A stretch of 64,000 nucleotides of DNA. It comes from Serratia liquefaciens ATCC 27592 (lineage in GTDB: Bacteria > Pseudomonadota > Gammaproteobacteria > Enterobacterales > Enterobacteriaceae). Numbering within the stretch: the first letter of the stretch is position 1; each line of letters begins with the position of its first letter. The position numbers were made by a program, and so were the translations under genes. The notes beneath the pieces were generated by a model, which had not been told where the DNA came from, did not search any database, and saw only the letters and a list, made by a program, of their open reading frames with translations. This document shows, in pieces, positions 1 through 64,000 of the stretch. The stretch lies in assembly GCF_000422085.1 (NCBI RefSeq), contig NC_021741.1, forward strand, positions 1,984,001 to 2,048,000. Reading direction: 5' to 3'.

Positions 1-37
1 GTTGGTCAGTTTATTTGCAACCTATGCGCCGGTATAA
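1..37 (+). CDS. C-terminal end of a CopD/YebZ-like membrane protein (partial)
   Basis: Only the last 11 codons are inside the window, in the frame starting at base 2, ending LVSLFATYAPV and a TAA stop. The hydrophobic end fits the last membrane helix of CopD-type proteins. In enterobacteria yebZ (copD) lies directly upstream of yebY, which follows here 69 bases later. The assignment rests mainly on that gene order. Confidence 0.5.
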   Translation, partial: LVSLFATYAPV

Positions 38-106
38 CATTCCGGCTTGCCGGATGCCCCCAAACTGCGGGAAAATTGAATCAAATAGCAACCCTAAGGC
101 CATAAC

Positions 107-448
107 ATGAAATCGGTATTACTTGGCATGACGCTGCTGGCAACCGCGACCGGTGCTTTGGCAGCAGACCAACTGGTGAACATCACCAAGCTGGAATACG
201 GCAAGCAGTGGGCGTTCACCAAAGAAGAAGTGACGCTGCAGTGCCGCAGCGGCGGTGCGTTGTTCGTGCTCAACAACAGCACGCTAATGCAGTACCCGCT
301 TAACGCGGCCGCAGAAGCGCAGGTGAAAGCAGGGCAGCAACGCGCTCAACCGCTGGACGTGATCCTGCTCGATGACGCCGCCAATCCGGGCCATAAGATG
401 AGTGTTGAGCCGTACCGCGAACGCGCCGAGAAGCTCTGCGCGAACTAA
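107..448 (+). CDS. yebY: YebY family exported protein (DUF2511)
   Basis: The protein has 113 residues with a signal peptide of about 19 residues ending ALA-AD. The mature part matches what I know of YebY: a QWAFTKEEVTLQCR segment, a central YPLN motif, a PGHKMSVEPY segment and a terminal EKLC. The two cysteines could form a disulfide in the periplasm. The function of the family is not firmly established; it usually travels with copC/copD-like genes (yobA-yebZ-yebY), suggesting a link to copper. The position directly after the CopD-like end and before sdsR is the normal enterobacterial arrangement. Confidence 0.9.
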   Translation: MKSVLLGMTLLATATGALAADQLVNITKLEYGKQWAFTKEEVTLQCRSGGALFVLNNSTLMQYPLNAAAEAQVKAGQQRAQPLDVILLDDAANPGHKMSVEPYRERAEKLCAN

Positions 449-567
449 TCGCTTATCCCCCAATGGCTTAGTACGAGGTTAACCGGTGATGAATAATTGC
501 ACGAAATTAATTCCGTAATGAAACTATCACCGGCCGTGCGGCTGGCTGGCAAAAATAGCGCGGTAAG

Positions 568-575
568 CTACTCTT
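568..575 (+). promoter_or_regulatory. Likely sigma-S type -10 element of sdsR
   Basis: CTACTCTT sits about 7 bases upstream of the expected sdsR start. It resembles the extended -10 element preferred by sigma S, and sdsR is known as a strongly sigma-S-dependent small RNA in enterobacteria. There is no obvious -35 element, as is usual for such promoters. Confidence 0.55.
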
Positions 576-580
576 AAAGT

Positions 581-686
581 GCACGGCTGAACAAGCCTTG
601 CACAAAATGCCAACTTTTAGCGCACGGCTCTCTCCCAAGAGCCATTTCCCTAGACCGAATATAGGAATCGTATTCGGTCTTTTTTT
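581..686 (+). ncRNA. sdsR: SdsR (RyeB) small RNA
   Basis: The stretch TGCCAACTTTTAGCGCACGG, then a CTCTCTCCCAAGAG hairpin, then ACCGAATA...TATTCGGT followed by a run of seven T, matches the conserved 3' two-thirds of SdsR/RyeB as I remember it from E. coli and Salmonella. The final stem-loop is a Rho-independent terminator. SdsR is an Hfq-binding, stationary-phase RNA that represses several mRNAs including porin and mutS messages. It lies next to yebY as in other enterobacteria. The 5' end is an estimate from the -10 box. An antisense RNA (RyeA/SraC) is normally made from the other strand here. Confidence 0.9.
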
Positions 687-700
687 GTGTTTGATTTTAA
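661..700 (+). repeat. Left attachment-like repeat at the sdsR terminator
   Basis: The sdsR terminator and following bases (core GAATCGTATTCG at 665-676, then a T run and TTTGATTTTAAAG) recur imperfectly at 3642-3680 in the same orientation. The two copies bracket a decayed phage integrase and a tailspike gene, so they look like the attachment sites of a prophage inserted at the 3' end of sdsR. I recall the ryeA/ryeB locus being described as an insertion hot spot in Salmonella. Confidence 0.7.
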
Positions 701-1318
701 AGAGATTATTTACTTTTGTCCGAAATGTGTTCGAATTTTGATATTCGGTCTTTTTCAGAATCACGTGCTCTTTTACCATCGTATTGAGGTATTTCAGCGT
801 CTTCATCTCTGAAGTATGCCCCATACTTTATGCGCAAAATCCCTTCCTCATTCCTTTTCATACAACCGCCCAGCCAGGCTCCTGACCTCGTGGAACGTCG
901 GCGGGTTATCCTCAAACTCGAGTGCTGAGGCTTTTCGCGTAGCAACAAACTTTTTTGTTAACCCATAGGGTGTAAGGATCCGTTAGGGCCATTTTTCTGA
1001 TGCCGGCGCTTAGTAGAAAATTTCTCGTGCTAGGCCCTTCGGCAGAGATCGATCACTGCTCCCAACTGCAGGCCATGCATTTCAGTTTTAGGTCGAGGGT
1101 GGGGAGATTAGGTCGTCAGTTTTGCCCTGTTTTACCTGCAGATGGTCGTCTACGACATGGTCAAAGCGCATCCGTGTCAAATCTTCACGCCGTTGCCCGG
1201 TGTTCAGTGCCAGATCTATCGCTAAATTGAACCACGCTGGCACCGCGGTTGCGTATACTGCTTCTCGTGTGGGGAAGTGTTGCGCCAATTCCAGCCGAGT
1301 GCGCGTTACCACGACTTT
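690..1318 (-). pseudogene. Decayed lambda-family tyrosine integrase
   Basis: Fragments in several frames of the minus strand reassemble into an integrase catalytic domain. In order they are AVPAWFNLAIDLALNTGQRREDL (in part) around 1240-1175, a SAGIRKNGP segment near 990, then ALEFEDNPPTFHEVRSLAG and RLYEKE near 920-860, and GHTSEMKTLKYL near 820-785. These correspond to the first active-site Arg region (TGQRREDL), the H-x-x-R region (FHEVRSL) and the LLGH motif. Frameshifts and stops separate them, and the 5' end is replaced by an insertion-sequence fragment. The 3' end abuts the sdsR repeat, as expected for the integrase of a phage that uses this site. Confidence 0.8.
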
Positions 1319-1441
1319 TGCCTCGCGGAGAATACTGATGAGCTGTTGGTCGGAAAAACGCTTCTTCATGGGGATGTCCTCATGTGACTTATTAAGACAT
1401 TACTAACATCGGGGTGTACTAATCAACGGGGAGCAGGACAC
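1319..1441 (-). mobile_element. Orphan terminal fragment of an IS3-family element
   Basis: This stretch closely matches the end of the full element at 55,950-56,072, including the start of its first gene (MKKRFSDQQLISILREA here, [17 protein letters not shown] there) and the outer end ACGGGGAGCAGGACA. Only the orfA-side end survives; the reading frame then runs straight into integrase sequence. It is therefore a deletion remnant of an IS that had landed in the phage integrase gene. Confidence 0.85.
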
Positions 1442-1531
1442 TTATACGAGAAATAAATTTATACTGAATGCGGGTTACATAATGAAGCAGCCTTATTATT
1501 GCTGCTCCATACTATCAAGTATCTATAAGCG

Positions 1532-3223
1532 TTAAGTTAGTGTGAATATGTTTTTTTTCGAATACGAAACAACACCTGATATTGTTTCTACATTTCGCTT
1601 CCAGTCATTTCCCGAGTATCCTTCCATAGTAAGTGAGCCAGATATCCTTGGGTTTGCTAACGATGGGCCAGATATCGTTACATTGCCCCATTGAAGGTTC
1701 ATAGAGCCAGTGCCATTTACGATAATTGGTGGTTTTATTCCTTGCTTGTTTACAATGGATATACGGTCTAGCTTTGGTGAAATATCATTTGCAACAGTAA
1801 TAGCTGTGCCAAACACCCTTTCAATGTATATATTTTGCACTCTAGCTGGTGCTAAAAAAATTAAAATGTTGTTAGTCACGGCTGATGAGGTAGATATAAG
1901 AGAAATGTTATTAATTGTCGCAGGTTTTGCAATTGTTACTGAGTCACCCCCATCTTGGTTGTTCATTTGAGATATGTAAATTGAATCAATGGTAACCCCG
2001 GCAGTATTTATATAAACATCATTGTTTATTGCGCTTTCACCAAATAGATTTATATTTCCAATATAACCACGTGTTATTTTTTTATCTGCAGAATCACCGA
2101 TTGAGAAAAATGGGTGTTTGCTAACGTTATACTTACTTCTGGCAGAGAATGAACTTATATAAAAATCAGAACACCCCGGGTTTATGCCGAGTCCAGTGAA
2201 GATATTCTCGCATTTTATATCGCCAATAGCAGCATTAGTCACATTAAGCCATATGGCCGCTGAACTGAGTTCTGCTTTGAAATTATCTTTGTAGTAACTG
2301 CCCAAATTTATTCCGCCAGAAATTGTCACATTTGAAGCGTTTATGTTTAACGAGCCGGCACCATAAAACTCCCCGGCGATATTGTTAATCACGATAGACG
2401 AAGCTGGCACTCCATCCGCACCTGCGGAAATAGCGACCCCACGCGCGGCATTACTTCCATCTGCGTTATTGGCTGTAATGCACCCAGCATATTTATAATA
2501 GAATCCATCAACATGGATGTCATTTCCTTTAAGGATGAGACCATCTCCTGAACACCAGTTCACAGACGCATTGAATAACTTGTTATTTCCTCTTGATACA
2601 TCTTTAGGGTACGGGTAGCAAGAGTATAGAGCGTTACGCAATTCATCACCATATAAATGTTTAGTGAGTGTTTCGCCATATGCTCTTATAACATTACACA
2701 ACCCAAACCCGTTAATGTTATAAGCTTTTCCGAAACCATATGATATGCCATGCGCACCATTTACGGCATCATAAGATGAGTCTTTATTGGCAAAACCTTC
2801 AATTGTAAGATCGAAAAAATTCCATCCGTAGACAACCGCGCTTAAAGAAGGATTGGTACCACCTGTATATTGGTTAAAAGGGCTATATGCACCTGTTGTT
2901 TTTAATTTTGCACTATTTCCGTAAATAGATCTACGCTCTCCATTCTCATAGTTTTTAATAAAAGGTAGAGTGCAAGGTGATGTTAACAGATAAGTTTTAC
3001 CTGGAGTTAAATACAAATTCTTACCGGTATTCGCGGCCTGGTTGAATGCAATGCTATCATCATCCTGGCCATTTCCTCTCGCACCATACCATTCAGGCAT
3101 AACGATATTAATGCTTTGTTGAACATTTCCGCCCTGTTCTAAGGCAACTAACGATGCCCCCTTACCAGAAACGGTAGAGGACAAATCGTTACGGAGGTTA
3201 TCGTCAGTACTTAAAGATGCCAT
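1532..3223 (-). CDS. Phage tailspike-like protein with predicted beta-helix
   Basis: The 563-residue protein begins MASLSTDDNLRNDLSSTVSG, a short linker-type N-terminus seen in phage tailspike proteins. An EWYGARGNGQDDDSIAFNQA segment follows at about residues 44-63; the YGARGDG-D-D-T-AFQ pattern is the typical opening of pectate-lyase-like right-handed beta-helix domains. The rest is rich in Asn, Ile, Ser and short repeated IxNI-type turns, as in such helices. Tailspikes bind and often cleave surface polysaccharide. The gene is clearly more AT-rich than its surroundings and is the only intact gene in the phage remnant. No active-site residues can be assigned by eye, and no particle-binding domain is obvious, so it may be the distal part only. 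Confidence 0.75.
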   Translation of the reverse strand: MASLSTDDNLRNDLSSTVSGKGASLVALEQGGNVQQSINIVMPEWYGARGNGQDDDSIAFNQAANTGKNLYLTPGKTYLLTSPCTLPFIKNYENGERRSIYGNSAKLKTTGAYSPFNQYTGGTNPSLSAVVYGWNFFDLTIEGFANKDSSYDAVNGAHGISYGFGKAYNINGFGLCNVIRAYGETLTKHLYGDELRNALYSCYPYPKDVSRGNNKLFNASVNWCSGDGLILKGNDIHVDGFYYKYAGCITANNADGSNAARGVAISAGADGVPASSIVINNIAGEFYGAGSLNINASNVTISGGINLGSYYKDNFKAELSSAAIWLNVTNAAIGDIKCENIFTGLGINPGCSDFYISSFSARSKYNVSKHPFFSIGDSADKKITRGYIGNINLFGESAINNDVYINTAGVTIDSIYISQMNNQDGGDSVTIAKPATINNISLISTSSAVTNNILIFLAPARVQNIYIERVFGTAITVANDISPKLDRISIVNKQGIKPPIIVNGTGSMNLQWGNVTISGPSLANPRISGSLTMEGYSGNDWKRNVETISGVVSYSKKNIFTLT

Positions 3224-3641
3224 AAATCATTCTCCTTTGTTGTTTTGCATTATTAGTTATACTGTATATTTAAACAGTGTCAAGGTGAGTGGATCATGCT
3301 TAGACAATCAGAAATATAGAGTGCATTTATGGACTCCATTACCTTCAGCTTGAAAGGTTACTCATACCTGCATACACGTGACTCCGCCATCGAGCAGTTC
3401 GGTGTTGTTAGCTGGGCAGTGAACGATATGCGATCGTGCTAGCGGGATAATTTCCGACTATTTGATGACCAATCATTAGCACTGCAATCATGGCCGAAAT
3501 TTTCCCGAACCGATCCGAGAGTTTTGGTAACTGATTGAATTAAAAAAAGGAAATGGAAGGTATAGCAAGTGGGTGCGAAGGTTTTTTATTATAACTTAAT
3601 GTTTTGTGGAGATATTTTTAATTTTTTGCACATATGCGCAT

Positions 3642-3680
3642 ATAAGAATCGTATTCGTTTTTTTATATTTGATTTATAAG
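3642..3680 (+). repeat. Right attachment-like repeat (partial sdsR terminator copy)
   Basis: ATAAGAATCGTATTCG followed by a T run and ATATTTGATTTATAAG repeats the sdsR terminator region at 661-700. The 12-base core GAATCGTATTCG is identical. The stem partner on the 5' side is missing, so this copy could not form the full terminator. It most likely marks the far end of the prophage remnant. Confidence 0.7.
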
Positions 3681-3858
3681 CGTATTTTAGAAATTAGAAA
3701 AAATAAGCTGCAACCCCTGCTTTCCTCAGACTCAAATTCCGGTAACAAAACGCGCTACAGAGGAAGATCGTTTTTCTGCATGATTGCTACGAGGGGGACG
3801 AGAGGTGTGGGGGGGATAACGTGGTGATCTGTCAGCTTATAAGTGCAACAGATACATC

Positions 3859-3884
3859 AAGCCCTATTGGCTGAAATAGGGCTT
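3859..3884 (-). terminator. Hairpin downstream of the DUF4136 lipoprotein gene
   Basis: Perfect 10-base arms AAGCCCTATT / AATAGGGCTT with a 6-base loop lie 40 bases beyond the stop codon of the minus-strand lipoprotein gene. The T run is short. Confidence 0.6.
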
Positions 3885-3924
3885 GCGCGGGTGGCTAAAC
3901 TTTCCTGTTAATGGCTCAAAACCA

Positions 3925-4461
3925 TCAGCGGTTTGCAGCTCCCGCCCGGAAGGGATAAGCGGCAAACAGCGCGGCTACCGCTTGTTGAAGCTGCGCCTGG
4001 CTGGCAGGTTGCGCGTCTGAGTTGAGCGTGTCGCTGGCGGTTCCGCGCCAGACCAGCTGTTTCTTCTTGCTGTCCACCAGATCCACCGTCAGGGTGCCTT
4101 CGGTGTAGGTCCACAGTGTTTGATTGTATCCGCCCCAGCTGGCATAGCCCCAGCGGCCAATCGGCGCGGGGGAGTCATTCACCTGCACTTTGTTTTGTTT
4201 CATTGCGCTGCTGTAAACCAACAGGTCTGGGGATGCGCTCAGCTTATAGCCGCGCTGCTCCATCTGTTGCGCTATGGCGCTATGAATATATTTACCCGTC
4301 AGCGTTAAGTACTGCCCCTCGGCCTCTGTAGCAAAGCCGTAGGTATGGTATTGGCTAAAATTGGTGCTGTGGTCATAGTCGCTGGTCACCTGCGGCTGGT
4401 TAGCGCAGCCCGACAATAAAGCCAAGGAACTTGCGAGCAAAAGGCAAGAAAGCGAACGCAT
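3925..4461 (-). CDS. DUF4136-family outer lipoprotein
   Basis: I start the gene at 4461 (MRSLSCLLLASSLALLSGCA) because this gives a classic lipoprotein signal with the lipobox LLSGC; the frame is open further upstream but that extension is not protein-like. The mature protein starts at Cys20 and is about 160 residues. It shows DUF4136 features: a Y-D-x-S-x-x-F-S-x-Y-x-T-Y segment after the lipobox, a helix with I..QM..RGY, and a TEGTLTVDLVD..KK.LVWRG strand near the C-terminus. The domain occurs in many periplasmic lipoproteins of unknown role. A CAGGGG ribosome site precedes the start. It is divergent from the next lipoprotein gene. Confidence 0.85.
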   Translation of the reverse strand: MRSLSCLLLASSLALLSGCANQPQVTSDYDHSTNFSQYHTYGFATEAEGQYLTLTGKYIHSAIAQQMEQRGYKLSASPDLLVYSSAMKQNKVQVNDSPAPIGRWGYASWGGYNQTLWTYTEGTLTVDLVDSKKKQLVWRGTASDTLNSDAQPASQAQLQQAVAALFAAYPFRAGAANR

Positions 4462-4693
4462 AGAAAACCCCTGTAGGATTATTAGTTTCATAAACTTAGC
4501 CCCAGAAGGTGAGCTTGGCAAATCTGGTTGGCAGGAACGGGTTAGGTGGACCGAGGGAACGAAAAACCGTAACGATCTCGCCAGAAAGAGCAGGGTGTGT
4601 GTTCCGTAGGGGGCATCAGGCGATTCAGGTCGCGGAGACCCAAACCTGTAGTGACTCGCCGGAGTTTCGGCTCGTTCACTGAAAATTAAGAAC

Positions 4694-5113
4694 ATGCTGC
4701 TGGCCGCGGTGGCAGTGGCTTTGTTACTATCGGCTCACCTAAAGTCTCAATGGTGCATTACGTTGAAAATCAAAGCGTTGTTATTTATCGCCTTAGTCGG
4801 CCTCGCCGGCTGCAGCCAGGAGGGAGCGAAAGTGAGCCAACCCGTGAATAAAGACGGAGATCATACGGAAGTGTTGCTGGTTAACAGCGCGCTGGTAGAT
4901 TGCATGGGCGTTGCCCCAATGAAATGCATGCAGGTTCGCCACTCTGTACAGGGGCAGTGGGAAATGTTTTACAGCCAGATCGAAGGTTTTACCTTCGAGC
5001 CCGGCTACCGCTACCGCCTGAAGGTTAAAGTGACCGAACTGGAAAACGTCCCGGCTGACGCTTCTTCACTGCGCTATACGCTGGTTGAGCAGTTGGAAAA
5101 GAACAAGGTCTGA
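4694..5113 (+). CDS. DUF4377-type small lipoprotein
   Basis: The C-terminal half shows a DUF4377-like pattern: VDCMGVAPMKCMQVR with paired cysteines, then a Trp, then IEGFTFEPGYRYRLKVKV. A lipoprotein signal KIKALLFIALVGLAGCSQ is present, with the lipobox Cys about 40 residues from the first ATG. That is long for a signal peptide, so translation may really begin at the TTG at 4763, giving a normal signal. Neither candidate has a strong ribosome site. The function is unknown; relatives include heat-shock-protein HslJ-associated domains. The 230-base gap to the divergent DUF4136 gene holds no other gene I can see. Confidence 0.75.
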   Translation: MLLAAVAVALLLSAHLKSQWCITLKIKALLFIALVGLAGCSQEGAKVSQPVNKDGDHTEVLLVNSALVDCMGVAPMKCMQVRHSVQGQWEMFYSQIEGFTFEPGYRYRLKVKVTELENVPADASSLRYTLVEQLEKNKV

Positions 5114-5123
5114 TAGCCGTATG

Positions 5124-5150
5124 CAGGTCAGGGCCGAATGTCCTGACCTG
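5124..5150. terminator. Shared hairpin between convergent genes
   Basis: Perfect 9-base arms CAGGTCAGG / CCTGACCTG with a 9-base loop lie between the convergent DUF4377 gene and the kinase gene. They could serve both. Confidence 0.6.
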
Positions 5151-5156
5151 ATAACC

Positions 5157-6068
5157 TCAAAGCGATAACCCAACGTCCGCCGCTACCTGCTCAATCTGAT
5201 AGCGTGAAGTCCGCGCAAGCGCAGGCTCTTTTTCAACGTAATACGCATACGCAATCACGCCAATCGACAATGCCCAGGCCCGGCCACGCAGCCAGGTGGC
5301 TTTATCAGTATCCACGGCGCGTTTAAAATCCTCGCGGTTGTCCTGACTCAATAAATTCCACGCGACAATCAAATCCACCGCCGGATCGCCAATCGCCATA
5401 CCGCCCCAGTCGATCACCGCCGCTAACTTACCTTCGTTGACCAGCAGGTTGCCCGGCTGGATATCGGTGTGGATCCAGCATGGGGTAGCGCTGTGCTCCT
5501 GTATCTGGCTAACGGTTTCCCATACGTGCAGCAGAATGTCCGTATCGAGATAGTCACCACATTGCGCTATCGCGTTGCGGGTGAGGGCGTCTCTGGCGCC
5601 AAGCGGGCCGCCACGATAGGAGGTCAGGCTCTTTTGCAGCTCAGGCTCGGTAACAGGGATGGTATGCAGTGCGTGGACAAATTCCCCCAGCTGTTGCGCC
5701 AGCCCATGGCTGCCTTCGCCGCAAACCGGCATTTGCCCCTGGATCCAACGGCCTACGCACCAGTTGAAAGGGTAGTCTGCTTGCGGCTGACCTTGCGCCA
5801 GCGGAATGGGAACCGGGACCGGCAGATAACGGGCTAGCAACGCCGGGTAACGGTTTTCCCGCTCAAGCGCCGCCGCTGCAGACGGCGTGCGCGGCAGACG
5901 AATATAGAGCTCGTCGCCCAGCCGCAGCATCACGTTATCGGTACCGGCAATAGCGACCGGCGCTATCGCCAGCGCCGCCCACTGTGGAAACTGGTCGGTG
6001 AGCATGGAAGTCACCAGGTTGAGATCAATATCCACTTCGTCGGCGTGTAATTTGGCGATAAAACTCAC
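5157..6068 (-). CDS. Aminoglycoside phosphotransferase (APH) family kinase
   Basis: The 303-residue protein has the APH/choline-kinase fold signature. The catalytic loop is WIHTDIQPGNLLV (H-x-D with downstream Asn), followed by the metal-binding VIDWGGMAIGDPAVDL. An N-terminal lobe has RLP before ALERENRYPALLARYLPVPVP, typical of APH proteins that phosphorylate small molecules. Its organisation (about 300 residues, GDPAVDL) is like chromosomal APH-family enzymes of unknown substrate, and resistance cannot be concluded. It stands alone, divergent from fabV with a 148-base gap. Confidence 0.85.
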   Translation of the reverse strand: MSFIAKLHADEVDIDLNLVTSMLTDQFPQWAALAIAPVAIAGTDNVMLRLGDELYIRLPRTPSAAAALERENRYPALLARYLPVPVPIPLAQGQPQADYPFNWCVGRWIQGQMPVCGEGSHGLAQQLGEFVHALHTIPVTEPELQKSLTSYRGGPLGARDALTRNAIAQCGDYLDTDILLHVWETVSQIQEHSATPCWIHTDIQPGNLLVNEGKLAAVIDWGGMAIGDPAVDLIVAWNLLSQDNREDFKRAVDTDKATWLRGRAWALSIGVIAYAYYVEKEPALARTSRYQIEQVAADVGLSL

Positions 6069-6216
6069 GTGCGCACTTCCTTTAAGGCTGAGATTTAACG
6101 AGTGAGACTGGTCTGCTCACTGGGCTTGTTGCAAATCTGCCATGCACCCAGCTTAAGTATATTGATAAAATCAGGTATATTGTCCTTCGGTTTTTAGCTA
6201 CCAAGAAAAAATTACT

Positions 6217-7416
6217 ATGATTATCAAACCTAAAATTCGTGGTTTTATCTGCACTACCGCTCACCCGGCAGGTTGTGAAGCCAATGTCCGTGAGCAAATC
6301 GCCTACGTTAAATCACGTGGCGAACTGAAAAACGGGCCGAAAAAAGTGCTGGTGATCGGTGCTTCCACCGGTTACGGCCTGGCGTCACGTATCAATGCCG
6401 CCTTCGGCAGCGGTGCGGCCACTATCGGCGTATTTTTTGAAAAGCCGGGCAGCGAAGGCAAAACCGGTTCTGCCGGTTGGTATAACTCTGCCGGTTTTGA
6501 CAAGGCAGCTAAAGAAGAAGGCCTGTACGCGAAAAGCGTTAACGGCGATGCGTTCTCCAACGAATGCCGCCAAACGGTCATTGACCTGATCAAACAGGAT
6601 CTGGGCCAGATCGACATGGTGGTTTACTCACTGGCTTCGCCGGTGCGTAAAATGCCGGAAACCGGTGAAGTGGTGCGCTCTGCGCTGAAACCTATCGGCG
6701 AACCGTACAAATCCGTGGCGCTCGACACCAATAAAGACGTGCTGGTTGAAGCCGTGGTTGAACCGGCCAACGAGCAGGAAATTGCCGATACCGTCAAAGT
6801 GATGGGCGGCCAGGACTGGCAGCTGTGGATGGATGCACTGGAAGAAGCCGGCGTGCTGGCGGACAACGTGCAGGCAGTCGCTTACTCCTACATCGGTACC
6901 GATCTGACCTGGCCAATCTACTGGCACGGTACGCTGGGCAAAGCCAAAGAAGACCTGGATCGTGCGGCGCAGGCCATCGATCAGAAACTGAAGGCCAAAG
7001 GCGGCGCGGCTTACGTTGCCGTACTGAAGTCGGTAGTGACTCAGGCTTCCTCCGCTATCCCGGTCATGCCACTGTATATCTCTATCGTTTTCAAAATCAT
7101 GAAAGCGCAGGGGATCCACGAAGGCTGTATCGAGCAGATCCAACGTCTGTTCGCCACCAAGCTGTACAGCGGCACCGCACCGGATACCGATGAGAAGCAC
7201 CGTCTGCGTCTGGACGACTGGGAACTGCGCGACGACGTGCAGAACACCTGTCGTGAAATCTGGGCACAAATCGACGACAGCAACATCAACGAACTGACCG
7301 ATTACCTGGGCTACAAGGCCGAGTTCCTGCGTCTGTTCGGTTTTGGTCTGCAAGGCGTTGATTACGAAGCCGATCTCAGCGGTGAAGTTAAGTTTGATGT
7401 GATTGAGCTGGTCTAA
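6217..7416 (+). CDS. fabV: Trans-2-enoyl-CoA/ACP reductase FabV
   Basis: The 399-residue length matches the FabV family. The NADH-binding segment [18 protein letters not shown] lies near residues 46-63. The catalytic Tyr-x8-Lys is seen in [16 protein letters not shown]. FabV reduces the enoyl double bond in the last step of each fatty-acid elongation cycle, in the cytoplasm; members of this family are known for low sensitivity to triclosan. The start at 6217 gives the usual [13 protein letters not shown]-terminus. It is a single-gene unit followed directly by a strong terminator. Confidence 0.96.
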
Positions 7417-7433
7417 ATCCATCGAGCATTGAG

Positions 7434-7459
7434 AAAAGGCCGGGTTTCCGGCCTTTTTT
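7434..7459 (+). terminator. Rho-independent terminator after fabV
   Basis: Ten-base arms AAAAGGCCGG / CCGGCCTTTT with a 4-base loop and a six-T run lie 17 bases after the fabV stop. Confidence 0.9.
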
Positions 7460-7558
7460 ACGCCTGTCACCCAGCCGCTCATCAGTCCATTTGATCGTTG
7501 ACAGCAATAAATTATCGTTTTACGATAACTTATTGCTGTTTTTAAGGATGAAATCGCT

Positions 7559-8122
7559 ATGGGCGCTGCGCCACGGATCCACCTTCCGCTTTATGTACGT
7601 TGCTTGTGTTTGTTGATCATGACGATGCTGATTGTCAGCACCGGCGTGGAGATGTTTATGATTGTCCAGGGTTGGGTGCAGGGCGAGGCGTTCAACAGTA
7701 TCGTGGCGTCCTACCGTGACTATTACCCAGAACTGAACGCCTATGCCGTTCCGCAGCAACGCTGGGCTTTAGTGGCCACCCTGTTGTTGGACATGTTCGC
7801 CTACGTGCCTTATTACAGCGCATTACTGTGCGGCGCCGGGCTGTTTTACCAGTTCTATCGCGGCAACGTTTGGCACCGCAACAATATGCTGCTGTTACAG
7901 ATCATCGGTATCCTGCTGATTGTCGATGTGCTTTTCCCCTCGCTGGCCGGGATGTTGCAGGTGATGATACAGACGGCCAATGAAAAAATGCTGCTAATAA
8001 TTTATTATGGTATCAACAGCGAATCGGTACGCTCGCTGATCGTAGGCTGCGCAATCCTGGTGTTTAGCCGGGTGTTCCTGGAAGCGTTGCGGCTGAATGA
8101 AGAACAGCTTTCTTTCGTGTGA
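7559..8122 (+). CDS. DUF2975 family membrane protein
   Basis: The 187-residue protein has about four hydrophobic segments (near residues 14-35, 66-90, 110-132 and 155-175), consistent with a four-helix inner-membrane protein of the DUF2975 family. Members are typically encoded immediately before a small Xre-type regulator of the YozG kind, exactly as here: the next gene starts 7 bases after this stop. The pair is probably a membrane-linked regulatory unit. What it senses is not known. Confidence 0.8.
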   Translation: MGAAPRIHLPLYVRCLCLLIMTMLIVSTGVEMFMIVQGWVQGEAFNSIVASYRDYYPELNAYAVPQQRWALVATLLLDMFAYVPYYSALLCGAGLFYQFYRGNVWHRNNMLLLQIIGILLIVDVLFPSLAGMLQVMIQTANEKMLLIIYYGINSESVRSLIVGCAILVFSRVFLEALRLNEEQLSFV

Positions 8123-8129
8123 GAATAGA

Positions 8130-8345
8130 GTGGCGATAATAGTAAGTCTTGATGTCATGTTGGCCAAAAGGAAGATGCGTTCGAAGGAACTGGCGGAACA
8201 GGTGGGGATCACCGAACAAAACCTGTCCCTGCTGAAGAACGGCAAGGTGAAGGGCGTGAGGCTGGAGACGTTAGACAAAATCTGCCGGATCCTCGACTGC
8301 CAGCCTGGCGATCTCCTGGCCTGGCAACCGGATAACCAAGACTAG
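8130..8345 (+). CDS. Small Xre-family regulator (YozG-like)
   Basis: The 71-residue protein is almost entirely one helix-turn-helix domain: MLAKRKMRSKELAEQVGITE then NLSLLKNGKVKGVRLETLDK and the ILDCQPGDLL ending that is typical of this group. I choose the GTG at 8130 because family members begin (M/V)AIIVSLDVMLA and a GAGAATAG ribosome site precedes it; an ATG at 8097 would overlap the previous gene by 26 bases. It is translationally linked to the DUF2975 gene and probably controls that operon. Confidence 0.88.
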   Translation: MAIIVSLDVMLAKRKMRSKELAEQVGITEQNLSLLKNGKVKGVRLETLDKICRILDCQPGDLLAWQPDNQD

Positions 8346-8564
8346 CGCGGTGGCGTGCTTTGCGCGCCATATCGTCAATATATTGATTAATTATTATCGT
8401 CGGTACTGTAAGCCTTTTTATTGTCAATTAAATCATTAGTCACCTTATTTAAAATTAATAAGGTCGTTTTGACGTTGCTCGCGTTTGAAGGGGGTTATTA
8501 AACTAAAAAAAGTCATTTTTTATTTACCGTTGCTAACGATAGCGTTTATTTTAAAGGAGGATAT

Positions 8565-8789
8565 ATGAAATTTTGCCAAGGGATCCCGGTATTGTTAATC
8601 ATGCTAAGCGGTTGCAGCAATATTCAACCCGGCTTTTCGTCTTCAAGCCCTGGCTGGGAACAGCCAAAGCCGGCGACACGTGAGCAACGGCAGCGTATCA
8701 GCGCGGGAGAGTCAGCCTCTGCGGTACTTAACGAGAGAGGGCCGAGTATCGGTGGAACCATCGATTGGTCAACTTTGTGGGATCGCTAA
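8565..8789 (+). CDS. Small lipoprotein of unknown function
   Basis: The 74-residue protein starts MKFCQGIPVLLIMLSGCSNI, a lipoprotein signal with lipobox LSGC at residues 14-17. The mature part of about 58 residues is hydrophilic, with a GESASAVLNERGPSIGG segment. A strong ribosome site (AAAGGAGGATAT) lies directly before the ATG, so it is very probably translated. It is the first of four consecutive small exported proteins on this strand (to 10,025). I do not recognise the family. Confidence 0.7.
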   Translation: MKFCQGIPVLLIMLSGCSNIQPGFSSSSPGWEQPKPATREQRQRISAGESASAVLNERGPSIGGTIDWSTLWDR

Positions 8790-8966
8790 TTCACTAAATA
8801 TATTTATCCTGCGAATTATAAACCCAATGGCACTCATTTAATTAAGGTTTACGGTTTGCCGGGTAATATGTTGTTCTTCTCGCGTTGTTTATTTTAACAG
8901 CAATAAGTGCTTTTCATTATTTAATGGGAATGAGCGCCATTATGGGCTTTATTACAGGAGTTTATT

Positions 8967-9287
8967 GTGGAAAAAGGCATCCCCGTTATTTTCATATGTC
9001 TATTGTTGCCCTGGTGCCAGCAGGCTGCCGCCGCGCGTTATGAGCGGGAGCATGAAGGCGTCTCTTCGGTGCTGTTTCGCAAGAAACTCAAAGAGGTGGC
9101 TCATGACTTCTGGGACGAGATGGGCAATGAGAAACAGCGACCTCTGATATCGACGCAAAGTGAAGACAATACGCTGGCTCAGCGTAAAGCCTGCAAAGGG
9201 CAGAGGGGCAAGGCTGCCGCCGCGAGTGAACCGCATCCATCGGCATTGCCGCGCGAAGAACGACCGCTGCTTATCAACGGTTGCTAG
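8967..9287 (+). CDS. Small exported protein of unknown function
   Basis: The 106-residue protein starts at a GTG with an ACAGGAG ribosome site 8 bases upstream. The N-terminus GIPVIFICLLLPWCQQAAAA is a signal peptide with likely cleavage after AAA. The mature part is basic and hydrophilic (FRKKLKEVAHDFWDEMG) and ends in Cys. No domain is recognised. It is separated by 177 bases from the lipoprotein gene upstream and by about 30 bases from the next small gene. Confidence 0.65.
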   Translation: MEKGIPVIFICLLLPWCQQAAAARYEREHEGVSSVLFRKKLKEVAHDFWDEMGNEKQRPLISTQSEDNTLAQRKACKGQRGKAAAASEPHPSALPREERPLLINGC

Positions 9288-9314
9288 CCTCATGCACTAA
9301 TGGAGTTTTTGCTT

Positions 9315-9623
9315 TTGAAATTGACCTCTTTAATGGCAGCGGCACTCGCCCTGTTGGCGTCTTCTTGTTGCTATTCGTTTGTTGACAAGCACGCTCAGCG
9401 CGCCGGTTTCGAGACGGGGGAAAGCCGCGTGGATTACCGATTACGGTTTAACGGGCTGTTGCAACATCTGTGGTACGTAGAGCAATTACGTTCGGAACAG
9501 GCGCGCCTTGCCGTGATACGCCTTGAGCGCAAAACGCTGGAGTCCGCGATGTTACCGCGTGTATGTCGGGCAACACCTGTGCCGCTGTTTTTAGTCGGTA
9601 AGAGCGCCATAGCCAGAAGATAG
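9315..9623 (+). CDS. Small exported protein or lipoprotein of unknown function
   Basis: The frame is open from an ATG at 9300, but GGAG at 9302-9305 is well placed for a TTG start at 9315, giving LKLTSLMAAALALLASSCCYS, a signal peptide with a possible lipobox (ASSC). The mature part is about 80 residues and contains an amphipathic LLQHLWYVEQLRSEQARLAVIRLERK helix (over two segments). I do not recognise it. It has the same size and export features as its neighbours, so the four probably work together. Confidence 0.6.
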   Translation: MKLTSLMAAALALLASSCCYSFVDKHAQRAGFETGESRVDYRLRFNGLLQHLWYVEQLRSEQARLAVIRLERKTLESAMLPRVCRATPVPLFLVGKSAIARR

Positions 9624-9665
9624 TTTTGTGAGTCAACAGGTGAATTTAATATCAGGAGTCTATCA

Positions 9666-10025
9666 GTGAAACGGATTTTTCTTGCCTGCGTGGCGCAGTG
9701 GTCTTGCTTCTCATTGCAGGCGTCGGTTGACTGGCAATACCATGCCGCACAGCCGCTGGATAACAAAATCTCTGAGGAGTACCAGCAAAAGCGCAGCGGG
9801 TTAAAACATAAAGTATGGAGTGCCGAGGGCGTGGCATTGGCCAATGAGAAGGCGCTTGAATTGGAACGGCAACGCGCCGCCGCCGAGCAGGCCAACCGGC
9901 AGCAGCTTAAAACGCTGTATGGCGAGTACCACTACCCTTGTGGCAAGCGGAAACAAGAATACCGCAAACTGTGCAACCTGCCGCGCGGGATGACGGATTT
10001 TCCCGGGCACAAACGCCACCTTTAG
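9666..10025 (+). CDS. Small exported coiled-coil protein of unknown function
   Basis: The 119-residue protein starts at a GTG preceded by ATCAGGAG. The signal peptide is about residues 1-19 (KRIFLACVAQWSCFSLQASV). Residues 55-85 (ALANEKALELERQRAAAEQA and following) look like a short coiled coil, and four cysteines include a YPCGKRKQEYRKLCNLP pair. No family is recognised. The stop overlaps the end of the convergent LysR remnant by 4 bases, so it is the last member of the small exported cluster. Confidence 0.65.
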   Translation: MKRIFLACVAQWSCFSLQASVDWQYHAAQPLDNKISEEYQQKRSGLKHKVWSAEGVALANEKALELERQRAAAEQANRQQLKTLYGEYHYPCGKRKQEYRKLCNLPRGMTDFPGHKRHL

Positions 10026-10262
10026 TTCCCTGGCAACTGGCTTGGCATCTGCGCCAGCAGGATGTCGATCGCCGCCCGCGTTTTGGCCGGTAAATAACGG
10101 CTGTAAGGCCAGACGGCGTGGATTTCACTGGGCAGCAGGCGAATTTGGCTGAGTACAGGCACCAGTTCCCGCTGCGCAGGTAACGGGCCGACAGCCAGTT
10201 GGGGAGCCACACCAGGCCGGTCACGGCGCTGTCGCATAGTGAGTTGCTGGCCCGTACCGTCC
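10022..10262 (-). pseudogene. C-terminal remnant of a LysR-family regulator
   Basis: The minus strand encodes the end of a LysR effector domain: SNSLCDSAVTGLVWLPNWLS and ARYLRSG, then after a frameshift ELVPVLSQIRLLPSEIHAVW and PYSRYLPAKTRAAIDILLAQ. These are the usual LysR C-terminal motifs (GL.WLP.WL, IHAVWP..R.LP.K.RA.IDFL). The DNA-binding half is missing. The fragment stops exactly where a plus-strand hydrolase end begins. Confidence 0.8.
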
Positions 10263-10360
10263 CGGCAGCCGAATTGCTGGTGTTGCCGGTGGTGCATCTG
10301 TCCAACGTGGAGCGCCAAGAGGATTTTGTCGCCGCGCTGCGCACCTTTCTGCAAAGGTAG
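10262..10360 (+). pseudogene. C-terminal remnant of a 3-oxoadipate enol-lactonase-like hydrolase
   Basis: The plus strand reads PAAELLVLPVVHLSNVERQE then DFVAALRTFLQR and a stop, which fits the end of alpha/beta-hydrolases of the PcaD type, where the catalytic His lies in the AAHLSNVE motif (here VVHLSNVE). Only 32 codons remain. With the abutting LysR remnant this looks like one deletion that removed the 5' ends of two divergent genes. Confidence 0.65.
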
Positions 10361-10376
10361 TGAGATAAAAAGAGTG

Positions 10377-10415
10377 GCCCCTGGACGCAATGATGCGCGA
10401 TGAGCCCCCAGGGGC
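10377..10415 (-). terminator. Terminator of the two-component operon
   Basis: Arms GCCCCTGG / CCAGGGGC flank a long loop and, read on the minus strand, are followed by ACTCTTTTTA. The structure starts 6 bases beyond the response-regulator stop. Confidence 0.65.
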
Positions 10416-10420
10416 ATCGT

Positions 10421-11134
10421 CTAGCGGCAATACTCTTTCAGCATGGCGACCGCGTCCGGCTTTAACTGGTAAAGATAGACCGGTCTGCCGGTGGTGCCGT
10501 ACAGGATGCGGGTACCCAGAATGCCACTTTCCGCCAGATAGATAAGGTATTTACGGCAGGATACGCGCGAAATGCCGATAGCGTTGGCCAGGTTGTCGGT
10601 CGAAAACTCCCCATCGTGCTGCTGTTCGATCCATTCGCATACCGTACTTAGCGTAATGCTGGTTAACCCTTTCGGCAGTTTCTTGCCTTCGCTGCTGTTG
10701 GGCTGACGCCGCAGCAGGCTGTCGACATCGGCCTGTGAGAATTCGCGCTGTGCCAGGATCTGCGACTGCTGCTGGTAGTTACTCAGCGCCTCTTTGAAAC
10801 GGCCGAACTGGAAGGGTTTAATCAGATAATCCACCACGCCGTAGTGCAAGGCGCGTTGCACCGTGTCCACGTCGCTGGCGGAGGAAATGATAATGACGTC
10901 AGTTTTTTCACCCAGTTCGCGCAGGCCAGGCAGCAGATCCAGGCCATTCTCCTGTTGCATATAGATATCCAGCAGGACCAGATCGATACTGAGATCGGTA
11001 TCGGCCAGCAACTCGCGTGCCTGCGCCAGCGTAGCGACGGTGGCCTGACAGTGAAAGCCGCTTACCTGGCTGAGGTAGTATTTGTTCAACTCCGCTACCA
11101 TCGGGTCGTCATCAATAATCAATACGTTAATCAT
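10421..11134 (-). CDS. DcuR/CitB-family response regulator
   Basis: The 237-residue protein has an N-terminal receiver domain (MINVLIIDDDPMVAELNKYY; phosphorylated Asp in DLVLLDIYMQ near residue 56; conserved Lys in LIKPF near 106). The C-terminus carries a helix-turn-helix of the CitB/DcuR type (TLSTVCEWIEQ, NLANAIGISRVSCRKYLIYL) and an ILYGTTGRPVYLY wing. Relatives activate transport and metabolism genes for C4-dicarboxylates or citrate. It lies 2 bases after its kinase, so the two form one operon. The next genes over encode an aldolase and a sugar-type ABC importer, which may be its targets. Confidence 0.93.
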   Translation of the reverse strand: MINVLIIDDDPMVAELNKYYLSQVSGFHCQATVATLAQARELLADTDLSIDLVLLDIYMQQENGLDLLPGLRELGEKTDVIIISSASDVDTVQRALHYGVVDYLIKPFQFGRFKEALSNYQQQSQILAQREFSQADVDSLLRRQPNSSEGKKLPKGLTSITLSTVCEWIEQQHDGEFSTDNLANAIGISRVSCRKYLIYLAESGILGTRILYGTTGRPVYLYQLKPDAVAMLKEYCR

Positions 11135-11136
11135 GG

Positions 11137-12738
11137 TCAGCCCTTGGCCTGATAGGGAATATGGACAAAGAACTGGGTCAGTACACCCGGTTCAGATTCA
11201 AAATCAATGCTGCCGCCCAGTTTTTCCAGGCTGCTGCGGATCAACGCCAGGCCGATACCGCGTCCCGGCCCTTTGGTGGACACACCCTGCTCAAAGATAC
11301 GGGCGCCGAGAGCCGGATCGATGCCGGGGCCGTCGTCGCTGATTATACAGTGTAAGTGATTCTCATTGTGATGAAAGCTCAGGTTGATCTCGTGTCCCTC
11401 AACGCCGTCGATGGCGTCAATGGCGTTTTCAATCAGGTTGCCCAGCACGCTGATCAGCACATGGGTGGTTTCCGCGTCGTCGGTTTCCGGCAGCAGGCTG
11501 GTCTCATCGATGGTCAGCTCAATGCCGGCCTCATGCGCGCGGCTGATTTTGCCGATAAAGAAGCCGGCGACCTCTGGCGACTGTATTTTTCGTAGCAGCG
11601 CGCCGATCTCTTCCTGGTAGTTACTGGCAGTGTTGATGATGTAGTTTTCCAACTGCTGGTAAGCCTTCATATGCAGCATGCCGAGGATCACGTGCAGTTT
11701 GTTCATAAACTCGTGCGACTGTACGCGCAATGCGTCGGCGTAGTGGGCCATACCGCTCAGGCGCTGCACCAACTGGCTGATTTCGGTTTTATCGCGGAAG
11801 GTGGCGATGGCGCCAATCACCTGGCCCTTGACGATCACCGGCACGGTATTGGTCAAAAGCTCGCTGCCGTTAAAACTGATCTGCTGGTCGCGTAACGGTT
11901 TGCCGCTGGCCAAAACTTCCGCCAGATGCAGTTGGGCCGGCCAGTACTTACTGGCGGACTCCAGCAGCAGATTTTCGAAGGGGCCACTTTGGCGCAGCAG
12001 GCGTTTCGCCTCGTCGTTAACAATGGTGATACGTGACTGGTTATCGACCGCGATGACGCCTTCTTTAATCGACTGCAGCATGGCGTTGCGCTGTTCAAAC
12101 AGGTTAGAGATTTCGTAGGGTTCAAAACCGAGCATGATGCGCTTAAGCGCTTTCACCAGGAAGAAGATACCCAGCGTGCCGACCAGCGCGGCGAACGCGA
12201 GGGTTAAATAGATAATCCAGCGGCTTTCTGCCACCACCCGGTGGACGGTATCGAGAGCGATGCCCAGCGCCACTACCCCTATCTGTCGGCGCTCGCTGTC
12301 GTAGACCGGTGCAAAGACGCGCAGTGAAGGCGCCAACGCGCCACGGTTGATGGCGCTGTTGGTTTTCCCGTGCAGGGCCGGTTCTAAATCGTCGCCGATA
12401 AAATGCTTGCCGATCAGCCAGGGTTTAGGGTGCGAGTAGCGGATGCCTTTCATGTCCACCACGGTGACGAACAGCAGCTCGTTTTGATATCGCACCTGCT
12501 CGGCGAAGCGCTGGATCGCGCCACTGTGATCTTCCCGCTGCAGGCCGTCAACGACGTTACCGGAAAGCGCCACCGTTTCGGCAATTGCCATCGCCTTTTG
12601 GCGCTGCTGATCTTGCCCCTCGTGACTCATCTGCACAAAAAACAGCGCGTACACCACCAGCAGCACCGAAGCAATAATGGCAGACACCATCAGCGTAAGG
12701 GTGGTGCTGAGTTTCAGCGGTATCCGTTGTTTGGGCAT
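11137..12738 (-). CDS. DcuS/CitA-family sensor histidine kinase
   Basis: The 533-residue protein has two membrane helices (about residues 12-34 and 178-198) enclosing a periplasmic PAS-like sensor with IRYSHPKPWLIGKHFIGDDL and GALAPSLRVFAPVYD, very like the carboxylate-binding domain of DcuS. A cytoplasmic PAS domain follows (about 215-320), then the H box around SHEFMNKLHVILGMLHMKAY (His near 350) and ATPase boxes NLIENAIDAI, SDDGPGID and GRGIGLALI. The likely ligand is a small carboxylate, but the genome context (sugar importer, aldolase) is unlike that of DcuS, so the ligand is open. Confidence 0.93.
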   Translation of the reverse strand: MPKQRIPLKLSTTLTLMVSAIIASVLLVVYALFFVQMSHEGQDQQRQKAMAIAETVALSGNVVDGLQREDHSGAIQRFAEQVRYQNELLFVTVVDMKGIRYSHPKPWLIGKHFIGDDLEPALHGKTNSAINRGALAPSLRVFAPVYDSERRQIGVVALGIALDTVHRVVAESRWIIYLTLAFAALVGTLGIFFLVKALKRIMLGFEPYEISNLFEQRNAMLQSIKEGVIAVDNQSRITIVNDEAKRLLRQSGPFENLLLESASKYWPAQLHLAEVLASGKPLRDQQISFNGSELLTNTVPVIVKGQVIGAIATFRDKTEISQLVQRLSGMAHYADALRVQSHEFMNKLHVILGMLHMKAYQQLENYIINTASNYQEEIGALLRKIQSPEVAGFFIGKISRAHEAGIELTIDETSLLPETDDAETTHVLISVLGNLIENAIDAIDGVEGHEINLSFHHNENHLHCIISDDGPGIDPALGARIFEQGVSTKGPGRGIGLALIRSSLEKLGGSIDFESEPGVLTQFFVHIPYQAKG

Positions 12739-12799
12739 GGCGGTTCTCCGAATGGGCGTATCAGGATTTTAGCGGGGAATGGGGCGCGGGGCAGCGACC

Positions 12800-12823
12800 G
12801 GCAGCAGGTTATAACATGCTGCC
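12800..12823 (-). terminator. Hairpin downstream of the DhnA aldolase gene
   Basis: Seven-base arms GGCAGCA / TGCTGCC with a 10-base loop lie about 40 bases beyond the aldolase stop. There is no T run, so it may be a Rho-independent terminator or an mRNA-stabilising hairpin. Confidence 0.4.
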
Positions 12824-12860
12824 GCCGGGGGAGGGATTATTTTAATTACAAAAGCCGGGA

Positions 12861-13703
12861 TCAGGGTTGATGATAGATTTCCAGCCCTTGTTGGCCGCTG
12901 GCCCCCTGATGGATGATCGCCATCAGCGCGCGCACCACTTTTGACGGATTATCGTGTTGATACACATTGCGGCCGTACACCATGCCGGACGCACCCTGTG
13001 CCATCAGCGCCGCAGATTTCTCCAGCACCGCGCCCAGTTCACCTTTACCGCCGCCGCGGACCAGCGTTGGGCAACGCGCCGCTTCAACAATGCGGTGGAA
13101 ATCTTCCACCCGTTCGGTAGGGTCGGCTTTGATGATGTCGGCGCCCAGCTCACGCGCCAAGCGCACCAGCGGCACCATTTTTTCGACGTCGCCCAATGAG
13201 CCGTAAGCCGACCCTTGACCGGCCGGCGCCATAACCAGCGGTTCGACCATCAGCGGCATGCCATAGCGATCGCAGGCATGGCGCAGGCGGCCGATGTTTT
13301 CCACGCACTGGCGGAAAATGCCCGGTTCATCGGGGATCAGGTACAGATTCACCACCACGGCCGCGGCATCCATCTGCAGCGCGGCGAGGATCGGCGCTTC
13401 CGGATTATGCAACACCGCCCACATTTCACGGTGACGCGCAGCGTTATAAGCGTTGCCGACGTCAGTACGCATCACCAGGGCCGGTTTATCGCGTTGCGTC
13501 GAGCATTGCAGCAAATCCGCCTGGCCGTAGTTCACCTGAATGGCGTCGGGGCGGGCGACGATCAGGCTATTCATGACCCGTTCAATATCTTCCAGACCGA
13601 TTAAAAAATCCGGTTCATTGGCAATGCCGTGATCAATCGCCACGTCGAGGCACTTGCCGTTATTGAATAGCCGGTTCATCCGTACCTTACTGCTGAGCTG
13701 CAT
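12861..13703 (-). CDS. DhnA/LsrF-type class I aldolase
   Basis: The 280-residue TIM-barrel protein starts MQLSSKVRMNRLFNNGKCLD behind a strong AGGAGG site; the frame is open further upstream but without protein-like sequence. It has family motifs AIDHG near the N-terminus, GADIIKADPTERVEDF with the Schiff-base Lys (near residue 180), and VRGGGKGELGAVLEKSAALM. The group includes fructose-bisphosphate aldolase class Ia (FbaB) and the thiolase LsrF. It is divergent from the ABC importer operon across 535 bases, so it probably cleaves a phosphorylated product of the imported compound. The substrate cannot be read from sequence. Confidence 0.88.
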   Translation of the reverse strand: MQLSSKVRMNRLFNNGKCLDVAIDHGIANEPDFLIGLEDIERVMNSLIVARPDAIQVNYGQADLLQCSTQRDKPALVMRTDVGNAYNAARHREMWAVLHNPEAPILAALQMDAAAVVVNLYLIPDEPGIFRQCVENIGRLRHACDRYGMPLMVEPLVMAPAGQGSAYGSLGDVEKMVPLVRLARELGADIIKADPTERVEDFHRIVEAARCPTLVRGGGKGELGAVLEKSAALMAQGASGMVYGRNVYQHDNPSKVVRALMAIIHQGASGQQGLEIYHQP

Positions 13704-14238
13704 GTCAGATCCTCCTGAAAACACATGTCCATTCAGTATTGTCGAGTAAACCGCGGGATGAAACCGTGGATCCACAAACTGCGCGCTCGCTCGCATATTT
13801 ACTGAGAGAACTCCTCGCGTTTTTTCATCGCGGCAGATCGTTTCTCGTCGCTGAACGCACTAAAGGAACGCGTACGCTGATGGCTTTTGCGCCATTTGTT
13901 AGATCCGTGTCATGTTTTTGTTACTTGGTTATTCCAAAACGCATGTTTCGCTTGTTTGGGTTAAAAAGTTTCAATAATCTCAATTTTGAAATAAACATTT
14001 GAAAGTTACGATATGACGTAACGAGTTAGGCAAGGGTTTTATTTCAATTGATTGTTTTTAATCTATTTTGAGACATTGATCAAAATTTCACACACTGCCA
14101 GAAGACGGAAGAAAAGCGGTAAATCTGCCGTATCAAAGGGATATCACCGACCGGATTGTTGTTTGAATGTAAAAAATATTTTTCATTAGCTGTCAAATCA
14201 ACAGGCCTCTTCACTCTAACGATTAAAGGGTACAGAAC
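13704..14238. other. Divergent regulatory region between aldolase and ABC importer
   Basis: No gene is visible in these 535 AT-rich bases. They must hold promoters in both directions. A perfect inverted repeat GTTACG-ATATGA-CGTAAC lies at 14005-14022, and TTGATCAAAATTTCACACA at about 14077-14095 resembles degenerate FNR and CRP half-sites. The long AT-rich tract 13960-14100 is a plausible activator-binding region for the neighbouring two-component system. Confidence 0.5.
14005..14022. promoter_or_regulatory. Perfect inverted repeat, candidate operator
   Basis: GTTACG and CGTAAC are exact reverse complements separated by 6 bases. The centre is about 225 bases before the importer start and 310 before the aldolase start. 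The binding protein is unknown; the adjacent DcuR-like regulator is a candidate. Confidence 0.4.
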
Positions 14239-15168
14239 ATGAAGCTGAAGAAACTGATCGTTACCTCGGTATTGATGTGCATGCTGCCGGCCAGCGTATT
14301 GGCAAAAGACATCAAAATCGGCGTTTCAATGGCTTATTTCGATGACAATTTCCTCACCATCCTACGCCAGTCCATGCAGAGCAAAATGAAACAGGACGGC
14401 AACGTCAGCGGTCAATTTGAAGATGCCAAAGGGGACATCGCCCAGCAGATCCAACAGATTGAGAACTTCGTCAGCCAGGGCGTCGACGCCATTATCCTCA
14501 ACCCGGTCGATACCCAGGGCGTGAAGCCGATGATCAAACTGGCGGAAAGCGCCAAGATCCCGCTGGTGTTCGTTAACCGCCGTCCGGAAGTGACGCTGCC
14601 TGCGGGCATGGCCTACGTAGGCTCAGATTCCAAACTGGCCGGTAAGCTGCAGATGGAAGAGTTGGCCAAGCTGATGAACGGCAAGGGCAACGTGATGATC
14701 CTGATGGGCGAACTGTCCAATGAAGCGACCCGCGACCGCACCCGCGGCGTGGAAGAGGTGGCGGCCAAGTATCCCGGCATCAAAATTCTCGACAAGCAAA
14801 CCGCCAAGTGGGGCCGTAAAGAAGCCGTCGACATTACCACCGACTGGGTGCTGACCGGTCAGCAGATTGATGCCATCGCCTCCAACAATGACGAAATGGC
14901 CATTGGTGCGATCCTGGCGCTGAAACAGGCGAAGAAGAGCGGCGTGCTGGTAGCTGGCGTGGATGGGACTCCGGACGCGCTGGAATTCATCAAGAAGGGC
15001 GATCTGGCATTGAGCGTATTCCAGGATGCTAAAGGCCAGGGCGAAGGCGCGGTGCAAACTGCCATTCAGCTGGTTAAAGGCGAGAAGGTGGAAAGCAACG
15101 TCCTGATCCCTTATCAGCTGATCACCAAGGCCAATTATCAGGAATTTGCCGACAAGAACAGAAAATAA
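14239..15168 (+). CDS. Periplasmic sugar-binding protein of an ABC importer (first copy)
   Basis: The 309-residue protein has a signal peptide ending SVLA-KD at about residue 22. It is a type I periplasmic binding protein: IGVSMAYFDDNFLTILRQSM, DAIILNPVDTQGV, IPLVFVNRR, AIASNNDEMAIGAI and VAGVDGTPDALEFIKKG. The FFN-x-R and DP/NPVD pattern is closest to rhizopine/inositol/ribose-binding proteins. It heads an operon with an ATPase, a permease and a second, clearly paralogous binding protein (17,860). A long hairpin follows the gene, which often keeps binding-protein mRNA abundant relative to the membrane subunits. Confidence 0.92.
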   Translation: MKLKKLIVTSVLMCMLPASVLAKDIKIGVSMAYFDDNFLTILRQSMQSKMKQDGNVSGQFEDAKGDIAQQIQQIENFVSQGVDAIILNPVDTQGVKPMIKLAESAKIPLVFVNRRPEVTLPAGMAYVGSDSKLAGKLQMEELAKLMNGKGNVMILMGELSNEATRDRTRGVEEVAAKYPGIKILDKQTAKWGRKEAVDITTDWVLTGQQIDAIASNNDEMAIGAILALKQAKKSGVLVAGVDGTPDALEFIKKGDLALSVFQDAKGQGEGAVQTAIQLVKGEKVESNVLIPYQLITKANYQEFADKNRK

Positions 15169-15196
15169 GCGTTAAAGCAGCGCGGTTATATCCATT

Positions 15197-15231
15197 GCCG
15201 TATTTATCCGACACTCGACGGTAAATACGGC
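15197..15231 (+). promoter_or_regulatory. Intercistronic stem-loop after the binding-protein gene
   Basis: Perfect 10-base arms GCCGTATTTA / TAAATACGGC with a 15-base loop lie in the 97-base gap between binding-protein and ATPase genes. There is no T run. Such structures protect the 3' end of the upstream message in many importer operons. Confidence 0.6.
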
Positions 15232-15265
15232 AGGGATGCATTGACGAACGGCGGAGGTTATCAGT

Positions 15266-16750
15266 ATGTATCCTTATGTTCTTGAGGCTGAAGGCATCAG
15301 TAAGCAGTTTCCCGGCGTGAAGGCGCTGGATAAGGTCTCAATTAAAATCAAACCAGGCAGCGTGCACGCTTTAATGGGCGAAAACGGCGCGGGAAAATCC
15401 ACGCTGATGAAATGTTTAATCGGTATTTATCACCCCGATGAAGGCACCATTAAAATAAAAGGCCAACCGGTGACCTTCAGCGACACGTTGCAGGCGCTGC
15501 ATTCGGGCATTTCCATGATTCACCAGGAACTCAACCTGGTGCCTTATATGACGGTGGCGGAAAATATCTGGCTGGGGCGTGAGCCGGCGAAGCTGGGCTT
15601 CGTAAACCATGACCAACTGAACAAGAAAACCCGCGAGCTGCTGGCGCGGCTGAACATCAAACTCAAGCCGGAAACGCTGGTGGGTGAGCTGAGCATCGCC
15701 AGCCAACAAATGGTGGAGATCGCCAAGGCGGTGTCCTACAACGCGGACGTCCTGATCATGGACGAACCCACCTCGGCCCTGACCGAAGGCGAGGTGGTGC
15801 ATCTGTTTGCCATCATTCGTGAGCTGCGTGAGCAGGGCAAAGGCATTATCTACATCAGCCACAAGATGGACGAGATTTTTGCCATCACCGACGAGGTGAG
15901 CATCTTCCGCGACGGCACCTTTATTGCCAGCGATAAAACCGAAAACCTGACCAAACAGTCGCTGATCACCATGATGGTAGGGCGCGAACTGACCCAGATG
16001 TTCCCTAAATTCAACAACAATATCGGCGAGGAAGTGCTGCGGGTGGAAGGACTGCGGCGTTCGGACTGGTTCCACGATGTCTCGTTCAGCGTGAAACGGG
16101 GCGAGATCCTCGGCGTCGCCGGGCTGGTGGGGGCCGGTCGCAGCGAAGTAATGGAAAGCCTGTTCGGCATGCACCCGGCGGACGGTGGCAGCATTTTTAT
16201 CGAGGGCAAAGCGGCAAAGGTCGATTCGCCCTCAAAAGCTATTGAACTCGGCCTGGCGTTCCTCACCGAAGATCGCAAAAAATCCGGGCTGTTTTTGGTG
16301 CTGTCGGTGGTTGAGAACATGAGCATCGTCAACCTGTCGGAGTACATCGGCAAGAACGGGTTTGTCAGCCATGTGCAAATGGCCAAAGACTGCATGGAGC
16401 AGATCAAAAAGCTCAACATCAAAACCCCGACCATGGACCAAATCATCAATAACCTCAGCGGCGGTAATCAGCAGAAGGTGCTTATTGCCCGCTGGCTGCT
16501 GGCCCAGCCCAAAATATTGATCCTCGATGAGCCAACGCGTGGCATCGACGTCGGAGCCAAGGCGGAGATATATCGCCTGATCAGCGAGCTGGCGAACCGC
16601 GGCGTCGCCATTATTTTGGTGTCATCGGAATTACCGGAAATTCTCGGCATGAGCGACCGGGTGATGGTGATGCACGGCGGCCGTATTACCGGCATTTTGG
16701 ATAAAGAAGAAGCGGATCAGGAAAAAATCCTGGCGCTGGCCTCTGAATAA
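15266..16750 (+). CDS. Sugar ABC importer ATPase (RbsA/MglA family, two ATP-binding domains)
   Basis: The 494-residue protein has two tandem ATPase domains. Domain 1 has Walker A GENGAGKSTLMKC (about 38-50), Q-loop HQELNLVPYMT, signature LSIASQQMVEIAKA and Walker B VLIMDEPTSAL. Domain 2 has the degenerate GLVGAGRSEVMES, TEDRKKSGLF, signature NLSGGNQQKVLIARWL and Walker B ILILDEPTRGIDVGAK. This is the RbsA/MglA/AraG arrangement. It energises the permease encoded 18 bases downstream. Confidence 0.95.
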   Translation: MYPYVLEAEGISKQFPGVKALDKVSIKIKPGSVHALMGENGAGKSTLMKCLIGIYHPDEGTIKIKGQPVTFSDTLQALHSGISMIHQELNLVPYMTVAENIWLGREPAKLGFVNHDQLNKKTRELLARLNIKLKPETLVGELSIASQQMVEIAKAVSYNADVLIMDEPTSALTEGEVVHLFAIIRELREQGKGIIYISHKMDEIFAITDEVSIFRDGTFIASDKTENLTKQSLITMMVGRELTQMFPKFNNNIGEEVLRVEGLRRSDWFHDVSFSVKRGEILGVAGLVGAGRSEVMESLFGMHPADGGSIFIEGKAAKVDSPSKAIELGLAFLTEDRKKSGLFLVLSVVENMSIVNLSEYIGKNGFVSHVQMAKDCMEQIKKLNIKTPTMDQIINNLSGGNQQKVLIARWLLAQPKILILDEPTRGIDVGAKAEIYRLISELANRGVAIILVSSELPEILGMSDRVMVMHGGRITGILDKEEADQEKILALASE

Positions 16751-16767
16751 CGCAAAGGTGAACCACC

Positions 16768-17796
16768 ATGAGTAATGTAAAAATTGAGAAGCCGCTTGCG
16801 GGTAAAGCGCCCCTGTTCTCTGGCCTGAGCGGCAAAATGCCGAAAGATACCGGCATCTTTATCGTGATGATCGGCATCGCGCTGGTCTTTGAAATCCTCG
16901 GCTGGTACATCCGCGATCAGTCATTCCTGATGAACCCTAACCGGCTGCTGCTGATCGTGTTGCAGGTAGCGATTATCGGCATCATCGCGGTGGGCGTGAC
17001 CCAGGTCATTATCACCACCGGTATCGATCTCTCTTCCGGCTCGCTGATTGCGTTGACGGCGGTGGTGGCGGCCAGCCTGGCGCAAACCTCAGACAGCATT
17101 TCGCCGATGTACCCGGCGCTCCTCGACCTGCCGGCGGCGATCCCGATCGGCGCGGGGATCGGGGTAGGTATTGTTTGTGGGTTTATCAACGGCTTCCTGA
17201 TCACCCGTACCGGCATTCCACCGTTTATCGCCACTCTGGGCATGATGGTGTCGGCACGTGGTCTGGCGCAGTATTACACCCAGGGCAACCCGGTCAGCTT
17301 CTTGTCCGACGGCTTCACTTCAATCGGCCAGGGCGCGATGCCGGTGATCATCTTCCTGGTGATTGCGGTGATCTTCCACATCGCGTTGAAGCATACCCGC
17401 TACGGCAAATACATCTATGCCATCGGCGGCAACATGACCTCCGCCAGAGTTTCCGGTATCAACGTCAATAAATACCTGGTGACGGTCTATACCATCGCCG
17501 GCGGTCTGGCCGGACTGGCGGGCGTGGTCCTGGCGGCGCGCGTCAGCAGCGGTCAGTCGAGCATGGGGATGTCCTACGAGCTGGATGCGATTGCTGCCGC
17601 GGTCATCGGCGGCAGCAGCCTGATGGGCGGCGTTGGGCGCATTACCGGCACGCTGATCGGTGCGGTGATCCTCGGGCTGATTAAAAGCGGATTCACCTTT
17701 ATCGGCGTGGACTCCTATATTCAGGACATTATCAAAGGCGTGATTATCGTCGCCGCGGTGTCTATCGACATGCACCGTAACCGCAAAAAACACTGA
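16768..17796 (+). CDS. Sugar ABC importer permease (RbsC family)
   Basis: The 342-residue inner-membrane protein has about nine to ten hydrophobic helices. RbsC-family landmarks are GVTQVIITTGIDLSSGSLIA, GFINGFLITRTGIPPFIATL and GG....AARVSSGQSSMGMSYELDAIAA followed by VIGGSSLMGGVGRI in shorter matches. It follows the ATPase gene by 18 bases with an AAAGGTG ribosome site. It is the last gene before a strong terminator, beyond which lies the second binding-protein gene. Confidence 0.95.
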   Translation: MSNVKIEKPLAGKAPLFSGLSGKMPKDTGIFIVMIGIALVFEILGWYIRDQSFLMNPNRLLLIVLQVAIIGIIAVGVTQVIITTGIDLSSGSLIALTAVVAASLAQTSDSISPMYPALLDLPAAIPIGAGIGVGIVCGFINGFLITRTGIPPFIATLGMMVSARGLAQYYTQGNPVSFLSDGFTSIGQGAMPVIIFLVIAVIFHIALKHTRYGKYIYAIGGNMTSARVSGINVNKYLVTVYTIAGGLAGLAGVVLAARVSSGQSSMGMSYELDAIAAAVIGGSSLMGGVGRITGTLIGAVILGLIKSGFTFIGVDSYIQDIIKGVIIVAAVSIDMHRNRKKH

Positions 17797-17809
17797 TTGC
17801 CGTAAATCT

Positions 17810-17842
17810 CCGCCGGTGCGGCTTGCCCGGCGGTTTTTTTTT
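17810..17842 (+). terminator. Rho-independent terminator inside the importer operon
   Basis: Seven-base GC arms CCGCCGG / CCGGCGG are followed by a run of nine T. It stands between the permease gene and the second binding-protein gene, whose start codon is only 18 bases further on. Confidence 0.85.
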
Positions 17843-17859
17843 ACCTCAGGGGAATCACC

Positions 17860-18777
17860 ATGAAATACCTAAAAAGAATCGTGCTGGTGGCGGCGCTTAG
17901 CTGTTCCACCTCGGTACTGGCGGAAACTATCGGCGTTTCGATGGCCTATTTTGACCAGAATTTCCTCACCATCATCCGCCATTCGATCGACAAAGAGGCC
18001 AAGGCGCGCGGTATTACCGTGCAGTTCGAAGATGCCCGTGGTGACGTTGGTCGCCAGACCGATCAGGTGCAGAGCTTTATCAGCGCCGGGGTGGACGCGA
18101 TTATCGTCGACCCGGTCAACTCGGCGGGCACGCCTGCGATCACCAAGTTGGTGACCAGGGCGGGTATTCCGCTGGTGTATGTGAATCGTACGCCGGGCGA
18201 CAGCACGCTGCCTTCCGGCGTGGTGTTTGTCGGCTCCGACGAGAAGCAGTCCGGCACCTTGCAGATGGAAGAGCTGGCGCGCCTGGCGAATTATCAGGGC
18301 AACGTGGCCATCATGATCGGTAACCTGACCGATGCCGGTGCACTGCAACGCACCAAAGACGTGGAGCAGGTGGTGGCGAAGTACCCGAAAATGAAAGTGG
18401 TGCAGAAGCAAAGTGCCAACTACTCACGCAGCGAGGGTATGGATCTGATGCTGAACTGGGTAACCAACGGCGAGTCCATTGATATCGTCGCGGCCAACAA
18501 CGACGAGATGGCGATTGGCGCGATCATGGCATTGCAACAGGCCGGTAAAAAGGACAACAAAGTGCTGATCGGCGGAATCGACGCCACCCCGGACGGCCTG
18601 AAAGCATTATCTTCCGGCAAGATGCAGGTCACGGTCTTCCAGGACGCCGTCGGCCAGGGCAAGGCCTCGGTCGACGTGGCTCAGCGGATGATCAAGGGCG
18701 AAAAGCTGGAACCCTATTATTGGATCCCGTTTGAACTGGTCACGCCGGCCAATATGCAAAAATACGCGGCAAAGTAA
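17860..18777 (+). CDS. Periplasmic sugar-binding protein (second, paralogous copy)
   Basis: The 305-residue protein has a signal peptide ending SVLA-ET. It is strongly similar to the first binding protein: IGVSMAYFDQNFLTIIRHSI, FEDARGDVGRQTDQVQSFIS, IPLVYVNRTPG, VGSDEKQSGTLQMEELARL and AANNDEMAIGAIMALQQA. The pair must derive from gene duplication and probably share the same ATPase and permease, with related ligands. A strong terminator lies directly upstream and there is no room for a separate promoter after it, so expression presumably depends on partial read-through or on a promoter inside the permease gene. Confidence 0.92.
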   Translation: MKYLKRIVLVAALSCSTSVLAETIGVSMAYFDQNFLTIIRHSIDKEAKARGITVQFEDARGDVGRQTDQVQSFISAGVDAIIVDPVNSAGTPAITKLVTRAGIPLVYVNRTPGDSTLPSGVVFVGSDEKQSGTLQMEELARLANYQGNVAIMIGNLTDAGALQRTKDVEQVVAKYPKMKVVQKQSANYSRSEGMDLMLNWVTNGESIDIVAANNDEMAIGAIMALQQAGKKDNKVLIGGIDATPDGLKALSSGKMQVTVFQDAVGQGKASVDVAQRMIKGEKLEPYYWIPFELVTPANMQKYAAK

Positions 18778-18781
18778 GCAG

Positions 18782-18806
18782 AAAAGGCCCGCGGCAGCGG
18801 GCTTTA
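18782..18806. terminator. Terminator between convergent genes
   Basis: A GCCCGC / GCGGGC stem with flanking AAAA and TTTA lies between the second binding-protein gene and lhgO, and can act on both strands. Confidence 0.6.
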
Positions 18807-18809
18807 ACA

Positions 18810-20000
18810 TCAAAGCGCAGCAAGATGTTGTCGCACGATCTCGCGGCCGATCTCCAGTGAGGCGGTCGCCGCCGGGGAGGGCGCATTGCAGACGTGCAGC
18901 GAGCGGCGGCCCTTCACAAAATGAAAATCATCCACCAGTTTGCCATCGGCGGTCAGCGCCTGGGCACGAACCCCGGCCGGGCCGGGCCGGATATCTTCCG
19001 GTTGCAGCTCGGGGATAAGCTGGCGTGCGTTCTCGGTAAATAGTTTGCGTGACAGGGAGCGTCGAACTTCTGCCAGCCCCTCGCCAAGATAATTGCCGGC
19101 GATTTTCCAGAATCCTCGATAGCCGAGCACCTCGCTCAGATCCCGCAGGCTGAAATCGCATTTGCGGTAACCTTCACGTTTGAATGCCAGCACCGCATTG
19201 GGGCCAACGTCGCGCTTGCCGTTGTACATACGGGTAAAATGCACGCCGAGGAAAGGGAAGTCCGGGTTCGGTACCGGGTAAATCAGGTGGTTCACCAGAT
19301 AGTTTTTTTCGTCGTTCAGCACAAAGTATTCACCCCGGAACGGCACGATCTTCATCCCGGTCTGATAGCCGGCCAGGGCGGCGATGCGGTCACTGAACAG
19401 GCCGGCGCAGTTAACCAGCCACTTGCCCTGATATTCTGCGCGAGGGGTGTGCACGCTGACGCCGTCACTGCTTTCAACGATGCCCTCAACCTGTTGTCCA
19501 TAGTGGATCTCGCCGCCGCGTTGCTGGATCACTTCCGCCAGCTTTGCCGCCACCTCGCTGTAGTTGACGATACCGGCATCGGGCACCAGCAGTGCCTCAA
19601 TACCGTTGACGTGCGGCTCACGCTCCTTTAACTGTGCCTGCGACAATCGGCTGACCGCCAGCCCGTTCTGTCGCCCGCGCTGGTAGATATTCTCCAGTAA
19701 AGCCAGCTCCTTCAATTGGGTGGCCACAATCACTTTGCCACATTGATCCTGATAGAGGTCATGCTCGCGGCAGAAGGCGAACATGCTTTGGTTGCCCAGT
19801 TTTGCCAGCCGTGCCTTCAGGCTGCCGGGTGTGTAGTAAATGCCGGAATGCACTACGTTACTGTTATGGCCACTTTGGTGGGCCGCCGGACCATTTTCTT
19901 TTTCCAGGATCAGGATACGCAGCAGGGGGTTCGTTTCCTGCAGCGCGTTGGCGACGCCCAACCCCACCAGACCTGCGCCGATAATGATCACGTCATGCAT
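18810..20000 (-). CDS. lhgO: L-2-hydroxyglutarate oxidase (LhgO family)
   Basis: The 396-residue flavoprotein opens with an FAD-binding Rossmann motif, DVIIIGAGLVGLGVANAL. Other DAO-superfamily segments are ENGPAAHQSGHNSNVVHSGI, the family hallmark of LhgO/YgaF, NCAGLFSDRIAALAG and a C-terminal GPAGVRAQALT. LhgO oxidises L-2-hydroxyglutarate to 2-oxoglutarate, passing electrons to the membrane quinone pool. In E. coli the gene sits with csiD and gab genes; here it is the last gene of a TRAP-transporter operon, 2 bases after a FadR-type regulator, which points to uptake and oxidation of an external 2-hydroxy acid. Confidence 0.9.
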   Translation of the reverse strand: MHDVIIIGAGLVGLGVANALQETNPLLRILILEKENGPAAHQSGHNSNVVHSGIYYTPGSLKARLAKLGNQSMFAFCREHDLYQDQCGKVIVATQLKELALLENIYQRGRQNGLAVSRLSQAQLKEREPHVNGIEALLVPDAGIVNYSEVAAKLAEVIQQRGGEIHYGQQVEGIVESSDGVSVHTPRAEYQGKWLVNCAGLFSDRIAALAGYQTGMKIVPFRGEYFVLNDEKNYLVNHLIYPVPNPDFPFLGVHFTRMYNGKRDVGPNAVLAFKREGYRKCDFSLRDLSEVLGYRGFWKIAGNYLGEGLAEVRRSLSRKLFTENARQLIPELQPEDIRPGPAGVRAQALTADGKLVDDFHFVKGRRSLHVCNAPSPAATASLEIGREIVRQHLAAL

Positions 20001-20002
20001 GG

Positions 20003-20719
20003 TTATCCTAACTCCTCATGGTCCAGGCGGCGCAATTTGCCGCGTACGTTGCTGAGATGGTTTTGCATAGCGGCAGTGGCTGCCGCCGGATCGCGAGCCT
20101 TGATTGCCATAAATACCCGTTGGTGCTCGTCGATCACCCGTTGGCGCTCGTCCTGACGGCCCAGGTTCTTGCTGAGTGAATACACCAGCACGCCGAGATA
20201 CAATTCGTGCATGTTATCCAGGATCTGCACGAAAAACGGGTTGTGCGAGGCCTGCATAATGGCGCGGTGGAACAGATAATCCTCTCGATGACCAATCAAA
20301 CCTTCGTCGAGGGTGCAGCGTTTGAAGTCGTTAAGGGCCAATTCAATCGCCCGCAGTTCCTGTTCGGTATGGCGCTCGGCGGCCATACACGCCGCCTGTT
20401 GCTCAATCACCTCACGCATTTCGAGCAGCGCTTCCACTTCATCCGGATCGGCTATTTCCAACACCAGCGGCTGGTATTTGCTCAGCAGGGAATGTTGTTC
20501 TACCCGATGGCCGCCCCCCTGCCGCGAGGAGATGATGCCGCTGACCTCCAGAATGCCGAGCGCCTCACGCACGGGCACCCGGCTGACGCCAAAGGCCTCC
20601 GCCAGCAGGTTCTCTGACGGCAGTTTTTCCCCGACGGGGAAGGTGCCGTTACTGATGCCTTCCTTCAACTGCGCCAGGACCTGATGAGAAGCTTTCTGGC
20701 GCGTAACCTTATTGATCAT
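20003..20719 (-). CDS. GntR-family (FadR/FCD) transcriptional regulator
   Basis: The 238-residue protein has an N-terminal winged helix (ISNGTFPVGEKLPSENLLAE, FGVSRVPVREALGILEVSGI) and an all-helical FCD ligand domain with the metal-binding pattern seen in EDYLFHRAIMQASHNP and DEHQRVFMAI. FCD regulators usually sense small carboxylic acids and repress their own operon. Its start overlaps the end of the TRAP permease gene by 11 bases. The palindrome TTGTATACAA upstream of the first operon gene (23,760) is the kind of site such proteins bind. Confidence 0.92.
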   Translation of the reverse strand: MINKVTRQKASHQVLAQLKEGISNGTFPVGEKLPSENLLAEAFGVSRVPVREALGILEVSGIISSRQGGGHRVEQHSLLSKYQPLVLEIADPDEVEALLEMREVIEQQAACMAAERHTEQELRAIELALNDFKRCTLDEGLIGHREDYLFHRAIMQASHNPFFVQILDNMHELYLGVLVYSLSKNLGRQDERQRVIDEHQRVFMAIKARDPAAATAAMQNHLSNVRGKLRRLDHEELG

Positions 20720-22667
20720 TTACAGCCCTCTGCGGATGACTCCGCCTGAAACGCAACAGATGCACGGACGCCGCAGTAACAATCAGCGCCGCGCCGCCCA
20801 AGTCGGTCAGCAGCCCCGGTTTAATCAGCAGGATAGCCGCAAAGGTAAACAATACCCGCTCCAGCCAGTGGGTTTTCATCATCCAGAAATTGGCGCTGGC
20901 GATCGACAGCGCATAAATCCCCACCAATGCGCTGATCACCATATGGATCACCGACAGCGCATTAAGGTCGTCGCCCTGCATCAGCAGCATCGGGTTATAG
21001 ACCAGAATGAATGGGATGATAAAGCCCGGTAACGCCAGGCGCACGGCATCCCACGAGGTCTGCATCGGGTCGGCGCGAGCGATGCTGGCGGCGGTGTAAC
21101 TGGCCAGCGCCACTGGCGGCGTGATGTTGGACAAGGCGCCAAACCAGAACACAAAGAAGTGCGCCGCCAGCGGCATCACGCCGGCTTTGATCAGGATCGG
21201 CGAAACGGTAACCGCCACCACGATATATAGCGCGGTAGAGGGCAGGCCCATACTCAGTACGATACACACCAGCATCACCACCAGCAGGATCATCCACAGG
21301 GTATTGTTGGTCATCGCGACGATATTAAACGCCAGCGTGGAGCCGATACCGGTCATGGTGACTACGCAGATGATTACCCCGATGGCGGCGCAGGCTATCG
21401 TCACCTGAATAGAACCGCGAGCCGCTTCGTTCAGCGCCTCGGCGATTTTTTTCGGCGTCATGCGTACGGTGGTATCGGGGGTGATCCAACTGGCGACGAT
21501 GATCGAAATAATGCCGAGGAACCCGGCATAGATCGGCGTTTTGCCCAACAACAGGGTGCCGATAACGATGATCAACGGCAGCAACAGCAGGCCGCGCGCC
21601 TTCAGCACCGCTTTCACTTTGGGAATATTTTCTTTGCTGATGCCCTTCAGACCCTGCTTTTTAGCCTCCAGATCGATGGCAATAATCAGCGCCGCGTAAT
21701 AGAGCAATGCGGGAATAATGGCGGCGATCACGATGGTGGTATACGAAATGCCGAGGAAGCCGGCCATGATAAAGGCGGCGGCACCCATGATCGGCGGCAT
21801 GATCATTCCACCGGTGGAGGCGGTGGCTTCAACCGCACCGGCAAAGCGGGACGACAGGCCGATGCTTTTCATCAGCGGGATGGTGAAGGTGCCGGTGGTG
21901 GCGACGTTAGCCACCGCGCTGCCGCTCAGGGAGCCGGTCAGCGCCGAGGAGATCACCGCGACCTGCGCCGGGCCGCCGCGACGCCGACCGGCCATCGCCA
22001 GCGCCAAATCGTTGAACAATGCCGTGGCCCCGCTGACGCTGAGGAACGCGCCAAACAGGATAAATACCACGATTGCGGTGGAGGCGGTGGACAGGGTGAT
22101 GCCGAAGATCCCTTCGCTGGTCATAAACAGCCGGTACAGCAGGCGTTCGAACGAGAAGCCGCCGTGGCCGAAAATGCCCATAAAGTACTGGCCGAACAGT
22201 GCATAAACGATAGCGAAGGTCGCCAGCCCGGGAATGAAATAGCCCGTGGTGCGGCGTGCGGCTTCAAACAGCACGCCGATGCCGATCACCGCCATCACGT
22301 AGTCGGTGGTATTGGGAATGCTTTTGCGCACCACGTGCAAGTCCAGATAGCTGGCGTAGAAATAGCCGTAGCTGACCAGCGTCAGGATAATGAACAGGTA
22401 GTCCCAGCGGTTGAATTTGCTGGTGGCGTGGCGGCGTGATACCGGAAACAGTATGAAGCCCAGGATTAAGATACCGCTGAGAAACGTGGTATTGCGATAA
22501 AACTCTTGGGTATTCGACAGCGCATTGGCATAAATGGCGTAAGCGGAAATCGCAATGGCCAGCACCGTGGCCAACTGCAAATAGATACCGCTCAGCGGGC
22601 GACTGCCGGCCCCGGCTTCTTTGTCCAGATCGACGGCATTTTGCGGCGACAGGTTGTTAGTGCTCAT
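20709..22667 (-). CDS. TRAP transporter fused permease (DctQM type, TAXI group)
   Basis: The 652-residue protein is a long hydrophobic polypeptide with roughly 16 or more membrane segments. It has the large-subunit signatures GSLSGSAVANVATTGTFTIP and EATASTGGMIMPPIMGAAAF that are typical of TRAP permeases in which the small and large subunits are fused. It partners with the TAXI-type binding protein encoded 9 bases upstream. TRAP systems use the ion gradient to import organic acids. The C-terminal 70 residues form an extra hydrophobic region common in this group. Confidence 0.94.
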   Translation of the reverse strand: MSTNNLSPQNAVDLDKEAGAGSRPLSGIYLQLATVLAIAISAYAIYANALSNTQEFYRNTTFLSGILILGFILFPVSRRHATSKFNRWDYLFIILTLVSYGYFYASYLDLHVVRKSIPNTTDYVMAVIGIGVLFEAARRTTGYFIPGLATFAIVYALFGQYFMGIFGHGGFSFERLLYRLFMTSEGIFGITLSTASTAIVVFILFGAFLSVSGATALFNDLALAMAGRRRGGPAQVAVISSALTGSLSGSAVANVATTGTFTIPLMKSIGLSSRFAGAVEATASTGGMIMPPIMGAAAFIMAGFLGISYTTIVIAAIIPALLYYAALIIAIDLEAKKQGLKGISKENIPKVKAVLKARGLLLLPLIIVIGTLLLGKTPIYAGFLGIISIIVASWITPDTTVRMTPKKIAEALNEAARGSIQVTIACAAIGVIICVVTMTGIGSTLAFNIVAMTNNTLWMILLVVMLVCIVLSMGLPSTALYIVVAVTVSPILIKAGVMPLAAHFFVFWFGALSNITPPVALASYTAASIARADPMQTSWDAVRLALPGFIIPFILVYNPMLLMQGDDLNALSVIHMVISALVGIYALSIASANFWMMKTHWLERVLFTFAAILLIKPGLLTDLGGAALIVTAASVHLLRFRRSHPQRAVNDQ

Positions 22668-22676
22668 ACGACCTCC

Positions 22677-23711
22677 TTATCGATTGACGGCAAGCGCTGC
22701 CGCTTCCGGTGGGATCAGATAGTCGGGCACGCTGACCCCGGCCTCGAGATAATATTTATAAGCACCGATATGCAGCGGCACAGAAACGCCTTTCAGCGCA
22801 TTCTCCAGCGAAATGTATTTGGCCGCGCTGTGCACCTGATGCACTTCCGGCAGGTTTTCAAACAGGGTTTTGGTCAGGTCATACACCAGCTTTTCATCAA
22901 GGCCATTGAGCGCCACCAAAATATTGGGCTGGGCGATGGTGGAAACCGCCTGACTCTGCCGTGGGTAGGTATCGGCTTTAATATCAAAACGGAACCAGGA
23001 ATTGGCGATGGCGTTGATGTTGGCCAACTGTTCATCGGTGACGTTGAGGATGCGTGAGGGCACGCCGCTGGCGAACATGTCGGTTACCGCTGCCGCCGGT
23101 ACCCCGGCAGGCAGGGCGCCGCCGTCGAGTCGCCCGTCGCGCATGGCTGAAACGGTGTCGCCATAGCCCAGATATTCCGGCGTCAGCGATTTCTTGCTCA
23201 GGTTAACCCCTTGCAAAATGATCAGCGTGGACTGCTCGGTGCCGCTGGCCTGTGGGCCAACTGAGAAACGGCTGCCGGCGATGTCATTCAAGGTGCCGTC
23301 CTTGACTTTGTTTTCCAGCATCACAAAGTGTTCTACGTTCGGCCACAGCATCGAGATGGAACGCAGATGGCTGTAGGCGCGGCCTTCAAAGTTGCGTACG
23401 CCCTGGTAGGCTTCGACGGCGATCAGGCTTTGCAGGATCGCCAGCTGCGCCTCGTTTTTCTGCAGCAGATCGATATTCTCTATCGATCCCGCAGAGGATT
23501 GCCCGCTGACCTGGATGCCGTTCTGCTTCAGGCGGTTGCTCCAGACATTGGCCAGCCCGACGCCCATCGGGTAATAGGTGCCGCCGGTGGAGGCGGTGGC
23601 TACGGAAAGAAAGGTCTTGTCGGCATTCTCCACCTTGCCGGCGACCGCCAGCGCCGCGACGGCAGCCAGAGCACCCGCAGCCAGCAACAGCTTGATTTTT
23701 CTATTTTTCAT
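22677..23711 (-). CDS. TAXI-family TRAP transporter solute-binding protein
   Basis: I start at 23,711 (MKNRKIKLLLAAGALAAVAA), which gives a proper signal peptide; an upstream in-frame start would add 23 unlikely residues. The mature protein of about 320 residues has the TAXI motif TASTGGTYYPMGVGLANVW, with SSAGSIENIDLLQKNEAQLA and FSVGPQASGTEQSTLIILQG. It binds the substrate in the periplasm and delivers it to the fused permease. Relatives bind glutamate, 2-oxoglutarate and related acids. It is the first gene of the four-gene operon ending in lhgO. Confidence 0.92.
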   Translation of the reverse strand: MKNRKIKLLLAAGALAAVAALAVAGKVENADKTFLSVATASTGGTYYPMGVGLANVWSNRLKQNGIQVSGQSSAGSIENIDLLQKNEAQLAILQSLIAVEAYQGVRNFEGRAYSHLRSISMLWPNVEHFVMLENKVKDGTLNDIAGSRFSVGPQASGTEQSTLIILQGVNLSKKSLTPEYLGYGDTVSAMRDGRLDGGALPAGVPAAAVTDMFASGVPSRILNVTDEQLANINAIANSWFRFDIKADTYPRQSQAVSTIAQPNILVALNGLDEKLVYDLTKTLFENLPEVHQVHSAAKYISLENALKGVSVPLHIGAYKYYLEAGVSVPDYLIPPEAAALAVNR

Positions 23712-23759
23712 TATTTTCACCCGAGGCTTTTGAAACAAATAGAAAACATTTACGCAAAC

Positions 23760-23769
23760 TTGTATACAA
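23760..23769. promoter_or_regulatory. Candidate operator for the FadR-type regulator
   Basis: The perfect palindrome TTGTATACAA lies 49 bases upstream of the TAXI binding-protein start. GntR/FCD regulators commonly recognise TTGTATACAA-like palindromes, and one is encoded in this operon. Position near the expected promoter favours repression. Confidence 0.55.
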
Positions 23770-23870
23770 CATTGCAGCATTTATCACCTAACACGCATTG
23801 TTTGATTTGTGATCAAGGTGGGTGAAAAGCGTTCAAAAAATGGCGGGAAATGTGAGGGAGGATGGGATAA

Positions 23871-23892
23871 CCCCGTGACGGTTGCCACGGGG
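23871..23892 (-). terminator. Hairpin after the MetQ-like gene
   Basis: Seven-base arms CCCCGTG / CACGGGG with an 8-base loop lie 10 bases beyond the MetQ-like stop. The minus strand shows only a weak downstream T content. Confidence 0.5.
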
Positions 23893-23902
23893 GAAATGCA
23901 GA

Positions 23903-24718
23903 TTACCAACCTTTAACGGCATCGCCCTTGTAGATTTCGGCGGCGCTGGCGGCAACTTCATCGGTCTGATAGGCCTTGATCAGATTCTTCACGTTTTCGT
24001 TGTTTTGGTTATCCACCCGAGTGGCGAAAACATTGACGTAAGGCGAATCTTTGTCTTCGACAAACAGCCCGTTCTTGGCGGGCGACAGACCAATTTGGCT
24101 GGAGTAGTTGGTGTTGATGATCGCCAAGGCGATCTGTTTGTCGTCTAACGCACGCGGCAACTGAGGCGCTTCAATCTCGACGATTTTCAATTTCTTCGGA
24201 TTACTGACGATATCCAATGAGGTAGGCAGCAGCCCGACGCCCTCCTTCAGCACAATCAGCCCCTGTTTTTGCAACAGCAGCAGCGAACGGCCGAGGTTGG
24301 TCGGGTCATTGGGTACCGCAACCTGGGCACCGTCAGGCAGTTGGCTGAGCGACGTGATTTTTTTGGAATAACCGGCGATGGGATAAACGAAAGTATTGCC
24401 TACCGCCACCAGTTTGTAGCCGCGCTCCTGGATCTGTTTTTCCAGATAAGGCTTGTGCTGGAAGGAGTTGATGTCGAGATCGCCATTATTCAGTGCTTCG
24501 TTGGGCAACACGTAATCATTGAAGGTCACCACTTCCACATCCAGATCGTATTTCTGTTTGGCGATTTTCTGTACGGTTGCCCACATAGCCTGATCGATGC
24601 CGGAGCTGATGCCGACTTTGATGTGGTGGTTGTCTTGTTCTGTCGGTCCACAGGCAGTCAGCAGCAGGCTGCTTGTTACCGCCAGCGCCGCGGCGAGTTT
24701 TTTCAGCGTAAATGTCAT
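23903..24718 (-). CDS. MetQ/NlpA-family substrate-binding lipoprotein
   Basis: The 271-residue protein has a lipoprotein signal (MTFTLKKLAAALAVTSSLLL then TACG, lipobox Cys at 23). NlpA-family features follow: VGISSG in place of the usual VG...GP, FNDYVLPNEALNNGDLDINS, FQHKPYLE and AVPNDPTNLGRSLLLLQKQG. The family binds D/L-methionine or related amino acids at the inner membrane for MetNI-type importers. No ATPase or permease gene adjoins it, so it must use a distant importer or have another role, as NlpA does in E. coli. Confidence 0.9.
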   Translation of the reverse strand: MTFTLKKLAAALAVTSSLLLTACGPTEQDNHHIKVGISSGIDQAMWATVQKIAKQKYDLDVEVVTFNDYVLPNEALNNGDLDINSFQHKPYLEKQIQERGYKLVAVGNTFVYPIAGYSKKITSLSQLPDGAQVAVPNDPTNLGRSLLLLQKQGLIVLKEGVGLLPTSLDIVSNPKKLKIVEIEAPQLPRALDDKQIALAIINTNYSSQIGLSPAKNGLFVEDKDSPYVNVFATRVDNQNNENVKNLIKAYQTDEVAASAAEIYKGDAVKGW

Positions 24719-24848
24719 TTCCCAGAGTCCTTGTCAAAATAGCCTGCTGGTTATTGCAGGCTGAAGAGTGGCACTGACTCTAGATAATCGGCTGGCTAAA
24801 ATAAAATACTGATTATCTATGATTAATAGCGATTTGCTATGAGGGATT

Positions 24849-25646
24849 TCAGGCTCCGCGGCTGCGCCAAAATAGCGCAAACAGTTCGGACTGCGTGTTG
24901 ATGCCCAGTTTCGAGTACAGGTGCTTTTTATGCGCTCGTACCGTCTCGATAGAAATCTGCAGGCGGCGGGCGATCTCCTTGGTAGAACAGCCCGCCAGCA
25001 TCAGTTGGCTGACCTGGTTTTCCCGTTCCGTCAATTGCGCGCCGCCGGGCAACGACGACAGTGAGAAGTTGCTGTCGCCATCATCGCTGGCGTTTTCGAA
25101 ACGCATCCGCTGACGCATCAATGGCAGTAGCCAACTTTCGACCAGAGCCAGAATGCCGAGGTGACGATCGCTGTAGCGCCGCGAGGCGCCCAACGACAGG
25201 CAAAGCATGCGCTGCGGCTCCACCAGCAGGTTGAAATGCACCTCATCGCCACCGACGTTATGGTTGAAATAGTGTTGGTAGTATTCCGTCGCCGCAAAAT
25301 TGGCGGGTGCGACGTCATCCAGGCGCAACAGCCCGATGCGTTGGCGCGCCCAGGCGTCCAGGTAGAAAGGATCGAGCAGATAGAGGCCTTTCTGGTAATC
25401 GTGAAACAGCGCTTCGTCACTGCCGTCGCTTTCGTCGCTGGCAGCCAGGATCTGTGGAGGATGCTGGGGAGAAAACAGCAGCGCCACCCAGTTTTCGAAC
25501 GGGATATGCCCCTTCAATAGGCGCGCACAGCTCAGCCAGAAATCCGCCCCGTCGAGGTTATCGACCAGTTGGCCGAATGCCCGATGCCAGGCCAGCGTCT
25601 CGGGAGAAATAAGGCTGCTGTTACCCACTGATGTTACCCCTGTCAT
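24849..25646 (-). CDS. LuxR-family transcriptional regulator
   Basis: The 265-residue protein ends in a LuxR/GerE helix-turn-helix: LTERENQVSQLMLAGCSTKE, IARRLQISIETVRAHKKHLY and SKLGINTQSELFALF. The N-terminal 190 residues do not show a recognisable receiver or autoinducer motif, so its signal is unknown. It lies between the MetQ-like gene (same strand, 130 bases downstream) and the divergent hydrolase gene, and may control either. The start region overlaps the hydrolase promoter region; a start a few codons further in is possible. Confidence 0.87.
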   Translation of the reverse strand: MTGVTSVGNSSLISPETLAWHRAFGQLVDNLDGADFWLSCARLLKGHIPFENWVALLFSPQHPPQILAASDESDGSDEALFHDYQKGLYLLDPFYLDAWARQRIGLLRLDDVAPANFAATEYYQHYFNHNVGGDEVHFNLLVEPQRMLCLSLGASRRYSDRHLGILALVESWLLPLMRQRMRFENASDDGDSNFSLSSLPGGAQLTERENQVSQLMLAGCSTKEIARRLQISIETVRAHKKHLYSKLGINTQSELFALFWRSRGA

Positions 25647-25714
25647 GGAATAGCCAGAACGGCTGTTTCGGGCATACTACCATTATTATTACTGTGTTCC
25701 GCGTGGAGGATAAA

Positions 25715-26536
25715 ATGGAAATAACCCTGGCCCAATTGCCCTGTCGTGAAGGTTGCGTTGCCGACAACCTGGCGCAGGCCCTGGCATTCATTGAGCGTTA
25801 CGCCAAGGGCGGCAACCTTATTCTGTTCCCGGAAACCCAGCTCACCGGTTTCGCTGCGGCGCAGGGTGACACCGATTATGCCCTGCAAAGAGACGGCGCG
25901 GAGTTGCTGCAACTGGTTCAGGCCAGCCGCCAATACGATGTCGCGCTGGTGATTGGCTTTCTTGAACGCACCGATAAGGGGGTGTTCAACAGTACGGTGC
26001 TGATCACGCCGGAGCAGGGGATTTATTTGCACTATCGCAAGACCCATTTGTGGCCGGATGAGCGTAATACCGTTCTTCGCGGCGATACGTTGGTATGCGG
26101 CGTTTGGCGTGGAACGCGTATCGGGCTGCTGATTTGCTACGATCTTGAGTTCGCGGAAAATGCCCGGGCGTTAGCCGTTATGGGCTGCCAATTGCTGCTG
26201 GTGACGAATGGCAATATGGATCCCTATGGCCCGGTGCACCGCAATGCCGCGCTGGCCCGCGCGCAGGATAACCAGATGTTTGTCGCCATGACCAACCGTT
26301 GCGGTGAGGGTGATGGATTGCAGTTTTCCGGCGAAAGCCTGATTGTCGATCCGCTGGGACGCGAAGTCGCCGGATTGGGCCGCGAAGCAGGGGCGCTGTC
26401 AGCCACATTGGATTTTACCCTGCTAGAGCAGGCTCGCCGTCACTACCGTTATCTGGACGATCGGCGCTTACCGTTAGCGGGAGAAACGCAGTGGATTGAA
26501 GGGGAAGAGGGGCGCCGGGGGTGGCCACTGGGGTAA
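25715..26536 (+). CDS. Carbon-nitrogen hydrolase (nitrilase superfamily)
   Basis: I start at 25,715 (MEITLAQLPCREGCVADNLA) after GTGGAGG; the longer open frame is not protein-like. The catalytic triad is visible: Glu in NLILFPETQLTGF, Lys in YLHYRKTHLWPDE, Cys in IGLLICYDLEFAENARALAV. A fourth conserved region has QDNQMFVAMTNRCG. The enzyme hydrolyses an amide or nitrile; the 273-residue size and motifs are close to amidase members rather than true nitrilases. Substrate unknown. It is divergent from the LuxR regulator. Confidence 0.9.
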   Translation: MEITLAQLPCREGCVADNLAQALAFIERYAKGGNLILFPETQLTGFAAAQGDTDYALQRDGAELLQLVQASRQYDVALVIGFLERTDKGVFNSTVLITPEQGIYLHYRKTHLWPDERNTVLRGDTLVCGVWRGTRIGLLICYDLEFAENARALAVMGCQLLLVTNGNMDPYGPVHRNAALARAQDNQMFVAMTNRCGEGDGLQFSGESLIVDPLGREVAGLGREAGALSATLDFTLLEQARRHYRYLDDRRLPLAGETQWIEGEEGRRGWPLG

Positions 26537-26653
26537 TCGGTCTGGCGTATCCTGTTTGTGCCCTGGTATACAGTTTGTTTTGACGGGGGATCCGCCAGCT
26601 TATTATGATGACGGAAAGCCCAACCGGGGCGCGAATAGCCAAAGGAAAAGACA

Positions 26654-27172
26654 ATGCGATTTAACATGTGGCGCAAGGCGTTGCTGCCATTGGTGGTTTT
26701 GACTTGCGTATCAGCGGCTCAGGTTCAGGCGGCGGAGAGCGTGGCGGAACCGATCCCGAAAACGTTATTGGGCAACTGGCATATCAGCAAGATCCTGCCG
26801 ACCCAAACCGTGGGTTGCTGGGATGAACAGCAGGCGAAAGGCCTGATCGGCGGCAAGATCGCTTATAAAGCAGGGAGTTTCACCTGGAACGGTACCGAGT
26901 TGAAAAGCGAGGGGGCGACCCTCAGCACGGTGGAAGCACAGGAGTTTGTTGAGGACAACTCCGGCAGCAGTTCTTATATCGACTTCCCGATGCTGGGCAT
27001 CAGCACGCCGGCGGTTGAGCGGGTGATGATCCAGCATGCCGATACCACAATCAAAGGCATTACCGATCAGGGTACCGACGGCGTACCGGGGGATAACGTG
27101 CTGGTAAAAGATGCCAACACGCTGATCCTGTCGGTGTGCAACGTGTGGTTCGAAGCCCAGCGCGTGCGGTGA
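26654..27172 (+). CDS. Exported protein of unknown function
   Basis: The 172-residue protein has a signal peptide (WRKALLPLVVLTCVSAAQVQ, cleavage at about VQA-AE, residue 27). The mature part contains a LLGNWHISKILPTQTVGCWD start and a late Cys in LSVCNVW, which may pair. The LxGxW opening resembles lipocalin-like or copper-resistance small beta-barrel proteins, but I do not recognise the family. It stands alone between the hydrolase and the convergent Rof gene. Confidence 0.7.
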   Translation: MRFNMWRKALLPLVVLTCVSAAQVQAAESVAEPIPKTLLGNWHISKILPTQTVGCWDEQQAKGLIGGKIAYKAGSFTWNGTELKSEGATLSTVEAQEFVEDNSGSSSYIDFPMLGISTPAVERVMIQHADTTIKGITDQGTDGVPGDNVLVKDANTLILSVCNVWFEAQRVR

Positions 27173-27202
27173 CCCCTGCCATCGGCTTATCTTGTCCTGC
27201 CC

Positions 27203-27457
27203 TCATTGCGTCAGCGCGATGCGACCGAAGAGGGCATGACTCCCTTGCGGGGTAATGGCCGAAAGCTGATCCAGGCGGCAAACCCGTTGATTATCGAAAT
27301 AAATAAACTCTCCCTCATTCTCCAGCGTCTGGGTGGTTAACGCCGTTGCCTGGAAACACTGCCCGTTAACCAATTCAACGTTCAGCCGGTAACCGTAGAG
27401 GCAGGCAATTTCCAAATAATCATGCAATTCGCAGTCTATCGGCCGGTAAGCTGTCAT
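27203..27457 (-). CDS. Rho-binding antiterminator (Rof/YaeO) family protein
   Basis: The 84-residue protein begins MTAYRPIDCELHDYLEIACL, the characteristic N-terminus of Rof, and continues with a small beta barrel (LNVELVNGQCFQATALTT, VCRLDQLSAITP). Rof binds Rho and inhibits Rho-dependent termination. The start at 27,457 overlaps the stop of the upstream DUF2024 gene (ATGA), with a GGGG ribosome site 7 bases before, so the two are co-translated. Similarity to E. coli Rof is moderate, so it may be a paralogue. Confidence 0.82.
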   Translation of the reverse strand: MTAYRPIDCELHDYLEIACLYGYRLNVELVNGQCFQATALTTQTLENEGEFIYFDNQRVCRLDQLSAITPQGSHALFGRIALTQ

Positions 27458-27720
27458 GACATCCCCTGGCAACCCTGCATTTTAAAAATGTAATAGCCCG
27501 TTTGGCCAATAGCCTGCTCCACCTCAGGGCTGGAGGACTCGCTGTGGCAGAATGCACAGCTGCTTTGGCTGATATTGTCCTCCTCAATATTGTTCTGTTT
27601 GAGGAACTGTTGCGCATAGTGTCTTGCCTGAGCCAGATCGTTGCTGTCGGTGAACACGTCGAAATGCAGATAGCGACCATCCCTGGTATGTACATGAGTG
27701 TCAAAAACATTGATATACAT
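27454..27720 (-). CDS. DUF2024 family protein
   Basis: The 88-residue protein starts MYINVFDTHVHTRDGRYLHF DVF (in two parts) and has a CAFCHSE motif and a GYYIFKMQGC end, matching DUF2024 proteins. The CxxCH motif is also that of haem attachment, but there is no export signal, so it more likely binds metal. Function unknown. It is the first gene of a two-gene unit with the Rof-like gene. Confidence 0.82.
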   Translation of the reverse strand: MYINVFDTHVHTRDGRYLHFDVFTDSNDLAQARHYAQQFLKQNNIEEDNISQSSCAFCHSESSSPEVEQAIGQTGYYIFKMQGCQGMS

Positions 27721-28200
27721 AGTTATTTATCCTTTTGCTTGTTTATCTGAATGTGATTATGGTATCGATTCGACACCATAATCCTCGCATTTGATGAAAA
27801 TCCTGTCAACGGCGCTTTTAGCCAAAATGACCGGTTGAGAGCAGAGCACAAGGGAAGGGCCATAAACCCTAAAGAAGCGTTTCAATATGAAAATGAGCGG
27901 GTAGAGCCGGTGATTTATTTCTGTCGTCACGTTTACCGAATTAATTTTTTATAAAATCAAAGCACTATCCGGGTTTGGAAAATAAAGGGGCGTTTGAAAT
28001 CTTGGGGATATTTCAATGCCGGGATGCTTCAAGAAAATAGCCGCCGATTTTATATCGGCACGCTGATAGGCAAACACTATTACAGCTATAGGCGCAGGCT
28101 GGGTTATTCATTGATTGTTATCAATTATGCAGCGCATCTTCCTCTCTACTATTACCGGGCGACTGTCTATTGGATGGGCAATACCTTATAAGGATTGAAA
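27721..28200. other. Regulatory region upstream of the cytochrome c peroxidase gene
   Basis: No gene is supported in these 480 AT-rich bases. The right part holds a class-II-type FNR promoter (28,111-28,152). The left part must hold the promoter of the DUF2024 gene on the other strand; nothing else is recognised. A 65-codon open frame at 27,994 covers the promoter and is rejected. Confidence 0.6.
28111..28124 (+). promoter_or_regulatory. FNR-binding site of the peroxidase promoter
   Basis: TTGATTGTTATCAA is an exact match to the FNR consensus TTGAT-N4-ATCAA. A TACTAT -10 box at 28,147-28,152 places the expected transcription start near 28,159, so the FNR site is centred at about -41.5, the classic activating position. 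E. coli yhjA (ccp) is known to be FNR-activated. Confidence 0.88.
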
Positions 28201-29598
28201 ATGAAAAAGGTCACCCGTATTGCGGCGATGTCCCTTACCGGCATTGTCTTATGTTATCTGGGGCTTTCGGGCTATGTTTGGTATCACGATACTCAGCGTA
28301 CGGTGTACAGTCAGGTACCGCGATCTGCGCTGGAGAAGAATAACCAGGTTCTCGGATTGCTGAGAGAAAAGGGCTGCGATTATTGCCATACACCTTCTGC
28401 CGATCTCCCCTTCTATGCCTCCTTTCCCATTGCCAAACAGCTGATGGAATACGATATCCGCCTCGGGTATCAGTCTTTTAACCTGGAACCTGTACGTGCC
28501 AGCCTGATCGAAGATAAAGCGGTATCACAAAGCGATCTGAACAAGATTGAATGGGTAATGCAGCATAAGACCATGCCGCCGACACGGTATGTCGCCTTGC
28601 ACTGGGCGGGGCAGGTGGATGAGCAAGAGCGCGAGACCTTGCTTGGCTGGATAGCGCAGCAGCGCGCGCGTTACTACGCCAGTAACGAGGCTGCCGCGGA
28701 ACACCGTAATGAGCCGATTCAGCCGATCCCCAAGGCATTGCCTGTCGACGCACAGAAAGTGGCGCTGGGTTTTCGACTGTATCACGACCCACGCCTTTCC
28801 GGAGACAGCACTCTCTCTTGTGCCCACTGCCATTCGCTCAATACCGGAGGCGTAGACGGCAGAAAAACGTCGATTGGCGTTGGCGGCGCGGTAGGGCCGA
28901 TAAATGCGCCAACGGTATTCAACTCCGTGTTCAACAGCGAGCAGTTCTGGGATGGCCGTGCGCCAACGCTGCAGGTACAGGCCGGTGGACCGCCGCTCAA
29001 CCCTATAGAAATGGCTTCCAAATCCTGGGAGGAGATCATCGGCAAACTGGACAAGGATCCGGTACTAACCCGTGATTTTGTCGCCGCCTACCCGCAGGGC
29101 CTCAGCGGCGAGACCATTACGGATGCCATCGCCGAATTTGAAAAAACCTTAATCACGCCGGACTCACCTTTCGATAACTGGCTGCGCGGCGATGACAAAG
29201 CCATGACGATGCAGCAGAAACACGGTTATCAACTGTTTAAGGACAACAAATGCGCCACTTGCCACGGAGGAACCATTCTCGGTGGGCGTTCCTTCGAGCC
29301 TTTGGGGCTGAAACGCGACTTCAATTTTGGGGAAATTACCGCCGCGGATATCGGGCGGATGAACGTCACCAGCGAAGCGCGCGACAGGCTACGGCAGAAG
29401 GTGCCCGGCCTGCGCAATGTGGCACTGACGGCGCCTTACTTCCATCGCGGGGATGTCGCCACGCTGGATGAAGCGGTCAAACTGATGCTGCGCTATCAGG
29501 TGGGTACCGAACTGCCGCAGCAGGATGTCGATGATATTGTTGCCTTCCTCGAGAGCCTGACGGGCGTATATACCCCTTACACCCAAAGCCAGAAATAA
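28201..29598 (+). CDS. ccp: Triheme cytochrome c peroxidase (YhjA/Ccp)
   Basis: The 465-residue protein is anchored by an N-terminal helix (about 7-28). Three haem-attachment motifs are visible: CDYCH (about 60), CAHCH (about 205) and CATCH (about 350). The first belongs to the extra N-terminal domain that defines YhjA-type enzymes; the other two form the MauG/Ccp core, with GVGGAVGPINAPTVFNSVFN and FWDGRAPTLQVQAGGPP between them. It reduces hydrogen peroxide in the periplasm with electrons from quinol, enabling peroxide to act as a respiratory acceptor without oxygen. ATG 28,201 with AAGGA upstream is the start. An ideal FNR site precedes it. Confidence 0.95.
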   Translation: MKKVTRIAAMSLTGIVLCYLGLSGYVWYHDTQRTVYSQVPRSALEKNNQVLGLLREKGCDYCHTPSADLPFYASFPIAKQLMEYDIRLGYQSFNLEPVRASLIEDKAVSQSDLNKIEWVMQHKTMPPTRYVALHWAGQVDEQERETLLGWIAQQRARYYASNEAAAEHRNEPIQPIPKALPVDAQKVALGFRLYHDPRLSGDSTLSCAHCHSLNTGGVDGRKTSIGVGGAVGPINAPTVFNSVFNSEQFWDGRAPTLQVQAGGPPLNPIEMASKSWEEIIGKLDKDPVLTRDFVAAYPQGLSGETITDAIAEFEKTLITPDSPFDNWLRGDDKAMTMQQKHGYQLFKDNKCATCHGGTILGGRSFEPLGLKRDFNFGEITAADIGRMNVTSEARDRLRQKVPGLRNVALTAPYFHRGDVATLDEAVKLMLRYQVGTELPQQDVDDIVAFLESLTGVYTPYTQSQK

Positions 29599-29769
29599 CG
29601 GGCTGACGGCCCGCGTCATCATGGTATCTCCAGCCCCGGTAACGGGGCTGTTCCAACGGCAAGATGCCCGTTCGTCCCTCCGGTTTCTGAACTAAAATTA
29701 TCCATAACGGGACAACAGAAATGTTGCCGTGCAAACCGGGGTCTCTATGAATCAATGACAGGAGGCGCT

Positions 29770-30195
29770 ATGTGCTATCAACATATTATGATTGCCACCG
29801 ACCTGAGTGATGACGGAAAACGGCTGGTGGAAAAAAGCGCGAGATTGGCCGCGTCACTGCAGGCCAGGCTCTCTCTGATCTACGTGGATATCCACTACGA
29901 TACCTACCATGCGGCGATTGGTTTTTCTGAGCGAAGCTACGACGGCGTACCTTTTGAAGAGAAAATCAAGAAAGAGCTGGAGCCGCTGACCCAGAATGTG
30001 AATTACCCGATCAACGAGGTGATCATCGGACACGGTGATTTTATCGAAGAGTTGAAGAATGCCGTGGTGGATAAAAGTGTCGATCTGGTGGTTTTTGGCC
30101 ATCACCACGATCTGTGGAACAAGCTGTTTTCCTCAACCCAGCATGCCATCAACCAATTGAATGTCGACGTACTGGTCATCCCAATCAAACAGTAG
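29770..30195 (+). CDS. Universal stress protein (UspA family)
   Basis: The 141-residue protein starts MCYQHIMIATDLSDDGKRLV after ACAGGAGG. It is a single Usp domain with IMIATDLS at the start, a hydrophobic LSLIYVDIHYDTYHAAIGF strand-helix, VDLVVFGHHHD in place of the usual GxxGxH nucleotide loop, and a VLVIPIK end. The altered loop (FGHHHDLW) suggests the UspA-like subgroup that does not bind ATP. Usp proteins support survival in stationary phase and stress. It follows ccp but has its own 170-base leader. Confidence 0.9.
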   Translation: MCYQHIMIATDLSDDGKRLVEKSARLAASLQARLSLIYVDIHYDTYHAAIGFSERSYDGVPFEEKIKKELEPLTQNVNYPINEVIIGHGDFIEELKNAVVDKSVDLVVFGHHHDLWNKLFSSTQHAINQLNVDVLVIPIKQ

Positions 30196-30207
30196 CCAGT
30201 TGATTAA

Positions 30208-30233
30208 CCCTGCCAGTATTCACTCTGGCAGGG
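30208..30233. terminator. Hairpin after the stress-protein gene
   Basis: Perfect 9-base arms CCCTGCCAG / CTGGCAGGG with an 8-base loop lie 13 bases past the stop. There is no T run. Confidence 0.5.
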
Positions 30234-30244
30234 TGACGGACAGA

Positions 30245-30754
<510 letters not shown>

Positions 30755-31873
30755 ATGTTTAAAAACAAACAAGTGTCCAATATGACCAGCAGAGAAAAAC
30801 AGATATTGCATCTTCTGAGACGTGATCCTTTGATCCCACAGCAGGAAATTGCCGATGTTTTAGGTATTAGCCGCTCTGGTGTCGCCGGGCACATTATGAA
30901 TTTAATGAATAAAGGATATATAAAGGGTAAGGGTTATATATTGTCGGAGCACAGCTATGTGGTAACCGTAGGTTCTACCAATATGGATGTCTGCGGTTAT
31001 GCTTCCTCTAAATTAGTGTATGAAGATTCCAACCCGGGAAAAATAAAATGCACGCCAGGTGGGGTGGGCAGAAATATTGCGCAGAATGTCGCCTTATTAG
31101 GCCGGGAGTGTCACCTTATTTCCGTCGTCGGTGACGACTTCTACGGCGAAACCTTATTCGAACAGGCAAAGCTGGCGGGGGTACATGTCGACAGCTTCCA
31201 TAAATTGCACGGTGAAAATACTTCGACCTATGTCTCCTTACTCGATAACAACGGCGAAATGCTGGTGGCAATTAACGACATGCGCATTCTCGAGAAACTC
31301 ACACCGGCGTTATTGGCCACGTCTAAAGAGTTGATCCTGCATGCGGGCGTGCTGGTGGTTGACTGCAACCTGACCGAGGACGCACTGGCCTGGCTATTCG
31401 GGCACTCCGGCAGCGTGCCGGTGTTTGTTGACACCGTATCGGCATTTAAAGCGCCCAAAATCCGCCGTTGGCTCTCGCATATCCATACTCTCAAGCCCAA
31501 TCGCCTCGAAGCCGAGATCCTCAGCGGCATGGCGATCCACGGGCCGCAGGATGCGCCAGCGGTGGCCCGCTGGTTCCATCAACAAGGGGTACAACGCCTG
31601 GCGCTCAGCATGGGGCCAGCCGGGGTTTATTACAGCGAAATTGATGGGCAAAACGGCTGGTCGCAGCCACTGGTCGTCGACATCGTCAATGTGACTGGGG
31701 CCGGCGACGCCATGATGGCGGGCCTGGCCCATTGCTGGCTGGAAGATATGACGCTGGCGGACAGCATTCGTTTTGCGCAGGGTTGCTCGGCATTGACGCT
31801 GGCATCCGAATTTACCAATAACCCGAACCTGTCGAATGGCAGCGTACAAAAACTGTTGGAGCTACAAGCATGA
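30755..31873 (+). CDS. psuK: Pseudouridine kinase with N-terminal DNA-binding domain
   Basis: The 372-residue protein has a winged helix at residues 10-60 (REKQILHLLRRDPLIPQQEI, ADVLGISRSGVAGHIMNLMN) fused to a PfkB-type kinase. Kinase landmarks are GSTNMDVCGYAS, GGVGRNIAQNVALLG and the ATP/catalytic motif VNVTGAGDAMMAGLAH. E. coli PsuK (YeiC) phosphorylates pseudouridine; the longer form with a helix-turn-helix is common in this family and may let it autoregulate the operon. Its stop overlaps the psuG start by 4 bases. Confidence 0.92.
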   Translation: MFKNKQVSNMTSREKQILHLLRRDPLIPQQEIADVLGISRSGVAGHIMNLMNKGYIKGKGYILSEHSYVVTVGSTNMDVCGYASSKLVYEDSNPGKIKCTPGGVGRNIAQNVALLGRECHLISVVGDDFYGETLFEQAKLAGVHVDSFHKLHGENTSTYVSLLDNNGEMLVAINDMRILEKLTPALLATSKELILHAGVLVVDCNLTEDALAWLFGHSGSVPVFVDTVSAFKAPKIRRWLSHIHTLKPNRLEAEILSGMAIHGPQDAPAVARWFHQQGVQRLALSMGPAGVYYSEIDGQNGWSQPLVVDIVNVTGAGDAMMAGLAHCWLEDMTLADSIRFAQGCSALTLASEFTNNPNLSNGSVQKLLELQA

Positions 31874-32808
31874 AAAATAAAATGATTTCCCATGACTATC
31901 TGGACATTTCGCCGGAGGTGGCCGAGGCTTTGGCCCACAAACGCCCGGTTGTGGCTCTGGAATCCACCATCATTTCTCACGGTATGCCGTACCCGCAGAA
32001 CGCGCAGACGGCGCTGGAAGTGGAACAAAAGATCCGCGATCACGGCGCGGTGCCCGCGACCATCGCCATCATTAACGGCCGCATGAAGGCGGGATTAAGC
32101 CGTGAGGAAATAGAGCTGCTGGGTAAAGAGGGCCATAAGGTGGCGAAAGTGAGCCGTCGCGATCTGCCGTTCATCGTCGCCGCCGGTAAACACGGGGCGA
32201 CCACCGTGGCCTCAACCATGATTATTGCCGAGATGGCGGGCATTCACGTCTTTGCCACCGGTGGCATCGGCGGCGTGCACCGCGGCGCAGAACACACGTT
32301 TGATATCTCGGCGGATCTGCAGGAGCTGGCACGCACCAATGTCGCGGTGATCTGTGCCGGTGCCAAGTCTATTTTGGATTTGGGGCTGACCACCGAATAC
32401 CTCGAAACCCACGGTGTACCGCTGATCGGCTACCAGACCCAAACGCTGCCGGCATTCTTTTGCCGTACCAGCCCCTTCAGGGTCAGCATTCAGTTGGATG
32501 CCCCGGCGGAGATCGCCCGCGCCATGGCCACCAAGTGGCAGACCGGGCTGGAGGGCGGCATGGTGATTGCCAACCCGATCCCGGCGCAGTATGCGGTGCC
32601 GGAGGAAAAAATTAATGCCGCCATTGAGCGTGCCGTGCGGGAATCGGTTGAACAAGGCGTTCAGGGCAAGGACAGCACGCCATTTTTGCTGGCCAGAGTG
32701 GCTGAATTGACCGGGGGCGACAGCCTGACCGCCAATATTCAATTGGTGTTCAACAACGCCAAGCTGGCCGCGCAAATTGCCTGTTGTTATCAGGAGGCCG
32801 CCGCCTAA
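31870..32808 (+). CDS. psuG: Pseudouridine-5'-phosphate glycosidase
   Basis: The 312-residue protein matches PsuG (YeiN): VVALESTIISHGMPYPQNAQ near residue 28, VPATIAIINGRMKAGLSREE near 57, HGATTVASTMIIAEMAGIHV near 108 with the GGIGGVHRGAEHTFDISADL segment, and ANPIPAQYAVP near 235. It splits pseudouridine phosphate into uracil and ribose-5-phosphate. It is co-translated with psuK and followed by a hairpin and the transporter gene. Confidence 0.96.
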   Translation: MKNKMISHDYLDISPEVAEALAHKRPVVALESTIISHGMPYPQNAQTALEVEQKIRDHGAVPATIAIINGRMKAGLSREEIELLGKEGHKVAKVSRRDLPFIVAAGKHGATTVASTMIIAEMAGIHVFATGGIGGVHRGAEHTFDISADLQELARTNVAVICAGAKSILDLGLTTEYLETHGVPLIGYQTQTLPAFFCRTSPFRVSIQLDAPAEIARAMATKWQTGLEGGMVIANPIPAQYAVPEEKINAAIERAVRESVEQGVQGKDSTPFLLARVAELTGGDSLTANIQLVFNNAKLAAQIACCYQEAAA

Positions 32809-32865
32809 GACGACGCGTTATTCCTTAAGTTTTACCCTATAAACAACATTAAATAAAAACGCCAG

Positions 32866-32909
32866 CCTGAAAGGTGGAGGGGAGTGCTTTGCCCTTTTCA
32901 CCTTTCAGG
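32866..32909 (+). promoter_or_regulatory. Intercistronic hairpin between psuG and psuT
   Basis: Perfect 11-base arms CCTGAAAGGTG / CACCTTTCAGG with a 22-base loop lie in the 172-base gap. No T run follows, so it is more likely to adjust message stability than to end transcription. Confidence 0.55.
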
Positions 32910-32980
32910 ACAGGTACATTTACATACCCAATGACTTTTCCGCTACGGCTGAAATACGACGGGTATTAAGGGACGGATTT

Positions 32981-34252
32981 ATGGACTTACTACGCAGCCT
33001 GTCAGGTATCTGTATTCTTCTCCTTATTGCTTTTATTTTTTCCAACAACCGTAAACGAATCAGCATGAGAACCGTTTTCAGCGCATTAATACTGCAAGTG
33101 CTGTTGGGCGCAATTATGTTATATGTGCCCGCCGGTAAGTGGGTGGTTAATGCCATTGCCGGTGGCGTCAATAAAGTCATTTCGTACAGCGATGCCGGTA
33201 GCTCATTTATTTTTGGCGGACTGGTCGGCCCTAAAATGAATGTCTTGTTTGACGGCGCAGGTTTTGTTTTCGCTTTTCATGTTCTGCCGGCCATTATTTT
33301 TATTACCGCACTGATTTCGATTCTCTATTACCTCGGCGTGATGGGATGGGTGATTAATCTGTTGGGCTACGTATTCCAAAAGATGCTGAGCATCAGCAAG
33401 GTTGAGGCTTTTGCCGCGGTGACCACCATCTTTTTAGGGCAAAACGAGCTGCCTGCGGTGCTTAAGCCTTTTATTAACAAGATGAGCCGCAATGAGCTGT
33501 TTACCGTCATTTGCAGCGGAATGGCGTCGATCGCCGGCTCAATGTTGGTGGGGTATGCCGGCCTTGGCGTACCGATTGAATATCTGCTGGCGGCATCGTT
33601 GATGGCGATCCCCGGCGGCATTCTGTTCGCACGTATGCTGAGCCCGGCAACCGAGGCGTCGCAGGTCGAGTTCAGCCAGATGGCGTTCAGTGAAAAACGC
33701 CCGGCGAGCATTATCGAAGCCGCGGCCAGTGGAGCGATGCTCGGGCTGAAAATAGCCGTGGGCGTCGCTACCGTGGTAATGGCCTTTGTAGCGTTAATTG
33801 CGCTGATTAATGGCCTGATTGGCGGCGTCGGCAGCCTGTTTGGCTGGCAACAGCTCAGCCTGGAAAGGTTGTTCGGATATGTGTTCTCGCCTTTGGCTTA
33901 TATCATGGGGGTTAGCTGGGATAACGCTGGGGTAGTAGGTGGGCTGATTGGCCAGAAGCTGGCGATAAACGAATTTGTCGCATACGTGAATTTTTCAGCC
34001 TATCTCAAAGACAGCGTCGCGGTGCTCGATCCTAAAACCATCGCCGTCATCTCTTTCGCACTGTGCGGGTTCGCCAACTTCGGCTCGATAGCCGTGGTGG
34101 TGGGGGCGTTCAGCGCGGTAGCACCGGAACGCGCTTCGGATATTGCCAGCCTGGGCTTGCGCGCGCTGCTGGCCGCTACCTTGTCTAATCTGATGAGCGC
34201 CACCATCGCCGGGCTGTTTATCGGTCTCGGTGCTTTGAGCGTGGCATTATGA
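32981..34252 (+). CDS. psuT: NupC-family nucleoside (pseudouridine) transporter
   Basis: The 423-residue protein has about ten hydrophobic segments and the concentrative nucleoside transporter motifs FLGQNELPAVLKPFINKMSR, GMASIAGSMLVGYAGLGVP, GISWDNA-type GVSWDNAGVVGGLIGQKLAI NEFVAY (in parts) and CGFANFGSIAVVVGAFSAVA. It is the YeiM/PsuT-type member by position after psuK-psuG. It would import pseudouridine with a cation gradient. Confidence 0.92.
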   Translation: MDLLRSLSGICILLLIAFIFSNNRKRISMRTVFSALILQVLLGAIMLYVPAGKWVVNAIAGGVNKVISYSDAGSSFIFGGLVGPKMNVLFDGAGFVFAFHVLPAIIFITALISILYYLGVMGWVINLLGYVFQKMLSISKVEAFAAVTTIFLGQNELPAVLKPFINKMSRNELFTVICSGMASIAGSMLVGYAGLGVPIEYLLAASLMAIPGGILFARMLSPATEASQVEFSQMAFSEKRPASIIEAAASGAMLGLKIAVGVATVVMAFVALIALINGLIGGVGSLFGWQQLSLERLFGYVFSPLAYIMGVSWDNAGVVGGLIGQKLAINEFVAYVNFSAYLKDSVAVLDPKTIAVISFALCGFANFGSIAVVVGAFSAVAPERASDIASLGLRALLAATLSNLMSATIAGLFIGLGALSVAL

Positions 34253-34333
34253 TCACGCCCTTTCTTTGGCGTGAGCGTGATTATTTTCCGCGCTAAACTT
34301 GCGCATTAGATAAGTGACTACTAATGTATAGTC

Positions 34334-34648
34334 ATGAATGAAAATGACCTCTTCAAAGCGCTGGCGGATCCCACCCGGCGCAGCATCTTCGAAAAACTGG
34401 CCACTGGCGGCATGAATGCCAGCGCACTGCGTGAAGGCATGACGATCAGCCAATCTGCGATGTCTCAACACCTGGCCGTGTTGCGGCAGGCGGGGCTGGT
34501 GTGCGAGGCGCGCCAGGGGCGTTTCGTCAATTATCAGGTTGACCCACAAGGGTTGGCGGTCATCGCGCAATGGCTGGACAAATACCGTGCCTTCTGGCCG
34601 GCACGCATCGACAGGCTGAACGTTTTGCTAAAGGACATGGATCAATGA
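34334..34648 (+). CDS. ArsR-family transcriptional regulator
   Basis: The 104-residue protein is a single winged helix: FKALADPTRRSIFEKLATGG, MTISQSAMSQHLAVLRQAGL and CEARQGRFVNYQVDPQGL. It lacks the metal-binding cysteines of ArsR/SmtB sensors, as is usual for members paired with an AHSA1/SRPBCC protein. Its stop overlaps the next start (ATGA), so both proteins are made together. Confidence 0.92.
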   Translation: MNENDLFKALADPTRRSIFEKLATGGMNASALREGMTISQSAMSQHLAVLRQAGLVCEARQGRFVNYQVDPQGLAVIAQWLDKYRAFWPARIDRLNVLLKDMDQ

Positions 34649-34983
34649 CCCCAACCGACGCCACGCAGCCGCCGCTGGTGCTGGAGTATCAACTCGATGC
34701 GCCGCCAGAGAAAGTCTGGCGGGCTATCGGGATCCCGGCATTGCGCGAACAATGGTTACCGAATGCCGAACTGGCCGATACCGAACCGGTAGTGATAACA
34801 CCGGGCGAAGCAATCAGCTACCGGATGCGTGATGATCGACCGCCGTACCTCGAAAGTACCGTGACCTTGCAAATTCTGCCCGCCGCTGACGGCGGAAGCC
34901 TGTTACGCGTCATTCACCAACTCGACGACGCCAGGTTGACGGCAGCGAACGACGGTGGATTGCAGCTGATGCGCGCTGCCTGA
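34645..34983 (+). CDS. SRPBCC (AHSA1-like) domain protein
   Basis: The 112-residue protein begins after the ATGA overlap with the ArsR gene. It has the START-fold opening [31 protein letters not shown] (in parts), and [22 protein letters not shown] strands. It is shorter than the usual 140-160 residues, missing much of the C-terminal helix, and may be truncated. ArsR-SRPBCC pairs are widespread and of unknown ligand. Confidence 0.82.
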
Positions 34984-35024
34984 CGCTCAACTCATTATTC
35001 CAATCTGAAAACAGGAGTTCACCG

Positions 35025-35651
35025 ATGCGTGAATCGATGCTGCTCGTCCCGACGGTGGTAGAACAGACCAGCCAGGGAGAACGTTCGTTCGATATTTATT
35101 CGCGGCTGCTGCGCGACCGCATCGTTTTCCTGAACGGCGAGGTTAACGATCAGGTGGCAGAAATGCTCTGTGCTCAACTGCTGTTTCTCGAAGCTGAGAA
35201 CCCGGAGAAACCCATAAATTTATATATCAATTCACCGGGCGGGGTGATCACCAGTGGCTTCGCCATCTACGACACTATGCAGTACATCAACGCACCGGTG
35301 CATACGCTGTGTATGGGCACCGCTCGCTCGATGGGGTCATTCCTGCTGATGGCGGGTGAGGCAGGCCACCGGATGGCGCTGCCCAATGCCAGCCTGCACG
35401 TGCACCAACCACTGGGCGGTTTTCAGGGGCAAGCGTCAGATATCCTTATCCACGCCGAAGAGATGAAACGCACCAAGCACACCGTGATCCGCCTGTACGC
35501 CGAACACTGCGGTCGTAGCTACGAAGAGGTTGAGCGCGCGCTCGATCGCGACCGCTTTATGAGCGCCGAGCAAGCGGTAGAGTGGGGGCTGGTGGATAAG
35601 GTGCTACGGGCGCGCGGACACGCTGTTCAGCAGACGATCGAGGGCCTGTAG
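35025..35651 (+). CDS. ClpP-family serine protease, second paralogue
   Basis: The 208-residue protein is an accessory ClpP. Its N-terminus [20 protein letters not shown] and [10 protein letters not shown] are typical. The catalytic Ser lies in [14 protein letters not shown] (canonical GQAASMGAFLL), the His in [19 protein letters not shown] and an Asp in [20 protein letters not shown]. It should assemble into a barrel working with ClpA/X-type unfoldases, but it lacks neighbouring clpX and lon, so it is not the housekeeping copy. A decayed duplicate of its last ~190 bases lies 8 kb downstream (43,505-43,690), showing that its 3' end is an insertion point. Confidence 0.9.
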
Positions 35652-35953
35652 ATAGTGACGTTAATAGAGAAATGGCTTGCCGGTCAACGCCTGAAATAAC
35701 GGCAACGGGCCAGTTGCCAGTCACAGACAGAACGGTACAAACCCGATAGTCACGAGCACATCGCCATAACCCATTTTCCCTTCTTTATGAACGTCCCGAT
35801 TTTCTGAAATTTCGTGAATTCCCTCTCAAATCTGATCATAAATCCATCCGGATATCTTGCGGCTTTTTTCAGTGGATGATAGTAATGCACCACTTCACAA
35901 AATAAAGTGAAGAAGGAAAGTACATTACATTATCAGTTCACAAAGGACACCCC
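35652..35953. other. Left junction of the clpP-inserted segment and operon promoter region
   Basis: These 302 bases start immediately after the clpP stop and lead to the sugar operon. Apart from the inverted repeat at 35,893-35,912 I see no recognisable gene or RNA. The sequence is AT-rich from about 35,820 on. Confidence 0.5.
35893..35912. promoter_or_regulatory. Inverted repeat upstream of the sugar operon
   Basis: CTTCAC and GTGAAG are exact reverse complements separated by 8 AT bases, 42 bases before the first start codon. RpiR regulators bind such spaced palindromes and one is encoded in this operon, so it is a candidate operator. Confidence 0.45.
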
Positions 35954-36934
35954 ATGTCAGAACTTAAATTTGCCACACGCCTGAACTCGTTTGCCTCGGG
36001 GGCTCATCTTTACTGGCCGGAACAAAAAGGAAAACCTACCGTTCCGCAAATGATCGAACGTGCAGCTACGGTTAAAGGATTGACACATCTGGATCTGAAT
36101 TATCCACAACATATGACCGGCGACATCAAAGTGATGCGTCAGAAAATAGAGGACGTCGGGCTAGCGGTAAACGGCATGCAGATGCGCTGGGATGCTCCGG
36201 AATTCAAAATCGGTGCATTTACTCACCCGGATCCGAAAATTCGCCGTCAGGCGATCGAATTAACCAAGCGCGGCATCGACGCCGGGCGTGAATTCGGTGC
36301 CGGCATTATGACGCTTTGGATGGGGCAGGATGGTTTCGATTACTGCTTCCAGGCCGACTATAAAAAAATATGGGAAGACGCGGTCAGCGCGGTTCGTGAA
36401 GTGGCGGAATATGCACCGGATATCGACATCAGCATTGAGTACAAACCGAACGAACCACGTGCTTATAGTATTTTTCCGAATGCCACCACGTGCCTGCTAG
36501 CGGTGGAAGAAGCGGGATGCAAAAACCTTGGCATCACGTTGGATTTCGCACATGTGTTGTTTGCGAATGAAGTCCCGGCGTTTGCAGCTGCTATGGTGGC
36601 TCGCCGGTCCCGATTACTGGGGCTGGATCTCAATGACGGCTGGGGAAAACGCGACGACGGTCTGATGGTCGGATCCGTGAACCCGCGTGCCACACTGGAA
36701 TTCCTCTTGCAGATGAAACGCGATGGCTACAAAGGGGCGTATTACTTCGATACCTTCCCTGACGCCAGCGGGTTGGACCCGGTGCGTGAAGCGGAAACCA
36801 ACATTGCGACAGTTCTGCGTTTACTCACACTGTGTGAAAAACTCGAAAACAACCCGGCGCTGGCTGAAGCCATTAGCAGGCAGGACGCAGTTGCCTCGCA
36901 GCAAATCGTCAATAACGTGATGCTGGCACAATAA
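35954..36934 (+). CDS. Sugar isomerase/epimerase (xylose-isomerase-like TIM barrel)
   Basis: The 326-residue protein has the pattern of xylose-isomerase-like TIM barrels: metal-binding acidic residues in DISIEYKPNEPRA (Glu), GITLDFAHVLFAN (Asp, His) and LGLDLNDGWGKRDDGLMVG (Asp). Its opening FATRLNSFASGAHLYWPEQK is unusual. It probably interconverts an aldose and a ketose before or after phosphorylation by the ribokinase of the same operon. I cannot name the sugar. It is the first gene, 60 bases before the binding protein. Confidence 0.85.
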   Translation: MSELKFATRLNSFASGAHLYWPEQKGKPTVPQMIERAATVKGLTHLDLNYPQHMTGDIKVMRQKIEDVGLAVNGMQMRWDAPEFKIGAFTHPDPKIRRQAIELTKRGIDAGREFGAGIMTLWMGQDGFDYCFQADYKKIWEDAVSAVREVAEYAPDIDISIEYKPNEPRAYSIFPNATTCLLAVEEAGCKNLGITLDFAHVLFANEVPAFAAAMVARRSRLLGLDLNDGWGKRDDGLMVGSVNPRATLEFLLQMKRDGYKGAYYFDTFPDASGLDPVREAETNIATVLRLLTLCEKLENNPALAEAISRQDAVASQQIVNNVMLAQ

Positions 36935-36996
36935 AAGCGGACCGGACAGCGTATGTCGCTGTAGCAATCATAAAAACAACAATCGAAGGCCAGATG

Positions 36997-38040
36997 ATGA
37001 AAAAACTCTTACTGTCTGTACTCACTACTGCACTGTTTTGCACCAGGGTTTATGCCGCAGATTTGCCAACATTACAGTCTGATACAGAGCCTGATCGTAC
37101 CGACTGGACGCAACTCTCCGCCAAATATGGTCCGTTACCGGCGATTGATAAATCGCTGAAGATCGGTGGAGTGTCTAAAACGCTCACTAATGAATACTGG
37201 CGCTCGCTTGGCCAGGGCTATAAAGCATTCGGTAATAAACAGGGTATTACCGTCGAATATCAGGCTGCAGCCAATGAAGATGATCAGCTCGGTCAGCTTT
37301 CTATCGCAGAAACGCTGATTTCTCAGGGCTTCAACGGCTTACTGGTTTCTCCGCAAACGGATGCCAACCTGCAACCGGCGTATGAGTCAGCCAAAAGCAA
37401 AGGCATCGCCGTGGTGAACGTCAATGATGCCGTAATGCCGAATGCCGCACATTACGTCGGTAACGTGCAGAAAGATAACGGCGTGCGTGTCGCTAACTGG
37501 TTCATCAAACAACACTCTGAAGGTGGGAAAGTAGCGGTAATCGAAGGTCAACCAGGCGTTTATGCGGCATCTCAACGAACCAAAGGCTTTAAAGAGACCA
37601 TACAGACCAGCGGAAAATTCACCGTCGTTGCTAGCGTTCCGGCTAACTGGAGCCGTGAAAACGCCTACAACGCGGCTGCCACTATCTTGCAGCAACATCC
37701 TGATCTGATTGGCTTCTATGCCAATAACGACGGAATGGCGCTCGGAGTGGTAGAAGCCGTGGCCGCCGCCGGGAAAGCCAAACAGGTGGCGGTATTTGGC
37801 ACCGACGGTATTTCCGATGCTTACGCCTCTATTAAACGCGGTGAGCTAACCGGCACTGTGGACAGCTTCCCAGTGCTGACGGGTGAAGTGGCAATGGAAG
37901 TGGTGGTGCGTCTGATTAACGGCCAGAAAATTTCCCGCGTGGTGTCTACCCCACAGGCGCTGATCACTAAAGAAAATGCTGATGCGTTCTCCACCAAGGA
38001 TAACGCGAAACTGCGCCAGTTACTGTCTCTGCAGCAGTAA
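36997..38040 (+). CDS. Periplasmic sugar-binding protein of an ABC importer
   Basis: The protein has 347 residues from the second of two adjacent ATG codons, with a signal peptide ending VYA-AD near residue 21. It carries a longer N-terminal lead (DWTQLSAKYGPLPAIDKSLK) than ribose-binding proteins, like TorT-type members. Type I motifs are GGVSKTLTNEYWRSLGQGYK, FNGLLVSPQTDANL, VVNVNDAVMPN, GFYANNDGMALGVVEAVAAA and VAVFGTDGISDAYASIKRGE. It supplies the importer encoded next. Confidence 0.9.
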   Translation: MKKLLLSVLTTALFCTRVYAADLPTLQSDTEPDRTDWTQLSAKYGPLPAIDKSLKIGGVSKTLTNEYWRSLGQGYKAFGNKQGITVEYQAAANEDDQLGQLSIAETLISQGFNGLLVSPQTDANLQPAYESAKSKGIAVVNVNDAVMPNAAHYVGNVQKDNGVRVANWFIKQHSEGGKVAVIEGQPGVYAASQRTKGFKETIQTSGKFTVVASVPANWSRENAYNAAATILQQHPDLIGFYANNDGMALGVVEAVAAAGKAKQVAVFGTDGISDAYASIKRGELTGTVDSFPVLTGEVAMEVVVRLINGQKISRVVSTPQALITKENADAFSTKDNAKLRQLLSLQQ

Positions 38041-38073
38041 GTCTGGTGTCAGAGAACAGGGTGAGGAGAGTTT

Positions 38074-39567
38074 ATGGAACAGTACAGTTTGATGATGCGT
38101 GGCATCAGCAAAAGCTACAGCGGTGTAGCGGCGGTCCAGGGTGTCGATTTTTCGGTGAGGCCGGGTGAAGTTCATGCGCTGATCGGTGAAAACGGGGCGG
38201 GGAAATCAACGTTGCTGAATATTTTGTCCGGTGTTCGTGCCGCCGATGCCGGTGACATTCTGGTAGAAGGGCTGGTTATCCAGATGAAGAACCCGCTTTC
38301 AGCACGTCATGCCGGCATTGCGATGATCCATCAGGAACTACAGCACGTTCCTGAACTCTCTGTCGCCCAGAACATGTTTCTTGGCCGGCCATTAACCAAA
38401 CTGAAAGGGTTATTTGTCGATAAGAAAGCACAATACAAACGGGCCGTGGCGATCCTGCGCCGTCTGGATCCGACGATCGATCCCGATGAGCCGATCAAGA
38501 ACCTGAAAGTGTCTCAACAACAAATCGTTGAAATTGCACGCGCACTGCTGGATGAGGCAAAGATCATTGCGATGGATGAACCGACATCCAGCCTGACGCC
38601 GACAGAATTCGAGCGACTGGCGGAGCTGATTTCAGATCTGAAATCGATGAATGTGTCGCTGATTTATGTCTCGCACAAAATGAATGAAATTTTCAAAGTC
38701 TGTGACAGGGCGACGATTTTACGCGATGGCAAACAGGTCGGCGTGGTGAATATTTGCGATGAAACGGAAGAAAGCATCGTCACCAAAATGGTCGGGCGCA
38801 AAATCGAAAAAGTACACCATCACTCGTATGCCACGGCAAGAGATGTATTGCGCATCGAGAAATTGAGTCGCGGCAAAGCTGTGCAATCGGCGACGTTCTG
38901 CGTCAGGGCAGGCGAAGTACTGGGGATTGCCGGGTTGGTCGGTTCCGGACGTACTGAATTGCTCAAGTTGATCGCCGGTATTGATGCCAAAACCAGCGGC
39001 AGCATTGAGGTCGAAGGGGTGGCGGTGAAGAACCATAACGTCAGTTCTGCCATCCGTGCCGGCATTGGCCTGGTGCCGGAAGATCGTAAAAAAGAGGGTA
39101 TCATCAAAGAGCGTTCCGTTAAAATGAACATGGCATTGCCGTCGATGGGACGGTTTACACGCTACGGTCTGTTGAACAAAAATCGACTGAATAAAACCGC
39201 GCTGGAGGTGATGACCGAACTGCGATTGCGCCCGCTTAATATTGAAAAACCGATCGGGACATTAAGCGGCGGCAATCAGCAAAAAGTCATTATTGGCCGC
39301 TGGGTATCAGCAGATAATAAGGTTTTTCTGTTCGATGAACCGACCCGGGGAATTGATATTGGTGCAAAGTCTGAGATTTACAATTTAATAGAAAAACTGG
39401 CGCAACAAGAGAAGGCTATTGTGGTGGTCTCTTCCGAAATGCCGGAAATAATGCGTATCTCAGACAGAGTACTGGTGATGCGTGAAGGAAAAATCATCAA
39501 AGAACTTATTGGTGATGAGATTACTGAAGAAAATATTGCCCGTTATGCCATTAATGATATGCAGTAA
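38074..39567 (+). CDS. Sugar ABC importer ATPase (RbsA/MglA family)
   Basis: The 497-residue protein has two ATPase domains: Walker A GENGAGKSTLLNI, HQELQHVPELSV, LKVSQQQIVEIARALL and IIAMDEPTSSLT in the first; GLVGSGRTELLKL, PEDRKKEGII, LSGGNQQKVIIGRWV and VFLFDEPTRGIDIGAKSEIY in the second. It belongs to the operon that starts with the isomerase and is only distantly related to the ATPase at 15,266. Confidence 0.95.
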   Translation: MEQYSLMMRGISKSYSGVAAVQGVDFSVRPGEVHALIGENGAGKSTLLNILSGVRAADAGDILVEGLVIQMKNPLSARHAGIAMIHQELQHVPELSVAQNMFLGRPLTKLKGLFVDKKAQYKRAVAILRRLDPTIDPDEPIKNLKVSQQQIVEIARALLDEAKIIAMDEPTSSLTPTEFERLAELISDLKSMNVSLIYVSHKMNEIFKVCDRATILRDGKQVGVVNICDETEESIVTKMVGRKIEKVHHHSYATARDVLRIEKLSRGKAVQSATFCVRAGEVLGIAGLVGSGRTELLKLIAGIDAKTSGSIEVEGVAVKNHNVSSAIRAGIGLVPEDRKKEGIIKERSVKMNMALPSMGRFTRYGLLNKNRLNKTALEVMTELRLRPLNIEKPIGTLSGGNQQKVIIGRWVSADNKVFLFDEPTRGIDIGAKSEIYNLIEKLAQQEKAIVVVSSEMPEIMRISDRVLVMREGKIIKELIGDEITEENIARYAINDMQ

Positions 39568-39619
39568 GCGGTCTGGAAACTACTTCCTTCAATACCTAAA
39601 AAGATAAAAGGCCATGATT

Positions 39620-40591
39620 ATGACGACGCAAAGTAATGTTCAGCCAAAGGCTGTGCCTTCGGCATTATTCAAATTTAACGTTCGCGATGCCGGTACGCTG
39701 ATCGGTTTGGTGATTATTTTGATTACTTTCTCATTTTTATCGCCGGTGTTTTTTACCGTTCCTAACTTGCTTAATATATTACAGCAGTCATCCATCAACG
39801 GGATTATCGCTCTGGGGATGACGCTGGTCATTATTTCCGGTGGTATCGACTTGTCCGTTGGGCCGACGGCGGCGCTTTCGGCCGTGCTGGGTGCCACGCT
39901 GATGGTGTCCGGCGTGCCGGTCCCGCTGGCAATTATGGCGACTTTGGGTATCGGTGCATTGTGCGGTGTTTTCAGCGGGATGCTGGTGGCTTATGCGGGT
40001 TTACAGCCGTTTATCGTCACTCTCGGCGGGCTTTCTTTGTTCCGTGCACTGGCGCTGATTTTCACAAACGGCAACCCGATTTTCGGCATTCCTCTGGAGT
40101 TTCGCACCGTCATCAATAGCACCATATTTGGGGTCCCTGCACCGATCGTAATTGTTATCGCCATAGCCGCCATTTTGTGGACGGTGATGAACAAAACGCC
40201 GCTGGGCGAATATATTCTGGCGGTCGGCGGTAACGAAGAAGCTGCGCGTGTGGCAGGTGTTCCGGTCAAAAGAACCAAAGTTACGGTTTTTGTGATTTCC
40301 GGCGTGCTGGCTTCATTGGCTTCGCTGATTTTGATTGGCCGTTTGGGGGCTGCCGAACCGACAATGGGGAATTTATGGGAGCTGGATGCCATTGCCGCAG
40401 CAGCGATTGGCGGGGCTTCCCTAATGGGCGGGAAGGGAAGTGTGATCGGTACCCTGATTGGCGCTGTTATTTTGGGTTCACTACGTAATGGCCTTACACT
40501 TCTTAATATTCAGGCATTTTATCAATTGCTTGCTACTGGCCTTATTATTATCATAGCGATGTTGATTGACAGAGCGACACGAGGCAAGTAA
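39620..40591 (+). CDS. Sugar ABC importer permease (RbsC family)
   Basis: The 323-residue membrane protein starts at the ATG at 39,620, which has AAAGG at a better distance than the ATG at 39,614. RbsC landmarks are NGIIALGMTLVIISGGIDLS, GLQPFIVTLGGLSLFRALAL, GGNEEAARVAGVPV and ELDAIAAAAIGGASLMGGKG. About nine membrane helices. Its TAA stop shares a base with the next ATG, so rpiR-type regulator translation is coupled. Confidence 0.94.
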   Translation: MTTQSNVQPKAVPSALFKFNVRDAGTLIGLVIILITFSFLSPVFFTVPNLLNILQQSSINGIIALGMTLVIISGGIDLSVGPTAALSAVLGATLMVSGVPVPLAIMATLGIGALCGVFSGMLVAYAGLQPFIVTLGGLSLFRALALIFTNGNPIFGIPLEFRTVINSTIFGVPAPIVIVIAIAAILWTVMNKTPLGEYILAVGGNEEAARVAGVPVKRTKVTVFVISGVLASLASLILIGRLGAAEPTMGNLWELDAIAAAAIGGASLMGGKGSVIGTLIGAVILGSLRNGLTLLNIQAFYQLLATGLIIIIAMLIDRATRGK

Positions 40592-41448
40592 TGAATCAGG
40601 ATCCGCGAGCCATAGGCGCTCAAATTCGTATGAAATTGCCACACTTGACGCCACTAGAAAGAAAAGTCGTCGAGGCGATCACCTCTAAAAATGATTTCTC
40701 CGAGCAAACTTCACTAAAAGAAATTGCGCTGGAGAATAATGTTTCCGAGGCCATGATTGTTAAATTAACGAAAAAATTAAACTTTTCAGGGTTTAGAGAT
40801 TTCAGAAGCAGTTTGATCTATTACAACTATTCTGAAGTGGCAAATTTACATGCGGAAATTGAACCGGGAGACTCGTCGGAAAAATTGCTTGAAAAAGTAT
40901 TTCGGACGTCAATTCAGGCAATAGAAGAAACCTTATCTATTGTCGATGTTTCGGCATTTAACCGGGCTGCTGACATTTTGTTTAAAGCTAGGCACATCGA
41001 TTTATATGCTGTCGGTGGCTCTGCTGCCGTCGCAAGAGATCTTTCGCACAAATTGCTGAAAATAGGCATTAAAACGACGGTCTACGATGATGCACATATC
41101 ATGCTGATGTCAGCGGCAGTCTTGTCTGACGATGATGCGGTGGTGGCAATCAGCCATTCCGGTGCCACCCGCGCGGTGAATGAACCGATTAAACTGGCAG
41201 TCCGCAACGGAGCCAAAGTTATCGCCATCACCAATTACGCCGAGTCGCCCATTGCGCGTAATGCGCACGTGGTGCTCAATTCAACCTCTCAGGGATCGCA
41301 CTTGCTCGGGGAAAACGCTGCCTCACGTATCGCCCAGTTAAATATTCTGGATGCCTTGTTCGTGGCGATTGCGCAGAAGGACCTAAAGACAGCGGAGAAG
41401 AATCTGATGAAAACCCAGCAGGCGGTTCAGGACCTTCGGGAATACTAG
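40591..41448 (+). CDS. RpiR-family transcriptional regulator
   Basis: The 285-residue protein has an N-terminal RpiR helix-turn-helix (LTPLERKVVEAITSKNDFSE, TSLKEIALENNVSEAMIVKL) and a C-terminal SIS sugar-phosphate-binding domain (IDLYAVGGSAAVARDLSHKL, DAVVAISHSGATRAVNEPIK). It presumably senses a sugar phosphate made by this operon and controls it. Genes on both sides touch it, so it is part of the same transcript. Confidence 0.93.
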   Translation: MNQDPRAIGAQIRMKLPHLTPLERKVVEAITSKNDFSEQTSLKEIALENNVSEAMIVKLTKKLNFSGFRDFRSSLIYYNYSEVANLHAEIEPGDSSEKLLEKVFRTSIQAIEETLSIVDVSAFNRAADILFKARHIDLYAVGGSAAVARDLSHKLLKIGIKTTVYDDAHIMLMSAAVLSDDDAVVAISHSGATRAVNEPIKLAVRNGAKVIAITNYAESPIARNAHVVLNSTSQGSHLLGENAASRIAQLNILDALFVAIAQKDLKTAEKNLMKTQQAVQDLREY

Positions 41449-41449
41449 A

Positions 41450-42322
41450 ATGGGTAAAATTTTAGTCACGGGTAGCCTTCATTACGACATCGTGATCCAT
41501 GCGCATCACCGGCCGGAAAAGGGCGAAACAGTCATCGGAAGCGGGTGTTCGTATAAATTCGGCGGTAAGGGCGGCAATCAGGCCGTTGCTGCGGCGAAAG
41601 CGGGCGCGCAGGTGGGCTTTGTCGGTGCCGTGGGCGCAGATACGCAGGGGGAATTCCTGCGCGCTGTGCTTGATGAAAACGGCATCGATAATCGCTTTGT
41701 GACGGTGAATGAGAGCGTAGCCTCCGGTATGAGTGTGGCACTGATGGACGCTGAGGGAGATTACGGCGCAGTGGTAGTCTCCAACGCGAATAATCACATT
41801 GATGTCGCACAGTTTAATGATGACCTGTTGTGGCAACAGGTTGAGATGTTGCTGTTGCAAAATGAGGTATCTGAAGCAGTTAATCTGTCGGCCGCGAAAC
41901 AGGCAAAACAGCGTGGGATCCGCGTTTGTCTGAATGCCGCACCGGCGCGAGCATTGTGTGCCGAGATGCAGTATGCGGTTGATCTGCTGGTGGTGAATGG
42001 CGTTGAAGCTCGTGATCTGAGTGGTATTCCGGTCAATAATTTATCCGATGCATGCATGGCGGCTGAATTGCTCAGCCAGCATTATCCGGCTGTGATTGTG
42101 ACGGCAGGTGAACATGGCGTGGCCTGGTGTGAGGCTGGAGACCGTAGCCAGTCGATGCCTGCCGAAAAAGTAGAACTTGTGAGCACTCACGGTGCCGGTG
42201 ACTGTTTTATGGGCACCTTATGCACTTCAATTCTTCAACACGAATCGCTTGGGAGTTCTGTAGCAAAAGCCAATCGAGCTGCGGCCGCCCATGTTTCACG
42301 TAAGTCGACAGCTATAAACTAA
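41450..42322 (+). CDS. Ribokinase-family sugar kinase
   Basis: The 290-residue PfkB-family kinase starts 1 base after the regulator stop. Motifs are GSLHYDIVIHAHHRPEKGET, FGGKGGNQAVAAAKAGAQVG (ribokinase-type GGKGANQAVAAA) and the anion-hole/catalytic SLSTHGAGDCFMGTL-like segment VSTHGAGDCFMGTLCTSILQ, where the usual GAGD is intact. It phosphorylates the sugar brought in by the ABC importer. The C-terminus is slightly short (ends HVSRKSTAIN), possibly trimmed at the element edge. Confidence 0.91.
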   Translation: MGKILVTGSLHYDIVIHAHHRPEKGETVIGSGCSYKFGGKGGNQAVAAAKAGAQVGFVGAVGADTQGEFLRAVLDENGIDNRFVTVNESVASGMSVALMDAEGDYGAVVVSNANNHIDVAQFNDDLLWQQVEMLLLQNEVSEAVNLSAAKQAKQRGIRVCLNAAPARALCAEMQYAVDLLVVNGVEARDLSGIPVNNLSDACMAAELLSQHYPAVIVTAGEHGVAWCEAGDRSQSMPAEKVELVSTHGAGDCFMGTLCTSILQHESLGSSVAKANRAAAAHVSRKSTAIN

Positions 42323-42415
42323 CTTTGCCAGCGCAATCGAGAAGGTAGCCATACGACTCAGGCCGACCGGCTGCGCGGGCTGCAGAGCAACTGAGCGGGG
42401 GGGGGCTTTTGGTTT

Positions 42416-42776
42416 GCTCAAGTGCAAGAATGTGAAAGCCTGGCAGTTCGCAGGGATGTCCGCAGGCACGCTCAAGAATCTCCAGGCGCATCTGCGCTGG
42501 TGGGCTGAGAAGGAGGATAAGGCCGGAGTCATTCCAGCGAACAACACTCGTCTGGGTATTCCTGAGCGGCTGCATGCGACCAATGCTGACAAATCAAAGA
42601 CGCGGGGTGATGCCCATGCGCAGATGAGTCTGCAATTGCAGCAGGCCTTCGGGCTGCAGTGGGAAGAGTCCATCAAGTTCCAACCTGGCTATGCGGCGGT
42701 CCGAGGCGACCATATAGCACTCAAAAGGTGGATCCTCGGGGCAGTCGCTGACGCAGGCACCGCCCTCCTAAACTGA
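42416..42776 (+). pseudogene. Integrase fragment (SAM-like N-terminus plus start of catalytic domain)
   Basis: The frame reads KCKNVKAWQFAGMSAGTLKN, LQAHLRWWAEKEDKAGVIPA then MSLQLQQAFGLQWEESIKFQ PGYA..GDHIALK, which matches integrases that have PF12834/PF12835-type domains, up to just after the first active-site Arg region; here QWEES replaces the usual R-EES, so even that Arg is lost. The rest is missing, so it is inactive. A run of nine G at about 42,395 lies just before it. It is probably a relic of the enzyme that inserted this segment. Confidence 0.72.
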
Positions 42777-42786
42777 GGCGATTAGG

Positions 42787-43410
42787 TTAGTGATATAAAA
42801 ATAGGAGCGGACTTCCGAGGCATGCTTTTACTTGATCAATAGGTACGCACTGCGACCCCATTTTATCTAAGTACTTACTCGTTAATCGAGCAAGGCAAGA
42901 TGCGTTGACCATGGCTTGTTTGTATATTTTTGACTCTTTGGTCTTTGTTAGATTCAGCTCCTCCACTAAGCCAAAGCCCGTTTGAAATGAAGATTCCAAA
43001 TCTCTATTTACGTCCATCGCAAACTGATATTTGTCCCAGCATGACATATATTCAAGCGGAGCATGCGGAGAATCGCTATGGAGTGACAGTATCGTTCTTA
43101 GATTTAAGTCGCCGATTATGAAAAAATACTCCGGCCTTGGAATATAGCCTATCGCATTGAGATAGCCGAGAAAGTAGGCTTGTTCGTACCGGCCTTCGAG
43201 GAAGTAGCTCTTTCCTCTGTTCTCCGCTTCGGCCGCTTGCTCAATATTGCCTCTCACGTTAATTGTCTTCTTGTAGATTTCTAATGTTTTTCTAAAATCC
43301 ATCCAATTAATAACAACATCTCCATTCCAATCTTCCTCAAAAGCATGAGCGCTGAATAACGCAGCGAAAAACAAGAGTGGATAAGCCAAATACACCAATT
43401 TTTTGATCAT
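42787..43410 (-). CDS. AT-rich exported protein of unknown function
   Basis: The 207-residue protein has a signal peptide (IKKLVYLAYPLLFFAALFSA, cleavage near AHA-FE). The mature part contains RGKSYFLEGRYEQAYFLGYL, which resembles a Sel1/TPR-like helical pair, and five cysteines. Its composition is AT-rich compared with the neighbours, a sign of transfer. I do not recognise a family. It lies alone at the right end of the clpP-inserted segment. Confidence 0.68.
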   Translation of the reverse strand: MIKKLVYLAYPLLFFAALFSAHAFEEDWNGDVVINWMDFRKTLEIYKKTINVRGNIEQAAEAENRGKSYFLEGRYEQAYFLGYLNAIGYIPRPEYFFIIGDLNLRTILSLHSDSPHAPLEYMSCWDKYQFAMDVNRDLESSFQTGFGLVEELNLTKTKESKIYKQAMVNASCLARLTSKYLDKMGSQCVPIDQVKACLGSPLLFLYH

Positions 43411-43504
43411 TACTTATTCCTTTCCGCCTTGCCTTTGACAATCAGTGTATCCACGCTGTTCCCATTAGCGCTACGATGACTGACAAGCAGATAGTTTAAT
43501 CTAC

Positions 43505-43690
43505 TCCAAAGAGATGAAGCGCATCAAGTATCCCGTACCTACCTGTACGCCGAACGCGGATGTCGTAGCTACGTGTGTTCTCGACTGCGGCCGCGTTCTG
43601 AGTGACGACCAAGCCGTAGAGTGGGGGCTGGTGGATAAGGTGCTACTGGCGCGCTGACACGCTGTCCAGCAGACGATCGAGGGCCTGTAG
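43505..43690 (+). pseudogene. Decayed duplicate of the clpP 3' end
   Basis: The sequence aligns with the last ~195 bases of the clpP paralogue at 35,025-35,651. Shared stretches include CTGTACGCCGAAC, GTCGTAGCTACG, GAGTGGGGGCTGGTGGATAA, GGTGCTAC and CAGACGATCGAGGGCCTGTA. Small deletions and an in-frame TGA show it is not translated. Its end overlaps the convergent TetR gene by 48 bases, which suggests this was the original clpP end before the 8-kb segment came in. Confidence 0.88.
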
Positions 43691-44206
43691 ATACTGTTCT
43701 TGCAGGCTCTGCGCCCGTAGAGAGTCTCCCCGTACCGCGACAAGGGCCAAACCGCTGCCATGGGCATGATCAATCAAAATATCGCGCCACTGTAGGGGCT
43801 CTGTCGTCATCTCAGCCAGCAAGGCCGTAAGGCGATCGGTAATCTGACGGGTAACCCCGGCAAAGGCCTCTGGCGTGGCAAAGATTGCCAGCGTGAGCTG
43901 GGGATGATAGCCGACTGCGCGATGATAGCGCGTGAGCAATGTTCGAATTTCTGTCCGCGGATCAGCCAATCCGCTCAACCCCTCCATGGCTTCGGCATAG
44001 ACGCGATCGGATAAAGCACGCAATAGCCCGGCCAGATCACCAATATGGTGATACAGGCTCATCGGCGTGACGCCCAGCCGAGTGGCGAGGGTACGCATCG
44101 TCAGCCCTTGTCCACCACTTTCATCCAGCAGGCCAAGAGCGGAATCCAGAATGTCATCCCGCGTTACTCCTTTTCCGTTGGTTGGGCGCCCGCGTGGACG
44201 AGTCAT
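43643..44206 (-). CDS. TetR-family regulator
   Basis: The 187-residue protein starts MTRPRGRPTNGKGVTRDDIL and has a TetR helix-turn-helix (LDESGGQGLTMRTLATRLGV, TPMSLYHHIGDLAGLLRALS). The C-terminal part matches the TetR_C group seen in drug-binding members. Its start overlaps the stop of the reductase gene (ATGA), so the two form one operon, probably autoregulated through the palindrome upstream of that gene. Confidence 0.92.
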   Translation of the reverse strand: MTRPRGRPTNGKGVTRDDILDSALGLLDESGGQGLTMRTLATRLGVTPMSLYHHIGDLAGLLRALSDRVYAEAMEGLSGLADPRTEIRTLLTRYHRAVGYHPQLTLAIFATPEAFAGVTRQITDRLTALLAEMTTEPLQWRDILIDHAHGSGLALVAVRGDSLRAQSLQEQYLQALDRLLDSVSARQ

Positions 44207-44742
44207 TGGGGCAATACCTGATAGTGGGATTGCACCAGGCCCGAAGGAAAGCTCCGGTTCGACAGTAATTTTAAATCAATGTCCTGTTGCAGTGAGCCGA
44301 ACAGAGGCCTGCCCGAGCCAAGCAGTACGGGAACCTTGGTGATCACCATATCGCTAATCAACCCCTCGCGCAGAAAGGACTGTATTAATTGCCCACCATC
44401 CACATAGACGCGGTGCACATTCTGCGCGGCCAACTGCTCAAGCGCATACTTTGGCGTGAGGTTGGTGAACCGGACTTTACCTGTCAGGGCTGGAGGGACC
44501 GGCTCATTGGCCAGTTGTTTGGACAGTACGAGTACCGGGAGGTCATAAGGCCAGCTATCGAAGGTGAGTACCTTTTCATAAGTCCCTCTCCCCATCAGGA
44601 TCATGTCTTTGTCAGCGATAAAGGTATCGAAGCCATGATCTTCGGCCGAGGTGTCGCGTTGCAATAACCAGTCGATGTCGCCATCTTGCCGAGCGATAAA
44701 ACCGTCCAGGCTGGTGGCGATGAAAACGTGTGTAGTGACCAT
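44203..44742 (-). CDS. Dihydrofolate reductase/RibD C-terminal family protein
   Basis: I start at 44,742 (MVTTHVFIATSLDGFIARQD) because GGAG lies 7 bases upstream and the family always begins here; the frame stays open upstream through the island boundary but that part is not coding. The 179-residue protein has SLDGFIAR, a GRGTYEKVL motif, VHRVYVDGGQLIQSFLREGL and the DMVITKVPVLLGSGRPLFG end that are typical of YyaP/YwjB-like reductases. Substrate unknown. It is the first gene of a pair with tetR. Confidence 0.9.
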   Translation of the reverse strand: MVTTHVFIATSLDGFIARQDGDIDWLLQRDTSAEDHGFDTFIADKDMILMGRGTYEKVLTFDSWPYDLPVLVLSKQLANEPVPPALTGKVRFTNLTPKYALEQLAAQNVHRVYVDGGQLIQSFLREGLISDMVITKVPVLLGSGRPLFGSLQQDIDLKLLSNRSFPSGLVQSHYQVLPQ

Positions 44743-44757
44743 TGAATGCTCCATATT

Positions 44758-44770
44758 TATACGCTGTATA
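44758..44770. promoter_or_regulatory. Palindrome in the reductase-tetR promoter
   Basis: TATAC-GCT-GTATA is an exact inverted repeat 16 bases upstream of the reductase start. A TetR-type protein is encoded in the operon, so this is a likely autoregulatory operator overlapping the promoter or leader. Confidence 0.55.
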
Positions 44771-44815
44771 TTATTGCGTTGGTATGGCCCAAAATCAACG
44801 TCACCGGTTAAACAA

Positions 44816-44841
44816 AAAATCCACGCCGGGGCGTGGATTTT
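44816..44841 (-). terminator. Stranded original ychF terminator hairpin
   Basis: Perfect 11-base arms AAAATCCACGC / GCGTGGATTTT with a CGGG loop. The arms are identical to those of the hairpin at 57,535-57,560. This copy lies 23 bases outside the left repeat of the island, where the end of ychF would have continued before insertion. Confidence 0.75.
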
Positions 44842-44864
44842 GGAGTTTGCTGCAGAGGCGGGAG

Positions 44865-44877
44865 TTAGACGTTGAAC
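44865..44877 (+). repeat. Left attachment site of the ychF island
   Basis: TTAGACGTTGAAC exactly repeats 57,619-57,631, the end of ychF. Flanking bases differ at once on both sides. Confidence 0.82.
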
Positions 44878-45261
44878 CGTGATTTTATTGTTATTGTATT
44901 TATATTTAACGTTTTTATTTTTATTAATTAATCTTATACTCATATTCGTACTCACTTTAGCTGATGCTACCAGCTGAGGCCAGTTATCACAGCTACAGCC
45001 AATTCTTGTTCACCCGGATTGTGTGGTACGACTTTTCTTTATCAATGAATTGTTTTGATGGGATTGTCGAGTATTCAATAAGTGGAAGTGTAGTTGTAAG
45101 CACTTTCACAGGAATATATCTTATTTGACAGAGAGATTTTTGCTGGTAACGGGCATTTCGAACGCGATTGATACGTCAATCGATGGAGAGCCCGGCCAGA
45201 GTCCTTTCAATGACCAGCAGGCAAAGATTTCTGATAATTTTAGCCAAAGAAGGGTAATGTA
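44878..45261. other. Left end of the island, gene-free
   Basis: These 384 bases contain an AT-rich tract, the paired arm-type repeats at 44,935-44,954 and the leader of the next gene. No gene is supported. Confidence 0.55.
44935..44954 (+). repeat. Left arm-type repeat pair
   Basis: TATACTCA and CGTACTCA start 12 bases apart. The same arrangement with the same spacing occurs near the right end at 57,469-57,488, 16 of 20 bases identical. This fits arm-type binding sites of the island integrase. Confidence 0.65.
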
Positions 45262-46557
45262 ATGTCAGATATTAATCCACAGGATGCTGCACATATTTTC
45301 CCCCAAGATCGGGAAGCGCTGTATCACTTGGTCTGGCGTGAGCCTGCGGAGCGTATAGCTGCCCTGTATGGCATTAGTACGGATTTACTGGCGAAACAAT
45401 GCAGTGAAATGCGTATACCCAGGCCGCTTGCGGGTTACTGGAAAGCGCTGGCGAAAGGGATTGCACCTGCAATCCCCGAGCTACCAGCTCTGAAAAAGGA
45501 TAAGGTGGTGAAGGCGCTTGAGAATAGCAACTCACCAGTGCAACCTTCCACCACTGCGTTACCAAAACCAGTACTTTCCGTAACCCGAAAGCAAGCTCCT
45601 GTTACAGGGAATGGCTATGGGTTAATAAATGATCTCAAAACATATCTGCCGGTCTCCTCGGTTACAGAAGATGGCTATTACAAGCCTACGAAAAAGAAAT
45701 TATTGGATCTCAACGTTTCTGATACGGGATTTGATAGTGCGATAGAGTTCCTGAGTAGATTCTTTGATGCCCTGGGAAATAAGGGATACCGGGTTACGTT
45801 GGATGCACCGGGAGAAAGGCTACATCGTGCGGATATTGATATTAAGGAAGATTCGAAAGAGGGTGGGTATCGCTGGGGCAATCTATGGCGGCCTTATACG
45901 CCAAGTATTATTTGTATTGGGGATATGTACTTTGCGTTTAGTCTTGCTGAAATGACGGAGTATGTTCCAGCGAAAAAAGTCAAGAATCGCTATGTACGTG
46001 ACGAACAGATGGGGAGATGGATACGGGGAAGAAATAGTGAACCTTTTCTTCACGTATCGAAACATACCTTGCCTACTGGGCGATTTCTGTTGCAGCTTTA
46101 CTCACCTTATACTTCCGCAAAATGGTTACTTCAGTTCCGGCAGACAAAACAATGTGGATTAATTAGTCAGATCCCTAAGATGATTTCGGCAATGCTACAG
46201 GCTGTTCCGTTAATTTCAAAGCAACTAGAACAGGCCAGAATTGAAGCTGAGGAGTGGCGCATTCAGCGTGAGCGGGAACAAGCCATATACTTGGAAAAGA
46301 AGCGGATAGAGCAGGCGGAGGAAGCGCGCAGTGCCAGTCGTACTGAGCTGAAATCCATTATTGCCCAGTGGGCAGAAGACAAACGGCTGGAGCAGTTTTT
46401 TTACGAAGCAGAGATGGATGCAGCAATGCTTGATAACCAGCAGAAGATACAGGTCATGGAACGCCTGCAACTTGCCCGTCAGTTCCTGTCTGACGATACG
46501 GCAATTGAGCGGTTGTTGAAGTGGAAAACACCAGGAGAGTGGTTAAACAAAGGATGA
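45262..46557 (+). CDS. Uncharacterised 431-residue island protein
   Basis: Residues 17-65 (REALYHLVWREPAERIAALY, GISTDLLAKQCSEMRIPRPL, AGYWKALAKG) form a helix-turn-helix-like segment with the PrPxxGYW motif that I have seen in many genomic-island proteins. The middle has no known domain; residues 335-375 are a charged coiled coil (EEWRIQREREQAIYLEKKRI). The function is unknown. It is encoded between the left attachment site and the Wadjet regulator, convergent with the regulator, and could be an accessory or a separate defence or regulatory gene. Confidence 0.78.
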   Translation: MSDINPQDAAHIFPQDREALYHLVWREPAERIAALYGISTDLLAKQCSEMRIPRPLAGYWKALAKGIAPAIPELPALKKDKVVKALENSNSPVQPSTTALPKPVLSVTRKQAPVTGNGYGLINDLKTYLPVSSVTEDGYYKPTKKKLLDLNVSDTGFDSAIEFLSRFFDALGNKGYRVTLDAPGERLHRADIDIKEDSKEGGYRWGNLWRPYTPSIICIGDMYFAFSLAEMTEYVPAKKVKNRYVRDEQMGRWIRGRNSEPFLHVSKHTLPTGRFLLQLYSPYTSAKWLLQFRQTKQCGLISQIPKMISAMLQAVPLISKQLEQARIEAEEWRIQREREQAIYLEKKRIEQAEEARSASRTELKSIIAQWAEDKRLEQFFYEAEMDAAMLDNQQKIQVMERLQLARQFLSDDTAIERLLKWKTPGEWLNKG

Positions 46558-46689
46558 GTCTATTTCCTCGTCACGGTGTTAAATTAATGTGGATTGAACC
46601 TGATAACCCAAAACCGACATTTGGCCCGGATCGGCCAACTTAGCTCTGAGATACTTCGAATATTCTACAGAACTTTTTCTTACTAGAAA

Positions 46690-47691
46690 TCAGCTTGGGT
46701 CAAATCCGAGTTCGTGGGCAAGTTTATTTGAGTCAGTTATGAAGGCAAATACTGGCCAAGCCTTAGGATTTTCATTAACAGCATGATTGTATTCAGCTTC
46801 ACTTGCAGGAATGCGATTGTCGATCAGAAAATAACCGATTAGCGGTTTGCGAAGCGCGAACCGTTTGGTGATTCCATCCTGATCCAACTCATAATCGATC
46901 ACGATTAATGCCTGCTGATCTTGGCTGAGGTGTGGATTAGGCCTCAGCTCAAGTTCGATCATCTGCTCCCACTCAGTATCAGGATTAGATGGGACACCTC
47001 TACAACGTTCAAAGGCAGGTGCATTATCGCCCCAGTTCTGCGTGTTTTTCGAGGGTTTAACTATTTTTGGGGTGCTTTTGAAACGACCAATGAGAAAATC
47101 GCGATACGCCATATTATCCCAACAAAAAGCGCGTACGTGGTAACGGTTATTAACGAACGCGATAGCCGTGGGTGTTAGCCGTCGGCTACGTCCTTTAGGT
47201 GAATTCATTGTTGCTACTACAGCTTCAATAGACTGCTGGTGCTCAATGGCCGAGAGTAATCGGGCCAGAACACGCAAATTATGATGGCGTAACAGCATGG
47301 GCATTTCAGTGGTGTGTGCAGTTATGGGCGGCGCGAACTCTTCAATGGCCTGCCACTGCAAATCTGCCTTGGATAATAACACCGGCTCAAACCCTTCAGT
47401 AGGTTGATAGTAGGGAATACCTAACTGATATGGCTTTAGCGCCTTAGGCGAGAGTTGCTGGTAAAGCTTTATATCTTTCTGAGCCTGAGGGCGTGAGATA
47501 CCAAAGGTTTCCATCAGCATGGTCGTTGTTAGCCGACGCTCCCAGAGCAACTGACGCTCAATGTAACACAAACGCAGCCACTGAGGGTGCGAGTATGCCC
47601 CAGTCTCTAGCCGCTTACTGGCTAAATCCATTACGGAGACTGTTTGCGTGTCTGATGCGATCGCGGGTTTCATGTACTGTGAGTACTGCAT
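46690..47691 (-). CDS. WYL-domain regulator (BrxR/CapW-like)
   Basis: The 333-residue protein starts with a winged helix (WLRLCYIERQLLWERRLTTT, MLMETFGISRPQAQKDIKLY) followed by a WYL domain (TPTAIAFVNNRYHVRAFCWD, MAYRDFLIGR) and a C-terminal WCX-like region. This is the layout of BrxR/CapW repressors that control phage and plasmid defence loci. It is divergent from jetA across 168 bases containing two perfect palindromes, so it very likely controls the Wadjet operon. Confidence 0.9.
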   Translation of the reverse strand: MQYSQYMKPAIASDTQTVSVMDLASKRLETGAYSHPQWLRLCYIERQLLWERRLTTTMLMETFGISRPQAQKDIKLYQQLSPKALKPYQLGIPYYQPTEGFEPVLLSKADLQWQAIEEFAPPITAHTTEMPMLLRHHNLRVLARLLSAIEHQQSIEAVVATMNSPKGRSRRLTPTAIAFVNNRYHVRAFCWDNMAYRDFLIGRFKSTPKIVKPSKNTQNWGDNAPAFERCRGVPSNPDTEWEQMIELELRPNPHLSQDQQALIVIDYELDQDGITKRFALRKPLIGYFLIDNRIPASEAEYNHAVNENPKAWPVFAFITDSNKLAHELGFDPS

Positions 47692-47764
47692 ATAGTGGCC
47701 CTTCTAATATCTTAAATGTGCAGACATCCGAAAGTATAAGTTGGCACTGTATAAATATCTACTA

Positions 47765-47781
47765 CCATTATTTAATAATGG
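47765..47781. promoter_or_regulatory. Palindromic operator candidate upstream of jetA
   Basis: CCATTATT-T-AATAATGG is a perfect inverted repeat with 8-base arms, 79 bases before the jetA start and 74 bases from the regulator start. It is the best candidate WYL-regulator site. Confidence 0.6.
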
Positions 47782-47784
47782 GGT

Positions 47785-47797
47785 GTATAAAATATAC
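47785..47797. promoter_or_regulatory. Second palindrome upstream of jetA
   Basis: GTATA-AAA-TATAC is a perfect inverted repeat right after the first palindrome. It also resembles a -10 region, so operator and promoter may overlap. Confidence 0.45.
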
Positions 47798-47859
47798 ATA
47801 TGGCTAAGTTGTACTTTCAGGTGAACTCAAAAAGTAACGAAAGAGCGTAGGACGATTCC

Positions 47860-49266
47860 GTGAGCTTTAACACACTCAATACCAATCTGTTTAAACCGAT
47901 CTCGGGCGAGAATGGACGCTCGATGCTTGCGTTATTAGTCGATCTCGATACTTTCTTGGATCCGACACAACTGGTAGATGAACCTACGCCGCAACAGGTA
48001 CGGGTCTTTCTACGAGACTACATCGCCAATAAGAATTTGTGCCTTGAGATAGCGTCGGTTGAGGCAACGATAGGAAACCCCGCTCTGGAACATTATGTCT
48101 ATAACCGGCTGCGTGATACGGGGTGGATTCGAGAAGAGCAGGAGAGCGGGTATCGATACGTTGTTTGGATGGCGCAAGATGCGCGCAGGCTGTTGAACTT
48201 CCTTGGCAATATGAGTGCTGAGCATCCCTCGTTAGGTGTGGTGTGTCTGGCGGTACGCTCGAACCTTTCTGAAGTGGTTAAAGACCCAACCAACGGATCG
48301 TTAGTGCGCAAAGCGGCTGATGACATGGAGGATTTCTTAAATCGACTCAGAGCTCTCGTGGGCAATATCCGCGAAATCCACCATGCGATTAGCGGTGGTT
48401 CCGTCCAAGGTAGTGGCCATTTCACTTTTTACTTTGAAGAATACTTGGCCGAACTCTTTCTACCCAATATTGAGAAACTCTCCCTGAAAGGAAACCCCAA
48501 CCTTCATGCCAGTAAAATTCGTAAGCTAGTTAGCGATATCCGTTTCAGCTCAGAGCGCCTAGAAGCATGCGCTAGAGCCTATAAGCGTGATGATATTTCT
48601 AATCCTTCGGTTCAGCTTGTGGAAGCAGATCTAGATCGATTGAGCAAAGCGTTTGACGGAATTGCTCCACTGTTCAAGAAAACGCAGGACTATGCTCGTC
48701 GTATAACCCGGCGGATGTATGAGAAGATCAAGTATACCGTGCATACCCCAAGTAATATGGGGCAACAGGTTCAGGCGCTGCTTGAGCGCATCGGGAGTGA
48801 AGCCTTGTTAGTCTCATTACCTAGCCCGTTGATCGGTGAAGAACTCCTTGCTGATTGCCGGTTGGCCACACCCAAGGCAAAGTCAATACTGCCTGTTCCG
48901 ACGGTGCGCAGACAGCCAAAACCGTTGTGGGAAAAACGGGCATACAACCAGCTCAAACAAGAACATATCAGTTTCCAGAAATGCGACCCTACACGTGTTG
49001 CCAACTTCATTGAATCGAATCTTGGAGAGCGAGTACAGATGACCACGGATGATCTTAGGATCGATACCGCTGATGAAATGATGGCAGCGCTTCATTTGCG
49101 CCTTTTGGCACAAGGTATACCGAAAACTCATCCACTTTTTTCTCTGCAGTCCATGTACTGCGTTGAGTTTGATGAAGGGGAGTGGACGGACCTTAAACAG
49201 ATGGCCGGTCGTCGCCTGAGAATCCGTCGAATCGTCGCTATGGAGAAACGCACACATGACGAGTGA
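47860..49266 (+). CDS. jetA: Wadjet protein JetA (MksF-like kleisin)
   Basis: The 468-residue protein starts at a GTG with AGGA upstream. It has the N-terminal winged-helix and long helical region expected of the MksF/MukF-like subunit of Wadjet (MLALLVDLDTFLDPTQLVDE near residue 22; a helical middle; RRITRRMYEKIKYTVHTPSN near 280). In Wadjet, JetA bridges the two JetC heads and binds JetB. Its stop overlaps the jetB start by 11 bases. Identity relies on position, size and partners more than on a single motif. Confidence 0.9.
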   Translation: MSFNTLNTNLFKPISGENGRSMLALLVDLDTFLDPTQLVDEPTPQQVRVFLRDYIANKNLCLEIASVEATIGNPALEHYVYNRLRDTGWIREEQESGYRYVVWMAQDARRLLNFLGNMSAEHPSLGVVCLAVRSNLSEVVKDPTNGSLVRKAADDMEDFLNRLRALVGNIREIHHAISGGSVQGSGHFTFYFEEYLAELFLPNIEKLSLKGNPNLHASKIRKLVSDIRFSSERLEACARAYKRDDISNPSVQLVEADLDRLSKAFDGIAPLFKKTQDYARRITRRMYEKIKYTVHTPSNMGQQVQALLERIGSEALLVSLPSPLIGEELLADCRLATPKAKSILPVPTVRRQPKPLWEKRAYNQLKQEHISFQKCDPTRVANFIESNLGERVQMTTDDLRIDTADEMMAALHLRLLAQGIPKTHPLFSLQSMYCVEFDEGEWTDLKQMAGRRLRIRRIVAMEKRTHDE

Positions 49267-49927
49267 GATTGCGCTCAGAGAACTGAAAGATATCGAGGCA
49301 AAAACATCTGCTGACTACGCCGATAGCTTACGGAACACGGCGGCATACCTACTGCAGAAGCAATGGGTATGGAAGGGAAAACGCGGCCAAAAAGAGCACT
49401 TCAAGTTGTGTGAGGATAATCTGGCTTATTTTAACAAGCTTTTTGATGGGTTGGATATGGGGTGGTACTACGATCGTAACTTCGGCTATGCGGGGATTTT
49501 ACCGCGTGGTTCCGGTAAGCAACTGGATATCACCTCTACGCTGTTCCTGCTCATTCTACGGAAAATGTATGACGCTGAAGCGTCGATGGGACGTACGGAG
49601 CTTGGGTGTGTAACACCGCCAACGGTCGAGCTTCTTAATCAGTACGAACACGTCAGGGGGGAGATGCCCCCCATAACAGAAACCAATAATGCCCTGGAGA
49701 ACCTAAGGAAGAAGGGAATTATTGAGCTCGGAATTAAAGACCCCGATACCAAACTCCACGAGTTGACCGTTCTCCCTAATATTACCCGTGTGGTCGATCA
49801 AACCTACGTGGGCATGCTTAACCGCTTTATGGATAGTTACACACCTGAATCTGCGTCTGGCGAAGCGGTTTACGAAGGAACTGATGATCTTGAGACACTG
49901 GAGGTCTACGATGACAGTGCAGAATAA
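49256..49927 (+). CDS. jetB: Wadjet protein JetB (MksE-like)
   Basis: The 223-residue protein has a LLQKQWVWKGKRGQKEHFKL segment, a GYAGILPRGSGKQLDITSTL FLLILRKMYD (in parts) strand-helix typical of DUF4194/MksE proteins, and an acidic C-terminus. It is the KITE-type winged-helix subunit that binds JetA. It overlaps jetA by 11 and jetC by 17 bases, indicating coupled translation. Confidence 0.92.
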   Translation: MTSEIALRELKDIEAKTSADYADSLRNTAAYLLQKQWVWKGKRGQKEHFKLCEDNLAYFNKLFDGLDMGWYYDRNFGYAGILPRGSGKQLDITSTLFLLILRKMYDAEASMGRTELGCVTPPTVELLNQYEHVRGEMPPITETNNALENLRKKGIIELGIKDPDTKLHELTVLPNITRVVDQTYVGMLNRFMDSYTPESASGEAVYEGTDDLETLEVYDDSAE

Positions 49928-52900
49928 CCCCATACAAGCACATATTCTTCATAATGTGGTGTTGGCGCAGTGGTATCTGTTTGAACTGGAGACGATCCAT
50001 CTCAATGCTCCAGCCACGCTAGTATCAGGCGAAAACGGAGCGGGAAAAACAACGATTTTTGATGCGATCCAGTTTGTTCTGATGGGGGGGGATCAACGTA
50101 AAACCCGCTACAACTCTGCCTCTGAAACCAAAACCTCTGGGCGTTCTGCGCGTAGTTATGCGCTGGGCGAGTTCAAAGAAAACGATGCAAAGAGTTGCCA
50201 ACGTGAGAATGCCAATACTTACATTTTCTTAAACTGGTACGATAATCATCAATGTCCTTACGCTTTTGGACTGTCTGTTTATGCCAACAGTCAGTCACCA
50301 AACATTGAGACCCGCGGGCATATCATTAAAGGCCGCCACATTACTGAAGCTGATTTACTGTCCGGGGATGACGCCTTTCTACCATGGCGTGACTTTGTTG
50401 ACCGCATGAAACAGGATGCCAAAGAGCGTCATGGTGCGATGAGCTATGAGTTGCTTGACAGTGCGCGGACGATACGTGAAAAAATGGCTGAGGCGATGTC
50501 GGTTAATCAGACGCGCAGCGCCAAAATTGAACCTGATTTATTGGTTAAGACATTATCAAATGCGTTACAACTGAAAATGGACAGCCCGATTGATCCATTT
50601 ATCAGGGACTTCATTCTTCCTCCCGACCTCATTGAAACCTATCAATTGCGCGAAGATCTTCTTGAGCACCAGCGTATTGAGGCGGAAATCGCACGTGCCG
50701 AGAGCCACAAAAATGCGCGCGAGTTACTGATTGCCGAAGCGAAGAAGCTTACCCGGCATTACGCCAATGCCCACCATGCTCTTTGGGTTTCGCAAGAGGC
50801 CGATACTGTTCGGCTCAATGAAGAACTTGGCCGCACAGAAGATGCTCAAATAGCTGCGCAAGAGCGCCAGACAGCAGCTAAACGCACCATTGACAGAGAA
50901 GAGCCACGACTGCCGGAGCTGAAACAATGTCGTGATGATGCCCTGATCGCGTGGCAAAATTCTGATGCTGCAAGTCTGAGTAGAGCCGTTGATGCTGCAA
51001 AAAGCGCCGTTTCTAAATCCACAAACAGTCTTACCAACCGAATATTTTCACTGCAAAATGCTGTGCGTGAAGTTATCCGTCAACGATTTCCTGACACGCT
51101 GGGTATCCAGAGTTTCGAGCTATTAGCCCGGCACTGGGCGACATCCGTGGACATTCTCAATCGGGCAGGCATTGAGAGCCTCTCAGCATCGGAACATGAG
51201 AATACGCTTAAGGTAACCGATAAACTTAAAAGCGCAAAAACATTACTGGACGAGATAGCTGAACGTATAGAAGTGGCTGATAAAAATGTGAGCCACGACT
51301 TAACACAAACCATGCATGAATGTAAGGCCTTGCAGGTGCGTATTGAACGGCTGAGAAAGGGACTTTCGGACATCAATCCGGCGACGGCTAAGGTCATCGA
51401 ATTACTCAAACAAGAGAGAATAGAATCCATGCCCGTCTGTGACCTCTGTGAGATCGCTGATAGAGACTGGCAAGAAGCAGTGGAGTCGTACTTGGGTCCG
51501 AATCGCGAAGCACTGGTGGTGAGTGTACGTGATTTTGACCATGCATTGGAAGTGTACGAAGTTGCACAGAAGCGAGAGCCGCAACTCAAACGAGTACGCA
51601 TGATTAACCCTGATCATGCTTTAGCCGCCAACAAAGCGCCCACTGAAAGAATGGTTTCAAAGCTGATCGAAACCAGCGATCCGATCGCTCGTGGTTTTAT
51701 GAACGTCATTCTGGATAGAACTAAGATGGCGGCAACGCGCGATGAACTACGAAGAGAGCGCAAAGCGCTAATGGCATCAGGCCTTGCGACCGGTAGTGGA
51801 ACGGTGGGCGGTACCGCTCATATTCGCGGGTTATTGATGGGGAAACAGGCTAAAGCTGAGCAGCTTAAGCTCCTGGAGCATGAACGGGATGTGCTCGCAC
51901 AACGGCTCTCTGGCGTTGAGAGATCAGCACAAACGCTGAGCAGGCTTAACCGCAACTGGGCTGGGCTATCTACATCTATTGTGGAGGGCTCATCGTCCGT
52001 ACGGGAAAATAGTATCCGCCTGATGCAAGATAAAAAAGCATTGTCTGCCGCTCAGGAACAGTTGAAACCGCTGACATCGAAAGATGAACAGCTCAAAGCC
52101 GCAAAGGCGCAGGCTGACGACAATTATGAAGCATGTAATACGGCGATCATCAATGCCACGGCCGAACAAAAGAACGCTATTGCAACGTTAAATAGCTTGA
52201 ACACCGAGATTGAAAGCCTCTCAAAAAATAGGGACGAGGCAGAACGAATCCGCAGTGAAACAGAAAAATCTCCTATACACAATACCGCCAAAGCAGATGA
52301 ACGCTGGCAAACTTATGAGCAGAAGTTTGGGGGCGAAGAAGGATGCTATTCCCTGATTCGAAACAAAGCCCAGAATGAGGCTCAGGTTGAACGGGAGAAG
52401 GCGCTCAATACACGTGGAGATCTGTATTACAAGGTCGTTAGATTCACGACAGACTTTGCAGAGGATATAGCGAATCGTCAGGCGCTTCTTGAAGCCGCAA
52501 AAACTGATAACGTGAATACAGAGGCGTACCACTTTATTGAGGCAGATTGTACGGAATGGGTTGAGCGTATCCTGGCAGCACAGCTTTTAGTGCATCGCCA
52601 GGCGGCCCGGGAAGCTGCTGAACAGATGGAAAAAAACTTTCGAGGTATCATAGTAGGGGAGCTTCAAAGCCGCTTTGAGCAGATGAGATATACCTTCAAT
52701 CAACTCAATAACTTGCTCAAGAAAGTCCCATTTCACGACCACATCTACAGCTTCCACTTCAAGGTTCGCGAGATAGAGAGCTTGCGCACCGTCTACGAAT
52801 ACATTACGACTGCAGATAGAGAAGAGACCGAGTTAGTTGGGACAATGTTTGAAACAGCATCAGAACATCCTGCTATAGACCTGTTGAAAGAGGCATTGCT

Positions 52901-53423
52901 CAGTGGTGACGATCTAATTAATGAGATCAGTGATTATCGCAGTTTCTTCACCTATGACATGAAGATGCGTAACCCTGACACCGGGACTGAGCGCAGCGTG
53001 GCAGATATGCAAAGCACAGGTTCAGGCGGAGAGCAACAAACACCAGCGTATATTGCGCTGGCTGCGAGTTTTATGAACGTTTACAAGATTAGTGGTCATT
53101 CAGATCGAGGGGCGTCTTTGGTACTCCTTGATGAAGCGTTCAATAACATGGATGGTGGCAATGCGAGCGCAGCAGTGGCCTTTCTCAAAGAAATCGGGTT
53201 GCAATTACTGATTGCTGCCCCGCCAGAAGTGACCCTGAAAATTGGTAAAGAGATGGATCAAATTTATACCATTTGCCGTGAGGACAGAGATGTGGTGATT
53301 GACCACACGCAGATTTTCGAGGCAGGGCAGGAGCTTATAGACCAACGTAATCCAGTTTACCATCCAGAGCTTGTGGCTGAACGCGCTGCTGAATTGAAAG
53401 CTAAAGCCGAGATGGTTGAATGA
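49911..53423 (+). CDS. jetC: Wadjet protein JetC (SMC-like ATPase)
   Basis: I start at 49,911 (MTVQNNPIQAHILHNVVLAQ); the frame is open 41 codons further up inside jetB but lacks similarity. The 1170-residue protein has Walker A SGENGAGKTTIFDAI (about 39-53), a long coiled coil, a hinge-like region near 510-570 (DRDWQEAVESYLGPNREALV), a second coiled coil, the ABC signature STGSGGEQQTPAY near 1034 and Walker B SLVLLDEAFNNMD near 1069. JetC dimers extrude DNA loops using ATP and recognise small circular DNA for cleavage by JetD. Confidence 0.96.
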   Translation: MTVQNNPIQAHILHNVVLAQWYLFELETIHLNAPATLVSGENGAGKTTIFDAIQFVLMGGDQRKTRYNSASETKTSGRSARSYALGEFKENDAKSCQRENANTYIFLNWYDNHQCPYAFGLSVYANSQSPNIETRGHIIKGRHITEADLLSGDDAFLPWRDFVDRMKQDAKERHGAMSYELLDSARTIREKMAEAMSVNQTRSAKIEPDLLVKTLSNALQLKMDSPIDPFIRDFILPPDLIETYQLREDLLEHQRIEAEIARAESHKNARELLIAEAKKLTRHYANAHHALWVSQEADTVRLNEELGRTEDAQIAAQERQTAAKRTIDREEPRLPELKQCRDDALIAWQNSDAASLSRAVDAAKSAVSKSTNSLTNRIFSLQNAVREVIRQRFPDTLGIQSFELLARHWATSVDILNRAGIESLSASEHENTLKVTDKLKSAKTLLDEIAERIEVADKNVSHDLTQTMHECKALQVRIERLRKGLSDINPATAKVIELLKQERIESMPVCDLCEIADRDWQEAVESYLGPNREALVVSVRDFDHALEVYEVAQKREPQLKRVRMINPDHALAANKAPTERMVSKLIETSDPIARGFMNVILDRTKMAATRDELRRERKALMASGLATGSGTVGGTAHIRGLLMGKQAKAEQLKLLEHERDVLAQRLSGVERSAQTLSRLNRNWAGLSTSIVEGSSSVRENSIRLMQDKKALSAAQEQLKPLTSKDEQLKAAKAQADDNYEACNTAIINATAEQKNAIATLNSLNTEIESLSKNRDEAERIRSETEKSPIHNTAKADERWQTYEQKFGGEEGCYSLIRNKAQNEAQVEREKALNTRGDLYYKVVRFTTDFAEDIANRQALLEAAKTDNVNTEAYHFIEADCTEWVERILAAQLLVHRQAAREAAEQMEKNFRGIIVGELQSRFEQMRYTFNQLNNLLKKVPFHDHIYSFHFKVREIESLRTVYEYITTADREETELVGTMFETASEHPAIDLLKEALLSGDDLINEISDYRSFFTYDMKMRNPDTGTERSVADMQSTGSGGEQQTPAYIALAASFMNVYKISGHSDRGASLVLLDEAFNNMDGGNASAAVAFLKEIGLQLLIAAPPEVTLKIGKEMDQIYTICREDRDVVIDHTQIFEAGQELIDQRNPVYHPELVAERAAELKAKAEMVE

Positions 53424-53424
53424 T

Positions 53425-54663
53425 ATGAACTCTTATGTTGAGAAGTTCATCAATCAATTGATCAAGAAGATAGATAAACCAGAAGGTGTGGAACTTGAGT
53501 GCAGGATACGTATCACAGATCACGCCTATCGTTGGTACTTCGCCCTCAATAATAGTACCAAAACGGCGCTGCATAAGACGTTGGAATCCATTGCATACTT
53601 GAATATCCACTATCAGCGTAAAGTCGCGCTGGGAGCGTTTAAACATATTGAGTATATCCAGATCGTTGATGGCTACAGATTAATGGATAGTCAGGGAGTT
53701 ATACCACAGGCTGATGAAATCAAAGTTTCATTTCGGCATTTAGAGACAACGGTGTTCAATGTACCTTGGTGGGATAATACGAAGCTGGAGATTGCCAAGG
53801 AATGGTCGAGCAACAAGACGTTTTGTGGTGTGAATCGCAACCAGGCAGACCGACTTTTTGATGCAATGAAAGTTATTGAGTGGATCGTTCAACTGCCTGT
53901 CTCTGAGAATGTTCCCGATATTCGGACCCTCAGTGCCATGTTGTATGGCAACTCCAAGAAGTTAGAATGTAAGAGTTTTTCCGGTCTTATTCGAAAGTTG
54001 ATGTTGCCGCATATTGACGATGATGTTGTGGATTTGCTTGACGATGGGGTTAAGCTGCTGGAGTATTTTGGGATTAGTAAATACCCAATACCAATGCGTT
54101 TCAAAGCCAATGGGTTGTTGCATTGCAGGGGGATTATCGATTTATCTGCACTCCACTACGGAATCGGTGTTTCCCCGGATGAAGTCAAAGGCATTGTGTG
54201 GGGACAACGGCCACCCTATGTGCTTTTCATTGAAAATCGTGCTAGTTTCGAGCGGTATGTGCGCGAAATTGATGATTTTGGTGTGATTATTTACACCGCC
54301 GGCTTCCCGCCGCGCTCTTGGGTACATGTAATAGAGATCATTATCGCTGAACTGCGTATGGAGATACCGATTTACCATTGGGGTGATCGAGATGCCGGTG
54401 GCTATCGTATTCTTGCATTTTTGGCGAAGCGACTTGATATTGATATTCAGCCATATCTGATGGGGGTGGAGGCTGAAGCATTGACTCAGGCTGATGATGA
54501 GCTCGTTGATAAACCTGTAGTCGAATTAATGCAGGCGCTGGAGTCAGCAAAGCACTATCCAGCTATTTTAGCGCTTTATAGAGATCTAGCGAAACTCCAA
54601 ATTAAGAATCTACCTTGGATCGAGCAGGAGCAGATAGCCCCTGTTAGCCCTCGGAAATATTGA
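53425..54663 (+). CDS. jetD: Wadjet protein JetD (TOPRIM nuclease)
   Basis: The 412-residue protein starts 1 base after jetC. The N-terminal half matches DUF3322 (HYQRKVALGAFKHIEYIQIV region is ordinary, SKYPIPMRFKANGLLHCRGI precedes the core). The C-terminal TOPRIM-like domain (DUF2220) has a Glu in VLFIENRASFER (about 268) and the D-x-D in YHWGDRDAGGYRILAF (about 319-321), the residues needed for DNA cleavage. It cuts plasmid DNA trapped by the JetABC motor. All four genes look intact. Confidence 0.94.
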   Translation: MNSYVEKFINQLIKKIDKPEGVELECRIRITDHAYRWYFALNNSTKTALHKTLESIAYLNIHYQRKVALGAFKHIEYIQIVDGYRLMDSQGVIPQADEIKVSFRHLETTVFNVPWWDNTKLEIAKEWSSNKTFCGVNRNQADRLFDAMKVIEWIVQLPVSENVPDIRTLSAMLYGNSKKLECKSFSGLIRKLMLPHIDDDVVDLLDDGVKLLEYFGISKYPIPMRFKANGLLHCRGIIDLSALHYGIGVSPDEVKGIVWGQRPPYVLFIENRASFERYVREIDDFGVIIYTAGFPPRSWVHVIEIIIAELRMEIPIYHWGDRDAGGYRILAFLAKRLDIDIQPYLMGVEAEALTQADDELVDKPVVELMQALESAKHYPAILALYRDLAKLQIKNLPWIEQEQIAPVSPRKY

Positions 54664-54880
54664 AAGTTCTCCCTATTCGCTGATATTTCATGTCCTTATG
54701 TCGGGATCTCAAAATTGCGTGGAACTAAAAGGGGTGTGCTTACAATAGCACTTCAAAAGGATATGCCTACCTCCAATACTCATTTGCAAATGATGATGTG
54801 TGTCAGGCGGAGATTGAGGGAGTGAAAAAGAGCTCCCTGTAACTAATTGTGCTGACCTGCCCCAGTATTAAATACAACCG

Positions 54881-55705
54881 TTAGTTAGTAATGTCGGTTT
54901 GTTTATCTTCACATTTTCCATTCCGCCACCGTGCTGCAAACTCTGATGGCGTCTGATAATTCAGTGCTGAATGTGGACGACACTCGTTATAATCCTGCCG
55001 CCAGTTATTAATGATTTTCCTTGCATGAACGATATCGCTGAACCAGTGCTCATTCAGACATTCATCGCGAAATCGTCCGTTAAAGCTCTCAATAAATCCG
55101 TTCTGCGTTGGCTTGCCCGGCTGGATTAAGCGCAACTCAACACCATGCTCAAAAGCCCATTGATCCAGTGCGCGGCAAGTGAACTCCGGCCCCTGGTCAG
55201 TTCTTATCGTCGCCGGATAGCCCCGGAACAGTGCAATGCTGTCCAGAATTCGCGTGACCTGAACGCCTGAAATGCCGAATGCGATGGTAATTGTCAGACA
55301 CTCCTTCGTGAAGTCGTCCACACAGGTCAGGCACTTGATCCTGCGACCGGTGGCCAGTGCGTCCATGACAAAATCCATCGACCAGGTCAGGTTGGGCGCC
55401 GCTGGGCGGAGCAGAGGCAGACGTTCTGTTGCCAGCCCTTTACGACGTCGCCTGCGTTTTACGCCCAGCCCGCTCAGATGATAAAGGCGGTACACGCGCT
55501 TATGATTAACATGAAGGCCTTCACGGCGCAGTAACTGCCAGATGCGGCGGTAGCCAAAACGCCTGCGCTCCAGTGCCAGCTCAGTGATGCGCCCTGATAA
55601 ATGCGCATCAGCCGCCGGACGCTGAGCCTCATAGCGGCAGGTCGACAGGGACAAACCTGTAAGCTTGCAGGCACGACGTTGCGACAGACCGATCGCATCA
55701 CACAT
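54881..55705 (-). CDS. IS3-family transposase, OrfB (DDE catalytic part)
   Basis: The 274-residue protein has an HTH_21-like lead ([20 protein letters not shown]), and the rve integrase core with Asp in [11 protein letters not shown], Asp in [12 protein letters not shown] and Glu in [20 protein letters not shown]. All three catalytic residues are present. The true product is probably an OrfAB fusion made by -1 frameshifting near the end of orfA, as in this family; the frame continues upstream to 55,735. Confidence 0.94.
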
Positions 55706-55737
55706 AAACTCAACGGCTTCCCGCTTCTGGTCTGTCG

Positions 55738-56001
55738 TCAGTACTTTCGCCCCAGTGCCACCTGAAGTGCCTCCTTATCCAGCATGGCTTCGGCAAGCAG
55801 CTTCTTGAGTCTGGCGTTCTCTTCCTCAAGCAACTTCAGGCGCTTAACCTCGGGTACTTCCATGCCGCCATACTTCTTGCGCCAGGTATAAAAGGTGGCG
55901 TCGGAAATGGCGTGCTTGCGGCAGAGCTCACGGGCAGAAACCCCGGCTTCAGCCTCGCGGAGAATACTGATGATCTGTTCGTCGGAAAAACGCTTCTTCA
56001 T
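55738..56001 (-). CDS. IS3-family transposase, OrfA (DNA-binding part)
   Basis: The 87-residue protein has the HTH_Tnp_1 domain ([40 protein letters not shown]) followed by a leucine-zipper stretch ([20 protein letters not shown]). It ends 32 bases before the orfB ATG, with the overlap region needed for frameshifting. The N-terminus is nearly identical to the remnant at 1319-1380. Confidence 0.94.
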
Positions 56002-56228
56002 GGGGGTGTCCTCATGTGGCTTATGAAGACATTACTAACATCGCGGTGTATTAATCAACGGGGAGCAGGTCAGTTATTATCGCTTCATTGCAAACAGCAC
56101 GGCACGTTAAGTTAAAACAAAAGGAAAAAATAATTTTTGCAGCCAGGTTCAATCTATGTCCGCTTCTGGCACAAAGTGGACCCTGAGGAATGAGTTCTAT
56201 TCTCGTGGTTCACTAAGTGCAGCAAGTT

Positions 56229-57404
56229 CTACTCGAATCCTGCTACCCATTTGTCCAACATATCAGCCCACTCCTGCATCATCACTTTACGCTCATCAAG
56301 ATAAGTCGCATGGTTGTATGTGCGACGAACATTGTTGGTGTCAGCATGAGCAAGTTGGGACTCAATAGCATCAGGTCGATAGCCCATCTCGTTTAAGCGG
56401 GTACTTCCTGTGGTTCTGGTTGCATGTGGGCTATAAGTACCGCTCCAGCCGAGGCTTTTAAGTAGTTGACGCAGAGAGTGTGATGTCATTGGACCTAGCG
56501 GATTATCCCTGCCTGGAAAAAGGTGCTGTCGATGCCAGGTTAATCCCTGTAGCGTTCTGAGCATGTTGACGGCTTGGGAGGGGAGGGGAATAACATGTTC
56601 TCTGCGGGCTTTCATCCGCGCTGCCGGAATGGTCCACAGGGCGTTATCAAGATCGAATTCTGTCCATTCAGCTTCGGTGGCTTCTGCAGGACGCGCTAAT
56701 GTCCACCACATGAGCCACATGCAATAGTTAACCTGGTATGAGCCACGACTGTTATCAAAACAGCTTAATAGCTTCCCGATTTGTTGTGGGTTTAATGCCT
56801 GTTTGTGCTGTGTCTTATTCGCCGGAATCGCCTTACGCACTGGCCAGACAGGATCGCTATCTGCCCTGAGCGTCGCCACCGCCAGTTCAAAAACGGATGA
56901 AATGGTGCGGCGGGCTTCAGCGGCAACGGTCGGAGCGCCGCGCTTAGCCGTTTCCTGAAGAATTTTAAGAATGTGATGTGGAGTGATCTCTCTGACTGGG
57001 AGCTTACCGATTGCAGGGAAAACCACTCGTTCGAGCATATCCAGTCGCCGCGTTTTGGTAATTTCGGCCCAGTCTTTCATCTGCAACCACTCTTTAGCGA
57101 TCAGCTCAAAGGTGTTGGATGCGTCGTTGACCTTGCGGATCTTATCTAACTGGCGAGTCTGTGTCGGGCTAACTCCATCCGCGACTTGTTTACGCGCTTG
57201 CTCACATTTCTCCCGAGCTTCGGCAAGTTTGACCGTCGGGTACTCACCCAACGCGAACATGCTGGATTTGCCGTTGAGTTTAAACCGATAGCGCCATGCC
57301 TTTTTACCGTTGGGTTTTACTTCGAGGTAGAGACCATTGAAGTCATTGAGTCGATAGAGTTTTTCTTTCGGCTTAGCAGTGCGGCATTGCGTATCAGTGA
57401 GCAT
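56229..57404 (-). CDS. int: Tyrosine integrase of the ychF island (P4-like)
   Basis: The 391-residue protein has the DUF4102 N-terminal arm-binding domain (LNDFNGLYLEVKPNGKKAWR, YRFKLNGKSSMFALGEYPTV), a SAM-like core-binding domain and a catalytic domain. Active-site residues are visible: Arg in WWTLARPAEATEAEW, the H-x-x-R in SPHATRTTGSTRLNEM, His in SQLAHAD and the Tyr in VRRTYNHATY. It is intact and reads away from ychF, with its start 215 bases from the attachment core, the usual layout for P4-type elements. Such enzymes normally use tRNA genes; here the target is ychF. Confidence 0.95.
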   Translation of the reverse strand: MLTDTQCRTAKPKEKLYRLNDFNGLYLEVKPNGKKAWRYRFKLNGKSSMFALGEYPTVKLAEAREKCEQARKQVADGVSPTQTRQLDKIRKVNDASNTFELIAKEWLQMKDWAEITKTRRLDMLERVVFPAIGKLPVREITPHHILKILQETAKRGAPTVAAEARRTISSVFELAVATLRADSDPVWPVRKAIPANKTQHKQALNPQQIGKLLSCFDNSRGSYQVNYCMWLMWWTLARPAEATEAEWTEFDLDNALWTIPAARMKARREHVIPLPSQAVNMLRTLQGLTWHRQHLFPGRDNPLGPMTSHSLRQLLKSLGWSGTYSPHATRTTGSTRLNEMGYRPDAIESQLAHADTNNVRRTYNHATYLDERKVMMQEWADMLDKWVAGFE

Positions 57405-57436
57405 AGCGAGTCCTCGTCTATTTCTTATACCGCTAT

Positions 57437-57444
57437 TGTACTCA
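57437..57444 (+). repeat. Additional GTACTCA copy near the integrase
   Basis: TGTACTCA, the same unit as in the paired arm-type repeats, lies 32 bases before the right pair and 33 bases upstream of the integrase start. Confidence 0.5.
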
Positions 57445-57468
57445 CCTAAAATGAAGATGAAAACTGAT

Positions 57469-57488
57469 TGTACTCATGTCTGTACTCA
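57469..57488 (+). repeat. Right arm-type repeat pair
   Basis: Two TGTACTCA units 12 bases apart, matching the pair at 44,935-44,954 in order, orientation and spacing. They lie between the integrase gene and the attachment core, as expected for arm-type sites; they could also let the integrase repress its own promoter. Confidence 0.65.
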
Positions 57489-57534
57489 TTTTTGACTGTG
57501 CTGTTATGAGATGAGTTGAGACATTATGAAAAGA

Positions 57535-57560
57535 AAAATCCACGCAATTGCGTGGATTTT
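57535..57560 (-). terminator. Element-borne terminator hairpin for ychF
   Basis: Perfect 11-base arms AAAATCCACGC / GCGTGGATTTT with an AATT loop lie 58 bases beyond the ychF stop. The arms are identical to the hairpin at 44,816-44,841; the loops and the sequence between hairpin and attachment core differ. Read from ychF, it ends in T-rich sequence (TTTTTCTTTT). Confidence 0.75.
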
Positions 57561-57618
57561 ATAGACTTTTTCGATTTTCATGAGATTCGATGAAACCTCA
57601 CGAGACAACAAATTTTAT

Positions 57619-57631
57619 TTAGACGTTGAAC
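57619..57631 (+). repeat. Right attachment site of the island, inside ychF
   Basis: TTAGACGTTGAAC covers the stop codon and last codons (phenylalanine-asparagine-valine) of ychF and repeats 44,865-44,877. Confidence 0.82.
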
Positions 57632-58710
57632 AAGAAGTTCATCACGTCACCGTCTTTAACGATGTAGTCTTTACCTTCTGAACGCATCTTGCCGGCTTCT
57701 TTGGCACCTTGCTCACCCTTGTAGGTGATGAAGTCTTCAAAAGCGATGGTCTGGGCGCGGATAAAGCCTTTTTCGAAATCGGTGTGGATCTTGCCGGCTG
57801 CCTGCGGGGCGGTAGCGCCAACCGGGATGGTCCAGGCGCGGACTTCTTTCACACCGGCGGTGAAGTAGGTCTGCAGGTTCAGCAACTCGTAACCGGCGCG
57901 GATCACGCGGTTCAGACCCGGCTCTTCCAGGCCCAGTTCCGCCATGAATTCTTCGCGGTCTTCGTCTTCCAGCTCGGCGATATCGGATTCTACTGCGGCG
58001 CACACGGCAACCACAACCGAGCCTTCGCCCGCAGCGATTTCACGCACTTTGTCCAGGTACGGGTTGTTTTCGAAACCGTCTTCGTTGACGTTGGCGATGT
58101 ACATGGTTGGTTTCAGCGTCAGGAAGCTCAGGTAGCGGATTGCCGCTTTGTCTTCTTCGGACAGATCCAGCGCACGCAGCATGCCGGCGTTTTCCAGCTG
58201 TGGCAGGCATTTTTCCAGAGCTGCCAGTTCCGCTTTCGCGTCTTTGTCGCCGCCTTTGGCTTTCTTCTGTACGCGGTGGATCGCGCGTTCGCAGGTGTCG
58301 AGATCCGACAGCGCCAGTTCGGTATTGATGACGTCGATGTCATCAGCCGGGTCAACTTTGTTGTTAACGTGGATGATGTTGTCGTTTTCGAAGCAGCGAA
58401 CCACGTGGCCAATCGCTTCGGTTTCGCGGATGTTGGTCAGGAACTGGTTACCCAGACCTTCACCTTTGGACGCGCCCTTGACCAGGCCGGCGATGTCGAC
58501 GAATTCCATGGTGGTCGGCAGGATACGCTGTGGCTTGACGATCTCGGCCAGCTGGTCCAGACGCGGATCGGGCATCGGCACCACACCGGTGTTAGGTTCA
58601 ATGGTGCAGAACGGGAAGTTGGCTGCTTCGATACCCGCTTTGGTCAACGCGTTGAACAGGGTGGATTTGCCTACGTTAGGCAGGCCGACGATACCGCATT
58701 TGAATCCCAT
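57619..58710 (-). CDS. ychF: Obg-family ATPase YchF
   Basis: The 363-residue protein has the P-loop [20 protein letters not shown], the switch [12 protein letters not shown], the altered specificity loop IANVNEDG (N-x-x-E, which favours ATP over GTP), and a C-terminal TGS domain ending [12 protein letters not shown]. It binds ribosomes and modulates stress responses. Length and C-terminus are normal, so the island inserted at its very end has restored the reading frame. The island supplies its last bases and its terminator. Confidence 0.97.
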
Positions 58711-59041
58711 GTTGTTATCACCTTAAATATCTTAACTATCAGCCGGTTAGGTTTAACCCACTGCATAAAGGACGAAATAATGGCGCCATTATACACGTAA
58801 TGGCCGTTTTTCTCGATCTGGCTGTGTGTGATGGGTAAATGCCGAGGCAGTGCCGGTTTTTGATTGAGATTTGGATCACATTTACACATACTGACACTTC
58901 TGATTAACCTACAGGAAACGTGCCGGATGTCCTTCTTGCCCAGTCCACCCTAAGCTCTTTCCCTCCTGAGGTTTGCCGCGCCCTGCGGCCTTGGTTCCCG
59001 TGCTGCGGGAATGTGTTTTATCTGTCAGAAGTGAATAATCC
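58711..59041. other. Divergent promoter region of ychF and the SulP gene
   Basis: No gene is seen in these 331 bases. A hairpin with perfect arms TTCCCG / CGGGAA lies at 58,995-59,011, in the leader of the SulP gene. No recognised riboswitch. Confidence 0.5.
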
Positions 59042-60571
59042 ATGTTTAACCTGAACAATTTCAGGCTGTCGGCCGTCAAGAACGAGGTGCTGGCGGGCTT
59101 TGTGGTGGCGGTTTCAATGATCCCGGAAGCGGTCGGCTTTTCGCTGGTTGCCGGGCTTTCTCCGATCGTCGGGTTGCACACCGCCTTTATTATCGGGCTG
59201 GTCACCGCGCTGTTTGGCGGCAAGCCGGGCATGGTGTCGGGTGCGGCCGGGTCGATAGTGGTGGTGCTGATGAGCCTGGCGGCGCAGTACGGCATGGGGT
59301 ACGTACTGTGGGCGACGATTTTTGCCGGGGTTATCCAAATCCTGATCGGCATTTTCCGCCTGGGTAAGTTTATCCGGCTGGTGCCGCTGCCCGCGGTTCA
59401 CGGCTTCGTGAACGGGCTGGCGATTGTCATTATGCTGGCGCAACTGCATATGATTGCCGGGCAGGGGCCGCTGATGTATGGGCTGGTGGCTCTGGCGATC
59501 CTGGTGGTGGTGTTCTTCCCACGGTTAACGCGCATCATCCCCGCGTCACTGGCGGCGCTTATCGTGGTGTCTGCTCTGGCAATCGGGTTTAACCTGCAAA
59601 CGCTGCGGGTCGGCGATTTGGCGGACATTTCCGGTGCATTACCGCACTTCAGCCTGCCGATGGCGCCTTTTACCCTCGAGATGCTGAAAGTGGTGTTGCC
59701 GTACGCAGTGGTAATCGCGCTGGTGGGGCTGATCGAATCGCTGCTTACCATGACGGTGCTGGATGAAATGGGCGGCAAGAAAGGCAACGGCAACCGCGAG
59801 AGCATCGCCCAGGGGGCAGGCAACGCGGTTTGTGGCCTGTTTGGTTGTTTCGCCGGTTGCGCAATGATTGGCCAGTCGATCATCAACTTCACTTCAGGCG
59901 GGCGTGGGCGCATCTCCGGCGTGGTTGGCGCGATACTGCTGATTCTGTTTGTGGTCAGCCTGTCGGGCTATATCGGCCTGTTGCCGGTGGCGGCGCTGGC
60001 CGGGGTGATGCTGGTCGTGTGTTACAACACCTTTGAGTGGAGCTCGCTGCGCCGTCTGCGCCGGATGCCGAAGGCAGATGCGCTGGTGATGCTGCTGGTG
60101 ACCCTGATTACCATCGTTACCGATCTGGCGATGGCGGTGATCAGCGGGGTGATCATTTCGGCGCTGGTATTTGCCTGGCAGCAGGCACGTATTCGCGTGC
60201 GTCAGCATCGGGTGGAAGGTGAGGTGGCGGTATATCAGTTGGACGGGCCGCTGTTCTTCGGGTCCACCACGGCCTTTGCCGAACTGTTCGAACCGAAAAA
60301 CGATCCGCAAAATGTGGTGCTGGATTTTGCCGGTACCCGGGTGATGGATTCCAGCGGTGTGGAGGCGATTGATAAGCTGACGGCACGCTATCTGGCGGCG
60401 GGGAAAACCATTCGGCTACGTCATCTGAGCGGTGACTGTGTACGCCTATTGAAACAGGCCGGCCCGTTTTGCAGCCATGAACTGGACGATCCGCAATATT
60501 ACGTGGCGGAAGAGGGCTACCAAACCGATGACGCTAACGTCGGCGAAGAAACCTTTAAACTGCGCACCTAA
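59042..60571 (+). CDS. SulP-family anion transporter with STAS domain
   Basis: The 509-residue protein has about ten to eleven membrane helices starting VLAGFVVAVSMIPEAVGFSL, with SGAAGSIVVVLMSLAAQYGM and QGAGNAVCGLFGCFAGCAMI as typical SulP segments, and a C-terminal STAS domain (VAVYQLDGPLFFGSTTAFAE, VVLDFAGTRVMDSSGVEAID) around residues 390-490. It is shorter than and different in sequence from E. coli DauA, so I do not use that name although it lies in the corresponding ychF-prs region. It imports an anion, perhaps sulfate or bicarbonate or a dicarboxylate. Confidence 0.93.
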   Translation: MFNLNNFRLSAVKNEVLAGFVVAVSMIPEAVGFSLVAGLSPIVGLHTAFIIGLVTALFGGKPGMVSGAAGSIVVVLMSLAAQYGMGYVLWATIFAGVIQILIGIFRLGKFIRLVPLPAVHGFVNGLAIVIMLAQLHMIAGQGPLMYGLVALAILVVVFFPRLTRIIPASLAALIVVSALAIGFNLQTLRVGDLADISGALPHFSLPMAPFTLEMLKVVLPYAVVIALVGLIESLLTMTVLDEMGGKKGNGNRESIAQGAGNAVCGLFGCFAGCAMIGQSIINFTSGGRGRISGVVGAILLILFVVSLSGYIGLLPVAALAGVMLVVCYNTFEWSSLRRLRRMPKADALVMLLVTLITIVTDLAMAVISGVIISALVFAWQQARIRVRQHRVEGEVAVYQLDGPLFFGSTTAFAELFEPKNDPQNVVLDFAGTRVMDSSGVEAIDKLTARYLAAGKTIRLRHLSGDCVRLLKQAGPFCSHELDDPQYYVAEEGYQTDDANVGEETFKLRT

Positions 60572-60579
60572 GGCAGATT

Positions 60580-60602
60580 GCAGCGGGCGCGATGCCCGCT
60601 GC
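60580..60602. terminator. Hairpin between convergent SulP gene and pth
   Basis: Nine-base arms GCAGCGGGC / GCCCGCTGC with a 5-base loop lie 8 bases from both stops. There is no T run. Confidence 0.55.
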
Positions 60603-60610
60603 AACGATGA

Positions 60611-61201
60611 TCAGGCCTGCGCCTTGAAGCTGTGCAGGCGACGAACGGTTTTTTCCAACCCGTCAGTCAGCAGCACTTCCGTACAGCGTGCGGCTTCATC
60701 GATCGCTTCATCAATCATTTTTTGCTCGCTGGCCGGCGGCTTGCCGAGCACGAAACCTACCACTTTGTTTTTATCGCCCGGGTGGCCGATGCCGATGCGC
60801 AAGCGATAGAAATTCGGGTTATTGCCAAATTTGTTCTGAATATCCTTCAGCCCGTTGTGGCCACCGTTGCCGCCGCCCAGTTTGATCTTGGCAACGCCGG
60901 GGGGAATATCCAGCTCGTCATGCGCCACCAGGATTTCGTCCGGCTCGATGCGGTAGAAATTGGCCATTGCCAATACCGCTTTGCCGCTGAGATTCATAAA
61001 GGTGGTAGGCACCAACAGCCGCACATCGTTGCCGGCCAGGTTCAGCCGGGCGGTGTAGCCGAAGAACTTGCTCTCTTCTTTGAGCTGCTGGTTATGGCGC
61101 TGGGCCAGTAAATCGACGTACCAGGCGCCGGCGTTGTGCCGCGTCTGCGCGTATTCAGCGCCCGGATTCGCCAGGCCGACTATCAATTTAATACTGCTCA
61201 C
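60611..61201 (-). CDS. pth: Peptidyl-tRNA hydrolase
   Basis: The 196-residue protein has [20 protein letters not shown] with the catalytic His, the Asn of [10 protein letters not shown], and the Asp of [13 protein letters not shown], then [13 protein letters not shown]. It frees tRNA from dropped-off peptidyl-tRNA and is essential. In E. coli it lies next to ychF; here the SulP gene separates them. Confidence 0.97.
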
Positions 61202-61514
61202 TGGGAGATTCGCTATGATCGATATAATGGAAAGGGCAATAGTCTACCTGCCGACGCCACGAATGACAAAATCCTGATATGTCCGGTCGCGTATTGACGG
61301 AACTATAGTCAGAAAAGAGAATAATTCATTAGCGGAATCATTCAATTTGATCGCTAATAGACTCATTCTGGTAAAGTTTTGTCATGTTTTCTTTACCATT
61401 TGTGATCCTCTCCGCAATCACCTTGTCCAACCAGGGTCTATACTTAACTTATCAAAGTGGGTTAACCAGTTAGAGAGTTATCCCGGTTGGCACATAGCAC
61501 TATGGAGGTGGCAT
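61202..61514. other. Divergent promoter region of pth and ychH
   Basis: These 313 bases hold the promoters of pth and ychH. AT-rich segments near 61,310-61,400 are likely promoter DNA. I see no additional gene or recognisable operator. Confidence 0.5.
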
Positions 61515-61793
61515 ATGAAACGTAGAAACGCGGACAGAATGGGCAACTTTTTTATGGGGCTGGGCCTGGTCGTGATGATCGGCGGTGTCGGATACTCCAT
61601 TGTTGCTGAAGTTTCGCAGTTCAACCTGCCGCAGTTTTTCGCCCATGGCGCAATCATGAGTATCTTCGTGGGTGCGTTGTTGTGGCTGGTAGGTGCGCGT
61701 ATTGGCGGTCGTGAGCAGGTAGCGGATCGTTACTGGTGGGTAAAACACTTTGATAAACGTTGCCGCAACGATCATCATCGTTCGTCACATTGA
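61515..61793 (+). CDS. ychH: YchH family inner-membrane stress protein
   Basis: The 92-residue protein starts MKRRNADRMGNFFMGLGLVV after a TGGAGG ribosome site. It has two membrane helices (about 12-34 and 43-64) and a basic C-terminal tail (FDKRCRNDHHRSSH). This is YchH, an inner-membrane protein linked to resistance to peroxide and cadmium stress in E. coli. The frame is open further upstream, but the family start and the ribosome site fix the ATG at 61,515. Confidence 0.92.
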   Translation: MKRRNADRMGNFFMGLGLVVMIGGVGYSIVAEVSQFNLPQFFAHGAIMSIFVGALLWLVGARIGGREQVADRYWWVKHFDKRCRNDHHRSSH

Positions 61794-61877
61794 TTAGAAA
61801 GAGAGAAGGGAACAGGCGTTACGGCAAAGGAAATCTGCCGCGCATTAAGGCTTAAGGTCATGTTTGACTACCCGTAG

Positions 61878-61910
61878 AAAACCCGTTGCTGCTATGCACC
61901 AACGGGTTTT
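61878..61910. terminator. Terminator between ychH and prs
   Basis: Eleven-base arms AAAACCCGTTG / CAACGGGTTTT with an 11-base loop and flanking T/A runs serve ychH on the plus strand, and possibly prs on the minus strand. Confidence 0.75.
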
Positions 61911-61977
61911 TCTTTTTCTGCTTTCGGGCCATCAATCCCTTCGGTACGGCAGGGCGCCGCACCGAAAAGAGAACTGA

Positions 61978-62976
<999 letters not shown>

Positions 62977-63098
62977 CTAAGGGGCAGTTAGCGACGCCGG
63001 CGCAATATCATACGGGTGTGTAAAAAAACAACGTGAAACCGAAGCGGCGCAGGGATTACAGGGCCAGGTGTGAATGACCCTGCGCAGCGAAACGAGAA

Positions 63099-63965
63099 CT
63101 ACGGTTTCATCTGCCCGGAACGGATGCGATGTAGTGGAGAGACGTTAACGCCACGCGCTACAAAACCACGTATCCACTCCGGGGCTTGATTTAACACCTG
63201 ACGGGCGGCGGTTTCTGTGTCGAATTCAGCAAACACACAAGCACCTGTGCCAGTCAGGCGTGACGGCGCGTATTCTAACAGCCAAGAAACAAGCTGTTCA
63301 ACCTCGCGAAAACGTTTTCTTGCTATAGGTTCGCAATCATTTGCGTAAGTTGCCTGTAACAGCACACTTAACGGACGAACCGGGGTGTCTCTTTTTAATT
63401 CCGCATCGCCAAAAATTGCCGGGGTAGGGATGCTGACCCCCGGATGCGCCACCAGATACCATTTTTCCTGTGGGTTGGCCGGCTGCAAACGCTCACCGAT
63501 GCCTTCGGCGAACGCTGCATGGCCACGCACGAAAACAGGGACGTCGGCACCGAGCGCCAGCCCCAGTTCTGCAAGCTGGTCGTCGCTCAAACCGCAGCGC
63601 CACAGTTCATTCAGCGCAACCAGCACCGTAGCGGCGTTGGAGGAGCCACCCCCCAGCCCGCCGCCCATCGGCAGCCGCTTTTCGATGCTGATGTCGGCAC
63701 CCCGTGGCGCGGTATTCAGTCCATGGCGATCGCAATACTGTTGCAGCAGACGTGCGGCGCGGACAATCAGGTTTTCTTCATCCGGCACGCCCGCCACCGG
63801 GGTCAGCAGGTGAATACGGTCATCCTGTCGCACATCGATGGTCAGCGTGTCGCCGTAATCCAGAAACTGAAACAGCGTCTGCAACAGGTGATAGCCATCT
63901 TCACGTTGGCCGGTAATGTATAAAAACAAATTAAGTTTAGCTGGCGATGGCCACTGACGGATCAT
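63099..63965 (-). CDS. ispE: 4-diphosphocytidyl-2-C-methyl-D-erythritol kinase
   Basis: The 288-residue GHMP kinase starts [20 protein letters not shown] at 63,965, overlapping the lolB stop (ATGA); the longer in-frame start lies inside lolB. The ATP-binding loop is [20 protein letters not shown] near residue 92, with [20 protein letters not shown] and a C-terminal [10 protein letters not shown]. It phosphorylates the 2-hydroxyl of CDP-ME in the MEP isoprenoid pathway. Confidence 0.98.
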
Positions 63966-64000
63966 TTGAGCGTCCAATTATCCATTTTCAGTTTGATGCG
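63962..64000 (-). CDS. lolB: C-terminal end of outer-membrane lipoprotein receptor LolB (partial)
   Basis: The last 12 codons read [12 protein letters not shown] and a TGA that overlaps the ispE start. The sequence and the position directly before ispE match the LolB C-terminus. The rest lies beyond the window. Confidence 0.85.

Follow-up and report, generated by a model that had tools for sequence, protein, structure and literature searches.

Islands of the SGI1 type reside at the 3' end of trmE/mnmE, the SXT element is found at prfC, and other integrases are directed to dusA and guaA. In all of these the integrase acts at the terminus of a conserved gene, often one related to translation, and integration restores that gene; the island at the 3' end of ychF described here does the same. 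The latter is an element of a known kind, which differs from these others in its target gene and in that the eight island proteins scanned include no product of a conjugation or mobilisation gene. In E. coli, according to the main text of Hochhauser et al. (2023, PMC10121019), 18 of the 41 hotspots of defence islands are in tRNA loci, Wadjet-carrying elements favour hotspot #37, and the hotspot islands, like that at ychF, combine an integrase, as the only mobility gene, with swappable defence systems; that text does not mention ychF, which may be among its non-tRNA hotspots. Pneumococcal satellite prophages are described as integrating beside ychF (PMC10383233, PMC8637289, PMC6375853), but they occupy an intergenic site upstream of the gene, with a 26-bp att and in different bacteria. 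Otherwise, in the portions of the open-licence literature consulted, ychF appears as a phylogenetic marker or as an expressed gene (PMC13046425, PMC4289293, PMC1796617, PMC2978726) and YchF in the gene table of two Staphylococcus prophage sequences (PMC8460829), and we found in them no description of the ychF 3' end as an integration site.

Within the window, by which we mean the whole 64-kb stretch of DNA analysed, we are highly confident that positions 44865-57631 constitute an integrase-type genomic island, the integrase of which falls, within the P4-type tyrosine recombinases, in a clade specific to ychF. This 12.8-kb island is placed on the Serratia chromosome exactly at the end of its target gene, ychF (57619-58710, minus strand; TIGR00092, E=2.8e-175), which encodes the redox-regulated ATPase YchF of 363 aa. 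Of the two att cores, both read on the plus strand, the ychF-side copy (57619-57631) coincides with the last 13 nt of the gene, the codons F-N-V-stop, and native post-ychF sequence starts to the left of the far copy (44865-44877). These are the only exact copies of TTAGACGTTGAAC in the window, they have the same orientation, and they remain the only two when up to two mismatches are allowed, a count that is not significant because 1.02 matches are then expected by chance. Judged from the junctions only, the crossover region would extend over 13 bp. The first-pass annotation had proposed a 12.8-kb segment bounded by a 13-base direct repeat, with the exact end of ychF as its right copy, an intact P4-like integrase and a complete jetABCD set, and had held that the target was not a tRNA gene. 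All of these particulars stand; the window contains no tRNA or tmRNA gene, and a target of that type is rejected.

The proof that these are the ends of an island is positional, and lies in the empty site of relatives and in the presence of the same core in other carriers. Four of the 29 ychF loci read in relatives have an empty site, and there the core is aligned from its first base onwards and the match continues from window position 44877 downward, with identities to the left flank of the window of 89.5% over 1383 bp (G015), 78.9% over 679 bp (G001), 81.2% over 659 bp (G008) and 76.1% over 752 bp (G012). The expectation that the DNA to the left of 44865 adjoins ychF in island-free relatives is thus realised, and the same junction rejects a larger island extending further left. 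G015 also lacks a further part of the window, at about 35.7-43.5 kb. A native terminator-like hairpin of ychF (44815-44840, minus strand; z -3.6) is displaced beyond the far side of the island, and an island-borne hairpin of the same type (57534-57560, minus strand; z -4.3) is situated about 58 bp past the ychF stop; both fold better than shuffled sequences and may well terminate transcription.

The integrase gene (56229-57404, minus strand) is an open, full-length frame of 391 aa, in which Arm-DNA-bind_3 and the central and catalytic Phage_integrase domains all score above gathering threshold, the match to NF007246 (269 of 434 bits) being under its cut-off; the context of the R/K/HxxR/H/Y motif was located in it. 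We define the clade here by an integrase gene that directly follows a ychF whose end bears the core, as found in the window, and by a set of short repeats, all of which the window possesses. Three direct repeats TGAGTACA (57437-57444, 57469-57476 and 57481-57488, minus strand) lie at +175, +143 and +131 relative to the stop codon of ychF, and two further repeats, TGAGTATA at 44935-44942 and TGAGTACG at 44947-44954 (minus strand), lie inward of the far core by 65 and 77 bp. Repeats of the TGAGTACA type, flanking both ends, are probably arm sites. Of 26 compared members (22 of 48 ychF-adjacent loci, three from E. coli and the window), 24 have a spacer of 214 bp between the ychF stop and the beginning of the integrase gene, with the repeats at fixed positions within it, and at least one repeat is present at 12 of the 13 far ends examined, the window having both. 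All three near-end repeats occur in 28 of the 48 adjacent loci and at least one in 42.

The cargo includes jetA (47860-49266; PDLC00454, 984 bits, 1-468/468), jetB (49256-49927; PDLC00486, 361 bits; DUF4194), jetC for an SMC-like ATPase (49911-53423; PDLC00503, 486 bits, in scans that began one codon short at 49914) and a type I jetD (53416-54663; PDLC00528, 688 bits; JetD_C), all on the plus strand. The four products match the PADLOC type I models over almost their entire length and so resemble type I Wadjet (JetABCD), but the JetA variant is sparse: among about 8,000 scored candidates, being those that shared most words with it, 26 homologues were found, the best (97%) in Salmonella enterica. 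A search of 294 other Enterobacterales genomes detected no JetA homologue, and no match to the jetA-jetB DNA was found in E. coli; JetA has seven distant matches, below 60% identity, on plasmids. JetC matches a solved JetC structure only marginally, and JetD has no match to solved structures. Also inside the island, beyond its first description, are a WYL-domain regulator, a 431-aa protein and an IS3-family element. The regulator gene (46690-47691, minus strand; Pfam WYL) is divergent from jetABCD, and its product is similar to BrxR (7t8k, E=9.8e-26) over residues 33-291 of 333, resembling solved BrxR/CapW proteins along most of its length and in its place beside a defence operon, which here is Wadjet rather than BREX or CBASS. 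We infer that the cargo would work as a Wadjet plasmid defence under this regulator. The unclassified 431-aa protein (45262-46557, plus strand) matched no family in profile scans and no solved relative, and its AlphaFold model is of low confidence (mean pLDDT 62, pTM 0.30); it has 337 homologues among about 8,000 candidates chosen in the same way, and is present also in the ychF island of G010 (84%). The IS3-family element (54853-56072, minus strand, ends judged by eye), comprising a transposase gene (54881-55705) and a small ORF (55738-56001), lies between jetD and the integrase gene, and a 100% copy of about 1202 bp exists elsewhere in the same genome. Profile scans (Pfam and NCBIfam) of the eight island proteins revealed none of the P4 hallmarks, psu, delta, sid and alpha primase, and no relaxase or type IV secretion gene was found among them; the island is classed neither as a P4-like phage satellite nor as an ICE/IME.

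How general is this choice of target? With one genome per species, the best 80 of 86 contig stretches with an integrase gave 77 loci, of which 48 adjoin ychF, all at 52-98% identity, and 27 are not beside it, all at 46% or less; the remaining two have no ychF in reach, L101 lying at a contig edge and L105 being a second tandem copy. L106 is included among the 48 because a fragment of the integrase adjoins ychF; its long copy is 7 kb away. A Pseudomonas veronii plasmid integrase of 57.7% identity is not at ychF, so that around this level of identity the target can vary. The core GTTYAACGTYTRA is at the ychF end in 43 of the 48 adjacent loci, L121 included, and differs by one or two bases in the other five, so that the anticipated presence of the repeat in other family members is confirmed. 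A second core in the same orientation, 4.7-69.5 kb away, was found in 10 of the 23 carrier genomes searched; only 24 of the 48 adjacent loci match the integrase over at least 380 aa in one piece, half of the family thus being damaged, and tandem and scar-like arrangements occur. Of 5426 E. coli genomes, 628 contain the integrase and 627 hold the ychF-integrase junction. The first-pass annotation had regarded the conserved ychF end as an uncommon target, and this does not hold: for this integrase and in enterobacteria it is far from unusual, and because the family uses it in many enterobacteria the ychF end is a shared docking point.

Between the window and E. coli RM14723 the integrase DNA is 97.5% identical and ychF 84.7%, and the ychF genes of the three E. 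coli regions read, out of the 628 genomes with the integrase, cluster together (100/100) whereas their integrases do not. The two histories disagree, and the integrase has been transferred across genera. The cargo also varies. Apart from IS3 relatives, the 77 loci (best 80 of 86 stretches) yielded no counterpart of the window's remaining island genes over a distance of 10 kb. A cargo scan of 109 ORFs covered the first 10 kb at 18 of the 48 ychF-adjacent loci; it had no control set and gave tallies by family rather than by island, for the first 25 of 220 PADLOC and the first 25 of 73 Pfam families. A closer scan of 10 picked cargo proteins gave a PADLOC match for four and none for six. Wadjet is one among many cargos at ychF. 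On balance, we lean towards the wider proposal that the ychF 3' end is an order-wide and so far undescribed docking site of Enterobacterales, where a single integrase clade, actively spreading and equipped with a core-hairpin-arm module of fixed layout that keeps a translation-linked ATPase gene intact, would shuttle swappable cargo between genera, including Wadjet, Gabija, CBASS, Hachiman and DarT, and also metabolic genes.

In the proposed mechanism, the integrase would join a circular attP to ychF by recombination at the final 13 bp of the gene (GTTCAACGTCTAA when read along the coding strand). In this attP the core would have two arm-type repeats to one side and three to the other, at the distances given above. 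The island brings an identical stretch of 13 bp, so that the YchF protein would keep its sequence, and integration would set a new terminator-like hairpin behind the ychF stop and shift the native one to the far end. The core, the empty site, the family-wide use of the target, the fixed, conserved repeats and the cross-genus transfer of the integrase are established at the level of sequence comparison. The island may still be able to excise, but its current mobility is doubtful because no excisionase-like gene was found among its scanned proteins or the small ORFs in its gaps and because an IS3 element is inserted beside the integrase. These same two points favour the possibility that a genuine former integration is now fixed and behaves as a resident locus, to which we give somewhat less than an even chance; this is compatible with the proposed mode of entry and differs on present mobility. 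Five relatives (G006, G009, G010, G017 and G031) indeed have broken or partial integrases at ychF, but in the window nothing has disrupted the integrase frame, the two cores or any of the five repeats, and another element could supply an excision factor in trans.

The constancy of the ychF-spacer-integrase unit while the cargo varies, together with the failure to find the window's other island genes, IS3 relatives apart, within 10 kb at the 77 loci and the tandem and scar-like arrangements, could in principle mean that the integrase module remains in place beside ychF and that cargo is swapped by flanking homologous recombination and not by repeated site-specific insertion. We consider this unlikely, since the empty sites in relatives are precise, as are the second cores, which have arm repeats, and since the integrase tree does not follow the relationships of the hosts. 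Far less probable still is a coincidental 13-bp repeat with the true end elsewhere, for example to the left of 44865. By itself the repeat proves little, as 166 distinct 13-mers recur on the plus strand of the window, and the further segment absent from G015 could be read in the same sense; yet in four relatives the junction coincides exactly with the core, and the far core has the native hairpin immediately beyond it and the repeats immediately within. A chance repeat is ruled out by the empty sites.

Under site-specific integration at ychF, the island offers a clear example of an element that apparently substitutes its own sequence for the final codons of the target gene and for its terminator. 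The integrase and its compact att site are a candidate tool for the placement of DNA at a conserved site where the gene is preserved. More generally, the end of ychF is a predictable spot at which to check any enterobacterial genome for variable cargo, defence systems included.

The 13-bp sequence TTAGACGTTGAAC occurs in the window in two exact copies of the same orientation, at 44865-44877 and 57619-57631, and no third copy is present there even when up to two mismatches are allowed. The right copy constitutes the last 13 nt of ychF (57619-58710, minus strand, TIGR00092), exactly as the first-pass annotation had it, and the window is devoid of tRNA and tmRNA genes, in keeping with the proposed insertion at ychF and not at a tRNA gene. 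Between the copies lie the intact P4-type integrase gene (391 aa, open frame) and complete jetABCD operon, a type I Wadjet system, that had been described there, together with an IS3-family element, a WYL regulator and a 431-aa protein to which no family was assigned. Taken alone, the repeat is weak evidence, since 166 distinct 13-mers recur on the plus strand of the window. YchF was searched in 60 genomes (the organism's own and 59 relatives) and the sequence downstream of ychF compared for 30 loci (own and 29). Four congeneric genomes, G015, G001, G008 and G012, show the 13-bp ychF end running unbroken into DNA resembling the window left of 44877 (identity to the left flank 89.5% over 1383 bp, 78.9% over 679 bp, 81.2% over 659 bp and 76.1% over 752 bp, respectively), which is the junction predicted for island-free relatives. 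Most remaining ychF loci are neutral on the empty site, because their DNA past the hairpin downstream of ychF is unlike the window left flank. The stretch 35700-43500, with sugar-transport-like genes, is missing from G015 between a RibD_C/TetR pair and a clpP-like gene, indicating a second variable region left of the island, and a Fic-domain protein in the native ychF flank of two congeners (G002, L069 9535-10137, by Pfam; G010, L068 oriented 9430-10032, by eye) indicates that this flank itself varies within the genus.

The use of ychF extends far beyond the genus. When about 85,000 genomes, one per species, were scanned with the window integrase, 77 loci matched (best 80 of 86 stretches). ychF lies directly upstream of the integrase sequence in 48 of them, at best-segment identities of 52-98%, and the 27 loci at 46% identity or less all lie away from ychF. 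One of the 48 (L106) is counted through an integrase fragment at ychF, the long copy lying 7 kb further; the remaining two loci, both above 52%, are L101, at a contig edge, and L105, the second copy of a tandem in Kosakonia. Judged by record titles, the adjacent set covers more than 20 genera of enterobacteria, plus a single betaproteobacterium (Dechloromonas, 59%). In 43 of the 48 the end of ychF shows the core pattern, so that the earlier concern that the repeat might be absent from other members of the integrase family is not borne out, and 10 of the 23 carrier genomes searched have a further core, likewise oriented, at a distance of 4.7-69.5 kb. Many integrase copies at ychF are damaged; a one-piece match of at least 380 aa is present at 24 of the 48. 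Within E. coli the integrase occurs in 628 of 5426 genomes, and ychF end, spacer and integrase start occur together in 627 of 5426 at 80% or more query coverage; ychF is followed by the integrase in all three chromosomal regions examined, and two plasmid records (95-97%) contain the chromosomal ychF neighbourhood. On these E. coli and species-wide counts the conserved end of ychF is a common target, not the rare one initially supposed. An exception is a Pseudomonas veronii plasmid integrase, 57.7% identical and away from ychF, possibly a target switch within the clade; on this conjugative plasmid (L193, 7640-9263) GGGTAC-type repeats lie upstream of the integrase and the ychF core is lacking. 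Phage records with an integrase relative number 453, every one below 60% identity.

The ends of these elements have a recurrent anatomy. Of 26 members compared, 24 have a spacer of 214 bp between ychF stop and integrase start, and the remaining two have 183 and 213 bp; the spacer contains repeats of the TGAGTACA type, located +131, +143 and +175 from the stop. Across the 48 adjacent loci at least three such repeats occur at the near end in 28 and at least one in 42, while the far end has at least one in 12 of 13 examined, as a rule 65 and 77 bp inward of the core. The window carries all five (57437, 57469, 57481, 44935, 44947), the whole 64 kb containing 10 on both strands; we infer that they are integrase arm sites. 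After the core follows an island-side hairpin, AAAATCCACGC-GCGTGGATTTT (57534-57560), whose native equivalent (44815-44840) now lies beyond the far core. Compared with shuffled sequences both fold more stably, the former with z -4.3 (0 of 200 as good) and the latter with z -3.6 (1 of 200). All 26 aligned sequences retain the hairpin, L098 with one mismatched pair, and paired changes are visible by eye in L093 and L132. With its core copy the island restores the last codons of ychF and probably the terminator as well. Tandem islands or scars are seen in Kosakonia sp. S29 (L105/L116) and in the far flanks L186-L191; the outer side of the far core often resembles the start of a further ychF island, integrase sequence following in L188 and L190. 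Just inside the far arm repeats of L183, L186, L187 and L188, from three genera, about 40 bp resemble (by eye) the 3' half of a tRNA gene, and these loci look as if recombined with a tRNA-targeting element.

Among the relatives the same site has diverse occupants. G020 has an integrase at ychF 97% identical to that of the window, and broken or partial copies persist there in G006, G009, G017 and G010 of the same genus and in G031, of another genus of the family; the G010 segment retains a copy of the 431-aa protein (84%) alongside an AbiJ-like gene and a SIR2-like fragment that matches weakly. In G002 two cores differing at two bases flank an 8.3-kb segment with Lamassu-like/ABC-3C genes and nothing matching the window integrase. 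In G023 (L065, oriented 1111-17898) Rhs/VgrG-like ORFs (by eye) lie between cores GTTTAACGTCTGA and GTTCAACGTCTGA, described as GTTYAACGTCTGA, the ychF stop being TGA, and a different integrase, 36% identical to that of the window, occupies the same ychF end; this is independent use of the target, and ychF thus serves more than one integrase. The cargo at ychF differs from locus to locus: in 109 ORFs drawn from 18 loci, DarT and models of Gabija, CBASS and type I restriction-modification were matched strongly, as were non-defence enzymes and transporters, and one of the three E. coli regions carries Hachiman. JetA homologues number 26 among the candidates scored (best 97%, Salmonella enterica); the 59 relatives and 294 other Enterobacterales genomes contain none. 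Since the WYL protein is similar over most of its length to BrxR and CapW and its gene diverges from jetA, it likely represses the jetABCD operon. The IS3 element was probably acquired by the island recently, judging from a further identical copy at another place in the genome; a 138-bp stretch at 1308-1445 matches it at 91%. No excisionase-like gene was seen in the island, where gap ORFs outside the IS are all 54 aa or shorter and the sole Pfam match among the gap ORFs scanned is the transposase ORF.

The integrase and its target gene have dissimilar histories. Over 25 chosen members (22 of the 48 loci and three E. coli) DNA identity to the window is 80-97.5% for the integrase and 80-89% for ychF, and across 325 pairs identity in the integrase is weakly correlated with identity in ychF (Spearman 0.24). 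The integrase of E. coli RM14723 is 97.5% identical to that of the window, compared with 84.7% for ychF, and ychF is 99.7% identical between two E. coli whose integrases share 91.8%; in trees E. coli ychF forms one clade (100/100) and the E. coli integrases do not. This mismatch, together with the discordant grouping, shows that the integrase moves between genera.

Elements at the ends of protein-coding genes are an already known kind, SGI1 sitting at trmE and SXT at prfC. Such insertion is also stated in general terms in PMC12884075. In the searchable literature ychF/engD appears as an integration site only for pneumococcal elements, which integrate upstream of ychF (PMC10383233, PMC8637289, PMC6375853), the remainder concerning phylogenetic markers, gene lists and expression. 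Of the 41 defence hotspots that Hochhauser et al. 2023 (PMC10121019) list for E. coli, 18 fall in tRNA loci; 'ychF' is absent from the main text of that paper. The original observation of the 13-bp repeat and its interpretation as an island stand, and the ychF integrase clade, undescribed within the searchable literature, is widespread.
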